NCBI GenBank assembly: GCA_013140705.1
Contig: JABFSH010000005.1
Span: forward strand, 1-64,000
Length of the DNA stretch: 64,000 nt
Reading direction: 5' to 3'
Source: Methylococcaceae bacterium
GTDB lineage: Bacteria > Pseudomonadota > Gammaproteobacteria > Methylococcales > Methylomonadaceae
A program made the position numbers and the translations under genes. Shown here piece by piece: positions 1 to 64,000 of the stretch. The first letter of the stretch is position 1, and every line of letters starts with the position of its first letter. Under the pieces are notes generated by a model. The model had not been told where the DNA came from. It did not search any database and saw only the letters and a program-made list of their open reading frames with translations.

Positions 1-62
1 ATTGCTTGCAAAATTTCTTGTAACTCAATATTCAGTTTCAGTGGAGGTAAAGGTCGTGCCAT
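1..62 (-). CDS. Possible 5' end of a CDS running off the left edge
   Basis: On the minus strand an ATG at 62-60 opens a reading frame that stays open to the window edge and begins MARPLPPLKLNIELQEIL. Many IS630-type transposases start with a similar Pro/Lys-rich stretch followed by a helix, so a transposase N-terminus is possible, but only 20 residues are visible and no domain can be confirmed. A weak purine stretch (AGAG) precedes the ATG. Confidence 0.3.
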   Translation of the reverse strand, partial: MARPLPPLKLNIELQEILQA

Positions 63-157
63 CTGCTCTAATGATTGTTATTTAAAACAGTGTATTATCC
101 AACATATTTTAAGTTGTTTGTACTAGTTATCGGCAATTGTTGCGGGTGTTTTTTCAG

Positions 158-179
158 AAATGGGACAAAAATGGGACAA
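158..179. repeat. Two exact tandem copies of an 11-bp repeat (aaatgggacaa)
   Basis: Positions 158-168 and 169-179 are identical 11-mers. They lie just beyond the 3' end and terminator of the tRNA-Leu gene, a usual position for integrase arm sites or remnants of integrated elements. No integrase gene is visible in the window, so the role is unknown. Confidence 0.55.
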
Positions 180-193
180 TTTTTTTCAGGCAC

Positions 194-226
194 AAAAAAA
201 GGACTTAGATAAAAACCTAAGTCCTT
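194..226 (-). terminator. Rho-independent terminator of tRNA-Leu
   Basis: Read on the minus strand, a perfect 10-bp stem (199-208 with 217-226, arm AAGGACTTAG) with a short loop is followed by a run of seven T. It lies directly downstream of the tRNA 3' end. Confidence 0.85.
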
Positions 227-234
227 GACTTTGC

Positions 235-321
235 TGGTACCGAGGGCCGGAATCGAACCGGCACGATGTCACCATCACCGGATTTTGAATCCGGCGCGTC
301 TACCAGTTCCGCCACCCCGGC
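235..321 (-). tRNA. tRNA-Leu (anticodon CAA)
   Basis: The minus strand reads GCCGGGGTGGCGGAACTGG at the 5' end and ends with an encoded CCA (235-237). The anticodon loop TTCAAAA gives CAA, and the T loop reads GGTTCGATTCC. The 87-nt length and the long variable arm are typical of class II tRNA-Leu. The acceptor stem pairs GCCGGGG with CCTCGGT and has two G-T wobbles. A terminator follows and a TATAAT lies 12 nt upstream. Confidence 0.95.
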
Positions 322-332
322 AAAGTAGGGGT

Positions 333-361
333 ATTATATGAGAACTGCGTCAAAATTGCCA
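333..361 (-). promoter_or_regulatory. Probable sigma70 promoter of tRNA-Leu
   Basis: A perfect TATAAT on the minus strand (338-333) lies 12 nt before the mature tRNA 5' end. With a 17-bp spacer the -35 hexamer is TGGCAA, which matches the consensus weakly. Confidence 0.5.
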
Positions 362-446
362 GCCAAATTTTTGGCGGTGATGCATTGCTATTTTAGGACT
401 TCTTTTTGGATGAATTCATTATCCTAACCTGCTAAGATCGCCCGCT

Positions 447-1466
447 ATGAAAAAAAGCGATTTTACCTATTCATTACCCGCCGAGTTAATTGCTCAAAAA
501 CCGCTCTCTGATCGCGATGCCAGCCGGTTATTGCGCCTAAATAAAATAAGCGGGCGGCTTGAAGACAAGCAGTTCAGCGATTTTATCGATTTAATCGAAC
601 CGCACGATCTTCTGGTTTTTAACAATACCCGCGTTATCCCCGCCCGCTTATTCGGCAACAAACAAAGCGGTGGAAAGATTGAAATTTTAATTGAGCGGAT
701 TCTGGCTGCGCAGCATGCACTTGCACACGTCAAGGCCAGCAAATCACCCAAAACGGGAGCTTTGTTAATCTTGGACCAAGGCCATCACTGTGAGGTGCAA
801 GGTCGAGACAACGATTTGTTTATCCTGGAATTTAAGGGCGACATCAGTCTGCTGCAGCTATTGGATCAAATTGGCCATATGCCGTTGCCCCCTTATATTA
901 CTCGCGAAGACAATGAAGCTGACCGCAGTCGCTATCAGACCGTGTTTGCACGTGAATCCGGTGCTGTCGCGGCACCGACAGCAGGATTACATTTTGATTT
1001 GCCCATGATGGACAAAATTAAAGCCAAAGGCATACAAACAGCCTTTGTGACGCTGCATGTCGGCAGTGGCACTTTCCAGCCTGTTCGCGTCGATGATTTG
1101 GCGGATCATGTGATGCACAAGGAATATTTTGTCGTGCCGCCCGAAACAGCCGAAGCGGTTCGTCAAACCCGCCAGTGCGGTGGACGGGTGATTGCGATTG
1201 GTACGACATCCGTCAGAGCATTAGAGTCGGCGTCTAAATCGGGTGAAATTGCGCCGTCCTTTGGTGATACCGACTTATTCATCACGCCCGGATACCAATT
1301 TAGGTCGGTTGATGCGATGCTTACCAATTTTCATCTTCCGGAATCTACATTGTTGATGCTTGTCGCTGCCTTTGCCGGTTATGATGCGATTATGAAGGCC
1401 TATCAGCACGCGGTAGATCAATCTTATCGATTTTTCAGCTATGGCGATGCCATGTTTCTTGGTTAA
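447..1466 (+). CDS. queA: S-adenosylmethionine:tRNA ribosyltransferase-isomerase QueA
   Basis: QueA transfers and rearranges the ribosyl moiety of S-adenosylmethionine onto the 7-aminomethyl-7-deazaguanine base in tRNA, giving epoxyqueuosine, the penultimate step of queuosine synthesis in the cytosol. The 339-residue length is normal. The N-terminus ([19 protein letters not shown]) and the conserved blocks [47 protein letters not shown] and [18 protein letters not shown] are all intact. In many gammaproteobacteria queA is followed by tgt, yajC and secDF. Here a glycerophosphodiester phosphodiesterase gene follows after 37 bp (to its longest frame), so that synteny is broken. The ribosome binding site is weak (AAGA). 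Confidence 0.97.
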
Positions 1467-1551
1467 ACGAGAAAGAATATTTAATTTATTGGGTTAATCA
1501 ATAATGTATCCCCATCGATTATTCGCTAACAAAAATAACAGTGATGGTGTT

Positions 1552-2436
1552 ATGAATATTGCTCATCGCGGTGCTCGCGCCTTCGCACCTGAAAACACCT
1601 TGGCTGCATTTGCAAAGGCCAAACAATTTGGCTGCGCGATGTTTGAAATTGATGTGCATCGCGCCAAGGATGGTGAATTAGTCGTTCACCATGATGATCA
1701 ACTTACGCGTTGTACGGATGTCAGCACAAAATTTCCGGATCGTCCCAGTTATTACGTGTCTGATTTTACGTCGGCCGAATTGGCTGGGCTTGATGCCGGC
1801 AGCTGGTACGCCAGGCAATTGTCACTTCCAGTCGAACAGCGCCAATGGTTTTTGCAGTCATTAACCAGCGATGAAATTGAGGAATTTGTTAGCCGTGAAG
1901 ACTTGGCGAGTTATGCCTCTGGAACCATTCACTTGCCCACTTTGAAGCAAACGCTGGAACTTGCGCAAGATCTGGATCTGATGGTGAACATTGAATTAAA
2001 AACGTTGCCGCGCATGTACGCTGGAATGGCTGATGCTGTGGTTGATCTGGTCGAAGCGATGACGATGGATCATCAGATTTTGATATCGTCATTTGATCAT
2101 CAGCAGTTACAAGACGTGCGGCAGCGCAACCAAAACATTGCAACTGCCGTATTAACGGGGGATAGAATGGTCAATATTGGCGAGTATCTGCATTTACTGG
2201 ATGCCGATGCCCATCATCCGGGACTCGACACGCTAGGTTTCGGGGGTATTGAGCGAAAGCTGGATGCACCGGGAATTAAACGAGTGCGTGAACGAGGCTT
2301 CGGCGTTAATGTATGGACTTGTAACGATAAAAACGACATGAGAAAACTGATCACTGCCGGTGTGACCGGTTTGATTTCCGATTTTCCCAACCGGGTTCGT
2401 GACGTTATATCGGAGCCTGCTGTCACTGAGATTTAA
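1552..2436 (+). CDS. Glycerophosphodiester phosphodiesterase
   Basis: This enzyme hydrolyses glycerophosphodiesters to sn-glycerol 3-phosphate and an alcohol. The protein (294 residues from this start) opens with the GDPD signature NIAHRGARAFAPENT, where His-Arg are catalytic and Glu binds metal. It continues with FEIDVHRAKDGELVVHHDD and later has the IELK and GVNVWT blocks of the TIM-barrel fold. The frame is open back to an ATG at 1504, but the 16 extra residues have no family equivalent and GDPD proteins normally start just before the AHRG motif, so I prefer 1552. An insert of about 60 residues follows the HHDD motif. No signal peptide is seen, so the enzyme is probably cytosolic (UgpQ-like). 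It may be co-transcribed with queA. Confidence 0.9.
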   Translation: MNIAHRGARAFAPENTLAAFAKAKQFGCAMFEIDVHRAKDGELVVHHDDQLTRCTDVSTKFPDRPSYYVSDFTSAELAGLDAGSWYARQLSLPVEQRQWFLQSLTSDEIEEFVSREDLASYASGTIHLPTLKQTLELAQDLDLMVNIELKTLPRMYAGMADAVVDLVEAMTMDHQILISSFDHQQLQDVRQRNQNIATAVLTGDRMVNIGEYLHLLDADAHHPGLDTLGFGGIERKLDAPGIKRVRERGFGVNVWTCNDKNDMRKLITAGVTGLISDFPNRVRDVISEPAVTEI

Positions 2437-2550
2437 GGCTAAAAGTTGAAATTTTTGGCTTGAATCAGCTTAAAATAGGTCTGTTGTCTGTTTCTTTTCT
2501 GTCGAAAGAAACGGGAAAAATCATAATGACATTCAAAACCGGAGAAATAA

Positions 2551-3036
2551 ATGGCAGTCAGTGCTGAGGAATTTAAAAAAGCCCTGCAACTTTGGGCTAG
2601 CGGAATTACCGTTGTGACAACGAATTCAGAAAAATTCGGCACTCAAGGCATGACAGTGACTGCGTTTTCCAGTGTTTCGATGAATCCTCCGCAAGTATTG
2701 GTTTGCATTAACGAATCTGCGGATACCGGTGAAGGCATTGAAGAAAGCCAGTGTTTCGCCGTCAACATTTTGAGCTCGGAACAACAGGATGCATCTAATA
2801 ATTTCTCCGGAGGATGCAGTCAGGAAGAACGGTTTGCCAATACGCGCTGGAGCACCGCCAGCACGGGTGCGCCGATGCTGGATGACAGCTTGGTTTCTCT
2901 GGATTGTCGCGTCGTCAATAAAGTGCTTGCCGGCACCCACTGGATTGTTATCGGAGAAATCGAGGCCAGCATTTGCCGTTCGGGCGAACCGCTATTGTAT
3001 TATCGGGGCGGTTACCGGCAACTGGCCGGTGCCTGA
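2551..3036 (+). CDS. Flavin reductase family protein (FMN-binding split barrel)
   Basis: The 161-residue protein matches the RutF/HpaC-type flavin reductase fold. It starts with FKKALQLWASGITVVTT, has the flavin-binding stretch GMTVTAFSSVSMNPPQVLVCIN, and ends with the block HWIVIGEIEASICRSGEPLLYYRGGYRQL. Such proteins reduce FMN or FAD with NAD(P)H for a partner monooxygenase, or act as stand-alone flavin reductases. No monooxygenase partner lies next to it. A good ribosome binding site (GGAGA) precedes the ATG. The role is known only at family level. Confidence 0.88.
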   Translation: MAVSAEEFKKALQLWASGITVVTTNSEKFGTQGMTVTAFSSVSMNPPQVLVCINESADTGEGIEESQCFAVNILSSEQQDASNNFSGGCSQEERFANTRWSTASTGAPMLDDSLVSLDCRVVNKVLAGTHWIVIGEIEASICRSGEPLLYYRGGYRQLAGA

Positions 3037-3260
3037 CCACTTAATAATACCTGGCATTGAGCGAGATTTAATCGTACAGCGCTCACTCGCCCTACTTTTC
3101 ATAAGCCGGACATCAGCAAATTCACACGGGTTTCGCCGAGCCTCCAACCTAATGCCGTTAAGTTAAGCTAGTCATACTGGCATACTCTCTGGGGCACAAG
3201 TGGATTACTGGTATCCAGTCCACAGGGGTGTGAAAAACGCAAACCATCCTTGGCTTTTGG

Positions 3261-3300
3261 GTTCCGGCATTCCCTTTATGCTCCAGGGAGGTGCCGGAAC
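3261..3300. repeat. Imperfect inverted repeat / hairpin before the ABC exporter gene
   Basis: The arm GTTCCGGCA (3261-3269) pairs with TGCCGGAAC (3292-3300), and the inner arms TCCCT/AGGGA extend the stem. It looks like a dispersed intergenic palindrome. The longest reading frame of the next gene begins inside it at a GTG, which argues against that start. Confidence 0.6.
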
Positions 3301-3371
3301 GACAAGTTTCTCCTTATCTTAACGGCATTGGTCTCCAACTCCGTCATAAAGTACACAATTTTCTCAACAGC

Positions 3372-5126
3372 ATGGACATCATATTAAGAGAATACGGCAA
3401 GGTTGTCTGGCGGAAAAAAGGCTATTTCTTGTTGGCATTATTCGCATTGTCTTGTGCGATATCCCTGGATTTAACCGCACCGCTTTATTACAAGAAAATT
3501 GCCAATGGTCTGGCGTTGCCTTATTCAGAAGCCACATTAAATGGACTTCTGGACAACCTGAAGACTGTCGCCATGATTTATGGCGGCATCTGGCTGTCCT
3601 GGCGTTTACTTGAAATTGCCATTATCCCACTGGAAGGCGGCGGGATTAATTTGCTGGAAAAACGCTGTTTCGACGTTCTGAAAAAACAGAAGTACGGATT
3701 TTTTGAGAACAGTTTTTCCGGCAGTCTGATCAAACAGGCCAACCGGTTCTCGCGTTCGTTTGAAACGATTATGGACTGGTTTCTGTTTCATTTATTCATG
3801 AACAGCCTTGCCATCACGATTTCGTTTAGCATTTTCTATCAGCAACAGCCTGAGTTCGCCTTTTATTTTTTGATCTGGGTATTTTTGTTTATTGCCTGGA
3901 ACATTGGTTATTCCCTGTGGAAGTTGCGTTATGATCAGGCCGTTGCCGAGGCGGATTCCAAAGTGGGTGCGGTATACTCGGACGCGATCAGCAACATTTT
4001 TATCGTTAAAAGCTTTGCGCTTGAGCGCATCGAGCAAAGCCGTGTGAATCAAGCCTCGGATCTGGTTTACCGTAAAAAGAAAATCGCCTGGATACTGATG
4101 TTTGTTTCATTTGCCGCTCAAGGATTGATGACATTTGGCATCGAACTGCTGCTGGTTTACCAGATGATTCAGAAATGGCAGGCAGGGAGTTTTCAGGTCG
4201 GCGAATTTGTGTTGTTTCAGTCCATCATGCTGATGCTGATTCAACGGCTTTGGGAGTTCGGCCGCAATTTCAGGAATTTTTTTACGGCTCTGGCTGATGC
4301 CTCCGAAATGGCGGAAGTATTCCGGAGAACGGATTTTGAAAAGGATGCCGACGAAGCTAAAGCGCACACAATACGTCAGGGCGCAATAAATTTTAATGCC
4401 ATCACGTTTACGTACCATACCGCAAGCACGGAACGGCCAGCCTTATTTGAGAACTTTTCCTTAAGTATCAAAGCGGGCGAAAAAGTGGCATTGGTCGGGG
4501 CATCGGGTTCGGGTAAGTCGACGTTAACAAAATTGCTCTTCCGTTTTCTTGAGCCGCAGCAGGGTCGTATTTTGTTTGATGGCATCGATGCCAAAGCCTT
4601 TACATTGCAATCATTACGACAACAGATATCGATGGTGCCGCAACAACCTGATCTATTTCACAGATCCATTCGGGACAACATCGCTCTGGGTTCGGATATA
4701 TCGGAAGCGCAACTGCTTGAGGCGGCCAGAAAATCTTGTAGCCTTGAATTTGTTGAAAGCCTGCCCCAGCAATTCTATACACTGGTTGGCGAGCGCGGCA
4801 TCAAATTATCCGGCGGAGAAAAACAGCGAATTGCCATTGCCCGCGCATTTTTGGAAGATGCGCCCATCGTGGTGCTGGATGAGGCCACCAGTGCGCTGGA
4901 TTCGTTGACTGAAAAACAAATTCAAGTGGCCATTTTTAATCTGATCAAAAACAAAACGGCTATTGTCATTGCGCATCGCTTGTCCACCATTTTGCATATG
5001 GACAGGATTATCGTGCTGGATCACGGCCGCATCATTGAACAAGGCACGCATCAGCAATTGCTTGATCGGAAAGGCAAGTATTTCGAGATGTGGCAGCACC
5101 AAAGCGGCGACTTTTTGGTTGAATGA
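3372..5126 (+). CDS. ABC exporter, fused membrane and ATPase domains
   Basis: A half-transporter of about 584 residues with the type IV exporter layout. Six hydrophobic segments fill the first 300 residues (KKGYFLLALFALSCAISLDL is the first). The ATPase domain has Walker A GASGSGKSTL, a Q-loop (MVPQQPDLF), the signature LSGGEKQRIAIARA, Walker B IVVLDEATSALD and the H-loop AIVIAHRLST. Homodimeric export of lipid, peptide or drug is typical, but the substrate cannot be read from the sequence. The frame can be extended to a GTG at 3291, but that codon sits in a hairpin repeat and adds 27 non-conserved residues, so I prefer ATG 3372. The gene ends 1 bp from the convergent acyl-CoA dehydrogenase gene. 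Confidence 0.93.
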   Translation: MDIILREYGKVVWRKKGYFLLALFALSCAISLDLTAPLYYKKIANGLALPYSEATLNGLLDNLKTVAMIYGGIWLSWRLLEIAIIPLEGGGINLLEKRCFDVLKKQKYGFFENSFSGSLIKQANRFSRSFETIMDWFLFHLFMNSLAITISFSIFYQQQPEFAFYFLIWVFLFIAWNIGYSLWKLRYDQAVAEADSKVGAVYSDAISNIFIVKSFALERIEQSRVNQASDLVYRKKKIAWILMFVSFAAQGLMTFGIELLLVYQMIQKWQAGSFQVGEFVLFQSIMLMLIQRLWEFGRNFRNFFTALADASEMAEVFRRTDFEKDADEAKAHTIRQGAINFNAITFTYHTASTERPALFENFSLSIKAGEKVALVGASGSGKSTLTKLLFRFLEPQQGRILFDGIDAKAFTLQSLRQQISMVPQQPDLFHRSIRDNIALGSDISEAQLLEAARKSCSLEFVESLPQQFYTLVGERGIKLSGGEKQRIAIARAFLEDAPIVVLDEATSALDSLTEKQIQVAIFNLIKNKTAIVIAHRLSTILHMDRIIVLDHGRIIEQGTHQQLLDRKGKYFEMWQHQSGDFLVE

Positions 5127-5127
5127 G

Positions 5128-6276
5128 CTAAATGCCTAGCCATTGGGCAATAATATTGCGCTGAATTTCCGACGTGCCTGAATACAGTGTGCTGCCAATC
5201 GCGTCACGCAGTGCGCGTTCGACTTCATAATCGGTCATATAGCCATAACCACCATGAATTTGCACGGTATCCAATGCGGATTTGACCAGCGATTCACTGA
5301 CAAACAGCTTCGTCATGGCCGCATCCAGCGACGCGCTTTTATGATGATCCAGCCGCCATGCTGATTGATAGGTGAGCAAGCGCGCTGCTTCAAGCTGAAC
5401 TTTCATGTCGGCAATCTTGTGTGAAATCGCCTGAAATTTGCCGATGCTCTGGTTGAACTGAAAGCGTTTACGGGCACGTTGAATGGAGGTTTCCAGCAAG
5501 CGTTCCATCGTGCCCACCAGGCTGGCGCCCAGTAATGTGCGCTCCCAATCCATAGCTGTGGTAAAGATGCTGGAGCCACCGCCAACGGTGCCCAGGATTG
5601 CGCTTTCAGGTACGGACACATTGTCAAAGTGGAGTTCACTCAACATCGATGTCCGTAATCCGAGTTTGTTGAAATTTTCACCGAGAGAAAATCCCTGAGT
5701 ATTTCTGTCGATGAGGAAGGCGGTACTGCCACCGTGAAAGCCTTTTTGAGGATTGGTCAGCGCATACACAATCGCTACATCACCGACCGAGCCGTTGGAA
5801 ATTAGGGTTTTGGTGCCATTGATGCGCCAACCGTTACCTTCCGGCTCCGCCCGCGTTGCCATCGCAAACGGATCCGAGCCGGCGACCGGCTCGGTCATGG
5901 CATGCATGCCAATCAGGCTGCCGTCGCAGAGTCCCGGCAGGTATTTTTGCTTTTGCTCGTCATTGCCATGCTTCCATATAGGAACCACACAGGCCAGCAA
6001 GTGAGCGCACAGAGAAAATACCAGGCCGCCGTCGGTACAGCCGTAACCTAAAGCTTCCAAGGCCATTGCCGTCGATAAGGCATCAAGCTGACGGCCTCGA
6101 TAGCATTGATCGACGGGAAAGCCCAGAATGCCGGTGCCAGCGCAGTGACGCCAATGCGCATGCGAAAAAACCTGTTCTTTATCCCGAGCCACGACACCCT
6201 CGTTCAACTCCTGCCGGGCAAAATGAATAATTTCGGCGCGTAAGGATTTCTGTTGCTCGGTGATCGAAAAATCCAT
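5128..6276 (-). CDS. Acyl-CoA dehydrogenase family protein
   Basis: The 382-residue flavoprotein has the full family layout: N-terminal helices, the FAD/substrate loop MTEPVAGSDPFAMATRA, the middle beta domain (GWRINGTKTLISNGSVGDVA) and the C-terminal bundle with RFQFNQSIGKFQAISHKIAD and IHGGYGYMTDYEVERALRDA. The C-terminus reads TLYSGTSEIQRNIIAQW. In MCAD-like enzymes the Tyr is followed by the catalytic Glu (YEG), and here Ser replaces it. The base is therefore either elsewhere, as in isovaleryl-CoA dehydrogenase, or lost. The gene stands alone, convergent with the ABC exporter. The substrate is unknown. Confidence 0.9.
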   Translation of the reverse strand: MDFSITEQQKSLRAEIIHFARQELNEGVVARDKEQVFSHAHWRHCAGTGILGFPVDQCYRGRQLDALSTAMALEALGYGCTDGGLVFSLCAHLLACVVPIWKHGNDEQKQKYLPGLCDGSLIGMHAMTEPVAGSDPFAMATRAEPEGNGWRINGTKTLISNGSVGDVAIVYALTNPQKGFHGGSTAFLIDRNTQGFSLGENFNKLGLRTSMLSELHFDNVSVPESAILGTVGGGSSIFTTAMDWERTLLGASLVGTMERLLETSIQRARKRFQFNQSIGKFQAISHKIADMKVQLEAARLLTYQSAWRLDHHKSASLDAAMTKLFVSESLVKSALDTVQIHGGYGYMTDYEVERALRDAIGSTLYSGTSEIQRNIIAQWLGI

Positions 6277-6579
6277 CAGTTTTCTCCGTCAAGTGGATTT
6301 ATATAAAGTCTGAAATTTGGCAAACAGGATAGCAGGCGTCCGGATTCAATATCGTCTTGACCCCCTTTTAATTCGAATTCTAACGATTATTTGCAGGCAG
6401 TTATAGTTATTTCCACTACCATGAGTCACATTTCGGTTAAAGAAAACCAATAACTTGGCGCTGGTTTTTTATTTGATTTGAACCATTTCGGCTGTAGTTT
6501 ATTCAAATTTATGACAATAAGTAAGTTCTCTTATATAGGCTGAATTTATTTTTTGTCAAGTTCAATTTTAATGAAAAAA

Positions 6580-6595
6580 CCACTATATATTGTGC
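6580..6595 (+). promoter_or_regulatory. NrdR box 1 upstream of nrdJa
   Basis: The 16-mer ccactatatattgtgc fits the NrdR box consensus (acaCwAtATaTwGtgt) at nearly all conserved positions. NrdR is the ATP/dATP-sensing repressor of ribonucleotide reductase operons. The box lies about 115-130 bp before the nrdJa start. Confidence 0.85.
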
Positions 6596-6610
6596 TAATA
6601 TATTTACAAA

Positions 6611-6626
6611 TCACTATATATAGATA
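6611..6626 (+). promoter_or_regulatory. NrdR box 2 upstream of nrdJa
   Basis: The 16-mer tcactatatatagata is a second NrdR-like box whose start lies exactly 31 bp after that of box 1, i.e. three helical turns. That is the spacing known for paired NrdR boxes. Its right half is weaker than that of box 1. Confidence 0.8.
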
Positions 6627-6709
6627 TTCGTCGACTTTTGCTCTCGATGGCTAAACTGCTGATTTAACACTTTTTTCCACTCATTCTAAGCTCCAGAGGA
6701 ACATCATCC

Positions 6710-8860
6710 ATGACTGCACAACTTCATGTCGTTGCCAACACTGTGACCGAAATTCCCTTTCAGGATGCATCGTTGGATATATGGGATACCAAATATCGCT
6801 TGAAGACCAAAGACGGCACTGCGCTTGATGCAACAATGGATGAAACTTATCAGCGCGTGGCCAAGGCGCTGTCTGAGGTGGAAACCGGCAAAAGCAAGCA
6901 AGAGCAGTGTTACAAGGATTTTTTATGGGCATTACGCCAGGGTGTCATTCCGGCAGGTCGTATTATCTCCAATGCCGGTGCACTGGAACACAAGCCATCC
7001 ACGTCAACGATTAACTGCACTGTTTCAGGCACTATTGCCGACTCGATGGATGATATTCTGGGTAAAGTCCATGAAGCCGGATTGACCTTGAAAGCCGGTT
7101 GCGGCATTGGCTATGAGTTTTCGACCTTGCGTCCCAAAGACGCTTATGTATCGGGCGCTGGCGCTTATACCTCCGGGCCGTTATCGTTCATGGATATTTA
7201 CGACAAAATGTGTTTCACCGTGTCATCGGCCGGCGGTCGTCGTGGCGCACAAATGGCCACCTTTGATGTCGGACATCCTGATGTCGTCGAATTTATTCGC
7301 GCCAAACGCGAAAACGGACGTCTGCGTCAATTCAACTTATCGCTGTTGATTACCACCGAATTTGTTGAAGCCGTCAAAAACGACCAAGTCTGGCCGTTAT
7401 CGTTTCCGGTCACTGAAAAAGAAGTGAAGCTGGATAAACTCGATTTAAGCGACAGCAAGCAAATTATCTGGCGCGATCTGGCCAACAAGGAAGGCTATAT
7501 CGTTAATAATGATGGCCTGGTCGCCTGCAAAATCAGCAAAACCATTCTGGCGCGGCGTCTGTGGGACATCATTATGAGTTCGACCTATGATTACGCCGAG
7601 CCCGGCTTTATTTTGATCGATAAGGTCAACGAAATGAACAACAACTGGTTTTGTGAAAATATTCGCGCCACCAATCCGTGCGGCGAGCAACCCTTGCCGC
7701 CATACGGCAGTTGTTTGCTCGGTTCCATCAACCTGACGCGCTTCATTAAAAAGCCGTTTACCACGGATGCCTATTTCGATTGGGATAATTACCGGAAAGC
7801 CGTGCGTATTTTCACCCGTATGCTGGATAATGTTGTTGAAATCAATGGCTTGCCATTAGAGAAGCAGCGCGAGGAAATCATCGGCAAACGCCGTCACGGC
7901 ATGGGCTATCTGGGCCTGGGTTCTACCGTGACCATGCTGGGCATGAAGTATGGCGATGCCGACTCTCTGCTTTTTACTGAAGAAGTTACCAAAATTCTCG
8001 CCATCGAAGGCTGGAAAGCAGGTCTGGAACTGGCCAAGGAAAAAGGACCGGCGCCAATTATGGAACAAGTGTTCACCGTCACTGGCGCTTTGTTGCACAA
8101 ACGGCCGGAAATGATCGCCGACGGCTATAAAATTGGTGATCAGGTGCCCGGCAAATTGTTACTCGCCAAATACAGCCGTTATATGCAGCAACTGGCAATT
8201 CAAGAACCGGAACTGGTCGCAGAATTAATCAAGACCGGTGCGCGTTTCACACATCACAGTTCGATTGCACCGACCGGCACTATCTCGCTGTCTTTGGCAA
8301 ATAACGCCAGCAACGGCATCGAACCCAGTTTTGCGCATCATTATGCCCGCAATGTGATTCGCGCCGGCAAAAAATCCAAGGAAAAAGTCGATGTCTACTC
8401 GTTCGAACTGTTGGCTTACCGCGCTTTGGTCAACCCGAACGCCATGCCTTACAGCGACAATCCCAACCAGAAACTGCCGGACTACTTTATTTCAGCGGAT
8501 GATGTAACTCCGAAGCAACATGTCGATATCCAGGCCGCCGCGCAAAAATGGATCGATTCGTCGATTTCCAAAACCGCCAATGTACCGACCGATTATCCGT
8601 ATGAAGATTTCAAGTCAATTTATCAATATGCCTACGAAAAGGGATTGAAAGGCTGCACCACGTTTCGTTTTAATCCAGAAGTATTCCAGGGCGTATTGGT
8701 TAAAGAGTCGGACTTGGAGAACACCACCTATCAATTCACGCTGGAAGATGGCTCGGTTGTCGAGTTTAAGGGCAATGATGAGATTGAGTATGACGGGGAG
8801 ATTCATAGTGCCGCGAATTTGTTTGATGCGTTGAAGGAAGGGTATTACGGGAAGTTTTGA
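6710..8860 (+). CDS. nrdJ: Adenosylcobalamin-dependent ribonucleotide reductase, large subunit NrdJa
   Basis: This class II reductase makes deoxyribonucleotides using an adenosylcobalamin-derived thiyl radical and works with or without oxygen. The 716-residue protein has the N-terminal catalytic Cys in STSTINCTVSG (about C103), the signature NPCGEQPLPPYGSCLLGSINL with active-site Cys and Glu, and the phosphate-binding stretch APTGTISLSLANNASNGIEP. It ends with the region CTTFRFNPEVFQGVL that is typical of NrdJa. It lacks the C-terminal Zn/redox Cys domain, which is supplied by the separate nrdJb gene at 12040. In Pseudomonas the two halves are adjacent; here 3.2 kb of accessory sequence intervenes. 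The ribosome binding site is CAGAGGA. Two NrdR boxes lie upstream. Confidence 0.95.
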   Translation: MTAQLHVVANTVTEIPFQDASLDIWDTKYRLKTKDGTALDATMDETYQRVAKALSEVETGKSKQEQCYKDFLWALRQGVIPAGRIISNAGALEHKPSTSTINCTVSGTIADSMDDILGKVHEAGLTLKAGCGIGYEFSTLRPKDAYVSGAGAYTSGPLSFMDIYDKMCFTVSSAGGRRGAQMATFDVGHPDVVEFIRAKRENGRLRQFNLSLLITTEFVEAVKNDQVWPLSFPVTEKEVKLDKLDLSDSKQIIWRDLANKEGYIVNNDGLVACKISKTILARRLWDIIMSSTYDYAEPGFILIDKVNEMNNNWFCENIRATNPCGEQPLPPYGSCLLGSINLTRFIKKPFTTDAYFDWDNYRKAVRIFTRMLDNVVEINGLPLEKQREEIIGKRRHGMGYLGLGSTVTMLGMKYGDADSLLFTEEVTKILAIEGWKAGLELAKEKGPAPIMEQVFTVTGALLHKRPEMIADGYKIGDQVPGKLLLAKYSRYMQQLAIQEPELVAELIKTGARFTHHSSIAPTGTISLSLANNASNGIEPSFAHHYARNVIRAGKKSKEKVDVYSFELLAYRALVNPNAMPYSDNPNQKLPDYFISADDVTPKQHVDIQAAAQKWIDSSISKTANVPTDYPYEDFKSIYQYAYEKGLKGCTTFRFNPEVFQGVLVKESDLENTTYQFTLEDGSVVEFKGNDEIEYDGEIHSAANLFDALKEGYYGKF

Positions 8861-8869
8861 TTTTCTTAC

Positions 8870-8945
8870 GTCATTCTGGCGGATTGCCGGAATCCCACAA
8901 TATCCCCTCTCCCCTTATGGGAGAGGGTTAGGGAGAGGGGTTTTG
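8870..8945. repeat. Dispersed palindromic repeat after nrdJa
   Basis: The arms CCCTCTCCC (8905-8913) and GGGAGAGGG (8919-8927) form a perfect 9-bp hairpin, followed by a degenerate further copy of the right arm. The flanking cattctggcggattgccgg is also typical of intergenic repeats. It may double as an attenuator after nrdJa, but there is no clean T-run. Confidence 0.6.
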
Positions 8946-8995
8946 AAGTGTCGCTATCGCGACGGTTGTTTTGAATCGGGTTCTTGCACCCGAAG

Positions 8996-9195
8996 GCGCG
9001 ATACTTTCTTTTGCTTCGCCAAAAGAAAGTATCCAAAGAAAAGGCTGCCCGGTTGCTGCTTGCTTCCTGCGCTCCGTCGTTTTTATCGGGGGTTGCCAAA
9101 ATGGACTCCTGTCCCTTTGGCAACGTGCGGCATCCCTGCGGGCTATTCCCGATAAAACCGCCGGTGCTCGGCGCGGCATACGGGAAGTGGGGGAG
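8996..9195 (+). repeat. Dispersed repeat, copy A
   Basis: About 200 bp that is found again in inverted orientation at 10057-10262. Shared blocks are an aaagaaagta / aaagaaaagg block, a CCCGGTT block, a cctgcgctcc block, ggggttgccaaaa, ttggcaacg..gcggcatccctg, gggctattcccg and ccggtgctcggcgcgg. It contains a perfect 11-bp hairpin (9003-9030, arm ACTTTCTTTTG). The reading frames that cross it are artefacts. Confidence 0.75.
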
Positions 9196-9255
9196 TTAAA
9201 GTTTGGTTGGGATAACCCATCTATCATGAGTATTAGAATTACAGTGGGAGTTTCT

Positions 9256-9885
9256 ATGAATAAGGTCAACGCTAAAGTTATTAAAATTCATGATGAGTTA
9301 TTCAAATTTCTATTGGATTATAGAGAGGATCATAAAGATTTTTATTTTATGCCAAGGCAAAATAACCGTTGGGGCAGACTAGATCAAGGATACTGGTTCC
9401 CGGGGAATGATGGTTATTTATCGATTAATTTTTACAGTGGAGACGATCATGTTAATAAAACAGGGCATATTACCTTTGGGATGTATTTGAAAGATCAAAG
9501 GGACAAAAAAGCGCATACATGTTTTATTCAACTGTCTAACACACCGGGTTCAAATGAGTATGAGTCAAAAAAAGACGTCATAAATAAAATAATGGAGCGA
9601 CTCGGTAGATTTGACGTTGATCTTGTTCTCAAGAAGGATGGAACTCCAAGGAGGTGGAACCGGTATTATTCGTCCACAGACTATTTAAAAAATCTTGGAG
9701 AGTTTTTAGTAGAAGATAAACCAATCACCGACAAGATCATAAAAGAATTAAAAAATCCTGATATTGGATTTTTGAATCCGGAAAAATCTAAACAAAAGAT
9801 AGATGAGATTGTAAGACGACGAAAAATCAAATGTTTCGCTTGTGACTCCCAAGGCCGTAAGTCGTATAAATGTAGGGTGGATTAG
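9256..9885 (+). CDS. Hypothetical protein with a repeat-derived C-terminus
   Basis: A 209-residue protein that I do not recognise. The start at 9256 is chosen for its ribosome binding site (GTGGGAG). The longer frame reads through the upstream repeat. The protein is charged and rich in Lys, Asp and Tyr, with no signal peptide or membrane segment. A beta-rich middle (GYWFPGNDGYLSINFYSGDD, HITFGMYLKDQ) is followed by Lys-rich helices. A late CFAC pair near the end hints at a broken Zn knuckle. The base composition is visibly more AT-rich than that of the neighbours, which suggests transfer. The last residues (CRVD) and the stop codon come from the left end of a palindromic repeat that begins at 9872, so the original C-terminus is probably lost. 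A role in defence or DNA metabolism is possible but unsupported. Confidence 0.6.
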   Translation: MNKVNAKVIKIHDELFKFLLDYREDHKDFYFMPRQNNRWGRLDQGYWFPGNDGYLSINFYSGDDHVNKTGHITFGMYLKDQRDKKAHTCFIQLSNTPGSNEYESKKDVINKIMERLGRFDVDLVLKKDGTPRRWNRYYSSTDYLKNLGEFLVEDKPITDKIIKELKNPDIGFLNPEKSKQKIDEIVRRRKIKCFACDSQGRKSYKCRVD

Positions 9886-10037
9886 TCGCGCAAACAGGTG
9901 GCCTATCCGTTTTGTTTGAACTTTGGGCGCGGCGTAATCCACCGAATGTGGTGACTGTCGATATGGCGGATTACGACGCGCGGAAACGCTTCACTTGTAT
10001 GGAAGTTGGGGTGATTTGCGCGTCTAATCCACCCTAC
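9872..10037. mobile_element. MITE-like element with about 25-bp terminal inverted repeats
   Basis: The left end (gtagggtggattag at 9872) and right end (ctaatccaccctac, 10024-10037) are perfect 14-bp inverted repeats. They extend to about 25 bp with two mismatches (TCGCGCAAAC against ACGCGCAAAT). The 166-bp element has no coding capacity. It supplies the stop codon of the upstream hypothetical gene. Confidence 0.75.
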
Positions 10038-10056
10038 TATCCTACGATAATTGCGC

Positions 10057-10262
10057 CAATTCCCGTTTACCGCGCCGAGCACCGGAGCTTTTAACGGGAA
10101 TAGCCCGAAGGGGCGCGGCAGGGATGCCGCGCGTTGCCAAAAGGGACTACTCCTGCCCCTTTTGGCAACCCCTGTTAAATACCCACAGGGCACAAGAGCG
10201 AGGAGCGCAGGAGATAAGCGGTAACCGGGTCGCCTTTTCTTGGGTTACTTTCTTTTGTGGAA
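10057..10262 (-). repeat. Dispersed repeat, copy B (inverted relative to copy A)
   Basis: The reverse complement aligns block by block with 8996-9195. The pair therefore flanks the hypothetical gene and the MITE-like element as imperfect inverted repeats of about 200 bp, which gives the 9.0-10.26 kb segment the look of a composite insertion. No transposase lies between the two copies. Confidence 0.75.
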
Positions 10263-10322
10263 AAATGCTCCTGCATTTTCCACATTCACCACATCCATGT
10301 GGCTTGGCGAAGCAAAAGCCCG

Positions 10323-10398
10323 GTAGGGTACGCACCGCGTACCTTTTGAATTTGATTTACCGGTACGTTTTAAAAATGGTACGCGGTGCGTACCCTAC
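10323..10398. repeat. REP palindrome upstream of the RAYT gene
   Basis: Two perfect 21-bp inverted arms (10323-10343 and 10378-10398, core TACGCACCGCGTA) are separated by 34 bp. REP pairs of this kind are the substrates of RAYT transposases, and the RAYT gene begins about 40 bp downstream. Confidence 0.85.
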
Positions 10399-10439
10399 GG
10401 TTTTTATTGTGGTAATGTCATTTTGGGGGGACTGCCGTC

Positions 10440-11000
10440 TTGTCTGATTATCGCCGCTGTTATGTGCCGGGTGGCTCATTTTTCTTTACCGTGGTAACGG
10501 AACGACGGGCGGGAATTTTGGCGAATGATCGGGCGCGGGATTGTTTGCGGGAGGCCATTCGGCATTGCCGGCAACATTTGCCTTTTCATGTCGATGCGCT
10601 GGTCATCTTGCCCGATCATATCCATTCAATCTGGACCATGGCACAGGATGACGGCGATTACTCCAAGCGCTGGGGTATCATTAAAAAGCATTTCACCCAA
10701 AGCTGGCTGGCTTTAGGCGGAGCTGAACAACCGGTAACCGCTTCACGCCTGCGCTACCGCAGGCGCGGCATCTGGCAACGGCGATTTTGGGAACATGCTC
10801 TGCGCGACGAACAGGATTATCAAAACCATTTCGATTATTTGCATTTTAATCCGGTAAAACACGGGCTAGTGAACAAAGCTTCGGACTGGCCTTATTCTTC
10901 GTTTCATCATTGGGTCAACCAAGGTGTTTATTCGATGGATTGGGGATCGAGAAACGAGGACTATGAGCGTTTTGATAACGTCCGAAATACAGGGGAATAA
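10440..11000 (+). CDS. REP-associated tyrosine transposase (RAYT, IS200-like Y1 family)
   Basis: The 186-residue protein belongs to the Y1 HUH transposase family that mobilises REP palindromes. The sequence GGSFFFTVVTERR opens the fold, PDHIHSIWTM carries the HxH metal-binding motif, WQRRFWEHALRDEQDY is the RAYT signature, and YLHFNPVKHGLV holds the catalytic Tyr region. It starts with TTG at 10440. A REP pair lies upstream (10323-10398) and a single arm lies downstream (11048-11068), which supports an intact, recently active RAYT-REP unit. It sits inside the nrdJa-nrdJb interval. Confidence 0.9.
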   Translation: MSDYRRCYVPGGSFFFTVVTERRAGILANDRARDCLREAIRHCRQHLPFHVDALVILPDHIHSIWTMAQDDGDYSKRWGIIKKHFTQSWLALGGAEQPVTASRLRYRRRGIWQRRFWEHALRDEQDYQNHFDYLHFNPVKHGLVNKASDWPYSSFHHWVNQGVYSMDWGSRNEDYERFDNVRNTGE

Positions 11001-11047
11001 GGCTTAGTACCTTTTGGTGCCCGGATTCAATGAAACGTTTTTAAAAT

Positions 11048-11068
11048 GGTACGCGATGCGTACCCTAC
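11048..11068. repeat. Single REP arm downstream of the RAYT gene
   Basis: Matches the right arm of the upstream REP pair (10378-10398) with one mismatch and shares the preceding acgttttaaaatggt context. The RAYT gene is thus flanked by direct REP copies. Confidence 0.8.
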
Positions 11069-11097
11069 GGTCCTTCCGCTTTTACAATCTAAATTTT

Positions 11098-11469
11098 GTG
11101 GCAAAAATAAAAAAAACAAAATCAAAAAGTGATGGCAACTCCGGACGCAGAGGATTGGCGAAGGATTCTTTTTGTGCCTGGGAGGGCGACATTTTGGTGC
11201 TTAATATTCTTGGTACGCCCAGCGCAAAGCAGGATGCCATCGGCAAGCCTAAAGGCCATCAACTCAAAATAAGTGTCACCGCCCCGCCGGAAAGGGGCAA
11301 AGCAACCGATCATATGGTTCGATTTCTGGCAAAAGAATTCGAGGTTTCAGCCGGTGATATTGAAGTGGTTTTTGGACGATTCAATATCAATAAACAATTG
11401 CGTATAAAATCGCCCAAGCGGTTACCGGCCGTCATCAGCAAACATTTATCGCAAGAATCAGTCGTGTAG
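11098..11469 (+). CDS. DUF167 (YggU) family protein
   Basis: The C-terminal 90 residues match the small alpha/beta DUF167 family: FCAWEGDILVLNILGTPSAKQDAI, then LKISVTAPPERGKATDHMVRFLAKEF and the typical RIKSP end. The function of the family is not established. In many proteobacteria it lies beside yggT or proC; here it is isolated. The frame is open back to 11014, but that part reads through the REP arm at 11048-11068, so I use the GTG at 11098, which gives 123 residues. The start remains uncertain because no clear ribosome binding site is seen. Confidence 0.82.
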   Translation: MAKIKKTKSKSDGNSGRRGLAKDSFCAWEGDILVLNILGTPSAKQDAIGKPKGHQLKISVTAPPERGKATDHMVRFLAKEFEVSAGDIEVVFGRFNINKQLRIKSPKRLPAVISKHLSQESVV

Positions 11470-11570
11470 GATATGCCGGTAGGCTACACTGTCTGTTTGG
11501 TTAAGAGGTAACCGGGGCGCTTTCGGGAACCCGATTAACATAAAACATCGCATTTGCGACACCTAAAAAT

Positions 11571-11969
11571 ATGAACATCAATACTAAAGAAATGAAAAAA
11601 GTATTTTCCATCATAGTCTTACTTATCTTCGTTACCGGCTGCATGTTTCAAAAGCCGGACTACGTGAAAATGATTTCTGCCGCTGAATTAAACCGAATCA
11701 TGCAAAAGGAGGACATCTTCCTGGTTGACGTACACGTGCCCAAACAACGTCATATAAAAGGTACAGACCATTTTATTCCGTTCAATGAAATCGATAAATA
11801 CAAGGATGCACTGCCCAAAGATAAAAATACGGCGATTTATTTGTATTGCGAGAGAGGCCCTATGGGTAATGCAGCGGCAAGATCGCTTTATGAATTAGGT
11901 TACCGAAACTTAAGCAATCTTGAAGGCGGTACAGACGCCTGGAAAAAGGCGGGGCTTGATTTTGAATGA
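11571..11969 (+). CDS. Rhodanese-domain lipoprotein
   Basis: A 132-residue lipoprotein. The signal peptide (MKKVFSIIVLLIFVTGC, from the second ATG at 11592) has a lipobox VTGC. The single rhodanese domain has FLVDVHVPKQRHIKGTDHFIPFNE and the active-site loop CERGPMGNAAARSLYELGYRNLSNLEGGTDAWKKAG. A catalytic Cys is present, so sulfur transfer or thiol chemistry in the periplasm is possible. The start could be 11571 or 11592. It precedes nrdJb by 70 bp on the same strand. Confidence 0.85.
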   Translation: MNINTKEMKKVFSIIVLLIFVTGCMFQKPDYVKMISAAELNRIMQKEDIFLVDVHVPKQRHIKGTDHFIPFNEIDKYKDALPKDKNTAIYLYCERGPMGNAAARSLYELGYRNLSNLEGGTDAWKKAGLDFE

Positions 11970-12039
11970 TAAAAGATCCCAACCTATAAAACTAACAAAA
12001 ATTATTTAAGTCATAAAAGCATATCCGAGGAAACCACCC

Positions 12040-12741
12040 ATGACCCACAAAATCGACAAAAAAATCATCAGCTACAAAGTTTTAAATGAAGACGACAAGA
12101 AAGCAGCTGAAACCCATGCCGAACAGGCCCCAAAAGCCATCGACCGAGAAAGCATGAACGAAAATGTGTCGCGTCCGGAAATTCTGTTCGGCTCGACGTA
12201 TAAAATAAAAACTCCGCAATCAGAACACGCGCTGTATATAACGATCAACGACATGATTTTGAATATGGGCACGGAGCATGAAGAGCGTCGCCCTTATGAA
12301 GTGTTCATCAATTCAAAAAACATGGAGCATTTCCAATGGGTATTGGCACTGACACGCGTTATTTCCGCGGTATTCCGAAAAGGCGGTGATGCTACGTTTT
12401 TGGTTGAAGAGTTAAAAGCTGTTTTCGATCCGAAAGGCGGCTATTTTAAAAAAGGCGGTGTGTTCATGCCGTCATTGGTTGCCGAAATCGGTTGCGCCAT
12501 CGAATCGCACATGAAACAGATCGGCATGTTGAAAGACAAGGAGCTGGATGATCATCAAAAACAATTTCTAGCCGCCAAACGTAGAGAGTTTGAATCGTTA
12601 CACAGCGATACATCGGCGCTGGACGAAACCGGCAGTTTTCCGGCCAAAGCCTTGTTATGCGGAAAATGCCAAACCAAAGCCGTTGTGTTGATGGATGGTT
12701 GCATGACCTGTCTTAACTGTGGCGAAAGTAAATGTGGCTAA
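12040..12741 (+). CDS. Ribonucleotide reductase small partner NrdJb (TSCPD and Zn/redox Cys domain)
   Basis: The 233-residue protein matches NrdJb, the separate C-terminal part of split class II reductases, which in Pseudomonas is needed for activity with NrdJa. The TSCPD-type domain starts at RPEILFGSTYKIKTPQSEHA and continues with LYITINDMILNMGTEHEERRPYEVFINSK. The C-terminus carries six cysteines in CxxC-type pairs (about C207/C210, C221/C224/C227, C232), which serve Zn binding or re-reduction of the active site. nrdJa lies 3.2 kb upstream, so the pair has been separated by inserted sequence, and nrdJb may now depend on a different promoter. The ribosome binding site is CCGAGGAAA. Confidence 0.9.
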   Translation: MTHKIDKKIISYKVLNEDDKKAAETHAEQAPKAIDRESMNENVSRPEILFGSTYKIKTPQSEHALYITINDMILNMGTEHEERRPYEVFINSKNMEHFQWVLALTRVISAVFRKGGDATFLVEELKAVFDPKGGYFKKGGVFMPSLVAEIGCAIESHMKQIGMLKDKELDDHQKQFLAAKRREFESLHSDTSALDETGSFPAKALLCGKCQTKAVVLMDGCMTCLNCGESKCG

Positions 12742-12995
12742 TGGTCACGAATTTTTTTATTTTTTTCATTGTCAAATAATCATGAACGAGGAACGCGATG
12801 TCGCGTTTATTCGACAAAATCGGGCGCAGAGATAAACTATCGGCATTGGACGTCAAGAGTGCCGAGTCTCGGGTAAAACTGTCAGGAAGCGGTTCTCTAA
12901 ATGATTTGCTACAAAATCGGGGTAAAATTTTGAAACGCTTGTTTAATTGGAGACATCTTCTTTCAATAGACGACGTTTTTTGTGTAAGCATTCTT
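12742..12995. other. Gene-poor interval after nrdJb, with one doubtful small frame
   Basis: The only candidate is a 74-codon frame at 12798-13022 (+) with a fair ribosome binding site (GAGGAA, 4 nt before the ATG) and a hydrophobic end (VSILLLALYFLV). Its last codons overlap the -10 of the mlaA promoter, and it resembles no family I know. I do not call it a gene. Confidence 0.4.
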
Positions 12996-13023
12996 TTGTT
13001 AGCGCTATACTTTCTTGTATAGT
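12996..13023 (+). promoter_or_regulatory. Candidate sigma70 promoter of mlaA
   Basis: TTGTTA (12996-13001), a 16-bp spacer and TATAGT (13018-13023) lie about 65 bp before the mlaA start. Confidence 0.5.
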
Positions 13024-13086
13024 GATGAGTGGGCCTCAACTCAATAATAATTTAATTATCGCCAACACAAACAGGAAAATGACACC

Positions 13087-14016
13087 ATGAGTATGCAAAA
13101 AAACACGTTCAATGCACGCCTGGCACTGAGTAGCCTTATAATTTCAAGCATACTGGGTGGATGTGCGTCAAGCGGCGATACTAAGCCGAATCCTGGTGAT
13201 CCTTGGCAAGGCTGGAATCGCGGTGCGCAATCGTTTAACGACGGTGTGGACAAAGCCATTTTAAAACCCTTGGCTAAAGGCTATCAAAAAATAACGCCAA
13301 AACCTGTTGACGATGGCATTACCAATTTCTTTAGTAACATCAATGATATCGGCGTTACTTTCAACGACCTGTTGCAATTCAAGCTACTGCAAAGTGGCAA
13401 GGATTTTAGTCGGTTCCTCGTTAATACCACTGCAGGCGTAGTCGGTATTTTTGACGTTGCTACAAAAATAGATTTACCCAAGCACAATGAAGACTTTGGA
13501 CAAACCCTGGGTTATTGGGGGGTTCCGACCGGCAATTATTTAGTTTTACCATTTTTTGGTTCCAGTTCACCGAGAGAAGCGGCGGGGTTGGTGGGAGACG
13601 CATTGCTGAACCCGTTGACCTATGTTTCTTTTGCTGGAGGAGCCGCCAGCGCCGCTGTTGCCGGTAGTCGCGTCGTTGATATTACTGACACCAGAGCCGA
13701 TGTTCTGTCGTCTGAAAAAATCCTTGATGAAGCTGCCACGGATCGTTATGATTTTATCAAAAATGCCTACCAGCAACGGCGTGAATATCTGGTCAATGAC
13801 GGTAATGTCCCTTCCGTTGAAGATGATGAGTTTAATCTCGAAGATGTTGAACCGACGGGTAGTGTGGGTGGAGAGGGAACAAAAGACAGTGCTTCCAATC
13901 TGGCGCCGGTTACCAACAATTCCAGTTCAATGCCGGCGGTTACCAACCCGAGCACTACACCCGTGACGAATAATTCCAGGCATCTATTGGATTTGTCTGC
14001 ACCCGACAAAAAATAA
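13087..14016 (+). CDS. mlaA: MlaA (VacJ) outer-membrane lipoprotein
   Basis: MlaA removes mislocalised phospholipids from the outer leaflet of the outer membrane and passes them to the Mla pathway. The 309-residue protein has a lipoprotein signal with lipobox LGGC. The family core follows: DPWQGWNRGAQSFNDGVDKAILKPLAKGY, then GITNFFSNINDIGVTFNDLLQFK, NTTAGVVGIFDVATKIDLP and GQTLGYWGVPTGNYLVLPFFG. A C-terminal tail of about 80 residues rich in Ser, Thr, Pro and Asn extends past the usual core. It is not beside mlaBCDEF here; an acyltransferase-hydrolase fusion follows after 11 bp, so a lipid-turnover operon is likely. Confidence 0.95.
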   Translation: MSMQKNTFNARLALSSLIISSILGGCASSGDTKPNPGDPWQGWNRGAQSFNDGVDKAILKPLAKGYQKITPKPVDDGITNFFSNINDIGVTFNDLLQFKLLQSGKDFSRFLVNTTAGVVGIFDVATKIDLPKHNEDFGQTLGYWGVPTGNYLVLPFFGSSSPREAAGLVGDALLNPLTYVSFAGGAASAAVAGSRVVDITDTRADVLSSEKILDEAATDRYDFIKNAYQQRREYLVNDGNVPSVEDDEFNLEDVEPTGSVGGEGTKDSASNLAPVTNNSSSMPAVTNPSTTPVTNNSRHLLDLSAPDKK

Positions 14017-14027
14017 CATAATCAGCT

Positions 14028-16346
14028 ATGCCTGACTCAGCCTATCCTGATAATTGGAGTGATATTGATACCACGCTTTATAACAGGTCGGTTAAGGTCT
14101 TTAATTCTGTCAAAAAATTATTGAGTGTCAAAATGAAGCTTCATGCTGACACTCAAGTACAGCAAGGCGATATTTTTCTTTTCAATCATTTCTCACGATT
14201 CGAAACCTTCATCCCGCAATTCTTGATTTTTGAACAAACCGGCGCTTACTGTTGCGCCATCGCGGCGGGTGAATTTTTTAAGGCCGATACGGTCTTGTCA
14301 CGATATCTGAAAAACGTCGGCGTTTTTCCTCATGATCATGATCGGTTGTTTCCCTTGTTGGCAGCACAAGTACTCCGGGGACGAAAAGTCATTATTTTTC
14401 CCGAAGGCGGTATGGTAAAGGATCACCGAGTCATCGATAGTCAGGGACATTACAGTATTTATTCGCGCCTTACCGGAGAACGGCGCAAGCAACATACCGG
14501 AGCAGCAGTGCTGGCGCAAGGTATTGAAGCGTTTAAGGGGGCAATTATTCACGCGTTTGATAAGAAGCGTTATGCCCAATTGCTGCACTGGAAGGAAGAA
14601 CTGCATCTGGACAGCCTTGATCAGTTATTGGCCTCAGCAGTCAAACCAACATTGATCATTCCGGCCAACATCACGTTTTATCCAATTCAGGCTTCAGAAA
14701 ATATATTACTGAACGGAGTCGAACTGTTTGCCAATGGCCTGAGCATGCGCCAGACCGAAGAGTTGCTGGTTGAGGGCAATATCATCTTCAAGAATACCGA
14801 TATGGATATTCGCATGGGTGTTCCTGTCAACCCACAAAAAGCCTGGCATTGGCAAATTCGGCAGTTATTAAAAAGCGTTAATAGGGAGCTCAAATCACTG
14901 GATGATGTGTTTTCTTTGCATTCATCGGCCCGAAATTGGAAACAACGTTTATTGGCCAGCTATTTTAAAAAAAGCGCACAGGTGACACGGAATGATTACA
15001 TGGAAGAAATTTATGTCAATGTCACCATCAATCTGAGCCATCTGGCGGCGGCACTCATAATGTATTGTGTTGAAAATCAGCAATATAAAATGTCGCGTCA
15101 GCGTTTTTATACCACGCTTTATATCGCTGTAAAACATCTGCAGAACAACACCAAAATCAATTTGCACCGCAGCCTGCTTAATCCAATGGATTACAGCGAT
15201 TTAAAAGCTGGCACCAGCTCGCGCTTTGAGCAGTTTATTAATGCCGCTAAAACCTCGGGTCTGATAACAGAGCAAAACAATATATATGAGTTCTTGCCCA
15301 AACTGCTGCAAGAGCATGATTTTGATAGAATCAGGGTAGAAAATTTGATTGCAGTGTACGATAACGAAGCCAAGCCGATTGAAGCGGTGCGCAAGACCAT
15401 GATTAGTGCCCTGGCGGAGAGTGAGCATACGGACGCCCAAAAACTGGCAGCCTGGCATTTTGAAGATGAATGTCGAGACTTGAGCTGGGAGCTCCATGCC
15501 TATTCCAAACCCTGTTTTGACGAGATCAATGAACATGAAACGGCCTCTTCCGATGCCTCACCTTTTTTACTTCAGCCCGAATATGGTAACGGTATCGGTG
15601 TACTTCTGATTCATGGATTACTCGCAAGCCCTGCAGAATTGAGAGATTACGGAGTACATCTGGTCCAACATGGCTATACCGTCATGGGCGTGCGATTGAA
15701 AGGTCATGGCTCATCGCCTTGCTCTCTCCGTAATCAAACCTGGGAAGATTGGTATGCGTCTGTTCTCAGGGGATTTAATATCCTCAAATCGCACTGTGAC
15801 AGCATCTTCGTGACGGGATTTTCTACCGGCGGCGCTTTGGCTCTTAAATTGGCTTCTGAACAATATCCCGAAATCATTGGGGTTACTGCGGTCTCTGTAC
15901 CCGTTAAATTCGTCAATGCTGCATTCATGCTGGTGCCTTTGTTGCATGGCACCAATAAACTGGTGGACTGGGTTTCATCGTATGAAGGCATCAAGCCATT
16001 TATTGAGAATCCCACTGAACACCCCGCTATCAATTATCGGCATGTACCCGTCAAAAGCTTGTATGAGCTACGCATGCTGATTCTGGATATGGACGATTTT
16101 TTGCCGCGTTGTCAGTGCCCTGTGTTGATTCTTCATGGTGATCAAGATCCTGTAGTCGCATTCAAAAGCGCGCAGGAAGTCATGGACAAGCTGGGTTCGA
16201 AAACGAAATTACTAAAAGCCGTCAGCTCCAATCGTCACGGTATTTTAATGGAGAATATCGGCGGCAGTTGGGCGGCTATCAATCAATTCATGATTCACTG
16301 CATGGATGAAACCAATACCGCTTACGCCAGTCCAACTTATAATTAA
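14028..16346 (+). CDS. PlsC-like acyltransferase fused to an alpha/beta hydrolase
   Basis: A 772-residue two-domain enzyme. The N-terminal 300 residues resemble glycerolphosphate acyltransferases: FNHFSRFE is an HX4D-type motif with Glu in place of Asp (H54, E59), followed by VIIFPEGGMVKDHR. A mainly helical linker follows. From about residue 515 the protein is an alpha/beta hydrolase: GVLLIHGLLASPAEL (oxyanion), GFSTGG with nucleophile S599, the Asp region LILHGDQDPVV and a final SNRHG histidine. A single polypeptide could thus acylate and deacylate lipids, or remodel acyl chains. It starts 11 bp after mlaA and lies upstream of beta-oxidation genes, so its products may feed the acyl-CoA pool. 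The substrates are unknown. Confidence 0.85.
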   Translation: MPDSAYPDNWSDIDTTLYNRSVKVFNSVKKLLSVKMKLHADTQVQQGDIFLFNHFSRFETFIPQFLIFEQTGAYCCAIAAGEFFKADTVLSRYLKNVGVFPHDHDRLFPLLAAQVLRGRKVIIFPEGGMVKDHRVIDSQGHYSIYSRLTGERRKQHTGAAVLAQGIEAFKGAIIHAFDKKRYAQLLHWKEELHLDSLDQLLASAVKPTLIIPANITFYPIQASENILLNGVELFANGLSMRQTEELLVEGNIIFKNTDMDIRMGVPVNPQKAWHWQIRQLLKSVNRELKSLDDVFSLHSSARNWKQRLLASYFKKSAQVTRNDYMEEIYVNVTINLSHLAAALIMYCVENQQYKMSRQRFYTTLYIAVKHLQNNTKINLHRSLLNPMDYSDLKAGTSSRFEQFINAAKTSGLITEQNNIYEFLPKLLQEHDFDRIRVENLIAVYDNEAKPIEAVRKTMISALAESEHTDAQKLAAWHFEDECRDLSWELHAYSKPCFDEINEHETASSDASPFLLQPEYGNGIGVLLIHGLLASPAELRDYGVHLVQHGYTVMGVRLKGHGSSPCSLRNQTWEDWYASVLRGFNILKSHCDSIFVTGFSTGGALALKLASEQYPEIIGVTAVSVPVKFVNAAFMLVPLLHGTNKLVDWVSSYEGIKPFIENPTEHPAINYRHVPVKSLYELRMLILDMDDFLPRCQCPVLILHGDQDPVVAFKSAQEVMDKLGSKTKLLKAVSSNRHGILMENIGGSWAAINQFMIHCMDETNTAYASPTYN

Positions 16347-16411
16347 AGTACTCCACCGACAACCGAAAAATTGCAATCGGTTATCACGGTAGTACAACAG
16401 GAGAAAGGTCA

Positions 16412-17539
16412 ATGAAAAATGTCGTTATTGCAGGATATTGCCGTTCACCCTTCACCCCCGCCTACAAAGGGCAACTGACTAAAATCAGGCCCGATGACTT
16501 GGCCGCACAGGTCGTTAAAGGTCTGCTCAACAAAACCGGCGTCAATCCGAATGATATTGAAGACCTGATTCTCGGCTGCGCTTTTCCAGAGGGTGAGCAA
16601 GGCCTTAATGTGGCTCGATTGATTGCATTTTTAGCGGATTTGCCAATTTCCGTTGCCGGAATGACGCTGAATCGCTTCTGTGGCTCATCCATGCAAGCGA
16701 TTCATATTGCTGCCGGTGCCATTCAAATGAATGCCGGTGACGCGTTTATTTGTGGCGGTGTTGAGTCCATGACTCGGATTCCGATGGGCGGTTACAATTT
16801 CATGCCTAATCCCGGTCTTTACGAGACATTCCCTCAAGCCTATATCGGTATGGGCGACACCGCCGAAAATCTGGCCAGACAATATCATATTGATCGCATC
16901 GATCAGGAAGCATTCGCGTTAATGAGTCAGCGAAAAGCCCATGCTGCACAGCAACAGGGCTATTTTTTCGATGAAATAGTGGTTATAGGCGCCGTTGATC
17001 GGGACGGTTGTCTTCGGCCGGATTCTACGCCTGCCGGCTTGGCGCAATTGCCGCCAGCATTTCAGGCCAACGGTAGTGTGACTGCCGGAACCTCATCACC
17101 ATTGACTGACGGCGCGGCGGCGGTATTGGTTTGCAGTGAAGACTATGCCGATGCGAATGGTTTAGCAAAGCTGGCTAGAATTAAAGCCACCGCCGTTTCC
17201 GGTTGTGCCCCCGAGATTATGGGCATAGGGCCGGTCGCAGCGACCAACAAGGCATTAAAACGTGCCGGATTGGAATTGGAAGATATTGACATCGTCGAAT
17301 TAAACGAAGCGTTTGCCGCACAGAGTATTGCCGTGTTGAAGGCCATGCCGATACCGTTGACCAAGCTCAATATTGATGGCGGCGCCATCGCCTTGGGGCA
17401 TCCTTTAGGTGCAACCGGCGCCAGAATCACGGGCAAAGCTGCCAGTCTGTTATGCAGAGAAAACAAGCGCTACGCGTTAGCGACCCAATGTATAGGCGGA
17501 GGCCAGGGCATAGCAACTATCCTGGAGGCCATCTCATGA
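16412..17539 (+). CDS. Thiolase (acetyl-CoA C-acyltransferase, FadA-like)
   Basis: The 375-residue thiolase has the acylated nucleophile in MTLNRFCGSSMQAIH (C90), the GHPLGATGAR histidine near residue 331 and the second cysteine in CIGGGQG near the C-terminus. It would catalyse the last step of fatty acid beta-oxidation, cleaving 3-ketoacyl-CoA with CoA. The ribosome binding site is AGGAG. Its stop overlaps the start of the FadB-like gene (ATGA), a strong sign of translational coupling. Confidence 0.93.
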   Translation: MKNVVIAGYCRSPFTPAYKGQLTKIRPDDLAAQVVKGLLNKTGVNPNDIEDLILGCAFPEGEQGLNVARLIAFLADLPISVAGMTLNRFCGSSMQAIHIAAGAIQMNAGDAFICGGVESMTRIPMGGYNFMPNPGLYETFPQAYIGMGDTAENLARQYHIDRIDQEAFALMSQRKAHAAQQQGYFFDEIVVIGAVDRDGCLRPDSTPAGLAQLPPAFQANGSVTAGTSSPLTDGAAAVLVCSEDYADANGLAKLARIKATAVSGCAPEIMGIGPVAATNKALKRAGLELEDIDIVELNEAFAAQSIAVLKAMPIPLTKLNIDGGAIALGHPLGATGARITGKAASLLCRENKRYALATQCIGGGQGIATILEAIS

Positions 17540-19902
17540 ACATCAAAAAAGTCGCGGTCATCGGTGCCGGTGTCATGGGCGCCAGTATCGCCGCTCATTT
17601 CAGTAATGCGGGCATAACAGTTTATTTGCTGGATATCGTGCCTGACGACTGCAGGGATGCAGGAGGTAGGGCAACGCAGGGAGCTGTTGCCGAGGGTGCA
17701 ACGAATCGTAATGTCATCGCCGAAACCGCCTTACAAAAATTATTGAAGGCGGCCCCCTCGGCATTTATGGATAAAAAGAGTATCCGCTTGATCACGCCGG
17801 GCAATACGGAAGATCATTTGCAGTGGCTGAGTGACGTTGACTGGGTTATCGAAGCGGTTATTGAAAATCTGCCGATAAAAAAATTCCTCTACCAAAAACT
17901 GGATGCTGTTTGTCATCCGGACTGCGTTATATCGTCGAATACTTCCACCCTGCCGTTGAAGGTATTGACACAGGATATGCCCGAGCGTTTCAAGCAGCGC
18001 TTCATGATTACGCATTTTTTTAATCCCCCTCGCTATATGCGTTTGCTGGAACTGGTTTCAGGTCCGCAAACTCGACCCGATCTTGTTACGGCCGTTCGTT
18101 CTTTTTCAGACTTGTATTTGGGTAAAGCCTGCGTTAACTGCAAGGATACCCCGGGATTTATCGGCAACCGCATTGGCATTTACTGGCTGTTATGCGGGCT
18201 TCATGAGGCGATTGATTTGGGTTTGAGCGTTGAACAGGCCGATAGCATCTTGTCGACGCCCTTCGGCATACCGAAAACCGGTGTTTTTGGGTTACTGGAT
18301 TTGGTGGGTCTGGATCTGATTCCGCATATTCTAAAAAGCATGACATTGGCTTTAGCTACAGGAGATGTGTTTCATCAAGTCAGTCAACTTCCCGAAGTAG
18401 TCCAGACAATGATTGACGAAGGCTATACGGGACGCAAAGGCAAAGGTGGATTTTACCGACTGAACGAGGTGGAAGGCGTTCGGATCAAGGAATCCATCAA
18501 TTTGAATACCGGCGACTACTCGCTCAGCGAAAAACCGGATCTGGAAACTGTTTTCAAAGCCAAAAAAGACGGCCTGCCGGCACTATTCGCCTGTCCTGAG
18601 TTGGCCGCCTTTTACGCCTGGCGGGTTTTGTCAAAAACCTTGTGTTACGCAGCCAGTCTGGTTCCGGAAATATCGGACGATCTGGTTTCCGTCGATACCG
18701 CCATGCGTGATGGGTATAACTGGAAATACGGGCCTTTTGAACTGCTCGATCAAATTGGTTTAACGTGGTTTGTTGATAAACTTCGTGCAGAGAACCGTGC
18801 GATTCCGCCGCTTTTGGCGGACAAACACACTTTATATCAGGCAAGTTCAGGCCAATTGACGGCTACCGATTTGGCCGGACAGTATTATCCTGTGCAAAGA
18901 GCTGACGGTGTGCTGCTGTTATCGGATATGAAATTACAGCACGGGCCCGTTCTAAAAAATGCTTCGGCCAGTTTGTGGGATATTGGCGATGGCGTTGCCT
19001 GTCTGGAGTTTCATAGCAAAATGAACACCCTCGATATGGATGTCATGACGCTGATCAGGCATAGCATTGAAACCGTGAAAAGCACATTTTTGGCCTTGGT
19101 CATCCATAATGACGGCGAAAATTTTTCGGCAGGCGCTAATTTGACCTTGCTGATGCAGGCCATTTATAGCAGTAATTGGCCTGCTGTTGAGCATCTGCTT
19201 ATCGAAGGCCAGCAAACCTATCAGGCGCTAAAGTACGCGCCGTTTCCAGTGGTTGCCGCGCCTACGGGATTGGCGATAGGCGGGGGCTGTGAAATATTGT
19301 TGCATTGCGATGCGATTCAGGCGCATGCCGAACTTTATATGGGTTTGGTAGAAGTGGGTGTTGGCTTGATTCCCGGTTGGGGTGGTTGTAAAGAGTATTT
19401 ACGACGATGGCTGGCGTTGCCCAAAAAACCCGGCGGCCCTATTCCGCCGGTTGTGAAAGCCTTTGAAACGATAGCAATGGCCAAAGTGTCAAAATCAGCG
19501 TTTGAAGCGAAAGAGCTGTTGTTCCTGGCAAAATCGGATGCTATCACGATGAACAGAAATCGCCTGTTAGCCGATGCCAAGGTAAAAGCAATCGCACTCG
19601 CCAAAGATTATGTGCCGCCCCAGCCTTGTGTTTATCCATTGCCCGGGAAAACCGCTAAAGTTGTGTTGAGCATGGGTATTAAAGCGTTTCACCTGCTTGG
19701 CAAGGCAACAGACTATGATGTCGAGGTCGGGCAAAAATTGGCCCAGGTACTCAGTGGCGGTCAGTGTGACATGACCGAACCCTTGACGGAAGAGGATGTT
19801 CTGACTTTGGAACGAGAGGCGTTTGTGACTTTGGTAAAACAACCAGGAACCTTGGCGCGATTGGAGCACATGCTTAAAACAGGTAAGCCGTTGAGAAATT
19901 GA
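17536..19902 (+). CDS. 3-hydroxyacyl-CoA dehydrogenase / enoyl-CoA hydratase (FadB/FadN-like)
   Basis: A bifunctional beta-oxidation enzyme of 788 residues. The true start is the ATG at 17536, which overlaps the thiolase stop and has GGAGG upstream; the frame is open 28 codons further back inside the thiolase gene. The NAD-binding domain comes first (VAVIGAGVMGASIAAHF), followed by the HAD C-terminal domain (KDTPGFIGNRIGIYWLL, YTGRKGKGGFYRL). The enoyl-CoA hydratase part is at the C-terminus (HNDGENFSAGANLTLL, GLAIGGGCEILLHCDAIQA). This order is that of FadN-type proteins, the reverse of E. coli FadB. The gene ends 62 bp before the FadE-like gene. Confidence 0.93.
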   Translation: MNIKKVAVIGAGVMGASIAAHFSNAGITVYLLDIVPDDCRDAGGRATQGAVAEGATNRNVIAETALQKLLKAAPSAFMDKKSIRLITPGNTEDHLQWLSDVDWVIEAVIENLPIKKFLYQKLDAVCHPDCVISSNTSTLPLKVLTQDMPERFKQRFMITHFFNPPRYMRLLELVSGPQTRPDLVTAVRSFSDLYLGKACVNCKDTPGFIGNRIGIYWLLCGLHEAIDLGLSVEQADSILSTPFGIPKTGVFGLLDLVGLDLIPHILKSMTLALATGDVFHQVSQLPEVVQTMIDEGYTGRKGKGGFYRLNEVEGVRIKESINLNTGDYSLSEKPDLETVFKAKKDGLPALFACPELAAFYAWRVLSKTLCYAASLVPEISDDLVSVDTAMRDGYNWKYGPFELLDQIGLTWFVDKLRAENRAIPPLLADKHTLYQASSGQLTATDLAGQYYPVQRADGVLLLSDMKLQHGPVLKNASASLWDIGDGVACLEFHSKMNTLDMDVMTLIRHSIETVKSTFLALVIHNDGENFSAGANLTLLMQAIYSSNWPAVEHLLIEGQQTYQALKYAPFPVVAAPTGLAIGGGCEILLHCDAIQAHAELYMGLVEVGVGLIPGWGGCKEYLRRWLALPKKPGGPIPPVVKAFETIAMAKVSKSAFEAKELLFLAKSDAITMNRNRLLADAKVKAIALAKDYVPPQPCVYPLPGKTAKVVLSMGIKAFHLLGKATDYDVEVGQKLAQVLSGGQCDMTEPLTEEDVLTLEREAFVTLVKQPGTLARLEHMLKTGKPLRN

Positions 19903-19964
19903 CGATAAGCCACGTTTGCCATTGTTTGCCCACAAGAACTTCATGTTTTTTCAGGAGTACATCC

Positions 19965-22367
19965 ATGATCTGGTTACTGGCATTACTTGCAGTCGTATGG
20001 GGCCTTTTCTATTTTAGCGTCTCCATTCATAGAGCGACACTGATTATTGCCCTGTTATTGGGGGCTTACTTGTTTATTAACGGATTGACTGTGACTGGTA
20101 AATCCTTATGGATAGTTTTTTTGACGCTGTTTATACCGCTGAGTATTCCCATCATTCGGCAATGGCTCATCAGTCGCAGGTTGTTGACGCTGATGAAGAA
20201 GGCGCTTCCCACAATGTCACAAACCGAGCAGGAAGCGCTGGAAGCCGGCAATACCTGGTGGGATGCGCAATTATTCTCTGGTAATCCGGATTGGAAAGTT
20301 CTACAAAATTTACCGGCGGCACATTTGACGGACGAAGAGCAGGCCTTTATCGACGGACCTGTGACAACACTGTGTGCGATGCTCAATGATTGGGATATTA
20401 CGCATAACCACAAAGACTTGCCCAAAGAGGTCTGGGAATACATCAAAAAAAATAAGTTTTGTGGCATGATCATTCCGAAACAATACGGCGGACTGGCATT
20501 TTCGGATAACGCGCATTCCGAAATCGTTATGAAAATTTCCAGCCGTTGTTCAACGGCTGCCGTGACCGTGATGGTTCCGAATTCGCTTGGGCCAGCTAAA
20601 TTATTGTTGATGTATGGCACCGAAGAACAAAAAAATCATTACCTGCCTCGATTGGCAAGTGGCGAGGAAATTCCGGCATTTGCGCTAACAGGGCCACATG
20701 CCGGCAGCGATGCCGGCGCGATGACCGATACCGGCGTCGTGTGTCGTGGTTCCTTCGGAGGAAAAAATAATGTGTTGGGGATTCGTTTAAACTGGGACAA
20801 GCGTTACATAACTCTGGGCCCAGTAGCTACCGTGTTAGGATTGGCCTTCAAACTGTATGATCCCGATCATCTGATTGGACATCTGGAAAATATCGGTATC
20901 ACTGTCGCGCTGATTCCCACCAATACTCCCGGCGTGTCGATCGGCAGGCGTCATCTGCCTTTGGATTCGGCTTTTCAAAACGGTCCAAACTGGGGTAAGG
21001 ATGTTTTCATTCCAATGGACTGGATTATCGGTGGTGTGACACAGGCCGGCAACGGCTGGCTTATGCTGATGCAATGTTTAACTACGGGGCGGGCTATTTC
21101 GCTGCCGGCGCTCAGTGTTGGCGGAGCCAAATTTTGTTGCCGAAATACCGGAGCATACGCTCGTATCCGTAAGCAATTCAATGTCCCGATTGGTGAATTT
21201 GAAGGTATTGAAGAATTATTGGCTCGCATGGCGGGCCAAACCTATATCCTCGATGCGGCGCGTAAGGTTACGAATGCCGCTCTTGATCAGGGTGAAAAGC
21301 CGGCTGTTATTTCCGCCATCCTTAAGTACGAACTGACCGAACGCATGCGCCGGGTCGTCAACGATGCCATGGATATTCAGGGTGGATCGGGTATCTGTTT
21401 AGGCCCGAAAAACTATCTGGGTCGATTATATCAGGTCATTCCTGTCAGCATAACGGTCGAAGGCGCTAATATTTTAACGCGTTCGATGATGATTTTCGGT
21501 CAGGGTGCTATCCGCTGTCACCCCTTTATCCAGACAGAAATGGCGGCATTGGAACAAAGCAATGTGCAGCAGTTTGATCAGGTGTTATTTCAACATGTCG
21601 GATTTTTTCTGCATAACATGGCGGCCGGATTTTGGCTGGGCTTGACCAATGCCTGTCTACACAGTGTTCCCGGCGCTGCTGTGACGAGACCTTATTACCG
21701 GCAAATTGCCAGATTGAGCGTCAGCTTTGCGCTGCTTTCGGATTATGCCTTGCTTACGTTAGGCGGGGCCCTGAAACGCAAGGAAAGAATTTCAGGGCAA
21801 TTTGCTGATGCCCTTAGTAATCTTTACTTGTGTTCCTGCGTACTAAAGCATTATCAGGATCAGGGTTGTCAGAAAGAGGATGCGCCGTTATTGCACTGGG
21901 CAAGCCGGAATACGCTGTATCAGGCGCAACAGGCTTTGCTGACTATCTGCAGGAACCTGCCATTCCGTCCTTTAGCCGGGTTATTGCGGGTGCTTATTTT
22001 TCCTTTCGGCGCACCGAACGCCGAGCCACCGGACGCACTGATTCGCGAAACGGCAATGATACTGCTGACCGACTCTGAGACTAGAAGTCGTTTGACTCAT
22101 GGGATCTATGTTAATGATGATGCCACTGATGCAACCGGCAGAATTGAAGTGGCTTTCAAGGCCGTATTGGCGGCAGCGCCAGTTGAAGCCAAGATTCGTA
22201 TTGCACAAAAACAAAAAAAGCTGGCTAAAGGCAATCCATCGGCGCTTATGGAATCAGCATTAAGCCAATCGATTGTCACGGAACAGGAAGCGGCTTTGCT
22301 GGAGTCGGCGGATCAAGCTCGACTTGCGGCCATTGCTGTCGATGATTTCAGCCCAGAAGAGTTATAG
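19965..22367 (+). CDS. fadE: FadE-like acyl-CoA dehydrogenase
   Basis: The 800-residue protein has the FadE layout. Two N-terminal hydrophobic segments (MIWLLALLAVVWGLFYF and a second near residue 35) are followed by the acyl-CoA dehydrogenase core: FCGMIIPKQYGGLAFSDNAH, the LTGPHAGSDAGAMTDTGV loop, GRAISLPALSVGGAKF and VNDAMDIQGGSGICLGP. A C-terminal extension of about 250 residues specific to FadE completes it. I chose ATG 19965 because TCAGGAG precedes it and the membrane segment begins there; the frame is open to 19899. It would perform the first oxidation of acyl-CoA at the inner membrane and completes the thiolase/FadB/FadE set. Confidence 0.93.
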   Translation: MIWLLALLAVVWGLFYFSVSIHRATLIIALLLGAYLFINGLTVTGKSLWIVFLTLFIPLSIPIIRQWLISRRLLTLMKKALPTMSQTEQEALEAGNTWWDAQLFSGNPDWKVLQNLPAAHLTDEEQAFIDGPVTTLCAMLNDWDITHNHKDLPKEVWEYIKKNKFCGMIIPKQYGGLAFSDNAHSEIVMKISSRCSTAAVTVMVPNSLGPAKLLLMYGTEEQKNHYLPRLASGEEIPAFALTGPHAGSDAGAMTDTGVVCRGSFGGKNNVLGIRLNWDKRYITLGPVATVLGLAFKLYDPDHLIGHLENIGITVALIPTNTPGVSIGRRHLPLDSAFQNGPNWGKDVFIPMDWIIGGVTQAGNGWLMLMQCLTTGRAISLPALSVGGAKFCCRNTGAYARIRKQFNVPIGEFEGIEELLARMAGQTYILDAARKVTNAALDQGEKPAVISAILKYELTERMRRVVNDAMDIQGGSGICLGPKNYLGRLYQVIPVSITVEGANILTRSMMIFGQGAIRCHPFIQTEMAALEQSNVQQFDQVLFQHVGFFLHNMAAGFWLGLTNACLHSVPGAAVTRPYYRQIARLSVSFALLSDYALLTLGGALKRKERISGQFADALSNLYLCSCVLKHYQDQGCQKEDAPLLHWASRNTLYQAQQALLTICRNLPFRPLAGLLRVLIFPFGAPNAEPPDALIRETAMILLTDSETRSRLTHGIYVNDDATDATGRIEVAFKAVLAAAPVEAKIRIAQKQKKLAKGNPSALMESALSQSIVTEQEAALLESADQARLAAIAVDDFSPEEL

Positions 22368-22600
22368 TGTCGCCGTACTTGGGCAGCAGCATCCGGTGGT
22401 ACCTGCCCCAATTGGGGCTGTTGGTGATTTATACTTTTGAACAGCCTCCGTCCTTTTTCGATGCCGATAATTGCAGCTTGTTACCTTTCGTGTCTTGGTA
22501 ATTCCGAGCAATAATCTTTTTGCGACTAATCGTCGCTTGAATTTCCAGCAATTATGCCCCATTTGATTACATGATGCGTAAAACGGGTTGTTTTTTAACT
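22368..22600. other. Intergenic spacer between fadE and secA
   Basis: No gene is seen. A perfect 14-bp palindrome (gccccaattggggc, 22405-22418) is present without a T-run, so it is not a clear terminator. The secA promoter follows. Confidence 0.5.
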
Positions 22601-22628
22601 GTTACAGATAGCCTGGACAGTATATAAT
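22601..22628 (+). promoter_or_regulatory. Candidate sigma70 promoter of secA
   Basis: GTTACA (22601-22606), a 16-bp spacer and a perfect TATAAT (22623-22628) lie about 48 bp before the secA start. Confidence 0.55.
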
Positions 22629-22675
22629 CGTAAAATTTGATTCAATCATTTACTTAACTCACACCGGAAAAAAGC

Positions 22676-25396
22676 ATGCTGGGTAAGCTGGTTAGATTTG
22701 TTATAGGAACCCGTAACGACAGAATTATTAAGAAGAAAAGGAAACTGGTTAAAAAAATCAATGCCTTGGATTCTGAATATCAAAAATTGTCTGATGCTGC
22801 GTTAAAAGCAAAAACTCAGGAATTTCGAGATCGTTTGGCGCAAGGAGAAAAACTGGACAATCTGATTCCGGAAGCGTTTGCTACTGTCAGGGAAGCGTCA
22901 AAGCGAGTCTTTGGCATGCGCCATTTCGATGTGCAGTTGATCGGTGGCATGATTCTGCATAATGGAAAAATTGCTGAAATGAAGACCGGTGAAGGTAAAA
23001 CGCTGATGGCGACATTAGCGGCCTATCTGAATGCCTTGCCCGGAAATGGTGTGCATGTTGTCACGGTCAACGATTATCTGGCCAAACGCGATTCCGAGTG
23101 GATGGGGCGCTTGTATGGCTTTTTGGGCATGACCACAGGCGTGATCATCAGTCAAATGGAACATGCTGCACGCAGACAATCGTATGCCGCCGATATCACC
23201 TATGGTACAAACAACGAATTTGGCTTCGATTATCTGCGCGATAACATGGCGTTCAGTCTGGATCAAAAAGTTCAGCGAGAACTGAGTTTTGCCATCGTCG
23301 ACGAGGTGGACTCCATTCTGATTGATGAAGCCAGAACGCCCTTGATTATTTCCGGGGCGACTGAAGACAGCACCGAAGTCTATGTCAAAGTCAACACCCT
23401 TATTCCGTTCCTGACCAAACAGGAAAAAGAAGACGGCCCCGGCGATTACTCGGTTGATGAGAAGTCGCGCCAAATTTATCTGACTGAATCAGGTCATGAA
23501 CGTATCGAAGATCTCATGGCTGAACACGGTTTGATGTCTGAAGGTTCAAGTCTCTATGATGCAGTCAACATTCGCTTGATGCATTACATCAATGCTTCAT
23601 TGCGCGCTCACGTCTTATTCAAAAAAGATGTTGATTACATTGTATCCGAAACCAAAGAAGTGATCATTGTTGATGAGTTCACCGGTCGTGTGATGCCTGG
23701 ACGGCGCTGGTCTGAGGGCCTGCATCAGGCGATTGAAGCCAAGGAGCGCGTGCCTATTCAAAATGAAAATCAGACGCTCGCGTCCATTACTTTCCAAAAC
23801 TACTTCCGCTTGTATCACAAACTGTCTGGCATGACGGGAACGGCTGATACCGAAGCCTTTGAACTGAACAAGATTTATGGTCTTGAAGTTGTCGTGGTAC
23901 CTACTCATCGGCCCATGATCCGTAATGATATGGGCGACATGGTTTACTTGACGACTGATGAAAAATATATCGCCGTCGCCAATGACATCAAGGATTGCGT
24001 GCAACGTAAACAGCCTGTATTGGTTGGCACCACGTCGATTGAGAATTCCGAACGTCTCTCTGCTTTACTGAAAAAATTGGACATCAAACACGAAGTTTTG
24101 AATGCCAAGCAGCATGAACGTGAAGCGCATATTGTTCAACAGGCCGGTATGCCGGGTGCGGTCACGATTGCCACCAACATGGCCGGTCGCGGGACTGATA
24201 TTGTGCTCGGGGGTAATCTGGATGCCGAGCTCTCCACCTTAGGTCCGGATGTAACGGATGCCGACAAGGAAGCGGTACGTGCTGCGTGGCTGGCTCGTCA
24301 TAACCAGGTGATTGCCAGTGGCGGTTTACACGTTATTGGCTCTGAACGTCATGAGTCTCGCCGTATCGACAATCAATTAAGAGGCCGATCCGGACGCCAG
24401 GGTGACCCCGGCTCCTCACGGTTCTATTTGTCTTTACAAGACGATTTAATGCGTATTTTCGCTTCCGATCGAGTTGCGTCATTAATGCAGAAACTTGGTA
24501 TGGGTAATGGTGAAGCGATTGAACATCCGTGGGTTACTCGCGCCATCGAAAATGCACAACGCAAGGTGGAGAATCGCAACTTTGACATTCGTAAAGAAAT
24601 TCTCGCCTATGATGACGTGGCCAATGATCAACGTAAGGTTGTCTATGCGCAGCGTAATGAACTGATGGCGGCAAAAGAAATTTCCGACATTATTACCGCC
24701 ATCCGCGAAGATGTCGTCAACAAGTTGATCACGCAGTACATCCCGGCCAAAACGATGATGGAGCAATGGGATATCAAGGGACTGGAAGAGCATCTGCATC
24801 AGGAGTTTAATGTCGATATTCCACTGAGTAAAATGCTTGAGGAAGACCACACATTGCAGGAGATGTCCTTACGTGCCCGCATAATCAGCATTCTGGAACA
24901 AAGCCATAAAGATAAGGAACAGCAAATTACTAAAGATGTGATGCAGCACTTTGAAAAATCGGTGATGCTCCAAGTGCTGGACAACAGCTGGAAAGAGCAT
25001 TTGTCAGCCATGGATTATTTGCGTCAGGGCATACATTTCAGAGGTTATGCGCAAAAGGATCCTAAACAGGAATACAAGCGTGAAGCCTTTGAAATGTTCA
25101 CCAATCTTCTGGAACACATCAAATATGAAGTGATAGGCATACTGTTTAAAGTGCAAGTTAAACAGGAAGAGGATGTGCAGGCCATTGATCAACAGATGCA
25201 GGCACCTCGGGAAATGCGCTTCGATCATGCAGAAGCGCCGGCTCTGGATAATTTCAGTCAGCAAGGAGAGAGTGACGATCCCGAGAAGTCTCCGGAGTTG
25301 CCTTATGTCAGGGAAGGCATCAAGGTGGGCCGTAACGACCCATGTCCTTGTGGTTCCGGTAAAAAATACAAACAATGTCACGGAAAGCTCAGTTAG
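22676..25396 (+). CDS. secA: Preprotein translocase ATPase SecA
   Basis: SecA drives post-translational export of unfolded proteins through SecYEG at the inner membrane. The 906-residue length is standard. Walker A is in [20 protein letters not shown], the DEAD-type site in [22 protein letters not shown], and [15 protein letters not shown] and [20 protein letters not shown] belong to the second ATPase domain. The C-terminus has the SecB- and lipid-binding Zn motif [14 protein letters not shown]. The gene stands alone, with its own promoter and terminator; the usual neighbours (lpxC, argJ, mutT) are absent on both sides. Confidence 0.98.
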
Positions 25397-25420
25397 ACTG
25401 CCAGTCCCATCAAGTTGATC

Positions 25421-25450
25421 AAGGTGGCGTTCCATGCGGCGCCACCTTTT
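25421..25450 (+). terminator. Rho-independent terminator of secA
   Basis: A perfect 9-bp stem (AAGGTGGCG, 25421-25429, with CGCCACCTT, 25440-25448) and a 10-nt loop, ending in TTTT, 25 bp after the secA stop. Confidence 0.85.
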
Positions 25451-26265
25451 AGCATGCCAAGCAAAAGCGTCACTTCACCACAGACATTGTCAATCATTTC
25501 TCTTCTCAGATTCTCCAAATGGGGTTGGTGCCTGGAAATCACTCCTCGCTCGACAAGCCCAATACGAACGGTTACCACATGATCCAACTGATTTTAGACT
25601 GATTAATTCTGCAGTCAGCTGAGAAAATCTGTTATCTCTATGCGCATCGATTGACCCCATCAACTTTTATGCTTTGATGAGTGGTTAACCGAAATTCGTT
25701 GAGTTTCAAAAATTTATTTGATGTCCTGGCTAGTTCGGCCCTTCGGAAATGCTCTGAATGGATTTTATTGCAGTTCAGTAAAAAAATAAAAACGATTCAT
25801 ACTTCTCTGAATTTTAAATAAAAATCTATGAAAAATTACCTTGTCAACTTATTTTGTTAAGAGTATTTTATTTCTAATGGAACGAATGAGTGTGGAACTA
25901 TTGCCAGAATAATATTCACAGTGCCATTCCTTTGGTTTGTAATGGAAAGTTAAAGAACCAAGTGTTGATACCTAATTGGAAGTAACATCAATTTTATTTT
26001 TTTGGAAAAATCGGAATACCCTTGCGCGTTGGCAAAGTAAAACTTTGGATATATACGCAATAGTATGTGAGTACATCTTATAGTTAAAACGATACGGCCT
26101 CTTTATTAAGCTATTGAGGATTTTATAACTTTCGGAAATCAACATGCTTGAAGTGAATTAGAGGTTTATCCAATCCAGTAAAACTCAACGCAGTAACCCT
26201 CTAGCTCATCAGGTTGCACAACAATAATAAAAGCTGATTTATTCGACAGCAATAGAGGAGCGACC
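25451..26265. other. 815-bp AT-rich gene-free region before the multicopper oxidase locus
   Basis: No convincing reading frame on either strand. The left part is ordinary in composition; from about 25700 it becomes clearly AT-rich. One promoter-like pair is annotated separately. Such a long non-coding leader before a large operon suggests regulation, or the edge of an inserted segment. Confidence 0.6.
25841..25869 (+). promoter_or_regulatory. Weak candidate promoter upstream of the oxidase operon
   Basis: TTGTCA (25841-25846), a 17-bp spacer and TATTTT (25864-25869). It lies about 400 bp before the first gene, so the leader would be long. AT-rich sequence yields such matches by chance. Confidence 0.3.
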
Positions 26266-29200
26266 ATGACGTCACGACACCAATATATTCTCGATGGCTT
26301 GTTTTCAGCAACGGATCCGGCCATAGCAGAATCGCGTAATAACTACCTTCTGATTTTATGTTGCGCGATTGCCCTTCTGCTAACGGGATGCTTTACAAAG
26401 GAAAAGCTGGATCATAAAGCAGATGGGACGCAATCGCAGTCCCATCAATCCGCATGTGACCCTAATACAGCGCCAAGCGACTCTAATACAGTGACAGCCG
26501 AAGTCGTTGCACTGGAACAAATTATTACTTACAACCGATTTGGTGCATTTAACCCAGCGGGTATGGTGTATGCGCTAAAAAAAGACGTCGTTGATGAAAA
26601 TGGTGAAGATCTTTCTTCTCGAACAGAGTCAGAAATGGTGAAACTCGCCGGTAAAGTCAGACTTCGAGACAATAAAAGGCCAAGGCCGCTCGTACTTCGT
26701 GTGAATGAATGCAATTATCTAAAGGTAAAGTTCTGGAATTTATTGTCACCCTTGCCAACGCTACACAGCACTTTCCAACGGCCTGATTTTCCAAAGGGAG
26801 GAATACAAAGACACGCCGTACAAACGATTATTCCTGAGGGAGCCAGTCAAACCGATTTATCATCCCCGCCACGCGATCCCCAACTTCCGAACAGTTTTCC
26901 TTTTCCGAGCCAGGAAGAGCCGGATTATCCCACTACACGGGCGGCCTCTATTCATGCGAATGGTTTGGATTATGTGCCGATCAAACCACAAATTTGTCAT
27001 GACCCGGAACAAAATAAAATAATCGAAACAGCCTGTAAAAATACTGGAAAAAATATGGGTGCGGATGGTGCGAATGTCGGCAAAAATGCCAACTCATTGG
27101 TTGAGCCTGGAAAATTCACAATATATCAATGGCTTGCCCGTCAAGAGGGTGGCTATTTCATGTATTCGGCAGGCGCGCTCGCGGGTGGAGAAGGTGATGG
27201 CGGTCAACTCGGCCTGGGCTTGTTTGGTTCGATTAATGTTGAGCCAGCAGGCTCCAAATGGTATCGATCTCAAGTAACCTATGACGATCTAAAATGCTTG
27301 GATGATAAATCCTGTGAGGCGAATTATAAAAATGGCCATCCCTACAGTGATCTGGATTATCAACGCCTTGCCATTTTGAATGATGATAATGAAATTGTGC
27401 ATTCAGATTTAAATGCCATCATTTATCAGCCAAATACCCAGTCCGGTGATAGGAGTGAATTAATGGAATCAGGGCTGAAATGCTCTGAGCAATCACCGGG
27501 ATCGAGCTGCGGCATGTCGTTTCGCGAATTCACCACCATTTTTCATGACGAGAATAAAGTTTTTCAGGCTTTTGCTGAATTATCTGATGAGGGTAATCCT
27601 GTCAGCGCAATTGCTGATGGCATGGCCATTAATTATGGTTCCTCGGGTGTGGGTTCAGCGGTACTGGCAAGCAAAAAATCTATAGGGCCCGCGAAAGATT
27701 GCAAGGATTGTAAACTGGAAGAATTCTTTTTAAGTTCATGGGCCAATGGCGATCCTGCCATGATTGTTCGTCGCGACATTCATGGAAAAGCCGTGGCCGC
27801 CCTGTATCCTGATGACCCATCCAATGTACATCATGCTTATCTTGGCGACCCTGTACGGTTTCGGAATATACACGCAGGGCCTAAGGAGACTCATGTATTT
27901 CATTTACATGCGCACCAATGGTTACAGGATAAAAACGATCCGAATGCCAATTACCTGGATTCGCAAACCATTTCGCCCGGTTCTTCCTATACCTACGATA
28001 TTCAATACGGTGGCGGGGGTAATCGAAATTTAACGGTGGGCGACGCCATTTTTCATTGCCATTTATATCCTCATTTTGCAGCAGGCATGTGGGAACTCTG
28101 GCGAAATCACGATGTGTTTGAGGATGGTAAGCCAGGCCTCTTTGATGTCAAAAAAAATCCTGATCCTCGCGTGCGGAATTTGCCAGACCATGAAATAGAA
28201 GGCGGCACGCCTAATCCAGCGATTGTTCCCATTCCTGGTGCCCCATTGGCGCCCTTGCCTACGGCAGAGTTCCGGGGGTACCCGTTCTTCATCGCCGGTG
28301 TTCCCGGACACAGACCACCACAGCCGCCTTTGGATATGGCCAGAGATAATCAGGGCAAGGAGCTAAATGGCGGGTTACCTCGGCATGTGATTACCGATGC
28401 TCGAACTTTTCCAGCGGAGGCGTCTGAAATGCAGCCGGACGTGCTGCTGGATGAGGTTGGCGATCAGGAAGAAAATAAAGCTGCGCGCTACATTGCGAAG
28501 CGGACCTGGAAACTCAACAGCGACAAGAATAATGTGGTGATGGCTGCAAAGCTCAAATCCGCAACCTTGAAGATGCTGCCTCAATGCGGCACTCAAGACG
28601 AATTATTCGCGATGGCTTTTCATGCAGGTTGGAATAAGTCAACGATAACGGGATTGAAGCAGGGAATACAGCCAGACAATTTGCCTGACAATATCTGGCA
28701 GGCATGCAAAGACGAGTTCAAAGCAGTCTTGGTAAATTTGGATGACTCATTTCAATGGAAGTATCAAGCGAAAGCGACTGAATGGCCTATGAATCGAAAA
28801 ACTCACGATCCGGCTATGCCCACCTTGAAACCGATGATTCCTTTGTGGAAAGGTTTGGGTTATGAAACTGCAAAGTCAGCGTATCCGGATGATCATGGGG
28901 TCTCAACAACCTACGATCCCGGCAACAAATTCCGGGTCAATGGTTTTGCGCCTGCACCAGGAGCGCCTTTTGCTGATCCTTGTCCAACGGAATATTACAA
29001 TGATACGGCCAAACTCGAAGGCCCTGGGATTTTAGTAAATCGTCTGGATCCCAGAATCTATAAATCGGCCTACATTCAATTTGACATGACCGTCAACAAA
29101 TATGGATGGCATGATCCACAAGCGCGCATGCCGGTTCTTGAAGAGGATGCCGCCAATACAATCAATGGCACTCGCTTGGCCGAACCACTATTTTTCCGTG

Positions 29201-32200
29201 CCAACTCCGGCGATTGCATACAATTCCAGGCAACCAATTTGATTCCAAGTGTATTAAATCTGGACGATTTTCAGATTTACACGCCCACAGACACCATTGG
29301 CCAGCATATTCATTTGGTAAAGTTCGACGTGACCTCGTCCGATGGCTCTGCTAATGGCTGGAATTATGAAGACGGCACTTTTTCACCTGATGAAGTGAGG
29401 GAGCGAATTGAAGCCAGTAAGCAGCCGGGTGGCTCCGTCGTTCAATGGAATAACCAGCCCCATAAGTCTCTGGAACCCATGACGTATCGTTTGCCATCGG
29501 GCAATTCGAGAACACGTGAGCTTGGCCAATGTTCCACGAATCCCCACGAGAATAATAAAAAGCATCCCTGGTGCGGCGCGCAAACAACAGTACAGCGTTG
29601 GTGGGCCGATCCTGTCTTGAACGATCAATGGAAAGACAGAACCATGCGAGCCGTATTCACCCATGACCACTATGGACCAAGCTCACATCAACAACATGGA
29701 TTTTATGCAGCGCTAATAGTTGAGCCCAAAGATTCCGTATGGACGCAACTGAGTGCTTCCCCTGAAAAAGTTGTAAAGCCGGTGGCGGGTAAATCGATCC
29801 TGGATTGTTCCCGAGTATCAAGCGCTATTGGAAATAAAGCCCTGGGCGGTGCGCTGAACGGCAAACCGGCGATATGTGCCGATCGTCAGGACGGGGGGCC
29901 GACCTCCTATGCCGCCAACATAGGCTTTATCGACAAAGCGAGTAATGTGGCTAAAAATGAAGATGTGCGCCGCGAATACAACCTTGCCTTTGCAGATTTT
30001 GCGATTCTTTATAATGCCGATATGCGCCCCGTAAATCCGCCCAGTCGTCAGGCGGATTTGCTGCTGCCGCATGTCGTTCGTGATGGTCTGAAACCGAAAC
30101 CGGAAGGAATATCGACGGAAGATCCCGGCACACGCCTACTGAATTACCGCAATGAACCCATTCCTTTGCGAATTGCTGAGGAAGATAGCGGTTCACGTTC
30201 CAGGAACATTGAAGGGTCGTTGGAATATAAACAAAAAACGGAGTGTAAGGATTTTAGTGCTAATCCGGCAAAAGTCGTTGACTGCCCTGATGCAGAAAAT
30301 GCAAACGATAATATTTTAAGAGTGCCCACTGGACCGGGTGACATGTCAAATGTGTTCAGTTCGATATGGCACTCAAATACGGCCTTCGATGGTGGCAAGC
30401 CTTCCGCCTGTCATGGTTCGGCAAGCAAGGAAAAGCAGAAAAAATATGCAAATATACGTTTTCAAAAGCTGACTGGAAATGCCCCTAACGAAGTCGTTGA
30501 CGCCAAAACATTAAAAGCGCTCTTGCAGCAGACCGAAAATGATCGATGCGAATTCGTTGATCATCTATATTCGCAGGAACCCTGGCGAAATCCAGGGGGT
30601 GGTGATCCTTCGACCCCGGTACTTGCAACCTATATTGGTGAACCGCTTAAACTGCATTTGATTCAAGGAGCCCAGGAAGAGCAGCATGTGTTTTCCATGA
30701 CCGGAATGAAGTGGCTAGCTGAGCCGGCTTCTCCTGATTCGGGATATATGAACGGCCAGCAGATTGGAATTTCCGAGCATTTCGAGTTTGATGTTCCCGT
30801 GCCATCCGGTGGTACCAATGTCACCGACTACTGGTATGGGTCGCCCGCTGTCGAAAACCTGTGGGATGGCATGTGGGGATTGGTACGAAGTTATGGCTTT
30901 ACGAGTGATAACAAACACCAGAACATCAACTTAACGGCTCTTGAAAGGCTACCGCAAGTTGAGCCGCCTCCTCTGGTGGCTGGTGAACTTTCGAGCTGTC
31001 CTGAAGTATTATCCAATGATAAACAACACCATAAAAACCTCTTTGTTGGTGTCTGGCTAGCCAGTGATTTGCTTAAAACATCAAATTCTCAGGGCAGGCT
31101 TGTTTATAACAGCCGATTCGACATCAGTGATCCGAATGCCATCATTTTTGTTCAGCAAGATAATGCCTGGCGCGAAAAAGCTCTGGCTCCCGAGGCGATC
31201 CTGCAGAAATTACAGGATCGCTATCAATCAGGAAAAAAAGTCGAGCCATTAGTCCTTAGAGTCAACGCAGGTGATTGTGTGACAGTTCATTTCGTCAATT
31301 ATTTGCCCGAGAACATGGCAGGCAAAGATGGACCGGATGTTAGACAAAGTTGGAGCTACAACCTGCTGCCTCCTATTGTTAATGGCTTTAACTTCAATCA
31401 AATACAATCGTCAAGCTGGGTGGGGCTGCAACCGCAGCTATTAACATTTAGCGCCAATAATAATGATGGAGCCAACATTGGATTTAATAGTTGCAATGCA
31501 AACGTGAGCACGGCGGACGGCCAAACAAGTTGCAAGAATCCGCTGCCGGCATTGTCGCGTTCCATGCCTAAGCCGTGCAAGAAAACGTTATCCGGTGCGT
31601 TTGGCGATTGTCGACCCAAAGCAATTAACTGGTATGCAGGGGATGTTAAATTCAGCAAGCAAAAGCCGCTGGCTGCAAACGGACTGGATGTGACTGAGCG
31701 GGATGATATTTCCGAAAATGAATTCAAAAAATATGATTATTATGTTGAGTCATTTAGTGCCAATGGTGAAACCGGCTGGGCGCAATACACGCCCATAGAA
31801 TATGGTGCCGTGAACCTGCGTGATTTTGGAGACACCATCAAGCATAGTTCGCATGGCGCAATTGGGGCTGTAATTGTAGAACCAAGAGATGCAACCTGGA
31901 TGCTGCCGGAAACAAATCCGTTGCAAACTCAAATGAGTACCAAAATTACTCTGCAAGATTCAAAGCAGTCGTTTCACGAATTTGTATTACTGATGCAGGA
32001 CGATCTTAGCTTACAGCAACATAAACAGCCCATGCCAAATCATCGCATGGCTGATGACGCTGAAGACACTGGACAGAAAGGCTTCAATTACGCTACGGAA
32101 CCTCTATGGGCAAGGAATGGCGTGGGTACATCAGGTGCGGATTTTAATGTACTGAATCAGGTCGATTACACCCATACGTTAAGCGCTTATAAAAATATCG

Positions 32201-32583
32201 CTCCCTGCGGGCAGTCCTGCGATCCACAAACACCCATTTTTGAAGCGCCTGCTGGCGCCGATGTACGCTTCCGTGTGGTTCATCCCGGTGGACATTCAAG
32301 GCAACATGCTTTTGTTCTTCATGGGCATAACTGGGATTACCAACCCTGGGCCAATGCTTCAACAAAATTAACCGATGCGGATAATAAGGAACCAAGAACG
32401 GCAAGGATAGGTGCTATCGGTGGTATAGGTCCCAGTCGCCATGTGAATATTTTGGCTAAAGCCGGCGGCAAATGCGAAGTTCCGGGTGATTATTTGTTTC
32501 GTGTACAAGAGCAATTTCAATTTCAAGGCGGCATGTGGGGAATTTTTAGAGTTAGCCCAACAGAGAGGGGTTCAAAATGTTAA
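26266..32583 (+). CDS. Giant lipid-anchored multicopper oxidase, MnxG-type
   Basis: A 2105-residue protein. A 24-residue lead is followed by a hydrophobic segment and the lipobox LLTGC (lipidated C42), so it is a lipoprotein outside the inner membrane. The copper ligands occur in the permuted order known for the manganese oxidase MnxG. HVFHLHAHQW (H543-W552) and HCHLYPHFAAGM (H597, C598, H599, H603, M608) come first; the latter is the full type 1/type 3 site. QHIHLVKFD (H1014, H1016) and THDHYGPSSHQQHG (H1133, H1135) follow. The region from about 1250 to 2105 repeats the pattern but has lost most ligands: HVFSMTGMKW at 1474, HSSHGAIGAVIVEP, and a last domain that keeps HAFVLHGHNW (2014-2023) but has FRVQEQFQFQGGMW where HCH should be. 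The likely activity is O2-dependent oxidation of Mn(II) or another metal or organic donor; this is inferred from the family. The ribosome binding site is GAGGAG. It leads a six-gene operon. Confidence 0.9.
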   Translation: MTSRHQYILDGLFSATDPAIAESRNNYLLILCCAIALLLTGCFTKEKLDHKADGTQSQSHQSACDPNTAPSDSNTVTAEVVALEQIITYNRFGAFNPAGMVYALKKDVVDENGEDLSSRTESEMVKLAGKVRLRDNKRPRPLVLRVNECNYLKVKFWNLLSPLPTLHSTFQRPDFPKGGIQRHAVQTIIPEGASQTDLSSPPRDPQLPNSFPFPSQEEPDYPTTRAASIHANGLDYVPIKPQICHDPEQNKIIETACKNTGKNMGADGANVGKNANSLVEPGKFTIYQWLARQEGGYFMYSAGALAGGEGDGGQLGLGLFGSINVEPAGSKWYRSQVTYDDLKCLDDKSCEANYKNGHPYSDLDYQRLAILNDDNEIVHSDLNAIIYQPNTQSGDRSELMESGLKCSEQSPGSSCGMSFREFTTIFHDENKVFQAFAELSDEGNPVSAIADGMAINYGSSGVGSAVLASKKSIGPAKDCKDCKLEEFFLSSWANGDPAMIVRRDIHGKAVAALYPDDPSNVHHAYLGDPVRFRNIHAGPKETHVFHLHAHQWLQDKNDPNANYLDSQTISPGSSYTYDIQYGGGGNRNLTVGDAIFHCHLYPHFAAGMWELWRNHDVFEDGKPGLFDVKKNPDPRVRNLPDHEIEGGTPNPAIVPIPGAPLAPLPTAEFRGYPFFIAGVPGHRPPQPPLDMARDNQGKELNGGLPRHVITDARTFPAEASEMQPDVLLDEVGDQEENKAARYIAKRTWKLNSDKNNVVMAAKLKSATLKMLPQCGTQDELFAMAFHAGWNKSTITGLKQGIQPDNLPDNIWQACKDEFKAVLVNLDDSFQWKYQAKATEWPMNRKTHDPAMPTLKPMIPLWKGLGYETAKSAYPDDHGVSTTYDPGNKFRVNGFAPAPGAPFADPCPTEYYNDTAKLEGPGILVNRLDPRIYKSAYIQFDMTVNKYGWHDPQARMPVLEEDAANTINGTRLAEPLFFRANSGDCIQFQATNLIPSVLNLDDFQIYTPTDTIGQHIHLVKFDVTSSDGSANGWNYEDGTFSPDEVRERIEASKQPGGSVVQWNNQPHKSLEPMTYRLPSGNSRTRELGQCSTNPHENNKKHPWCGAQTTVQRWWADPVLNDQWKDRTMRAVFTHDHYGPSSHQQHGFYAALIVEPKDSVWTQLSASPEKVVKPVAGKSILDCSRVSSAIGNKALGGALNGKPAICADRQDGGPTSYAANIGFIDKASNVAKNEDVRREYNLAFADFAILYNADMRPVNPPSRQADLLLPHVVRDGLKPKPEGISTEDPGTRLLNYRNEPIPLRIAEEDSGSRSRNIEGSLEYKQKTECKDFSANPAKVVDCPDAENANDNILRVPTGPGDMSNVFSSIWHSNTAFDGGKPSACHGSASKEKQKKYANIRFQKLTGNAPNEVVDAKTLKALLQQTENDRCEFVDHLYSQEPWRNPGGGDPSTPVLATYIGEPLKLHLIQGAQEEQHVFSMTGMKWLAEPASPDSGYMNGQQIGISEHFEFDVPVPSGGTNVTDYWYGSPAVENLWDGMWGLVRSYGFTSDNKHQNINLTALERLPQVEPPPLVAGELSSCPEVLSNDKQHHKNLFVGVWLASDLLKTSNSQGRLVYNSRFDISDPNAIIFVQQDNAWREKALAPEAILQKLQDRYQSGKKVEPLVLRVNAGDCVTVHFVNYLPENMAGKDGPDVRQSWSYNLLPPIVNGFNFNQIQSSSWVGLQPQLLTFSANNNDGANIGFNSCNANVSTADGQTSCKNPLPALSRSMPKPCKKTLSGAFGDCRPKAINWYAGDVKFSKQKPLAANGLDVTERDDISENEFKKYDYYVESFSANGETGWAQYTPIEYGAVNLRDFGDTIKHSSHGAIGAVIVEPRDATWMLPETNPLQTQMSTKITLQDSKQSFHEFVLLMQDDLSLQQHKQPMPNHRMADDAEDTGQKGFNYATEPLWARNGVGTSGADFNVLNQVDYTHTLSAYKNIAPCGQSCDPQTPIFEAPAGADVRFRVVHPGGHSRQHAFVLHGHNWDYQPWANASTKLTDADNKEPRTARIGAIGGIGPSRHVNILAKAGGKCEVPGDYLFRVQEQFQFQGGMWGIFRVSPTERGSKC

Positions 32584-33131
32584 CGATCATAAGCACACCT
32601 GAAACTATACATGGCGTTTCATTTGCATGGAAAGGGATAGAGCCAAATGATGTCATTGGCCCCAGGACGCAACTTGAATTAAATCCAGTGTCACATCTGG
32701 GACTGACCATTACTGGAGACGTGCAATTGAAATGCAGTGAATGCAATGTTTCCGGGGTTTTGTTGAATTTTAATGCCGATGAGAAACTTTTATTGTCCCC
32801 TCGAAAAACCGGTAACTGGGTGGGCATTATTGCCCTGGAATTTAGTGCTCCGGTATTTTCAGCAGGTGCAAGAATTGGTGTGGTAAGCAAAAACTCGCCA
32901 CGGCCTTTTCGGGGGATTATCCGGGCCATTGAAACAAACGGTAAAGAACATATACAGTCATTTCGAACACAAAGCACTAATACACCGGACAATTCGGCAT
33001 TATTTCTTGGTGCAACGAGCACAGGAGCAACGGCGCGTCTTAAAAAACTGGAATTTGATGTTGAGCCTGTCATCGGTGAGCCTTCATTCAAATTGTTTGC
33101 AATTGGTAGCTTGATTTATAAAACCGCTTAA
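32577..33131 (+). CDS. Hypothetical protein in the multicopper oxidase operon
   Basis: A 184-residue protein that I do not recognise. Its ATG overlaps the oxidase stop by 7 bp and has a strong upstream GAGAGGGG, so translation is coupled. No signal peptide or membrane segment is visible, which is odd among exported neighbours. The pattern of alternating hydrophobic residues suggests a beta sandwich (GLTITGDVQLKCSECNVSGV, WVGIIALEFSAPVFSAGARIGVV). One CxxC (C53, C56) could bind a metal or form a disulfide. It might be an oxidase assembly partner; this is inference from position only. Confidence 0.8.
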   Translation: MLTIISTPETIHGVSFAWKGIEPNDVIGPRTQLELNPVSHLGLTITGDVQLKCSECNVSGVLLNFNADEKLLLSPRKTGNWVGIIALEFSAPVFSAGARIGVVSKNSPRPFRGIIRAIETNGKEHIQSFRTQSTNTPDNSALFLGATSTGATARLKKLEFDVEPVIGEPSFKLFAIGSLIYKTA

Positions 33132-33137
33132 ATCTCA

Positions 33138-35084
33138 ATGAAACTCAAATATTCTGTTTTGAATGGTCTTTTGTTGATGGTGGCATTAAAAGCCGATATT
33201 GGTTTTGCGAAAAATGTCCAGGAGCATGTTGAGAATAACCTCCAATTGCAATTGACGCTCTCTTCAAAGGCAACGATTAATCCTGTCGGCGACACCAACA
33301 CGAATTATCGGATAACGTTACGAACCACAGATGCCACGACGCATCAGTCCGTTGGCAACATCAACCCAAGAGCCTGGTTGTCTCTCCGCCGCTCTGAACA
33401 AGTCGCAGTTGAAACCAGTTGTGAAGCTAAAGTCCGCAGTTTTGCCAGCGGCAAGTTAACAACGCGTGCTGATGTCGATCTGAACAGTTATTTATTGATA
33501 ACGCTTAATCAGGATAAGACGGTGGCATTGATCAATCCACAGATATCCTGGTCCAATAGTCAATTGGCAGGCATCGTTCAGCTTCCGGAACAGGGCCTGG
33601 ACTGGGTGCTGACAAAAGATGGTAAATGGCTTTATGTGACGATGCCTGAAGCCTCAGCGGTCGCGCTCATTGACGCTACGACACATAGCCTGGTAACCAC
33701 AATTGCCACCGGTTCCGGTAGCAAGCCGACTCGAATTGCCCTCACGCCTGATGAACAATCCCTTTGGGTGGGATTGGATCATACGCCGACAATTGCTGTC
33801 TTTGATCGCGGCGAAAAACCTAAAGTCAAAATCGTCAGTGTCAATGAAGGGCTGCACCAAATCAGTTTTACGCCGGATAGCCGGATCGCTGTGGTGACGA
33901 ATACCGCTGCCAATACGGTATCGATTCTTGACGCGACCACACAAAAAAAACTGGGTGACATCGAGGTGCCCAACACACCGTTAAAAGCCGTTTGGGTTGA
34001 AAAGGCCGAACGGTTTTATGTGTCCTCACTGAATGATACGCAGTTGCGCGTAATCGACCCCGATAAACGGGTGGTCGATGGACAAATTGAAGTAGGTCGC
34101 GGCATAGTCGATATAGCCAGCGATCCTCAGGGTCGTTACCTCTGGGTGGTCAATCAACTTGAGGCGAAAACCACGGTCATTGATTCCGCGACCAATACGA
34201 AGGTGGCTTTTGCGAATGTGACAGCTGAACCGGATCAGATTGCCTTTACGGCAGACTATGCTTATTTTCGGGGACTCGGCTCAGAAAAATTCGCACTGGT
34301 AAACCGGAAACAACTTGAAAGGATTGCAGGTGGAAAGCCAGGCGAGAAAATAATCGAGCTGTCTGTGACACAAATCCAGGCAGGCGAAAAAGCGCCAGCT
34401 ACGTTGCCCGATGCGGTTGGGGTTGCAGCCATGATTGTTTCGGTGCCAGAACAGAATGGCGTAATGATTGCCAGTGCGCCCGGTAGAACCATTTATTACT
34501 ACGTCGAGGGCATGATGGTGCCGATGGGTACATTCGATAACTATCGACGGATTCCGAGAGCCTTGATGATTTTAAACCGTAGCCTGCAGGAAACTGCGCC
34601 AGGCGTATTTGAAGCCCCCGTGAGTATCGAAAAAACAGGTAATTACGATATAGCGGTGATGATCGATCAGCCTCGTCTTCTCCATTGTTTCACCGCTAAA
34701 TTTGAAGGCGAATTCAATAATGATAAACAAAAAGAGCAGACAAAAATCATGCTGGAACTGTTGCCGTTAAAAGATCAGCCGCATGCCAGCGCGGAAACAT
34801 TTATAAGCTACAAATTACGCGATGCCTCAACGAAACAGCCCGTTACCGGTATCCAGGATGCTCGATTATTGGCTTTTGAGCCGCCTGGTTTGTGGCAAAA
34901 GCGCGAGTGGTTGCAGGAAGTGGAAAAGGGGATTTATCAGGCGACGGTCATTTTCCCACATGCAGGGCGCTTTAATCTGCTGATTGAAGCCTTGTCGAAA
35001 CGATTGGAATTCACCGGGCAATCACTGCAAATGGTTGAGGTTCAAGATTCTTTGCCCAAAAGCCAACGCTTAGAGCAAAAATAA
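33138..35084 (+). CDS. Secreted YVTN-type beta-propeller protein
   Basis: A 648-residue exported protein with a Sec signal peptide (cleavage probably after GFA, residue 24 or so). An N-terminal beta domain of about 110 residues with two cysteines is followed by propeller blades of the YVTN type: GLDWVLTKDGKWLYVTMPEA, PTRIALTPDEQSLWVGLDH, HQISFTPDSRIAVVTNTAA, VDIASDPQGRYLWVVNQLEA. From about residue 400 there are further beta-rich domains (GNYDIAVMIDQPRLLHCF, GRFNLLIEALSKRLEF). Propellers of this kind often act as scaffolds or bind ligands or metals in the periplasm. It starts 6 bp after the previous gene, so co-expression with the multicopper oxidase is likely. Confidence 0.85.
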   Translation: MKLKYSVLNGLLLMVALKADIGFAKNVQEHVENNLQLQLTLSSKATINPVGDTNTNYRITLRTTDATTHQSVGNINPRAWLSLRRSEQVAVETSCEAKVRSFASGKLTTRADVDLNSYLLITLNQDKTVALINPQISWSNSQLAGIVQLPEQGLDWVLTKDGKWLYVTMPEASAVALIDATTHSLVTTIATGSGSKPTRIALTPDEQSLWVGLDHTPTIAVFDRGEKPKVKIVSVNEGLHQISFTPDSRIAVVTNTAANTVSILDATTQKKLGDIEVPNTPLKAVWVEKAERFYVSSLNDTQLRVIDPDKRVVDGQIEVGRGIVDIASDPQGRYLWVVNQLEAKTTVIDSATNTKVAFANVTAEPDQIAFTADYAYFRGLGSEKFALVNRKQLERIAGGKPGEKIIELSVTQIQAGEKAPATLPDAVGVAAMIVSVPEQNGVMIASAPGRTIYYYVEGMMVPMGTFDNYRRIPRALMILNRSLQETAPGVFEAPVSIEKTGNYDIAVMIDQPRLLHCFTAKFEGEFNNDKQKEQTKIMLELLPLKDQPHASAETFISYKLRDASTKQPVTGIQDARLLAFEPPGLWQKREWLQEVEKGIYQATVIFPHAGRFNLLIEALSKRLEFTGQSLQMVEVQDSLPKSQRLEQK

Positions 35085-35119
35085 AACATTGAAGTCATGA
35101 TTCACGGTTGGAGGATGTT

Positions 35120-36676
35120 ATGAAAAGATTTACATTAGTGAAGCTGATAGTCGTATTGCTACTCATCAAGTCTGGATTTGCAGTTGCCGCTGATCCGGTT
35201 CCAACCACACCATTCAATGTAATTGGGTATATTCAGCAGTTCAGGATGTGCCAGACTGGCGACGGGACATGGTGCGCGAATCCTGATGATCCTCGGGCTG
35301 GCGCTATCATGAAGATCAATGGTATTACGGTTATCATTCCTAAAAATAGTTACATTGTCATGCCCGGTTCCTATCTAAAACCGAAAGATATTTTTGATAA
35401 AAAAATACCAACAGCAAGTGCTGGGCAAAGTGGTCTGGCGCTAGAGGACATGCCACCCCCCGCCTTTCCTTATGTGGCCGACTTAATAGGAAATATTGTG
35501 GATGGCGACTATATCGCCGGGTTGGCCAGTATTACACAGATACCGTTACAAACGGCGTCGGGATTTATAAAGTCAATAAGCAGTGCCGGGGAATTATTAA
35601 TCGGGCCAGCGCTGGATAATCCGGCCGTATCGGCCCGTGTGCGCTTGAACGATCCCAAACTGGGGTCTGGCACGGGGCGTTATGGCATGGCACAAACTGC
35701 CGATGAACGCTTTAAAGCCGATCAGGATAACCCAACCATTCATGCGGCGACTGGTTATCCTTTATGTGTTCCCAGTGCCACACCGCCGATAAATACGGAG
35801 TGTCCGTTGTCAAATCGACCCAATGGCGCTGATGGCAAGCCGCTGCGCAGATTTACAGTGGGAACCACATTTGCCGTGAGTGATGCGCCTCCCTGTGGCA
35901 GCGCTTGCGATGCTTCAAAAATGGTGCCCCTGGCAGTTGATGACTATGTGACCTATACAGGGATACTCGTCAAGGCTCCCTCTCCTACAGACCCTGATGC
36001 AACCTATATCTCGGTCTCGGCACTTGAGGCAGATTTGGGCATTTATACGGACAAAGGGAAAAACCCTGCTTACGTGTTTATAGAAGAAGCGTTACTGGGT
36101 TCCGGAGGCGCTGCTTTTCCAGGCCTGGATCAAGAAACAGGGCCTGGTAAAGTCATCCCAGGTCAGACTTTGGTTACCCGCTTTCGCATTGTAGGATTTA
36201 CGACCGACCCCAGTAGAAATGTGGATGTGTTTGCGCTTGATGCCAGGATGCCTATTAGCGATTCAAGCAACCAGGGAAAATTCACCGAAAGACTTTTGGC
36301 CAGTATTGCACCTGAACCAATTGCTCCCATGGGCCGCTTTCGGATTACCGTCGATCAGCAGGTTTTTGTGCCGCCGACAAGAGAAATTCGGGCGCGTATC
36401 AATGGCATTGCAGGGTCAAGTGCCCCAGCACCTCAGACAGCCGCCAATGGATTAATTTTTGGGGAATATACGGCGCCCGTCGCAGAGTATATTTTTCCCG
36501 AGGGGCGTGTGTTTGGAGGAAAAAAACCATTGCCGGGTGGGGTACCTGCCAATTTTGAAGATTTGTGCTTCCTTTCCCGGGGTTGGTGGCCTGAAGATGA
36601 GGCCGCGGCACTCGAACCATTGGACCCATGGCCAAGCTCCGGGCATGATCGATTAAGCGGTGTTTTTTGTAATTAA
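35120..36676 (+). CDS. Hypothetical secreted Cys-containing protein
   Basis: A 518-residue protein with a clear signal peptide (MKRFTLVKLIVVLLLIKSGFAVAA). The start is ATG 35120 with GGAGGA just upstream; the frame extends 4 codons further to a TTG inside that site. I do not recognise the family. About nine cysteines are spread in pairs (MCQTGDGTWC, PPCGSACD, PLC...EC, LCF, FCN), suggesting disulfides. Beta-rich stretches with short barrels are repeated (FNVIGYIQQFRMC and YVTYTGILVKAPSPTDPDATYISVS). No cofactor motif is visible. The position between the propeller protein and the SCO chaperone argues for a structural or substrate-binding role in the oxidase system. Confidence 0.8.
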   Translation: MKRFTLVKLIVVLLLIKSGFAVAADPVPTTPFNVIGYIQQFRMCQTGDGTWCANPDDPRAGAIMKINGITVIIPKNSYIVMPGSYLKPKDIFDKKIPTASAGQSGLALEDMPPPAFPYVADLIGNIVDGDYIAGLASITQIPLQTASGFIKSISSAGELLIGPALDNPAVSARVRLNDPKLGSGTGRYGMAQTADERFKADQDNPTIHAATGYPLCVPSATPPINTECPLSNRPNGADGKPLRRFTVGTTFAVSDAPPCGSACDASKMVPLAVDDYVTYTGILVKAPSPTDPDATYISVSALEADLGIYTDKGKNPAYVFIEEALLGSGGAAFPGLDQETGPGKVIPGQTLVTRFRIVGFTTDPSRNVDVFALDARMPISDSSNQGKFTERLLASIAPEPIAPMGRFRITVDQQVFVPPTREIRARINGIAGSSAPAPQTAANGLIFGEYTAPVAEYIFPEGRVFGGKKPLPGGVPANFEDLCFLSRGWWPEDEAAALEPLDPWPSSGHDRLSGVFCN

Positions 36677-36681
36677 AAACG

Positions 36682-37251
36682 ATGATTGCCACAATGAACA
36701 CCCGTAAAGGTATTATGGGGGCAATTCTGATGCTGTCATCCCTATCTGCGATGGCATCGGTTGATTGGGCCATAACGAGCACTCAATATAACGAGACAGT
36801 CGTTGATCAATTCGGAAAAACGCTCCGTTTCTTTGATGATTTGATCAACAACAAAATCGTTGTCATCAATTTTATTTTCACGGACTGCGCCAGTAGCTGT
36901 CCGCTTTCCACCGCCATTTTTCGTCAGGTTCAAAAGCAACTGGGCAAACAACCCGTACAGTTAATCACGATCAGTGTTGATCCGGATAATGATACTCCTG
37001 AGCGATTGCTTGCATTTAGCAATAAATTTGGCGCGGGACCGGGATGGGTTTTCGTTACAGGAGATCATGCGGCTATTTCAGGTTTATTGAAAAATTTTGG
37101 AGTTTATTCCGCTGATAGAAATAAGCACAGTAATATGGTTATTGTTGGCAATGACACGAAGCACCAATGGACCCGACTTTATGGCTTGCCCCAAGCCGAC
37201 GATATCATTTCAGCCCTGAATAAAATTGCTGGAGCCAAAAGGAATTACTAA
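36682..37251 (+). CDS. SCO1/SenC-like copper chaperone
   Basis: A 189-residue thioredoxin-fold protein with an N-terminal hydrophobic signal (GAILMLSSLSAMA). The copper ligands of the SCO family are all present: C69 and C73 in CASSCP and H149 in ADRNKHSN, together with the family block LITISVDPDNDTPERLLAF. SCO proteins deliver copper to cytochrome oxidase or other cuproenzymes in the periplasm, or reduce their thiols. No cytochrome oxidase gene is nearby, so its likely client here is the multicopper oxidase encoded upstream. It starts 5 bp after the previous gene. Confidence 0.92.
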   Translation: MIATMNTRKGIMGAILMLSSLSAMASVDWAITSTQYNETVVDQFGKTLRFFDDLINNKIVVINFIFTDCASSCPLSTAIFRQVQKQLGKQPVQLITISVDPDNDTPERLLAFSNKFGAGPGWVFVTGDHAAISGLLKNFGVYSADRNKHSNMVIVGNDTKHQWTRLYGLPQADDIISALNKIAGAKRNY

Positions 37252-37275
37252 GGATATGAGCTGCTGGCAATATGC

Positions 37276-37365
37276 ATGCAGGTGGTTCGACAGGCTCACC
37301 ACGAGCGGAAAAAAGTGAATAAATTCAATACAAATACCGTTCTACCTGAGCCTGTCGAAGGGCAA
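37276..37365. repeat. Dispersed REP-like palindrome inside the oxidase operon
   Basis: The arm ggttcgacaggctca (from 37282) is the inverse of tgagcctgtcgaa (near 37347-37359). It separates the SCO gene from the cytochrome gene. Its translation (VRQAHHER ... PEPVEG) is a known artefact of such repeats and explains the over-long N-terminus of the next frame. Confidence 0.8.
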
Positions 37366-37419
37366 TTAACAGGAGTTTTGCAAGTACCTCTTCACTACCC
37401 GAATCGGTGTAACGCCCTA

Positions 37420-38997
37420 GTGAAAGCTATTGTTGTCTGGATGTTATTAGTCGTCACAATAACTGCTGCTCATGCGGATCAGGCATTGACAGCTAAAGAA
37501 CTATTGGGACGCCGTATTTATCGTGCCGGCGAGGGTGACAGCCTAAACCCTATTCGCGCAACCCTGGGCTTAAGTGCAGATACGGTTTCTGCCAGCGCAT
37601 TTCCCTGTGCCAATTGTCATGGGCTGGAGGGTGAGGGCAAGCAGGAAGGCGGGTTGAATGTTCCGGCAATAGCGTCGAAGTACGTATTCACTGAATCTCA
37701 AGTCAATCGGCCTCAGAAACAAACATATGATGAAAGTACGTTAGCCCGCGCAATCACCAAAGGCATTAGTTCGGAAAATAGGTCGTTGAGCATGGCTATG
37801 CCCCGATACGGACTGAGCGAATATCAAACGCAAGTGTTGCTTGCTTACTTGAGGCGCTTGGGAACAGCCAGCGATATCGCCCCCGGAGTTACAGTGTCGG
37901 AGGTAAGGTTGGCAACGCTATTGCCTTTAACCGGCCCCTTGGCAGAAACTGGAAAACTACTCCATGCGACCTTGGAAAGTTGCATTGCAGAAATGAATCG
38001 TCAAGGGTCAATTTATGGGCGTAAATTAATACTAACCGCACTGGATTCGGGAAGCACCGCCGAAGAAACGCTTCCCGCTGCCCGGCGGTTGATCTCGGAA
38101 ATTAGACCGTTTGCATTAGTCTCCGGATATTTACCAGAAATTTCGCCGGCGCTGTATGAGTTATTCGTGCATGAAAGAATGCCTGTTATCGCTCCATTGA
38201 CTTTCGAACCCAAGGAAGCTCCGATTGCGGACGCTCCGTTTTTTTATTTTTTGCCCGGATATGCCGATCAGTCCCGCGCCCTGGTTGATTACTGGTTGGA
38301 TCATATTCCTCAAGGCAGCCGATCATCAAAGCCGAAGCTGGCCATCGTTTACGGACATACAAAAAGCAATCGGGACACAATGCCGACTATTCATGCGCAA
38401 ATGCAGCGACACCATTTGAATGTGATGGCAGAGGTCGATATATCATCCATCACACAAAAAACGGATCTGAATTCGATTGAAAGTTTAATGAATGGCCAAC
38501 CTGATGCCGTTTTGTTTCTTGGATCCGCCGGAGAATTCGAAACATTCGGCCATTCGCTGGAAAAGTCGCAACATAAATTCATACTTTTGGCGTTGCTTGC
38601 GATGCTAGGTACTGATGCGTTGACGATACCTGAATCGCCGATAACAAAAATGATGTTAGCGACTCCATTTAAGCAGAACTATGGGGGTTTGGAGTTATTT
38701 GCAGATAGGTTGGAGCAATTTTCCGTGGACTTACAGAGCCCCGTTTTACAACGGATTGCCTGTTCGGCGGTAAATTTTGTCGGGGAAGGCCTAAAAATAT
38801 CAGGTAAAAACGTGAGCCAAAACAATTTTGTTCGTGCATTGGAAGCGATCAACAACTTTCCGGTGGAAATTATGCCACCGCTGCAATTCGATCCGAAAAA
38901 CGGACAAGGCCTAAGAGGCGCTTATATATACACTAAAGATCCGAAATCAGGAGACTTGTCAAAGCTGGAATGGGTGACGCCAATGGATGTCTTTTAG
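37420..38997 (+). CDS. Cytochrome c domain fused to a periplasmic ligand-binding domain
   Basis: From the GTG at 37420 the protein has 525 residues: a signal peptide (MKAIVVWMLLVVTITAAHA), a small class I cytochrome c domain with CANCHG (C63, C66, H67) and a Met-rich distal loop (SLSMAMPRYG). From about residue 145 follows a type I periplasmic binding protein of the branched-chain amino acid receptor kind (RLATLLPLTGPLAETGKLLHATLESCIAEMNRQG, PFALVSGYLPEISPALYELF, YADQSRALVDYWLDH). The longer frame from 37276 reads through the REP element. A heme that sits on a ligand-binding domain suggests an electron acceptor linked to substrate capture or sensing. It probably accepts electrons from, or donates them to, the oxidase. 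Confidence 0.85.
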   Translation: MKAIVVWMLLVVTITAAHADQALTAKELLGRRIYRAGEGDSLNPIRATLGLSADTVSASAFPCANCHGLEGEGKQEGGLNVPAIASKYVFTESQVNRPQKQTYDESTLARAITKGISSENRSLSMAMPRYGLSEYQTQVLLAYLRRLGTASDIAPGVTVSEVRLATLLPLTGPLAETGKLLHATLESCIAEMNRQGSIYGRKLILTALDSGSTAEETLPAARRLISEIRPFALVSGYLPEISPALYELFVHERMPVIAPLTFEPKEAPIADAPFFYFLPGYADQSRALVDYWLDHIPQGSRSSKPKLAIVYGHTKSNRDTMPTIHAQMQRHHLNVMAEVDISSITQKTDLNSIESLMNGQPDAVLFLGSAGEFETFGHSLEKSQHKFILLALLAMLGTDALTIPESPITKMMLATPFKQNYGGLELFADRLEQFSVDLQSPVLQRIACSAVNFVGEGLKISGKNVSQNNFVRALEAINNFPVEIMPPLQFDPKNGQGLRGAYIYTKDPKSGDLSKLEWVTPMDVF

Positions 38998-39122
38998 GCC
39001 AGTCAGGGTATATTCTTTGCCGGAAATATCGCCTAAGGCCGATGGCTGAACAATAGCTCCAACCCTGCAGCCGAGGGTTGTGATGATTTATGAGGGTGTT
39101 CCGCCAGTATTCTTCTAGCAAT

Positions 39123-39152
39123 AAAAAAGGCCTTCGATTACTCGTAAGACCT
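39123..39152 (-). terminator. Rho-independent terminator of tRNA-Met
   Basis: On the minus strand AGGTCTT pairs with AAGGCCT (7 bp, one G-T), followed by a T-run (39128-39123), 10 nt after the tRNA 3' end. Confidence 0.75.
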
Positions 39153-39161
39153 GGAAATTAT

Positions 39162-39238
39162 TGGTGGCGATGGGTGGGATCGAACCACCGACCTTGGGGT
39201 TATGAATCCCACGCTCTAACCGGCTGAGCTACATCGCC
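39162..39238 (-). tRNA. tRNA-Met (anticodon CAT, elongator type)
   Basis: 77 nt including an encoded CCA. The acceptor stem GGCGATG/CATCGCC pairs perfectly, the anticodon loop is TTCATAA and the T arm GGTGGTTCGATCCCACC is canonical. The paired G1-C72 argues against an initiator tRNA. A tRNA-Ile2 with lysidine at the CAT wobble position cannot be excluded by eye. Confidence 0.92.
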
Positions 39239-39265
39239 ATTTGGTACTGATAAATTAGCTTCGGA

Positions 39266-39294
39266 ATTATAAGTGTCCAACTAGGCATTGTCAA
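39266..39294 (-). promoter_or_regulatory. Perfect-consensus sigma70 promoter of tRNA-Met
   Basis: On the minus strand TTGACA (39294-39289), exactly 17 bp, then TATAAT (39271-39266), 27 nt before the mature tRNA. The -35 overlaps the TGA stop codon of ychF. Confidence 0.9.
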
Positions 39295-40382
39295 ACGTTG
39301 AATCTGAAGTGCATGACATCGCCATCTTTAACTATGTAATCTTTACCTTCCAGTCGCCATTTTCCAGCATCTTTTGCACCTTGTTCTCCTTTATGGGAAA
39401 TAAAATCCTGATAGGCAATCACCTCTGCGCGAATAAAGCCTTTCTCAAAATCGGTATGAATGACGCCGGCTGCTTGTGGGGCAGAGGCACCAACCGGAAT
39501 CGTCCATGCTCTGACCTCCTTGACGCCTGCGGTAAAATAAGTCGCTAGATTCAGTAATTTATATCCGGCTCTAACAACTCTGTTTAAGCCCGGCTCGTCC
39601 AATCCCAAATCATCCAGGAATTCTCTCTTTTCTTCATCATCGAGTTGTGCGATTTCGGCTTCCATCGCGGCGCAAAGGGGCACAACCATGGCTCCTTCCT
39701 TGTCGGCAAAAGCTCTTACTTTATCCAGCAAGGGGTTATTTTCAAAACCATCGTCCTGGACGTTGGCAATATACATGGTAGGCTTGAGGGTCATCAGACA
39801 TAGGTCTTTGACAAAAGCTTTTTCTTCCGGTGTTAATTCCAGAAGACGGGCAGGGTGACCTGCATCCAGCTGTTTTAAAATCTGCTCCAAAACCTGCTTT
39901 TTCGCCTGTTCATCTTTATTACCGGATTTAGCCATTTTGCTGGAGCGGAGTAATGCTTTTTCGACCGAAGCCATATCGGCGAGTGCTAATTCGGTGTTTA
40001 TTACTTCAATATCGTTGATAGGATCAATTTTGCCAGCGACATGAACGACGTTATCATCCTGGAAACAGCGAACAACATGGGCAATCGCATCTGTTTCCCG
40101 GATATTGGCCAAAAACTGATTGCCAAGACCTTCTCCCTTTGATGCACCTGCCACCAGTCCCGCAATGTCAACGAATTCAATGGTGGTAGGGAGTACTCGC
40201 TGAGGCTTTACAATTTCTGCGAGTTTTTCCATTCGGGTGTCAGGCACTGGAACGACCCCTACGTTTGGGTCAATGGTGCAGAAGGGATAATTTTCAGCCG
40301 CGATTTTGGCTTTGGTTAGTGCATTAAAAAGGGTTGATTTTCCAACGTTGGGCAGGCCAACGATTCCGCAATACAGTGCCAT
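39291..40382 (-). CDS. ychF: Redox-regulated ATPase YchF (OLA1 family)
   Basis: A P-loop ATPase of 363 residues that binds ribosomes and influences oxidative stress responses. G1 is [15 protein letters not shown]3 lies in [19 protein letters not shown], and NVQD replaces the NKxD guanine motif, as expected for an ATP-preferring OLA1/YchF protein. The C-terminal TGS domain reads [33 protein letters not shown]. It is usually next to pth; here it stands alone upstream of tRNA-Met. Confidence 0.97.
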
Positions 40383-40489
40383 AGTGATTTTTTCAGGATT
40401 TTAATAGAACGGGATCAATAAAATGATCAATTTCAAACAGGAATGGAATTATACAGGCTATCGCACGATTAAAAACCTAAGGTGGGTTT

Positions 40490-41677
40490 TTATTTATTTA
40501 AATCGGTCTCTTTGAAAAGTACCGTCTTGTTTCTTCCGGAGGCTTTGGCAGTATAGAGCGCATGATCCGCAAAGCCGATTAAAGAGTCAATGTCAATATC
40601 ATCCTGACTAAGCGTATCCGCAATGACGCAATGGACACCAATACTGGCAGTAATATGTATTTCATCCCCTTTGGCTTGCCAGGATAATGAGGCAATTTTT
40701 GTTCTGATTCGCTCAGCAAAAGCTTGCCCCATATCGCTATCGGTATCGGTGAAAATAATAACGAATTCTTCTCCACCAAAACGAACGAGAATGTCGGATT
40801 CGCGAATTTCTTCCCGCACTGAATTGGAAACGTCCTTGAGAACGATATCACCCAATCCATGACCATAGGCATCGTTAATTTTCTTGAAATGATCAAGATC
40901 GAAAACCAAGATGCAAACAGACTGGCCATGTCGTTTGGTTCGAGCCAGGATGGATTCAATTTGCACATAAAAATAGCGGCGATTGTATAATCCCGTTAAT
41001 TCATCCAGCATGGACATGCTTTCGAAATGCTCTTTCAATTGATTGATATCTTCTAAAGCGGCTTCCAGCTTTTTTGTTCTGACTGCAATCTGTTCTTCCA
41101 TTTGTTGCAGCAGTCGATAATTCGTAATTAATTCCCCCATCATGTTTTTGTAAATGAGTAATAAGCGAATATGCCATTCGGAAAAGTAATTCGCTTCCGG
41201 ATGAGATATATTTAAAACGCCTAATAACTCGTTAGCTGCCATCACCGGTACGCTGATAATTGATCCTGGTAGCAGGGCATTGGTTTGCGATATGTGATTG
41301 GAAAATCGAGGATCTTGATTACAGTCATTACAATGCTGCAACGTACCGGTTTTTGCTGCAAGTCCAATAATGCCTTCGCCAATCTTGAATTTTAAAGAAG
41401 ATTGTGCAGCTTTATCCCCCCCCAAATGTTCTTTGATACTAAGGCCGGTTAAATTTACAAGGTAATTTTCCTTATCCAGGATAAAGAACGAACAACGTTC
41501 CATATCCTGATTTTGAATGAGTACCGACAGTGCTTTGAAAATGAGTTCCTTTTCGTTGCCTGATTGCGAATTCAACTCTGAAAGTTCTTTTATCGCCGAC
41601 AGTGAACCCAATAAATCAACAATGATATCCGGAATCTTGGACCGGTTTATGGTTTCACTTATTTCGTCCATAGTCAT
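40490..41677 (-). CDS. GAF-GGDEF diguanylate cyclase
   Basis: A cytosolic c-di-GMP synthase of 395 residues. A GAF-like sensor domain (about 30-200: SVLIQNQDMERCSFFILDKE, IGEGIIGLAAKTGTLQHCNDCNQDPRF) is followed by a coiled coil (EEQIAVRTKKLEAALEDINQL) and a GGDEF domain with the active site RFGGEEFVII. The inhibitory I-site RESD lies five residues before GGEEF, so product inhibition is likely. CNDCNQD in the GAF could bind metal or heme. I start at ATG 41677, four bases after the stop of the HDOD gene; the frame continues upstream inside that gene. It is the last gene of a ygfX-HDOD-GGDEF operon. Confidence 0.93.
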   Translation of the reverse strand: MTMDEISETINRSKIPDIIVDLLGSLSAIKELSELNSQSGNEKELIFKALSVLIQNQDMERCSFFILDKENYLVNLTGLSIKEHLGGDKAAQSSLKFKIGEGIIGLAAKTGTLQHCNDCNQDPRFSNHISQTNALLPGSIISVPVMAANELLGVLNISHPEANYFSEWHIRLLLIYKNMMGELITNYRLLQQMEEQIAVRTKKLEAALEDINQLKEHFESMSMLDELTGLYNRRYFYVQIESILARTKRHGQSVCILVFDLDHFKKINDAYGHGLGDIVLKDVSNSVREEIRESDILVRFGGEEFVIIFTDTDSDMGQAFAERIRTKIASLSWQAKGDEIHITASIGVHCVIADTLSQDDIDIDSLIGFADHALYTAKASGRNKTVLFKETDLNK

Positions 41678-41681
41678 GAGG

Positions 41682-42545
41682 TTATTTTCCACTGATTGAG
41701 AGCGCCGCCAGGTAAATTTTATCTTTATTCGCTCTAATGTCTGAAATGATGGGCTTAATTGTTTTAGCTGATCCGCCAAATGTTTCCAATTGTAATACAA
41801 GGTCATCAACTTCTTGTTCTTCTTCGGCAAGAATTTTTTTTGCCAATTCAACGCAGATCGTTAAAAAAGCAACAAAATTAACTTCATCACCGACGTAATC
41901 ACCATTTTTGAATTCTTTCACAACGGTTTGGTAAACACTCGGTAAATGCCAATGCTCAAGCAGCAAGCCACCGATTTCATATTGATTGTACCCAATGAAA
42001 CGGATTAATTCTTCGGAGATTGAACTGGAATTCTGTTCGGCTTGCGACAGTGCTTGATCCGTCTCTTCGGGAAATAAATGGACGGCAGCAACCAAGCCGA
42101 TATTCAGTATGAGCCCTGCTGTGTAACTGGTTGAAGGCGTCAGGTTTTCATGACGCAGTAGGAGACAAAGTTTGTGACTTAATATTGCCGTTACCAATGA
42201 CCGCATCCATAGTTTTTCGCTTATGAATCGTGGGCACTTTCTGGTATCTAATGCTAAATTCAGTAAAATGCCCAGCGCCAGGCATTTAACCAAATTTAGT
42301 CCGAGAACTCTTATGATGGCTGTTCGCAGGTCGGTTATTTTATTGACATGGCCAAAATAGGCCGAATTGGCCAATCCCAACAATCGGGCGGTGAGAACGG
42401 GCGAAATTGAAATAAGTGCGACAAGTTCTTCAATGTCAATATCAGGATTATTAACAGCAGCAATAATGTTGATGCTTGACACAGGAAGTTCCGGTAGATT
42501 TTTGACTGTGCAAATTTTTAAATTATTGCGGCGTGTATCCGTCAT
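41682..42545 (-). CDS. HDOD domain protein
   Basis: The 287-residue protein is a single HDOD domain, a catalytically inactive relative of HD phosphodiesterases often found with c-di-GMP signalling. It starts with NLPELPVSSINIIAAVNNPDIDIEELVALISISPVLTARLLGLANSAYFG and continues with IIRVLGLNLVKCLALGILL and a helical bundle. Its start overlaps the end of the YgfX-like gene by 23 bp and its stop lies 4 bp before the diguanylate cyclase start, so the three are co-translated. Confidence 0.93.
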   Translation of the reverse strand: MTDTRRNNLKICTVKNLPELPVSSINIIAAVNNPDIDIEELVALISISPVLTARLLGLANSAYFGHVNKITDLRTAIIRVLGLNLVKCLALGILLNLALDTRKCPRFISEKLWMRSLVTAILSHKLCLLLRHENLTPSTSYTAGLILNIGLVAAVHLFPEETDQALSQAEQNSSSISEELIRFIGYNQYEIGGLLLEHWHLPSVYQTVVKEFKNGDYVGDEVNFVAFLTICVELAKKILAEEEQEVDDLVLQLETFGGSAKTIKPIISDIRANKDKIYLAALSISGK

Positions 42546-42978
42546 ATTCTCTCTTATTTTTAATGGCCGTTGTTCTTAGCTTGACAATAAGTTGTCGGTA
42601 ATCGTCTTCGCACAGAGTGTCGGATGCTATAAGAATAGTTAAATCATCGATATGTTGTGACTTAATATTCAGAATTATAACGAAAATTGATGTTAGTGAT
42701 GATTTTAAAATATCCACGGGCTCAAATGTTTTGATAAATAACACTTCCCAATTCGAATGTTCAGTATACCTAAATTGATAATGCTGACGAGACAACCGCC
42801 GAATAATCCAGCAAACATGTAGGCATATTGCAATTAATAGCCCCATTTTAATGGGTAACTGCAAAGAATTGGCAAAACTGGTTATACACGCCAGCAAGTG
42901 TAACAATACCTGCCCCCGCATTAAGCGGGTGGATGGCTTCAGTGTTAACAATAATGCCGATTCGCTTTTTTTTGGCAT
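42523..42978 (-). CDS. YgfX-like membrane protein
   Basis: A 151-residue protein with two hydrophobic segments near the N-terminus (LLHLLACITSFANSLQL and MGLLIAICLHVCWII), followed by a beta-rich cytosolic part (WEVLFIKTFEPVDILKSSLTSIFVIILNIK ... LIASDTLCEDDYRQLIVKL). This is the YgfX (CptA) layout; in E. coli YgfX works with SdhE (YgfY) and lies divergent from ygfZ. Here it is also divergent from ygfZ but no sdhE is seen, and an HDOD gene takes the downstream position. Assignment is by layout and motif, moderate certainty. Confidence 0.75.
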   Translation of the reverse strand: MPKKSESALLLTLKPSTRLMRGQVLLHLLACITSFANSLQLPIKMGLLIAICLHVCWIIRRLSRQHYQFRYTEHSNWEVLFIKTFEPVDILKSSLTSIFVIILNIKSQHIDDLTILIASDTLCEDDYRQLIVKLRTTAIKNKREYDGYTPQ

Positions 42979-43090
42979 GGTCTAAATATTCCGGTAATGG
43001 GTTTGGTTTTTTACATCTTGTCGATTAGGCATAACACTCATCTGTCAAAATATTTCGGATTCAAGCCGTTTATTTATCAGGCATATATGT

Positions 43091-43118
43091 TTTGCCTTTA
43101 CTTAAAGCGCGTTATAAT
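43091..43118 (+). promoter_or_regulatory. Candidate promoter of ygfZ
   Basis: A perfect TATAAT (43113-43118) with a poor -35 (TTTGCC, 16-bp spacer). It lies 40 bp before the ATG at 43158, which supports that start over the longer frame. Confidence 0.5.
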
Positions 43119-43157
43119 TCGGTACATTATTTTAAATGTACACCCTTCAATATACCC

Positions 43158-44147
43158 ATGAATCAGAGCTGGAAAAAATTTCTGCTTGGTGAAAATGCAT
43201 CATTTGAAAATAATCAAATTGTTTTTCCAACAGTTGACCTTGAAAATCATAACCGGATTTATGCCGTTTCAAACTTATCAGTCTTAACTGTTTCAGGCAG
43301 GGATGCAGTTACATTTCTACAGGGTCAAACGACCTGTAATGTGAATGATATCAGCGAAACTAAAAGTGGGTTAGGGGCATTTTGTACGGCTAAAGGCAGA
43401 GTCATTACAACCTTTTTGCTGGCTAAGCATAATGGAGACTTTTTGTTGGTTCTACCAGCAGAATTATTGGCCATTATTAAAAAAAGACTGCAAATGTACA
43501 TTTTGCGCGCTGATGTTGTATTAACTGATAGCTCGGATGATATCTGCCTGCTCGGTTTATTGTGTCCTGACGACCAGACCGGTTCGATTGCTGTGCCTGA
43601 CCCGTTATTTACATCATATCCGCAGCAGGATGTATTAAACCAGATCGCTTTACCACAAAATCGTTATCTGATACTCGCCAAACCGTCAAAAGCGATTTCG
43701 TTATGGTCTGAGAAAGTTGGCAGTCAGCACTATCGGCCAGATAATTCAGCTCATTGGAGTTATCTCGATATCATCGATGGCATTCCGTGGCTCACAGCCC
43801 TAACCTCTGAAGAATTCATTCCTCAAATGTTGAATCTGGATAAGTTAGGCGGCGTCAGTTTCAATAAAGGTTGTTATACTGGGCAGGAAATTGTCGCCCG
43901 CACGCATTATCTGGGCAAATCAAAAAGAGAAATGCGTCTTGCCGAAGGCGTGATGACTTTGCCGCCGGAGCCTAATACAGCCATTTTTGATGACGACGCA
44001 GGAACAGAAGAAGTGGTCGGCAGGGTTTTACAGGGACTCATTCATAAAAACTGTTGTAAGATGCTGATTGTTATACAGGTTTATGATGAGAAACCGCATG
44101 GCCTGAAGTTAAAGAACCCGGATCAAAACAAAATAACCTTAATATGA
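43158..44147 (+). CDS. ygfZ: YgfZ/GcvT-like folate-binding protein
   Basis: YgfZ is a tetrahydrofolate-binding protein that supports Fe-S cluster enzymes such as MiaB. The protein (329 residues from ATG 43158) has the diagnostic KGCYTGQEIVARTHYLG and the N-terminal VSGRDAVTFLQGQTTCNV. The frame extends to 43092, but that part overlaps the promoter and has no family counterpart. It is divergent from the ygfX-HDOD-GGDEF operon and followed by another HDOD gene after 42 bp. Confidence 0.95.
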   Translation: MNQSWKKFLLGENASFENNQIVFPTVDLENHNRIYAVSNLSVLTVSGRDAVTFLQGQTTCNVNDISETKSGLGAFCTAKGRVITTFLLAKHNGDFLLVLPAELLAIIKKRLQMYILRADVVLTDSSDDICLLGLLCPDDQTGSIAVPDPLFTSYPQQDVLNQIALPQNRYLILAKPSKAISLWSEKVGSQHYRPDNSAHWSYLDIIDGIPWLTALTSEEFIPQMLNLDKLGGVSFNKGCYTGQEIVARTHYLGKSKREMRLAEGVMTLPPEPNTAIFDDDAGTEEVVGRVLQGLIHKNCCKMLIVIQVYDEKPHGLKLKNPDQNKITLI

Positions 44148-44189
44148 CTATAATTTCAGCCTGACGCTTTTGACTGGAAAACCGCAACA

Positions 44190-45032
44190 ATGCAATTTAA
44201 ATCTGTTCAGGACTTCCTTAATCATGTTCAAAACGAACTGAATGCAAATCGACTGGTTTTGCCCACCCTCCCCGATGTTGCATTGAAAGTGAGGGCTGCT
44301 GTTAATAAAGAAGATTCTTCGGCAGCAGACTTGGCGGACATCATCGTTACAGATGCCTCGTTATCGACACGGCTGATTCAGGTGGCAAACAGCCCTTTGT
44401 ACCGTGGTGTACATCCTATCAATAACATACAGATGGCAGTATCCCGTCTAGGCAACAAAATTGTCGGAACGCTAATTACCAGCTTGGTCATGCAACAAAT
44501 GTTTACACCCTCCAACAAAATGTTGGAGGAGCATTTCAGAAAAACATGGGAGCAAAGTATTAATGTTTCGTCCATTAGTCGGGCCTTGACCGCATTCGCG
44601 CCGCATTTGAATCGTGATGAAGCCATGTTGGCGGGATTGATTCACCAAATTGGTAAACTCCCCATCTTTATGCTGGTTGAAAAAATTCCGGAATTTAGAG
44701 ACAGTCCATCCAGAATGGCAAAATTGCTGGAAAAAGCCCATCCTGCGATCGGCAAACTCATCATGGATACCTGGAATTTTCCTGAAGAGTTAAAGTTAGT
44801 GGCCTCTGAATACGTTAATTTTCAGTACGATTCAGGGCCTAAAGCTGATTATGTCGATATCGTGCAGGTCGCATTTTTGCAAAGCATTGCGGGAACGGAT
44901 CATCCGGCTTCGCGTGTCGATTGCTCAACAGTCCCCTCTTTTGCCAAACTGGGCTTGGCGACAGATATTGAAATATTGGAGATTGAAGGTGTTTCCGATG
45001 AAATCGAATTAGCTCGAAGCATGCTCTCCTAA
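44190..45032 (+). CDS. HDOD domain protein
   Basis: A 280-residue single-domain HDOD protein (LVLPTLPDVALKVRAAVNKEDSSAADLADIIVTDASLSTRLIQVANSPLY, MLAGLIHQIGKLPIFML). It is not a recent copy of the HDOD protein at 41682, from which it differs at most positions. A role in signalling or stress is likely but untested. It lies 20 bp before the heme A synthase gene. Confidence 0.93.
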   Translation: MQFKSVQDFLNHVQNELNANRLVLPTLPDVALKVRAAVNKEDSSAADLADIIVTDASLSTRLIQVANSPLYRGVHPINNIQMAVSRLGNKIVGTLITSLVMQQMFTPSNKMLEEHFRKTWEQSINVSSISRALTAFAPHLNRDEAMLAGLIHQIGKLPIFMLVEKIPEFRDSPSRMAKLLEKAHPAIGKLIMDTWNFPEELKLVASEYVNFQYDSGPKADYVDIVQVAFLQSIAGTDHPASRVDCSTVPSFAKLGLATDIEILEIEGVSDEIELARSMLS

Positions 45033-45052
45033 CCCTTATCAGATTTTATCCC

Positions 45053-46036
45053 ATGATTAACGACCAGGCCGTTTTGCGTTTTCGACGCTTAGGAATGCTT
45101 ACTATTTTCGCTGTTTATTTTGTCATCCTGGTTGGCGGTATCGTCAGGGCATCCGGAGCCGGTATGGGTTGCCCTGATTGGCCGACCTGTTTTGGTCAGT
45201 GGGTGCCCCCAACCGATGAATCGCAATTACCAGCGAATTATCATGAAATTTATGCCAATCGCGGCTATGAAAATACACAATTCAATCCGGTAAAAACCTG
45301 GACAGAGTATGCCAACCGTCTGGTGGGTGTCACGACAGGTTTTTTAATTTTCCTGACCGCTTGGTCGTCTCGAATCTATTTAAAAAATGATAAAGCAGTT
45401 TTTTATTTGTCACTTTCTATTTTTTTTCTAATTGGTTTTCAGGGTTGGCTCGGTTCCACCGTAGTGGCAAGTAATCTGAAGCCCGTCATGATCACGTTGC
45501 ATATGCTGGTGGCATTGTTGATCGTGGCATTACTGATTTACACGATAGCCCGATCCCAGCGTGATTTTATTGGCCGGATGGACAGCCGGTTACTACCCGC
45601 AAAGTTTAAAACGGTTTTAATTGCTGCGATGCTCATGACCTTGTTACAAGTGGCGATGGGAACTCAGGTTAGGGAAGCCGTCGATTTTATCGCGCATGAA
45701 CACAATTACATTGAGCGGCAGTTCTGGCGCGATGACTTTCCGATTATTTTTTACGTACATCGCTCGTTTTCGTCCATTATTCTCATTACAAATGCCTGGC
45801 TGGTATGGAAGATTTACCGGTCAATGCGTAAAGGAAGTGCGATGCTTTATGCCGGTTTCGGATTGCTTGCCCTAGTTGTTACCGGCATTCTTGCCGGAGT
45901 GACGCTGGACCGGTTAGGCGTGCCCCCGTTTGCACAACCCATTCATCTATTGGTGGCCACATTAATCTTTGGTACCCAATTTTTTCTGTATATCTGCTGG
46001 CATTATTCTCAAAAATCGGCAGTTTTCGGCAAATAG
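45053..46036 (+). CDS. ctaA: Heme A synthase (CtaA/Cox15)
   Basis: An inner-membrane enzyme that oxidises the C8 methyl of heme O to the formyl of heme A for aa3-type oxidases. The 327-residue protein has eight hydrophobic segments and the conserved blocks LVGGIVRASGAGMGCPDWPTCFGQWVPP, KTWTEYANRLVGVTTG, MITLHMLVAL and FYVHRSFSS, with the heme-ligating histidines. A Cys pair in GCPDWPTC is present as in type 1 CtaA. ctaB and the cox genes are not nearby, which is unusual. Confidence 0.93.
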   Translation: MINDQAVLRFRRLGMLTIFAVYFVILVGGIVRASGAGMGCPDWPTCFGQWVPPTDESQLPANYHEIYANRGYENTQFNPVKTWTEYANRLVGVTTGFLIFLTAWSSRIYLKNDKAVFYLSLSIFFLIGFQGWLGSTVVASNLKPVMITLHMLVALLIVALLIYTIARSQRDFIGRMDSRLLPAKFKTVLIAAMLMTLLQVAMGTQVREAVDFIAHEHNYIERQFWRDDFPIIFYVHRSFSSIILITNAWLVWKIYRSMRKGSAMLYAGFGLLALVVTGILAGVTLDRLGVPPFAQPIHLLVATLIFGTQFFLYICWHYSQKSAVFGK

Positions 46037-46063
46037 CTTAAAACGTCTGATCTCTTGAAGCGC

Positions 46064-46900
46064 TCAGACGGCATCACTCTTAAACGGGGGCTGGTTCTCT
46101 CCGGTGAGTCTGACTCTTACGGTAGCACCAACGGTCAGAATTCCGCACTGGTCATGCAGAGCATTTTGTCCAAAATAAACCTTATTTTGCCATTTCCTCA
46201 GTTTGTTTAACGTGGCTAAGGGCTCTTTGCCGGTTTCAGCGGTATCGGGATCAATGGTCGGAACGATACAACGAGAACAGGGTTTCGGCAGTCTAAAATC
46301 AATGGCACCGATGCTGATTTCACGCCAACTATCTTCGGCATAGGCTGGGCAACCGGAAATGATCAGGTTGGGTCGGAAGCGAGCCATGGTTAAATTGAGT
46401 TGCATCGCAGCATTCAGCGACACCAGTGAATTTTCTGAAATAACCAAAAAAGGAAAGCCATCAGAAAAAGCTGTTTGATCCGACGGGTGAGCAAACTGTG
46501 GATCTACTTGTCGAATGGCAGTCTCGGGTTGATAAACAAGTCGGCAGTTCTGGCCAAGAAAATTGCTGAACCATGCGTCAGCTTCCAGGGATACATGGCT
46601 GGCAACGCACTGGTCGTGCCAAATGATGCTTTTTATGGCAGGTCCATTTGCGGCGTTTAAAGAAATCGACAAATCCGGTTTGTTGGGTGCACTGACCGTG
46701 AGATGGTGCTCAGTTAGCGCTGTTTTTATCAACGCCATTTTCGGTAATGCTCGTTGACTCAGAAATTGTCCTGATCCATCAACCAGCATCCATTTACGAT
46801 CATACTGTAAACCGGTAGCCATTACGTTCCAATGAGTCACGGGTATGCCCGCTAATGATTTCACAGGGTAGATAAAGATTCCGCTTAACTGGTAATCCAT
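46064..46900 (-). CDS. MOSC domain protein (YcbX-like)
   Basis: The 278-residue protein has the N-terminal MOSC beta-barrel domain (LSGIFIYPVKSLAGIPVTHW, YDRKWMLVDGSGQFLSQRALPKMALIKT) and the MOSC domain proper with the molybdenum-cofactor Cys region LPKPCSRCIVPTIDPDTAETGKEPL. YcbX-type proteins reduce N-hydroxylated compounds and carry a C-terminal 2Fe-2S ferredoxin domain. That domain is absent here, so an external electron donor is expected. Confidence 0.92.
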   Translation of the reverse strand: MDYQLSGIFIYPVKSLAGIPVTHWNVMATGLQYDRKWMLVDGSGQFLSQRALPKMALIKTALTEHHLTVSAPNKPDLSISLNAANGPAIKSIIWHDQCVASHVSLEADAWFSNFLGQNCRLVYQPETAIRQVDPQFAHPSDQTAFSDGFPFLVISENSLVSLNAAMQLNLTMARFRPNLIISGCPAYAEDSWREISIGAIDFRLPKPCSRCIVPTIDPDTAETGKEPLATLNKLRKWQNKVYFGQNALHDQCGILTVGATVRVRLTGENQPPFKSDAV

Positions 46901-46973
46901 TTTTTAAATAACCTATTGCGTTGGAATGGGGAGCCACTTCGCTTGTTCATTGGACACGCTGATGCAGAATGTT

Positions 46974-47249
46974 TTAGTTAGTGCCTTCTCGTAAATCACG
47001 CTTTTTGCCTAGATAAACGCAGACATATTGATCCGGGCCGGTATAATTGACAATGGCAAAGTTAAAATCGCAAAGCGAGGGGATGTGAATTTTGTTTAAC
47101 TGAATAATGTCACCTTTCATACAGTTATTGGCAATTTTTACGATTTCCGCGCCGCGCTCCGGGATACGCAAACAGACTTTGCCAGAATTTTCCTTCCCGT
47201 AGCAAAAGGGAACTACGAGTAATAAGGCTAAGGCGAATATGTTTTTCAT
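46974..47249 (-). CDS. Small secreted hypothetical protein with four cysteines
   Basis: A 91-residue protein with a signal peptide (MKNIFALALLLVVPFCYG). The mature part has four cysteines (KVCLR, NNCMKG, SLCDF, YVCVYL), probably two disulfides, and a basic tail. The ribosome binding site is AGAGG. I do not recognise the family. It lies alone between the MOSC and citrate synthase genes. Confidence 0.7.
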   Translation of the reverse strand: MKNIFALALLLVVPFCYGKENSGKVCLRIPERGAEIVKIANNCMKGDIIQLNKIHIPSLCDFNFAIVNYTGPDQYVCVYLGKKRDLREGTN

Positions 47250-47484
47250 TGACAGGAACCTCTAAAAATTGCACTTCGACAAACACAGTGCGAACGGGCA
47301 GCTTATTGAAGCAGTAACTTTTCCGTTCGTGCTAAGCCTTTCAAAGCATGAGCGGAAAATATTTAGCAGCTCCCTGATGATTTCGGCTGGAGTTTGCCAG
47401 GTAACTTCAAAGTGTAATGAAAAAGATCCAGGCATTTGACCACCAAGAATTAACAATTCGACTATCACCGATAGTTAAAGTTGA

Positions 47485-48786
47485 TTAAATGGTTTTTCCA
47501 TGCCGGGCCGGTACATCACGGCAGGTTGCGCCGGTATAAAGCTGTCTGGGGCGACCGATTTTTTGATCAGGATCGGATATCATTTCATCCCAGTGGGCAA
47601 TCCAGCCAACCGTCCGGCCCATTGCAAACATGGCGGTAAACATATTGGAGGGAATGCCTAAGGCATGCAATACAATGCCCGAATAGAAATCGACATTCGG
47701 GTAAAGTTTTTTCTCAATAAAGTAATTATCTTCCAAAGCGATACGCTCCAGTTCAAGCGCTAACTTAAAAAGTTTGTCATCATGCAAACCCAGTTCGGTC
47801 AGAACTTCATAACAGGTAGCCCTCATCAATTTTGCACGCGGGTCATAATGTTTATAAACGCGATGACCAAACCCCATCAGTCTAAAATCATCGTTTTTAT
47901 CTTTGGCCTTGTTGATATAGAGTGGAATGCGTGAGATATCGCCTATTTCTTCCAGCATATTGAGCACGGCTTCATTGGCCCCGCCGTGAGCAGCCCCCCA
48001 AAGGCAGGCTATACCGGATGTGATACAAGCATAAGGGTTTGCGCCACTGGATCCGGCCAGTCTGACAGTCGAAGTGGAGGCATTTTGTTCATGATCGGCG
48101 TGTAGTATCAGGATTCTATCCAGTGCACGTACCAGCACCGGATTCGGGTGATATTCATCGCATGGTGTGGCCAACATCATGCGCATAAAGTTTTCAACAT
48201 AGCTGAGCTTGTTTTGCGGATACATAAAAGGCAGGCCTGTGCTGTATTTATGGCACATGGCTACTATAGTGGGTACCTTGGCAATGAGGCGCACCGCACT
48301 GATATCACGATGTGTTTTCGATTTAATGTCCAAGGCATCATGATAAAAAGCCGAAAGAGCTCCCACAACCGCCACCATAATTGCCATGGGATGTGCGTCA
48401 CGACGGAAGCCATTGAAAAAGTTGGTCAACTGGTCGTGGACCATCGTGTGCATTGTGATGTTGTATTCAAACTCCTGCATTTGCTCACTGTTCGGTAATT
48501 CGCCATTCAATAACAGGTAGCAGACTTCAAGAAAAGTACATTTTTCTGCCAGTTGCTCAATCGGGTAACCTCGGTAAAGCAATATGCCCGCTTCGCCATC
48601 AATATATGTGATTGTTGAGCCGCAGCTCGCGGTTGACGTAAAACCCGGGTCATAGGTAAACATGCCTGTCCGTTGATACAATGTTTGAATATCTATAACA
48701 TCTGGCCCTGTTGTACCGAACAATATGGGTAGCTCACAAATAAGCTGACCGTTTTCACTTAAGGTAAAGCTGCGTTCATGATTCAT
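47485..48786 (-). CDS. gltA: Citrate synthase
   Basis: The 433-residue type II (hexameric) citrate synthase condenses acetyl-CoA and oxaloacetate. The N-terminal domain ([45 protein letters not shown]) and the active-site histidines and Asp ([53 protein letters not shown]) are intact. It is the last in a row of minus-strand central carbon genes (zwf, edd, eda, gltA). Confidence 0.98.
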
Positions 48787-48838
48787 AGATTAGTTCTCGA
48801 TTGGAAAAACATGGAATGTTATCCTAAAACCTGATCAC

Positions 48839-49489
48839 TCAATTCGGGATAACGTTTGCGATGGCCTGTGCGGCTAATTCGGTTACTTTTGCCCAATTTT
48901 TTGCTTTTACGACATCTGCAGGTGCCAGCCAGGATCCACCTACACAAGCTACATTACTTAATTTTAAATAAGCATTGTAATTTTCAGGCGAAATTCCGCC
49001 TGTTGGGCAAAAGGTAGCGTTAGGAATGGGGCCTGTAATCGACTTTAACATCGGTATGCCGCCAGCCGCTTCGGCAGGAAAAAATTTGAAGCAGTCCAGT
49101 CCGTATTCCATCCCCGTCATTAGTTCCGACAAGGTGGCAACGCCGGGAATTAACGCGATATTTCCGGCAAGTGCGGCGCTTAACAAGATGGGTGTCAGGC
49201 CTGGACTAATGGCAAAAACCGCTCCTGCTTCTTCGGCAGCTTTTAACTGCGCAGGCGTTGTGATGGTGCCGGCTCCGACAATGGCTTCCTTGACTTCCTG
49301 GCTAATCAGCTTGATGGCATCCAGTGCGACTGGCGTACGCAAGGTAATTTCCAGTACTTTGATGCCTCCGGCCACCAGTGCTTTTGCCAGTGGCACGGCA
49401 TCATCCAGATTTTGTATGACCATGACAGGCATAACGGGGCCAGCGGTCAAAACGGTCTTGGGGTGAATTTTCCAATTGTGTTTATTCAT
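48839..49489 (-). CDS. eda: KDPG/KHG aldolase
   Basis: Eda splits 2-keto-3-deoxy-6-phosphogluconate into pyruvate and glyceraldehyde 3-phosphate, the last step of the Entner-Doudoroff pathway. The 216-residue protein has the catalytic Glu in VLEITLRTPVALDAI, the phosphate site VGAGTI and the Schiff-base Lys in GLDCFKFFPAEAAGG. The start is ATG 49489; a TTG five codons earlier lies in the heptamer repeat. No good Shine-Dalgarno is seen because the repeat occupies its place. Confidence 0.96.
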   Translation of the reverse strand: MNKHNWKIHPKTVLTAGPVMPVMVIQNLDDAVPLAKALVAGGIKVLEITLRTPVALDAIKLISQEVKEAIVGAGTITTPAQLKAAEEAGAVFAISPGLTPILLSAALAGNIALIPGVATLSELMTGMEYGLDCFKFFPAEAAGGIPMLKSITGPIPNATFCPTGGISPENYNAYLKLSNVACVGGSWLAPADVVKAKNWAKVTELAAQAIANVIPN

Positions 49490-49497
49490 GGATTTTA

Positions 49498-49574
49498 GGT
49501 TCAAGGTTCAAGGTTCAAGGTTCAAGGTTCAAGGTTCAAGGTTCAAGGTTCAAGGTTCAAGGTTCAAGGTTCAA
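49498..49574. repeat. Heptamer tandem repeat (ggttcaa x 11) between edd and eda
   Basis: Eleven exact copies of the 7-mer ggttcaa occupy the spacer between edd (stop at 49600) and eda (start at 49489). On the transcribed strand the unit is TTGAACC. Slippage could change the distance between the genes and the leader of eda. Confidence 0.95.
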
Positions 49575-49599
49575 GGTATGTACCTTGCACCTGCTTCAA

Positions 49600-51420
49600 T
49601 TAATCGACAAGAAACAGATTGGACGCGCCTGTTTCAGCGGACGATGCGCCGAGCCGAAAGCCGCCAAACATTTCGCGCCCCATGCCGTAGTGATGATTTT
49701 TGGCGGAATTAGGCATGATTTCTCTGGCGTTGAATTCCGTTTCATCAACCAATACATTGCAATCGCCAGTTTGCAGGTTAAGGGAAATGATGTCGCCGTT
49801 TCTGACTTTCGCCAAGGGTCCGCCGACTTCGCATTCGGGGCACATGTGGATCACCGATGGCACTTTTCCCGAAGCGCCTGACATGCGACCGTCAGTGACG
49901 AGCGCGACTTTAAAACCTTTGTCCTGGAGTACCCCCAGAGGCGGTGTCAGTTTATGTAATTCCGGCATGCCATTTGCTCTGGGGCCCTGAAAACGAATGA
50001 CGGCGATAAAATCCTTATCCAGTTCGCCCCGCTTGAAGGCCGCCTGCATGTCTTCCTGGTCATCAAAAACCACAGCAGGTGCCTCAACAATTTGATGATC
50101 TTCAGAGACAGCGGACAATTTGGAGACGCCACGCCCTAAATTACCATGCATTACATGCAAGCCACCGCCAGTGGCAAAGGGCTTTTCGACGGTGCCGAGA
50201 ACGTCCAGGTCAAGAGACGTTGAAGGGCATGGTTCGAAGATGAGTTTGCCTTCTGAAAGTTTAGGTTCCTGTGTGTAGCTGTTCATGCCGCGCTTATCGG
50301 CAACCGTGATAAGATCTTCATGAAGCAGACCATTTCTTAACAGTTCGGCAATTAACACGCCCATGCCACCAGCAGCCTGAAAGTGGTTTACGTCGGCGGG
50401 GCCGTTGGGATAAATTTTTGCGATCAATGGAATGGCTTTGGAGAGTCTGTCGAAATCATCCCAGTTCAGTACGATGCCCGAGGCGCGGGCGATGGCAATT
50501 AAATGCATGGTGTGATTGGTTGACCCGCCCGTGGCCAACAAGCCAATTACCGCATTTATAATGGCTTTTTCGTCAACCATATGTGCGATTGGCCGATAGT
50601 CACTGCCCAACGCGGTAAATTTCAAAACTTGCCTGGCGGCTGCCTTGGTCAGTTCATCACGCAGGGGGGTGTAAGGATTGATAAATGAACTGCCGGGTAA
50701 GTGCAAACCCATGATTTCCATCATCATCTGATTACTGTTGGCGGTACCGTAAAACGTGCAGGTGCCGGGGCTGTGATAGGATGCGGATTCAGCTTCGAGG
50801 AGTTCCTTGCGGCCTATCTTGCCTACTGCGTATGCCTGGCGAGCCCGTGCCTTTTCCTTGTTTGTCAAGCCGCTGGGCATGGGGCCAGCCGGAACAAATA
50901 CGGCTGGTAAATGACCAAAACTCAAGGCGCCAATCAGCAGGCCTGGAACAATTTTGTCGCAGACACCCAGATATAAAGCGCCATCAAACATGTTATGACT
51001 CATGCCGATGGCTGTGGTCATGGCAATCAGATCGCGGCTAAAAAGGGATAATTCCATACCGGGCTGGCCTTGGGTTATACCATCGCACATTGCGGGCACA
51101 CCGCCGGCAACCTGCGCAACGCCGCCGGCTTCCCGAATGGCCGCCTTGATTAAGTCAGGCGCATCTTTATAAGGTTCATGAGCTGACAACATATCATTGT
51201 AAGACGTAATGATGGCAATATTGGCCTTTTGATTGCCGATCAAGTCGATTTTTTCACTGGCACTACAGGCTGCAAAACCATGCGCCAGATTGCCGCAGCC
51301 CAGTTTGCCACGGAAAGGACCTTGCTTGGCGACTCCGTCAATATATTTGAGATAAGCCGACCGCGTTTCGTGGCTGCGTTCAATGACTTCTTGAGTCACT
51401 TTTTCGATGATGGGATGCAT
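49600..51420 (-). CDS. edd: 6-phosphogluconate dehydratase
   Basis: Edd dehydrates 6-phosphogluconate to KDPG with a [4Fe-4S] cluster. The 606-residue length is standard. The cluster cysteines are in [32 protein letters not shown] and [26 protein letters not shown], and the C-terminal [23 protein letters not shown] block is present. It is preceded by zwf after 277 bp and followed by eda after the heptamer repeat. Confidence 0.97.
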
Positions 51421-51697
51421 GGTTTTTCCTACTTTATGGGATGATCAGTGATAGCAGTTAAGGCTACAGACGTTGCGAAAACACAAAAGCCGACTTTCAG
51501 CTATGGACACGAGCTTTAATGCCTAGTTCCGATATAGCAGTCGCTTGTTGCTTTGAACACAATGATCATAGCGCTATATTCTAATTTAAAACGGTTCAGT
51601 TCATGTTGGCAACCGGCTTCTATGAGCAGTTGCCGTTCGTTTTGCAATCCGGCAAAATTGTGTAAAAGCCGGATTTAAATAAAGTCAGGCCCAGTAT

Positions 51698-53170
51698 TCA
51701 GCCTTCCCAGGCTCTGCCATCGCGATCAAGTAAGAAATCTGCAGCAATGGGTCCCCATGTTCCAGCAGGGTACGGTTTGGGAGTTTCATTGGCTTTTGCC
51801 CATGCGTTTTGTATGGAGTCAATCCATGTCCAGGCGCATTCAATTTCTTCCCGGCTTAAAAACAGCGTCGGATTGCCACGCATGGCTTCGAGCACCAGCT
51901 TTTCATAACCGCCAAAAATTCTGCTTTTTTTGAAGGCTTCAGAAAAACTCAAATCCAGTTTGGTTTTCTGTATTTTGATGTTTTCATCAATACCAGGCAC
52001 CTTGTTGAGGATTTCAATTTCTACGCCTTCATTCGGCTGAAGGTGGATAATTAATTTGTTTGGCGGTAGAAATCGTGGATAACTGTCTTTAAAGATGTTG
52101 TGTGGTAATTGTTTAAAGTAAATGACGATTTCAGTGCGCTTGGTATGCAGGCGTTTCCCGGTCCGCAAATAAAAAGGTACGCCTGCCCAGCGCCAGTTAT
52201 CGATATCGACGCGCAAGGCGACGAAGCTTTCTGTGGTACTTTCCTTGTTGGCGCCTTCCTCTTCAAGATAACCAGGGACGGCATTGCCTTTTAAATAACC
52301 GCTGGTGTATTGCCCACGGACCGTTTTCTCTTCGACGTTGTGTTTGGTAATCGGGCGCAAGGCTTCAAGTACCTTGATTTTTTCATTGCGTATGTTTTTG
52401 GCTTCTAGGTTGGCGGGCGGCTCCATGGTAATGAATGTCAGAATCTGTAATAAGTGATTCTGCAGCATGTCGCGTAATTGTCCGGTTTTATCAAAATAAT
52501 CCCAACGGCCTTCAATACCTACTTCTTCGGCAACGGTAATCTGGATATGATCAATCGTGTTGTGATCCCAGTTGGTCGTAAAAATGGAGTTGGCAAAACG
52601 CAAGGCCAGCAGATTAAGTACGGTTTCCTTGCCCAAATAATGGTCAATACGAAACACTTGATTCTCGCTAAAAACTTTGGCGACTTCATCATTAATTTCT
52701 TTCGATGACTTTAGATCATGGCCAATCGGTTTTTCCATGACCATGCGCGATTCTTCGGTCAGTACGCCTGATTTGGCGAGTCCTTGACAGATGCTTTTAA
52801 AGAGGACGGGGGATACGGCAAAATAATTAACGGATACCCTGGACTTTGTGTCCAGAACATCATTGAGCTGCTTGTACTGGTCTAACTGGGTTAAATCTAT
52901 TTTTTGATACGATAGTCTGGCCGAGAAGCGCGACCATACTGTGTCGTCCATTTTTTCATTCAGAAAGGCCTGCAAACTGTTTCGGGCAATTTCAACAAAA
53001 CTGGCATTGTCGTGCGTGTGTCTGTCAATGCCGATAATGCGGGTGTCAGGCTCGATCAGGTTGGCATTTTCCAGTCGATATAAGGAAATAAACAGCTTAC
53101 GGCGAGATAAATCGCCAAGCGCGCCAAATATTAGTAAGTCACAGGGCTTAAATACCTTTTTGTCTTTCAT
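51698..53170 (-). CDS. zwf: Glucose-6-phosphate 1-dehydrogenase
   Basis: Oxidises glucose 6-phosphate to 6-phosphogluconolactone with NAD(P)+. The 490-residue protein has the nucleotide-binding GALGDLSRRKLF, the catalytic signature RIDHYLGKETVLN and EKPIGHDL. A PKPYPAGTWGP end is typical of the family. It opens the zwf-edd-eda series. No pgl (6-phosphogluconolactonase) gene is visible next to it. Confidence 0.97.
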   Translation of the reverse strand: MKDKKVFKPCDLLIFGALGDLSRRKLFISLYRLENANLIEPDTRIIGIDRHTHDNASFVEIARNSLQAFLNEKMDDTVWSRFSARLSYQKIDLTQLDQYKQLNDVLDTKSRVSVNYFAVSPVLFKSICQGLAKSGVLTEESRMVMEKPIGHDLKSSKEINDEVAKVFSENQVFRIDHYLGKETVLNLLALRFANSIFTTNWDHNTIDHIQITVAEEVGIEGRWDYFDKTGQLRDMLQNHLLQILTFITMEPPANLEAKNIRNEKIKVLEALRPITKHNVEEKTVRGQYTSGYLKGNAVPGYLEEEGANKESTTESFVALRVDIDNWRWAGVPFYLRTGKRLHTKRTEIVIYFKQLPHNIFKDSYPRFLPPNKLIIHLQPNEGVEIEILNKVPGIDENIKIQKTKLDLSFSEAFKKSRIFGGYEKLVLEAMRGNPTLFLSREEIECAWTWIDSIQNAWAKANETPKPYPAGTWGPIAADFLLDRDGRAWEG

Positions 53171-53351
53171 GTGGTCTACTGGGTGAAGTTATAGGCTGGG
53201 AGGGACAAGCTGGGCTTGTCTGCATTATCGCACAATTTATAGGAATGATGTCGTAAAGCCAAGCACTAAAACGCATGGATTGATGACAAGCTGATTCAGC
53301 GTATTTGTCTGATTGTAAAAGATATAAAACGATGATTTATGGTTATTTTGA
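53171..53351. other. Spacer upstream of zwf, no gene seen
   Basis: Divergent intergenic region between zwf and the small secreted protein gene. No reading frame. I found no HexR-like box by eye. The right part carries the promoter annotated next. Confidence 0.5.
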
Positions 53352-53411
53352 TAGCGAATCGAAATGTTATTGACAAAGTCCATTATAGCCCACTATATTA
53401 TCGATTCGCTA
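53352..53411 (+). promoter_or_regulatory. Promoter flanked by an 11-bp inverted repeat
   Basis: TTGACA (53370-53375), an 18-bp spacer and TATATT (53394-53399) lie between TAGCGAATCGA (53352-53362) and its exact inverse TCGATTCGCTA (53401-53411). The geometry resembles an operator pair around a promoter that reads toward the gene at 53546. Confidence 0.65.
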
Positions 53412-53545
53412 CTAATGATTGGCGGCAATTTTAAAATGTAATTTCTTATTGAAATAACGGTTGAGCTGACATAAAGCGATTACATGCAATCCGATGACAA
53501 TCAGTCGAATCTCGGCCCTAAACTACAAAAATTGCGGGGAAACTC

Positions 53546-53908
53546 ATGAATCTTAAACAACTATCTGCGGCATTTTTACTTTCTTTATTTTCTTTGACGG
53601 CGGCCCATGCAGCAGGGCAGCCCGTGCATGAAGATCTGGCGCTTCTTTATGAACTTTCCCTGGACATGATTGCCTTAAGCAAGGAAAAGGATGTGGAAGG
53701 TTTCATGAAAATAGTCAATCCGGCATTACGCCTCACAGCCGAAAATCGAAATAACTCAATGGCCTTGCCACGCGTCAGCGCAAAGCTGAGAGCCGCCAAA
53801 CATGCCGTCAAGGCCGGTAGGTTTACCGAAGCTCTAGAGGCATTAGAGCAGGCCCAGGATGTCATGCAGAAGAAAAGAGTGTTGGCATGGGACGGCGGAG
53901 CGGAATAA
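53546..53908 (+). CDS. Small helical periplasmic protein of unknown function
   Basis: A 120-residue protein with a signal peptide (LSAAFLLSLFSLTAAHA) and a fully helical mature part rich in Lys, Ala, Glu and Met. Two helical hairpins could form a four-helix bundle (LALLYELSLDMIALSKEKDVEGFMKIV ... SAKLRAAKHAVKAGRFTEALEALEQAQDVMQ). No CxxCH, and the only His residues are few, so heme or metal binding is unproven. Its promoter is flanked by an inverted repeat. The sugar kinase gene follows after about 55 bp. Confidence 0.75.
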   Translation: MNLKQLSAAFLLSLFSLTAAHAAGQPVHEDLALLYELSLDMIALSKEKDVEGFMKIVNPALRLTAENRNNSMALPRVSAKLRAAKHAVKAGRFTEALEALEQAQDVMQKKRVLAWDGGAE

Positions 53909-53963
53909 ACTAAGGGTACCTAATAATGCATGCCGGTTGGCATGCCTCAAAACGACATGCGCA

Positions 53964-54848
53964 GTGCCTATCAAAATATTCGGCGAAGTTTTATTTGACC
54001 ACTTTCCCAATGGCGCCACTGTCCTGGGTGGTGCGCCCTTTAATGTCGCGTGGCATCTCCATGCGTTTGGGCAGTCCCCCTGTTTTATCAGTCGCATTGG
54101 TCTGGATGCCGAAGGTGAGTCTGTGATTAAAGCCATGCAGGCATGGGAGATGAATTATTCCGAATTGCAATTGGATAATCATTATCCAACAGGTGCTGTG
54201 CAAATAAGCTTTAAACAGGACGAACCGTGTTACCAAATTCTTACGGATCAAGCCTATGATTTTATCTCCGTTCCTGATGGTTCAAAGTTCGGTGCCGGGA
54301 GTTTGCTTTATCATGGCACTTTGGCATTACGAAATGAAGTGTCGAGGCAAGCACTGCAGAACATAAAATCTCAGCATCAAGGTAAAGTCTTTCTGGATGT
54401 CAATTTGCGTGAGCCCTGGTGGCGTAAAGACGAGATCTTGCAATGGCTTGGCGAAGCCGATTGGGTCAAACTTAATCGAGAGGAATTTCAGGCCTTGCAG
54501 CCTGATCTGAGTGATATGATTGTCGCAATGAAGTACTTTCGACAGACACACGATCTTGAAGGACTTATTGTCACCTGTGGCGAACAGGGTGCTTATGCGA
54601 TCAATATGACCGGTGAACAGGCGAAGGTGGTGCCGGACGCAACCGTAATGGTGATTGATTCGGTAGGAGCAGGCGATGCTTTTTCAGCCATTGCCATGTT
54701 AGGAATATATCTGGACTGGCCCTTGCCGTTAATAATGGAGCGAGCGCAACTATTTGCTTCTGCCATGGTCGGTCGGCAAGGCGCAACGGTCCAGGATAAG
54801 GCGTTTTATCAAACTTTTTTAGCATCGTGGCTTGTCGGAAGCGGTTGA
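53964..54848 (+). CDS. PfkB-family sugar kinase (fructokinase-like)
   Basis: A ribokinase-fold kinase of about 294 residues. The N-terminal motif IFGEVLFDHFPNGATVLGGAPFNVAWHLHAFG binds sugar, LIVTCGEQGAYA precedes the nucleotide site, and the C-terminal DSVGAGDAFSAIA carries the catalytic Asp. I start at GTG 53964, because family members begin right before IFGE and upstream extension to 53859 would overlap the preceding gene in another frame. Fructokinase is the most likely activity, feeding the neighbouring glucose-6-phosphate/Entner-Doudoroff route; another sugar is possible. Confidence 0.85.
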   Translation: MPIKIFGEVLFDHFPNGATVLGGAPFNVAWHLHAFGQSPCFISRIGLDAEGESVIKAMQAWEMNYSELQLDNHYPTGAVQISFKQDEPCYQILTDQAYDFISVPDGSKFGAGSLLYHGTLALRNEVSRQALQNIKSQHQGKVFLDVNLREPWWRKDEILQWLGEADWVKLNREEFQALQPDLSDMIVAMKYFRQTHDLEGLIVTCGEQGAYAINMTGEQAKVVPDATVMVIDSVGAGDAFSAIAMLGIYLDWPLPLIMERAQLFASAMVGRQGATVQDKAFYQTFLASWLVGSG

Positions 54849-54910
54849 TGTCAAAAGCTACCGGATTCAACAGTGCGCTGCGCAGGCTAAACTGTCAGCG
54901 GCACTGCATT

Positions 54911-54942
54911 TAAAAAAACGAACCCGACCATGCGGGTTTTAA
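54911..54942. terminator. Bidirectional terminator between the sugar kinase and leuB
   Basis: A 6-bp stem (AACCCG 54921-54926, CGGGTT 54933-54938) is followed by TTTT on the plus strand. On the minus strand it is followed by a long T-run (the aaaaaaa at 54912-54918), so it can stop both convergent genes. Confidence 0.75.
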
Positions 54943-54959
54943 TAGTGTTATCGATTACA

Positions 54960-56066
54960 TCAGACTCTTGGCATCTGTCTCAGTTTTTCGACAACCTTGT
55001 TACCAAACTGTTCTGTGCTGATCATGGTTACGCCGCTGCCCGGCTTGGATAGATCGGCAGTCGAGTAACCGTCAGCAAATACACCCTGCATGGCGGCCCA
55101 AACATTTTTGGCTTCTTCGGCCATATCGAAACTGTTCTCCAGCATCATTGCAACTGAACCTATCATGGAATAAGGGTTGGCGATATTTTTTCCGGCAATA
55201 TCCGGTGCAGAGCCATGAGAGGGTTCGTAGTAGGCTTTTTCATCGCCCAGACAAGCCGAGGGCATCAGTCCGAGTGAACCAAGAATACCACCGCCCTGGT
55301 CACTGAGGATGTCGCCAAACATGTTTTCCATGACCATGACATCGAACTGGGTTGGCTTCAGGCAGAGATTGGTCGCAGCCGAGTCAACCAGTTGATGCAT
55401 GACTTCGACATCCGGATATTCCCTGGCTACTTCATCCAGTATTTCGTTCCATAGTACACTTGATTTAAGTACATTGCTTTTATGGATATTGTGTAGCAGC
55501 TTCTTGCGTTTAAGGGCCAGTTTGAAGGCCTGGTGTAAAATCCGGCTGATCTGCAGCTCATCATACTCAAGTGTTTCCTTGACATAACGCAGACCTTGAT
55601 CATTAATGCCGGTTTCCTTGTTGCCGAAATACAGACCACCGACCAATTCTCTAACCATAATGATATCAATGCCTTCGCCGATGATTTCCGGTTTCAACGG
55701 TGAGAAATGCGCCAATGCCTTAGGCAGGGATACAGGGCGAAAATTTGCATAAGTATTGTAGCGGCGCCGCATTGGCAACAGCGCGCCACGCTCGGGTTGC
55801 TTGTCGATAGGGATTTTTTTTGATTCCTCATGGCTCAAACCGATGGGGCCTTTAAGAATGGCATCCGCCTGATCGCAAATATCGATTGTCGCCTGTGGGA
55901 ATGCATCGCCATATTCAAAATAGGCGCAAGCTCCAAAAGCTGCGGGTAGCAAGTCAAATGTAACGGGATTGCGCTCCTCAATGAGCTTGAGGACTTTTAC
56001 GGCTTCTCGCATAATTTCTGGTCCGATACCGTCACCGGCTAACACTGCAATTTTATAATTCTTCAT
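54960..56066 (-). CDS. leuB: 3-isopropylmalate dehydrogenase
   Basis: A beta-decarboxylating dehydrogenase of 368 residues for leucine synthesis. The N-terminal KIAVLAGDGIGPEIM, the substrate motif RPVSLPKALAHFSPL, the active site REL(V)GGLYFG, the metal/substrate block VMVMENMFGDILSDQGGGILGSLGLMPSA and the NAD site HGSAPDIAGKNIANP all fit LeuB. leuC and leuD are not adjacent. Isocitrate dehydrogenase is unlikely given the RELVGG motif and the length. Confidence 0.93.
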   Translation of the reverse strand: MKNYKIAVLAGDGIGPEIMREAVKVLKLIEERNPVTFDLLPAAFGACAYFEYGDAFPQATIDICDQADAILKGPIGLSHEESKKIPIDKQPERGALLPMRRRYNTYANFRPVSLPKALAHFSPLKPEIIGEGIDIIMVRELVGGLYFGNKETGINDQGLRYVKETLEYDELQISRILHQAFKLALKRKKLLHNIHKSNVLKSSVLWNEILDEVAREYPDVEVMHQLVDSAATNLCLKPTQFDVMVMENMFGDILSDQGGGILGSLGLMPSACLGDEKAYYEPSHGSAPDIAGKNIANPYSMIGSVAMMLENSFDMAEEAKNVWAAMQGVFADGYSTADLSKPGSGVTMISTEQFGNKVVEKLRQMPRV

Positions 56067-56343
56067 TATCTACCTATGATTTTTATACTGTCTGCGGAAT
56101 TGGGATTGTAAAACCTGTCATTGTACTTTAAGGGAGCTTTTTGATAAAAATTAGTGAACAAAAGGGCTGTAGTATTTAGCATTATTCAAGCTGGCTGATG
56201 GTCTCTACAAAAGATGCAGGATTTTTGCAACAAGATTAAGTTAACGCAGTCTTAATGTGGTTCGATCATAATGGCTGAATTCAGGAATCGTTCATAAGTA
56301 ATGTTTTAACATCTGAACAACTTAATAAAGAAGGGTAAGAGCA

Positions 56344-56739
56344 ATGAAAAAATTAACAACGAGTATTATATTCATCAGCAGTACGCTGCTTACAGGATGC
56401 TACAGTCAAGGTGGCTGGACGCCCACTGTTGATCCATACAATGATCGCAATGCCTATCGAATTAACCAGGATATTGCAGAATGTAAAGAATTGGCCAGTC
56501 ATGCATCGGGTGGTACCGCAAAAGAGACCGCTATTGGTGCTGGCGTAGGGGCGTTGGTTGGTGCTGCGGGAGGCGCCGTCGTTGGTGCAATAGCCGGGAG
56601 TCCGGGAACTGGCGCTGCTATCGGTGCCGCTGCAGGTGGTTTAGGCGGTGGCGCCAAGCAAGGCTTTGGTGCGGAAGAACAGTATAAAAGATCGTATTCT
56701 AACTGTATGAGGGGACGTGGCCATCAAACGTTGAATTAA
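56344..56739 (+). CDS. Glycine-zipper lipoprotein
   Basis: A 131-residue lipoprotein with lipobox LLTGC (C19). A central stretch of Gly and Ala repeats (AIGAGVGALVGAAGGAVVGAI, then AAIGAAAGGLGGG) is a glycine-zipper membrane-insertion motif as in the outer-membrane Rick_17kDa_Anti and YMGG-type proteins. Two cysteines occur in the mature part (AECKELA and SNCMRGRG). An outer-membrane location is likely; the function is unknown. Confidence 0.88.
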   Translation: MKKLTTSIIFISSTLLTGCYSQGGWTPTVDPYNDRNAYRINQDIAECKELASHASGGTAKETAIGAGVGALVGAAGGAVVGAIAGSPGTGAAIGAAAGGLGGGAKQGFGAEEQYKRSYSNCMRGRGHQTLN

Positions 56740-56784
56740 TCCGCTCAATCTGGTTAAAAACTGCCAAGGATGGCAACGTTTCAA

Positions 56785-56826
56785 GCCTAACCGTATACCG
56801 GAAAGTTTACCGGTATACGGTTAGGC
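56785..56826. terminator. Perfect 17-bp inverted repeat, terminator-like
   Basis: The arm gcctaaccgtataccgg (56785-56801) is the exact inverse of 56810-56826, with an 8-nt loop. It lies between the convergent lipoprotein and PilZ-like genes. Only a weak T-rich tail follows, so it may be a terminator or a REP-like element. Confidence 0.7.
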
Positions 56827-56865
56827 AATTTATATCAATTGCTGCATAGCCTGCCGAAGATAAAT

Positions 56866-57303
56866 TCACGCACACAGTTGAGCCTGATTGACTATTTGAG
56901 GAAGGGGCATCTTCAGCGTGGACACGTTATTCAAATTTGATTCAATAAACGTGATTAAATCCTTGTAGCCATCACCTTCAAAATCTTCATAACGAATACC
57001 CAGTTCGCATTTGTCACTGGCAACACGTCTTGAAAATGCAACATGACAACGCGTTTTTATTTGTTTGTTTCGTTCAGGAAAGGGTAATTCCAGCAAAACA
57101 TCAAGCTCCACTGGCCGACCGTTGTGAACAAAGCAGCCACCGGGTGTTAAGGAATTACGTTGGAGAGTACTACACTGAAATGAAAAACCGTATTGAGAAG
57201 CGTCCATTGCAACCACCTTAAGACGGATCCCTTCTTCACTGGTTATTACAGCGGATAATTGTGTTGAAATACGAGGATATATCTTCTTTTTCATAGTCAT
57301 CAT
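56866..57303 (-). CDS. PilZ-like domain protein
   Basis: A 145-residue protein with the layout of a single PilZ domain. DASQYGFSFQC matches the D/NxSxxG c-di-GMP motif, and LDVLLELPFPERNKQIKTRCHVAFSRR ... CELGIRYEDF follows as the barrel. The first c-di-GMP motif (RxxxR) is degenerate: YPRISTQ has only the first Arg. It may be a non-binding PilZ or bind a different ligand. The start may be 57303 or the third Met codon at 57294. Confidence 0.75.
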   Translation of the reverse strand: MMTMKKKIYPRISTQLSAVITSEEGIRLKVVAMDASQYGFSFQCSTLQRNSLTPGGCFVHNGRPVELDVLLELPFPERNKQIKTRCHVAFSRRVASDKCELGIRYEDFEGDGYKDLITFIESNLNNVSTLKMPLPQIVNQAQLCA

Positions 57304-57474
57304 CTTTTGGTTAGGGGGTATCGGTAAGCGTAGTTCAAAAAAAAATATTTACTAGTTTAAATATAGTCTTAAAGTGATAAAATGATGTGACTTATGAGGT
57401 GGTGGTTGCCTTTTCTGTTCAAATCGGATGGTGGTGGCCATTAAAGAAAATGACTATTATCTTATAACAGGTTG
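57304..57474. other. AT-rich spacer upstream of the PilZ-like gene
   Basis: No gene seen. It precedes the structured repeat at 57475-57570. Confidence 0.4.
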
Positions 57475-57570
57475 TTTCCTAACCGGCCTTCAAAACACGG
57501 CGTGAATACATCCGTGTAGCCTTGACGACAGCATCCATGCTGTCGACAGTTTTGAAAACCGGTCAGGAAA
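57475..57570. repeat. Structured palindromic repeat able to form a three-way junction
   Basis: The outer arms 57475-57496 and 57549-57570 pair with 19 of 22 matches. Two perfect inner hairpins lie between them: ACACGG/CCGTGT (57495-57500 and 57512-57517) and CGACAGCAT/ATGCTGTCG (57526-57534 and 57537-57545). It is probably a dispersed REP-like element, or a structured RNA. Confidence 0.75.
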
Positions 57571-57613
57571 TAACACTCAAATTAAAGTAGCCTGCAATTT
57601 GTTTATAGCCATT

Positions 57614-58945
57614 TTAAAGAAATAATTCAATCGTCTCAGTGCCCTGTCCTGAAGTATCCGGATCTAAATCAGGCCATACGCCGGACTCCCTAGCCAGTTG
57701 AGTAAAATTTTCGGATCGGTTGGTGACTTGCGATACTAAAAAGAGTAGTTCAAGTTCCAGAGGCGGCATAGCTTTCATCAGCGGTTTTACCAAGGCTCGA
57801 TTGACGCCATTGCAACCATAATCGCCCAGCGCCAGGGCTCTTGAGAATCCATAAAACTGCTGCATGCGGCTTTCACAAAGCTGGCTGTAACGCCCCCGAT
57901 TTCGACGATGTTTTAAGGATTCCTTGATGGCCAATGTGCTGATATTGGCGTTGTAAAAGGCATTCTGAACGCCATGGGAAAAGATCGGATCGACAAAGGC
58001 GGCTGCATCACCGATACAATAATAATTTTCGCTACAAATTCGAGTCGAGTAGTACGAATAGTCGGGCCGATAGTGCAGCGAACCTTCAATGTATTCACCG
58101 GGCGCCAGTAATTGGTTCAAGTAGGGAGCAGCCAAGCAGGTTTCCTTAAAAAAGGCCTCACGCTGTGCTTTATTCATTCCTTTGGTCCGATCCGTATGCA
58201 CAACCAAGCCAACACTGGTCTTTTCTCTCAATACAATGTGCCAAATCCAGCCATCCGCATAAGACATGACAAAAGTGACCGGTGGAATGACTTTCAGGTA
58301 ATCCGTCGTATGACTCTGGCGATCCACACCCAAATATTGGGTGTTGTTAAAATAACCCCAGATCGATAAAAAATTGAGGTTGGAACTGACCGTTTGCCGG
58401 GTACCCAGTTGACCAGCCAAAAATGAACTGTGGCCACTGGCATCAATGACATACTCACAATGAATGCTCCCTTCTGCATTCGCCTCGCCGCGTTTATCGG
58501 TGAAACTAACCCTCAGTTGCAAAGGGTCAGAAAAATCGACGTTTTTGACGACGACCTGATTAAAAACGGTAGCCCCGCAGCTTTGTGCGTGCTCCAATAA
58601 AAGATCATCAAAAATATCCCGCTCAACATGTAAACCGGGGCGGGAATGACCGAATTTAGAAAAATCAACTTGTCGAATTTGGCCGTTCCACGCAAAAATT
58701 CCGCCTGATTTAACAACAAATCCCTCTTGCTGAATTTTTTCTGAAACCCCCAATAAATCGCTGAACTTCCAAAAATTGGGAATGAGGCTTTCACCAACCT
58801 GGTTTCTGGGAAATACGGATTTTTCCAGGACTACTGCATCGATGCCACTTTGAGCCAGATAAGTGGCTGCACTGCTCCCGGCTGGTCCGCCGCCGATGAT
58901 CAGGACAGTGCAGTAGCTAGGAATGGTATTTTCAGTCAATCGCAT
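57614..58945 (-). CDS. FAD-dependent oxidoreductase, halogenase-like
   Basis: A 443-residue flavoprotein of the flavin-dependent halogenase family. GGGPAGSS (residues 18-25) binds FAD and GES (51-53) follows. K79 lies in FVVKSGGIFAW, the place of the catalytic Lys of phenol/pyrrole halogenases. The second halogenase signature is altered: WIWHIV (233-238) instead of WxWxIP. Relatives occur in aryl-polyene and xanthomonadin clusters. It might halogenate, hydroxylate or simply oxidise a tethered aryl or polyene substrate; halogenation is not proven. It is followed in the cluster by a second flavoprotein. Confidence 0.85.
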   Translation of the reverse strand: MRLTENTIPSYCTVLIIGGGPAGSSAATYLAQSGIDAVVLEKSVFPRNQVGESLIPNFWKFSDLLGVSEKIQQEGFVVKSGGIFAWNGQIRQVDFSKFGHSRPGLHVERDIFDDLLLEHAQSCGATVFNQVVVKNVDFSDPLQLRVSFTDKRGEANAEGSIHCEYVIDASGHSSFLAGQLGTRQTVSSNLNFLSIWGYFNNTQYLGVDRQSHTTDYLKVIPPVTFVMSYADGWIWHIVLREKTSVGLVVHTDRTKGMNKAQREAFFKETCLAAPYLNQLLAPGEYIEGSLHYRPDYSYYSTRICSENYYCIGDAAAFVDPIFSHGVQNAFYNANISTLAIKESLKHRRNRGRYSQLCESRMQQFYGFSRALALGDYGCNGVNRALVKPLMKAMPPLELELLFLVSQVTNRSENFTQLARESGVWPDLDPDTSGQGTETIELFL

Positions 58946-59006
58946 GAGAAACCATGAAAGCGGTGAATGACATCATGCCAAGCCTGACATCAAGAGGGTT
59001 GCATCA

Positions 59007-60209
59007 TTAATTCGTTTTGTTGGCGACTCGGTTTCTACCTAGCAGCAAACCTTTTTGGAACTCGTTATTTTCCAGCCACAAATCGCCCGCCAAAATGGCA
59101 GTGATCTCATTTTTAATCCGTTCTTGCCGATCAGATTCGAAAAACAGGTTGTGAACGATATTCGAACAGTAAAAACGCTCAATCATCAGATACATGGTTT
59201 GAAAACCAGTTTGATACACTTGATCGCCAGGCGCATGTAATTCAGGATCTGCTTCTCTGCCTTCGACAAATCCATGATGTACCTGGTCAGCGATGAATTC
59301 AGCCGTTTTGGCGGCAAAGAAAAAGCCGGAGGAAAAAACTGGATCCAGGAAGCCAGCCGCATCCCCGCAGCAGGCAAAACGTTGGCCGTAACGGCGGTCG
59401 TTAAAATAACTAAAATCGGCTTCCATACGAAGATCCGCCCATAAGTCGGCACCTTTCAACAATTCTGTCATGCGCGGTGATGCATTGATGTAATGGTCAA
59501 ACAAGGCATTGCGTTTTAAATCGTCAGGAAATTTTTTTTGTACGACCAAACCGACGCTGAGCCGATGATTGATCAGCGGAATACACCAAATCCAGCCAAT
59601 ATCAGTGAGCAGAATTTCAATATTGCCGGTGGCGAACAGTTGTTCCGTAGCCGGTGAAGACGCCAGATGATAATGCTTGTAGAGTGCAAACTTGCCCAGG
59701 TTTTCCAGTTTGTTAATGCTTTTATGTTTTTTACCCATCAAGGCACTGCGGCCCGTAGCATCAATAAAGTAACGGCTTCTATAGGTGGCTTGATCCGTAG
59801 TGACGGTGACGTCCTCTGCGGAACAGTTAACCGTGGTAACTTTTTCCTGTTGATGGGCCGTAACGCCCTTTTCAATGGCGTTATTAAACAGTTTTTCATC
59901 AAACACCGAGCGTTCGACCTGATAGGTACGGTATTTGCCCTGAAATGGGAAAAAAGTGCGCTTGCCGGATTTTTCATCAATAAAATCAGCGCCTCCTTTA
60001 GCCAGATTGCCTTCGCCCCATTCGATGCCCAAACGTTGCATGACGGGCGCGGCTCTGGGCAACATGGATTCCCCGATATGAAAGCGGGGATGCTGGTCGC
60101 GTTCAATCAGTAAAACCTGATAGCCGTATTGCGCCAGTAAGGTAGCAGCTGTTGTGCCAGCAGGTCCGGCACCGGCAATGATTACATCATAATCAATTTG
60201 TTCTGACAT
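59007..60209 (-). CDS. FAD-dependent oxidoreductase, halogenase-like, second copy
   Basis: A 400-residue protein starting at ATG 60209 (the frame continues 79 codons upstream inside the ketosynthase gene, but MSEQIDYDVIIAGAGPAG is the natural start). GAGPAG (13-18), HIGES (44-48) and a Lys in AKGGADF (K71) are present. WIWCIP (206-211) matches the full WxWxIP halogenase signature. It diverges strongly from the other flavoprotein, so the two are not a recent duplication. It overlaps the neighbouring chain-length-factor-like gene within a few bases and is thus coupled with it. Confidence 0.88.
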   Translation of the reverse strand: MSEQIDYDVIIAGAGPAGTTAATLLAQYGYQVLLIERDQHPRFHIGESMLPRAAPVMQRLGIEWGEGNLAKGGADFIDEKSGKRTFFPFQGKYRTYQVERSVFDEKLFNNAIEKGVTAHQQEKVTTVNCSAEDVTVTTDQATYRSRYFIDATGRSALMGKKHKSINKLENLGKFALYKHYHLASSPATEQLFATGNIEILLTDIGWIWCIPLINHRLSVGLVVQKKFPDDLKRNALFDHYINASPRMTELLKGADLWADLRMEADFSYFNDRRYGQRFACCGDAAGFLDPVFSSGFFFAAKTAEFIADQVHHGFVEGREADPELHAPGDQVYQTGFQTMYLMIERFYCSNIVHNLFFESDRQERIKNEITAILAGDLWLENNEFQKGLLLGRNRVANKTN

Positions 60210-60210
60210 A

Positions 60211-60960
60211 TTAAGGGGTCTCACAGTAAGTAAACCAAATCGCTCCTTTGGTATTAAGAGGGACGCGTACTTTACCTTTAGATTGGCTAATCGCGGCAAG
60301 CAAGGGAATGGAAGCTGCCGCCGGTGCTGAATTGACCAGTTCAGGCCATTGCTTGTGGTAATCAGCGGCCAGGTTTTCGGTTTCCGGCATTGAGATCGAG
60401 GCCAGCGAATCAGATTTTTCTGTGCTGAGCACGAAGGCGCTGGCAAATGCGATTTGTCCGATCGGTGGCGCTAAATAGGGTGGCCATTCTTCATCGTAAC
60501 ACACCAGCAACACGTTGGTCGCGTTCAGTTGTAATTGTGTCCACGCTTCCAGCAATCCCATGGCAAAGGTGTCGTCAACGGCTGCGATCGCTGTCACCGC
60601 CGCCTGACATTGTTGCAATATTCCCCAGTAGCCTGCAGTCGTATTATGCACAGAATTATGAAACTGTGTCGGTGACAGCAATTCATCTTTGGGCAACAAC
60701 CGGCATAAGGCATCGGTAACCTGAATTTCACCACCCAATGACGCAAAGACTGAAGGTAATGTTTTTACGTCCATCTGAGCCTGCCGGCAAGCGCCATCTG
60801 CAGCGGTAATCGCGATACGTGTCGTTAAACTGGTGCGGCGTCGCAAGGTTGCAGGAATCAGGGTTTTATCGACATCCATGCCTTGTAAGGCATAATCATC
60901 CAGTATTGATGGGTTCGGGCAACAGATTGCCGAACCTTTGATATAAATGGGCTTATTCAT
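60211..60960 (-). CDS. Beta-ketoacyl synthase-like chain length factor
   Basis: The 249-residue protein matches the short ketosynthase-like N-terminal family (Ketoacyl-synt_2) found in aryl-polyene clusters. It has SPTQFHNSVHNTTAGYWGI and the middle QAAVTAIAAVDDTFAMGLLEAW, but no active-site Cys-His-His triad. It would pair with the ketosynthase at 60957 as a heterodimer that controls chain length. Its start overlaps the ketosynthase stop by 4 bp. Confidence 0.88.
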   Translation of the reverse strand: MNKPIYIKGSAICCPNPSILDDYALQGMDVDKTLIPATLRRRTSLTTRIAITAADGACRQAQMDVKTLPSVFASLGGEIQVTDALCRLLPKDELLSPTQFHNSVHNTTAGYWGILQQCQAAVTAIAAVDDTFAMGLLEAWTQLQLNATNVLLVCYDEEWPPYLAPPIGQIAFASAFVLSTEKSDSLASISMPETENLAADYHKQWPELVNSAPAAASIPLLAAISQSKGKVRVPLNTKGAIWFTYCETP

Positions 60961-62165
60961 GGGGCTGAAACAATGACGCTGGCATTATTGCCACCAAAAC
61001 CAAAGGAGTTACTCATGGCGGTGCTTAACGATTGGTGCAGAAGCGGTTGTTTTAAAACGTGGCATTGACAATTGTCTTCGGTGTGTCGTAAACCGGCGGT
61101 GCCGGGAAGAAATTGATGTTTGATGGCCAGCAAGGCAATAATGGTTTCAATGGCGCCAGCCGCTCCCAGTGTATGGCCGGTAATACCCTTGGTGCCGCTG
61201 CAGGGTACTTGATCACCCAGGACACGATAAGCGGCCAGGCTTTCAATGTGATCGTTAATTTTTGTCGCGGTTGCGTGCAGGTTTAGATAATCAATGGAGC
61301 TTGCCTCAAGTCCGGCCAGTTTTAAGGCATTGGTCATTGCCAAGGCAGCACCTAAACCCGCGGGGTGGGGTGTGCTCATGTGGTGAGCATCGGAGGATTC
61401 ACCCACCGAAAGCAACTGAGGACACGATTTCGTCTGTTCGGTATTTTTTTCCAACAGCAGTAAACCCGCTGCTTCCCCGATATTAATTCCGGCACGATCT
61501 TTATCCATGGGCTGGCAGCGCTGCTCTGAAATCAATTCCAGGCTTTTAAAGCCGCGCAAGGTCAAGCGGCATAAAGTGTCGGCACCCCCAACCAATACGG
61601 CATCACAAACGCCGCTGGCGATCAGGCGCTGTCCTGTGGCAAGGGCTTTAGCACTGGATGAACAGGCCGTTGATATCGCATAACAGGGGCCGTTTAAACC
61701 AAGTTCCAGTTGCAAAAAGCGTGGCGTCGCCTGATAAGCATGTCGCGTAATAAAATGAAAATCATCCGGCATTTTATGCTGTTCCAGGAGCACTGCATAA
61801 GCTGATTCGGTTTCGTAGAGACCTGAAGTGCTGGTGCCTATGACGACGCCAATGCGCTCTTTGCCATAGCGCAATTTTGCCGATTCAACTGCAGCGCGGA
61901 CGCCATCTTCGACGACGTTTAAAGCCGCTAAAGCTACCCGGGCATTACGGCTTTGATAGAGTTCCAATGCCGGATCAATTTTTGGCAAAGGAACTTTGAT
62001 TTCGCCGACATAGGTTGAAAAAGGAAGTTCGAATAATATCAGTGGCGCCAGTGCGGATTTATTGTGTTGTAATGCCTGTAACAAAGCCGCAGTCCCGAGA
62101 CCGCAGTCACTGGCGGCTGCATACGCAGAAATCGCAACGGACTCGATGCTGTTATGCCTTTTCAT
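60957..62165 (-). CDS. 3-oxoacyl-ACP synthase of an aryl-polyene-type cluster
   Basis: A 402-residue condensing enzyme with the triad C168 (ISTACSSSAKAL), H297 (LNLHATATKIND) and H331 (GTKGITGHTLGAAGAIE), and the C-terminal NSFGFGGNNASVIV. It elongates an acyl chain on an acyl carrier protein with malonyl-ACP. Gene order (exporter, ketosynthase, chain-length factor, flavoproteins) points to polyene synthesis. Its start overlaps the end of the exporter gene by 14 bp. Confidence 0.93.
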   Translation of the reverse strand: MKRHNSIESVAISAYAAASDCGLGTAALLQALQHNKSALAPLILFELPFSTYVGEIKVPLPKIDPALELYQSRNARVALAALNVVEDGVRAAVESAKLRYGKERIGVVIGTSTSGLYETESAYAVLLEQHKMPDDFHFITRHAYQATPRFLQLELGLNGPCYAISTACSSSAKALATGQRLIASGVCDAVLVGGADTLCRLTLRGFKSLELISEQRCQPMDKDRAGINIGEAAGLLLLEKNTEQTKSCPQLLSVGESSDAHHMSTPHPAGLGAALAMTNALKLAGLEASSIDYLNLHATATKINDHIESLAAYRVLGDQVPCSGTKGITGHTLGAAGAIETIIALLAIKHQFLPGTAGLRHTEDNCQCHVLKQPLLHQSLSTAMSNSFGFGGNNASVIVSAP

Positions 62166-64000
62166 GTTTCAATCCGGACTGTTTGATAATGATCGGGCAC
62201 AGCAAAAAACCCAGAATGACACCGCCGGTAACAATTTCGGCCAGTGTGCGCAGAATCGATGTCTGCGCAACCATCAGGCAGCCAAATCCCAATGCGCTCG
62301 TCAACATCGAAGCTGCGATGGCTTGATAGGTGATAGCGATATTGCCGCCCGGATTTTCCTGATAAAAAATAGTAAAGTCGTCGCAGATAGAAATCACCAA
62401 CAGAAAGCCGACTAAATGCAGGAAGCTGAGTGGTTCGCCTGAATATGACCAGATGGCCAGAATGATTGACGTGGATAACATCGCAGGAACCAGTGTTAAC
62501 AGGGCCTTCCGCAAGCTTTTATAGCGCCGGGACAGTATAAGCACAATGAAGGCAAAGCCCGTCAGCAACATGAACTCGGCGCGATTCTGGTAAGTAATCG
62601 CCATTTTGTTTAATAAGTCGCGCTGGCTGAAGTATTGCACTTGTGGCAAGCCTTCCAATGCTTGCTGCAAGACGTCCGGTTGATGTTCTCCGAGCCAGAT
62701 AATGATGAGTGTTTGTTTGTCGTTGATGACAATTTGATTATCCAGTAGCCGGCCAATTGGCGAATGAAGTACCTGCTCTATCGCCAGGGGCTGGTCGGTA
62801 ATCGTTGTAAAATGGCCTAATGAGTCTATCGATAAACCTTGGCTGACCAGCGCTTTCTGCCAGTTTTTTTGTGCGGCATCCGTCATCGCCATTTTTAACA
62901 GGTTTACATTTTGTTGTTGCTGTTTTTGAGACAATATCCAGGGATACAATCCAAAGTAATCCGTCAGATTCTTCTGGATTTTTAGTTGGTCCAGAACCTG
63001 ATAAACTTGCTCGGCTTTTTGTAATGCACTTTCGGCATCGGCTGCACTTACCAGAACAAAACGGCCGGGTTCTATGCTGACCATGCGCGAGCGGATTTCC
63101 TGATCTTTTATTTTCAAATAATCCAGTTCAGGGGTTAACTGTTGCAAATCCTGTAGCCAATGCAAGGAATGCAGGGACATCAGGCTTACTCCGCACAAAC
63201 CCAATATAAGAGCTAAAAACAGAAGGCGGAATCGGGCACAAAATTTTATCCATAAAAAGGTAACAGGTATGGGCGACGAGATTGTTTTTGTGCCCGCGAT
63301 TAAATAGGGTAACACATAACGGGTCAGCAACAAGGAGACAGCTATGCCGGTCCCGGCATAAACGGCCACTTGCTGGAAGCCGGGATAACCGGAAAAACCT
63401 AAAGCCAGGTAGCCCATCAGTGTCGTTATGCCGCCTGTGAGCATGCTAGGCCAAATTTTTGCAATAGCTCGAGCGCGTTTAACGGCATCAACCGACTGGG
63501 AATGAACCAGCGCATGGATGGGGTAGTCGACGCAAACTCCTACCAGTGTGCTGCCGACGGCCATGGTCATGGCATGTACCGAGCCAAAGATCAGATTGAT
63601 GACCAGCACGTTGGTGGTTATCACGGCGGCAAGCAGACAGGATACCCAGAAAAAAACGCTGACGGAGCGAAATATCCAGAAGAATAGTATCGCCAGAGCG
63701 ATGGTTGACAAAGTACTGATTAATTTGATGTCGGCTTCCAGCATTCCCTGGGTTGCGGCTGCGAAAATCGGAACGCCGGTCATCTCTAATAGATAATTTA
63801 AGTCCTCAGTTTTTGATTGCTGCGCAAGATCAGTAAAGACGGTAGTGATTTGTTGTTGAATCTTCGTTTGAGCAGCAACGTCCATCCCCGACATTTCAGT
63901 TTCAAGCAGCAAGTTTTCATACACGCCTTGCATTTTTTGCGTGGGAAGAAGTTGCTGGTATGTTTTGAAGCCGTTAAAAATCAACAACAGTGGATCATTG
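62152..64000 (-). CDS. MMPL/RND-family exporter, incomplete at the right edge
   Basis: At least 616 codons, open to the window edge, so the N-terminus is missing; the first visible codons read NDPLLLIFNG. Two RND-type bundles of hydrophobic segments are seen. The first has VGVCVDYPIHALVHS with the Asp of the proton path, the second has ISICDDFTIFYQEN. A periplasmic loop region lies between them. MMPL exporters of this kind sit in aryl-polyene clusters and move the lipid-linked product toward the outer membrane. The usual length is near 780 residues, so roughly 160 residues lie outside. Confidence 0.92.
   Translation of the reverse strand, partial: NDPLLLIFNGFKTYQQLLPTQKMQGVYENLLLETEMSGMDVAAQTKIQQQITTVFTDLAQQSKTEDLNYLLEMTGVPIFAAATQGMLEADIKLISTLSTIALAILFFWIFRSVSVFFWVSCLLAAVITTNVLVINLIFGSVHAMTMAVGSTLVGVCVDYPIHALVHSQSVDAVKRARAIAKIWPSMLTGGITTLMGYLALGFSGYPGFQQVAVYAGTGIAVSLLLTRYVLPYLIAGTKTISSPIPVTFLWIKFCARFRLLFLALILGLCGVSLMSLHSLHWLQDLQQLTPELDYLKIKDQEIRSRMVSIEPGRFVLVSAADAESALQKAEQVYQVLDQLKIQKNLTDYFGLYPWILSQKQQQQNVNLLKMAMTDAAQKNWQKALVSQGLSIDSLGHFTTITDQPLAIEQVLHSPIGRLLDNQIVINDKQTLIIIWLGEHQPDVLQQALEGLPQVQYFSQRDLLNKMAITYQNRAEFMLLTGFAFIVLILSRRYKSLRKALLTLVPAMLSTSIILAIWSYSGEPLSFLHLVGFLLVISICDDFTIFYQENPGGNIAITYQAIAASMLTSALGFGCLMVAQTSILRTLAEIVTGGVILGFLLCPIIIKQSGLKHEKA

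Follow-up and report, generated by a model that had tools for sequence, protein, structure and literature searches.

A putative mnxG operon subtype with two undescribed protein families in a Methylococcaceae bacterium

Do the six genes at positions 26266-38997 of this contig encode an undescribed extracytoplasmic system for metal oxidation or electron transfer, as a first-pass annotation made from the sequence alone had proposed, or a form of a known operon? The six ORFs (MCO, ORF2, PROP, ORF4, SCO, and CYT) are all located on the plus strand of the window, i.e., the whole stretch of 64,000 nucleotides that was analyzed, and the ORF coordinates agree with the arrangement described in that annotation. 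There is a 7-bp overlap between MCO and ORF2, and the gaps of ORF2-PROP, PROP-ORF4, and ORF4-SCO are 6, 23, and 5 bp, respectively; that of SCO-CYT is 24 bp as drawn. The upstream neighbor is secA (22676-25396), followed by an 870-bp gap to MCO, and tRNA-Met and ychF lie downstream on the opposite strand. These three neighbors have no evident functional tie to the six genes. Sigma-54 sites, one of which would be expected under MnxR control, occurred in the window at chance level only and were not found in the upstream gap, and scans for promoters and terminators yielded no excess over shuffled sequences.

MCO (26266..32583) encodes a 2105-amino acid MnxG-type multicopper oxidase. In the search with an MnxG model that the first-pass annotation had suggested, the protein matched NCBIfam NF041487 (MnxG) with 843 bits (E 3e-253) in 8 stretches, and it matched the solved Bacillus MnxG (PDB 9bxa) with an E value of 1.6e-104. 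These results bear out the proposed kinship with MnxG and indicate that MCO is a multidomain cupredoxin protein of this superfamily, related to MnxG lengthwise. The score of 843 bits is below the equivalog cut-off of NF041487 (3100 bits), by which MCO does not qualify as an equivalog of Pseudomonas putida MnxG; the P. putida-type relatives in hand scored 1924 and 2422 bits. The copper-motif regions align with those of Bacillus MnxG of the MnxEFG complex, which is also a multidomain oxidase but is 1227 amino acids long and has small proteins, MnxE and MnxF, as partners. The N-terminus of MCO contains a lipobox (LLTGC, Cys42) and the protein is therefore a predicted lipoprotein; a lipobox is likewise found in two relatives from methanotrophs, L076 of Methylomonas fluvii EbB and L078 of Methyloglobulus, and not in G381 or Roseomonas.

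We judged the invariance of the copper ligands in an alignment of 28 MCOs, wherever sequence was present. The ligands H543-x2-H546-x-H548 (HxxHxH), H597-C598-H599-x3-H603-x4-M608 (HCHxxxHxxxxM), H1014-x-H1016 (HxH), and H1133-x-H1135 (HxH) were all invariant, giving a complete type-1 and trinuclear copper ligand set, as expected of a member of the superfamily. They aligned with those of 9bxa except for H603, which is opposite an Ala at chain residue 340; H340A is a type-1 copper mutant of Mnx made in the laboratory. The copper sites of MCO are intact. Further residues (C1089, H1100, C1103, C1771, C1981, C1985, and H2010) are invariant in the clade of MCOs from six-gene loci and are absent or rare elsewhere in the alignment.

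The family assignments first given to the propeller, SCO, and cytochrome genes, like that of MCO, held in the Pfam and NCBIfam searches. PROP (33138..35084) encodes a 648-amino acid secreted β-propeller of the YVTN/YNCE type (PF21783, E 2e-9; TIGR02276) with a weakly matched YtkA-like C-terminal domain (PF13115, E 3.5e-4). SCO (36682..37251) encodes a 189-amino acid SCO1/SenC copper chaperone (PF02630, E 3.6e-20), whose CxxxC motif is CASSC. CYT (37276..38997; 573 amino acids as drawn) is a fusion of a mono-haem cytochrome c (PF00034, E 1.8e-4; haem motif CANCH) and a ligand-binding domain of the Peripla_BP_6 family (PF13458, E 1.9e-27), and its CxxCH is kept in 23 of the 24 loci described below. 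The drawn start of CYT at 37276 is probably wrong, the true start more plausibly being the in-frame GTG at 37420, which gives the protein a clean signal peptide, MKAIVVWMLLVVTITAAHA. A REP-like palindromic element (37285..37359, no strand assigned) lies between SCO and CYT and has 13-nt perfect inverted arms (37286-37298 and 37347-37359). This is a dispersed copy: one arm had 17 genomic matches at ≤2 mismatches and its reversed control had 0. Since the drawn start precedes the repeat and the GTG start gives a clean signal, the real SCO-CYT gap would be approximately 168 bp.

These four genes are found together in a published operon. The P. putida GB-1 operon consists of mnxG, which encodes a known Mn oxidase, and genes for a YVTN propeller, two SCO1/SenC proteins, SurA, and an ABC substrate-binding protein with a cytochrome c domain (PMC11409713, Table 4). 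Two further strains in that table share this operon, as does OF001 (PMC8218464). As in GB-1, OF001, MS-1, and DSV-1, the oxidase gene of the window comes first and is followed downstream by the propeller, SCO1/SenC, and cytochrome c-substrate-binding protein (SBP) genes, on a single strand with short gaps in both cases (PMC11409713). In contrast, the second SCO gene and the SurA-type gene of Pseudomonas are absent at 26266-38997, the published Pseudomonas gene list contains neither ORF2 nor ORF4, and the P. putida-type MCOs in hand form a clade separate from that of the window MCO. The Pseudomonas arrangement recurs in the P. putida-type relatives, with MCO, propeller, SurA, SCO, SCO, and CYT genes in G213, the same genes as far as the second SCO in G359, where the stretch fetched ends, and MCO, propeller, SurA, two SCO, and cytochrome-SBP genes in L072. 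The G213, G359, and G093 loci adjoin type II secretion genes. Four of the six window genes are therefore a known core, because the same core is present in the P. putida mnxG operon and in P. putida-type loci. Related gene contents have also been reported for the mof operon of Leptothrix and the ompB cluster of Geobacter sulfurreducens, the mof/omp clusters sharing an MCO, a MofC-like cytochrome c with a periplasmic-binding domain, and, in several cases, SCO (PMC5566968); the mof operon differs from the window locus in having mofB, a PPIase gene. The published mnxG core and the mof/omp clusters rule out an entirely undescribed system (PMC11409713, PMC8218464, PMC5566968), and the first-pass proposal fails in this respect.

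What is new is ORF2 and ORF4, two undescribed families that are co-inherited with the mnxG-type core. Neither matched any Pfam or NCBIfam family or any PDB sequence, in agreement with the initial view that two of the genes lack a recognizable family, and we found no published description of the subtype carrying them in the openly accessible literature.

ORF2 (32577..33131) encodes a protein of 184 amino acids. The family is very divergent (relatives are 17-49% identical to the window copy) and shares a core of FxxPVxAVG ... TAPFxGA ... FD. It was initially described as a CxxC protein, but the pair C53-x-x-C56 is present in the window copy only, the second Cys alone being common in the alignment, and a CxxC redox protein is ruled out by this lack of conservation. 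No signal peptide was evident by eye in ORF2 or its relatives; ORF2 is thus not evidently extracytoplasmic, which counts against the part of the original proposal that placed its action outside the inner membrane. The lack of a PDB sequence match for the ORF2 family also marks a difference from the Bacillus MnxEFG system. The gammaproteobacterial MnxG loci G005, G032, and G052 resemble the window in having MCO and propeller genes; in these loci a gene for a signal-less protein of 228-234 amino acids abuts MCO on its upstream side, and a profile comparison (probability 0.1%) showed that it is unrelated to ORF2. G005 and G052 have no ORF4, SCO, or CYT adjacent, and the G032 contig ends. Methyloglobulus (L078) has a longer MCO, and a profile search did not find ORF2 fused into it.

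The AlphaFold model of ORF2 (pLDDT 82) is a predicted β-sandwich, whose best structural matches were jelly-roll folds of carbohydrate-binding modules (CBM22/CBM6; best E 3e-4). This likeness could suggest a laccase-like oxidase acting on organics such as phenols and humics, or on carbohydrate-bound matter, with the ORF2 jelly roll binding glycans. The TM-scores, however, were only 0.36-0.46, a level reached by many β-sandwiches, ORF2 has no signal peptide, and MCO is of the multidomain MnxG type, and we give this explanation a slim chance. The likeness to jelly rolls is weak and does not settle the function of ORF2.

ORF4 (35108..36676 as drawn, 522 amino acids) encodes a secreted protein with a signal peptide, the start of which is more likely ATG 35120 than 35108. 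Five Cys residues (C220, C232, C267, C487, and C521) are invariant in the family alignment. The model had a pLDDT of 71 with poor ends, and no confident fold match was found for it.

We scanned 84,980 species genomes with the ORF4 alignment and obtained 21 loci. MCO, propeller, and cytochrome genes were present in 21/21 of these, SCO in 20/21, and ORF2 in 19/21. ORF4 was the bait, and its presence in the 21 loci is by selection; that of the other genes is not. When the window, the Roseomonas gilardii plasmid, and G381 were added to give 24 loci, the counts were 24/24 for MCO, PROP, and CYT, 23/24 for SCO, and 22/24 for ORF2, SCO being absent only in the Bryobacterales locus and ORF2 only in the Methylomagnum and Methyloglobulus loci. 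Five loci outside the training of the ORF2 profile (L024, L066, L090, L093, and L094) were recognized with E values of 8e-15 to 3e-47, of which L066 is close to L080, a locus used in building the profile. The gene order is MCO-ORF2-PROP-SCO-CYT-ORF4 in most loci and MCO-ORF2-PROP-ORF4-SCO-CYT in gammaproteobacterial methanotrophs. In an evenly drawn sample of 388 Pseudomonadota genomes, just two contained ORF2 and these same two contained ORF4, in each case along with MCO; a third genome had a long MnxG-type MCO without ORF2 and ORF4. These counts are small. The occurrence of the set in Pseudomonadota, in Nitrospirota, and in one Acidobacteriota MAG puts it beyond chance. The six genes are thus conserved together elsewhere, and their joint presence bears out the idea that they form a unit.

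The hosts of the 21 loci include Methylomonas fluvii, Methylomagnum, Methyloglobulus, another Methylococcaceae MAG, Methylocystis, Nitrosomonas, two Nitrospira, Hydrogenophilales, Ottowia, Diaphorobacter, Mesorhizobium, Ancylobacter, Roseicella, Siccirubricoccus, Paracraurococcus, the Bryobacterales MAG, and others. The genome of the window itself has three PmoA/AmoA-type genes, and a Methyloglobulus MAG belongs to its family, so that the organism is most likely a methanotroph of the Gammaproteobacteria. With the three genes, with 8 of the 21 loci in methanotrophs or nitrifiers, and with a copper chaperone in the operon, one could suppose a cuprous or ferrous oxidase that handles surface copper or iron for copper-hungry methane and ammonia oxidizers, Mn being at most a side substrate. 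More than half of the carriers (Mesorhizobium, Roseicella, Diaphorobacter, and others), however, are not known methane or ammonia oxidizers, and the closest biochemically known relative of MCO is MnxG and not CueO or PcoA. We regard this explanation as unlikely.

In the MCO tree, the 17 MCOs of six-gene loci formed one side of one branch (SH-aLRT 99); the tree was a quick one, rooted at the midpoint, with several partial rows. The clade, which includes the window MCO adjoined by its ORF2 and ORF4 genes, lies outside the P. putida-type MnxG and adjoins a group with P. putida-type loci. The Nitrospira MCOs sit among the proteobacterial ones, which suggests horizontal transfer. The pairwise distances of all six families correlated with each other (Spearman 0.66-0.84), and 0 of 300 permutations gave a value as high for any pair. 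These correlations are consistent with transfer and descent of the six genes as a unit.

Taken together, our analysis suggests that the locus is a distinct subtype of the mnxG operon that most likely encodes a Mn(II) oxidase acting outside the cytoplasm, to which ORF2 and ORF4 would be accessory, a reading to which we assign a probability of roughly 0.6. Oxidation of Mn(II) is the best guess, given that MnxG proteins are the nearest enzymes of known activity and that the operon core is the same. The six genes would be expressed as a single transcript. SCO would metallate the giant multidomain oxidase, which, as a lipoprotein outside the inner membrane, would probably be located on the outer membrane. 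At its type-1 copper the oxidase would accept single electrons from a metal ion, with Mn(II) (and Mn(III)) the most likely donor, and pass them to O2 at the trinuclear center, so that Mn oxide would be deposited extracellularly. PROP, the secreted ORF4, and the CYT fusion may be extracytoplasmic accessories that help in assembly, in anchoring at the surface, or in handing off electrons. ORF2, which lacks a signal and is probably co-translated with the oxidase, would most likely be a dedicated folding or assembly partner. In regards to the substrate, the score of 843 against 3100 bits and the position outside the P. putida clade indicate that it may have changed; it could be Fe(II), Cu(I), or an organic compound instead. 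We found no Mn-oxidizing phenotype for the strain or its close relatives.

The cytochrome had been proposed as the electron partner of the oxidase. A c-type cytochrome gene is present in 24/24 loci, and proposals similar to a respiratory extracellular electron-transfer chain, in which the cytochrome would carry metal-derived electrons to the quinone pool or a terminal oxidase, have been made for MofC (PMC5566968). Such a chain has a very slim chance here, since each cytochrome has one haem, the operon has no porin or multihaem conduit, and MCOs reduce O2 themselves, so that no chain is needed. Having a single haem and lacking a conduit, the cytochrome may equally well serve in sensing, scaffolding, or delivery as act as electron partner to the putative Mn(II) oxidase.

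Methane oxidizers and nitrifiers are common in groundwater filters. Two of the 21 loci are from records labelled "RSF", which we read as rapid sand filter, and Nitrospira MAGs with MnxG have been reported from a Mn-removing rapid sand filter (PMC12070406). As a tentative extension, held at rather less than even odds, the locus may represent a horizontally spread second class of Mnx in which ORF2, as an assembly partner, and ORF4, as a secreted partner domain, are obligate, and which lets methanotrophs, ammonia oxidizers, and Nitrospira oxidize Mn(II), explaining part of the Mn removal in drinking-water filters. The operon subtype with its two marker families provides a specific gene set to seek or knock out in the methane oxidizers and nitrifiers of filters, and it bears on two questions, namely which organisms take manganese out of groundwater in filters and how MnxG enzymes are put together.

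Longer proteins of the ORF4 family, with Ig, cadherin, or dockerin tails, were found at another locus (G000:C36) of the genome that contains the window, in Paraburkholderia, and in G148. Each of these loci has genes for a smaller multicopper oxidase, a di-haem CCP/MauG protein, and SCO. The ORF4 domain is thus associated with copper oxidases of two distinct kinds, and its family may partner secreted copper oxidases in general.

The genome that carries the six-gene mnxG-type operon also harbors a second copper-oxidase locus (G000:C36, about 22000-48000; L067 and L068), which encodes a 662-aa Tat-type multicopper oxidase (MCO), a 927-aa MCO, an SCO protein, an SCO-cytochrome c fusion, and an 840-aa di-haem CCP/MauG protein. 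Two proteins of the ORF4 family, the undescribed secreted family of the operon, are also encoded there; both are long, and one possesses Ig/cadherin tails. Similar loci were found in Paraburkholderia (L029) and in genomes G028 (L022) and G148 (L070), and no ORF4 match was detected in L022. On the Roseomonas gilardii plasmid, the ORF4 homologue (L024:18760-20252) is split across two annotated ORFs, which is a frameshift or sequencing error.

Type II secretion gene sets adjoin the P. putida-type mnxG operons of G359 (L071), G213 (L072), and G093 (L073), and a NarL-type response regulator is also located beside the operon in G359 and G093. These arrangements suggest that the P. putida-type operons have dedicated export. 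In other clades, genes directly upstream of MnxG-type MCOs encode another undescribed signal-less family of 223-234 aa (L019:5585-6271, L020:6037-6723, L021:89-793, and L028:7169-7840). Profile comparison showed no kinship between this family and ORF2.

A diguanylate cyclase with GGDEF and GAF domains and two proteins with HDOD domains are encoded downstream of ychF (window 40490-45032); the title of PMC9765421 connects c-di-GMP with the oxidation of Mn by Pseudomonas. Within the operon, a REP-like palindromic element (window 37285-37359), one arm of which has 17 matches across the genome, lies ahead of the start codon that the cytochrome gene probably uses.
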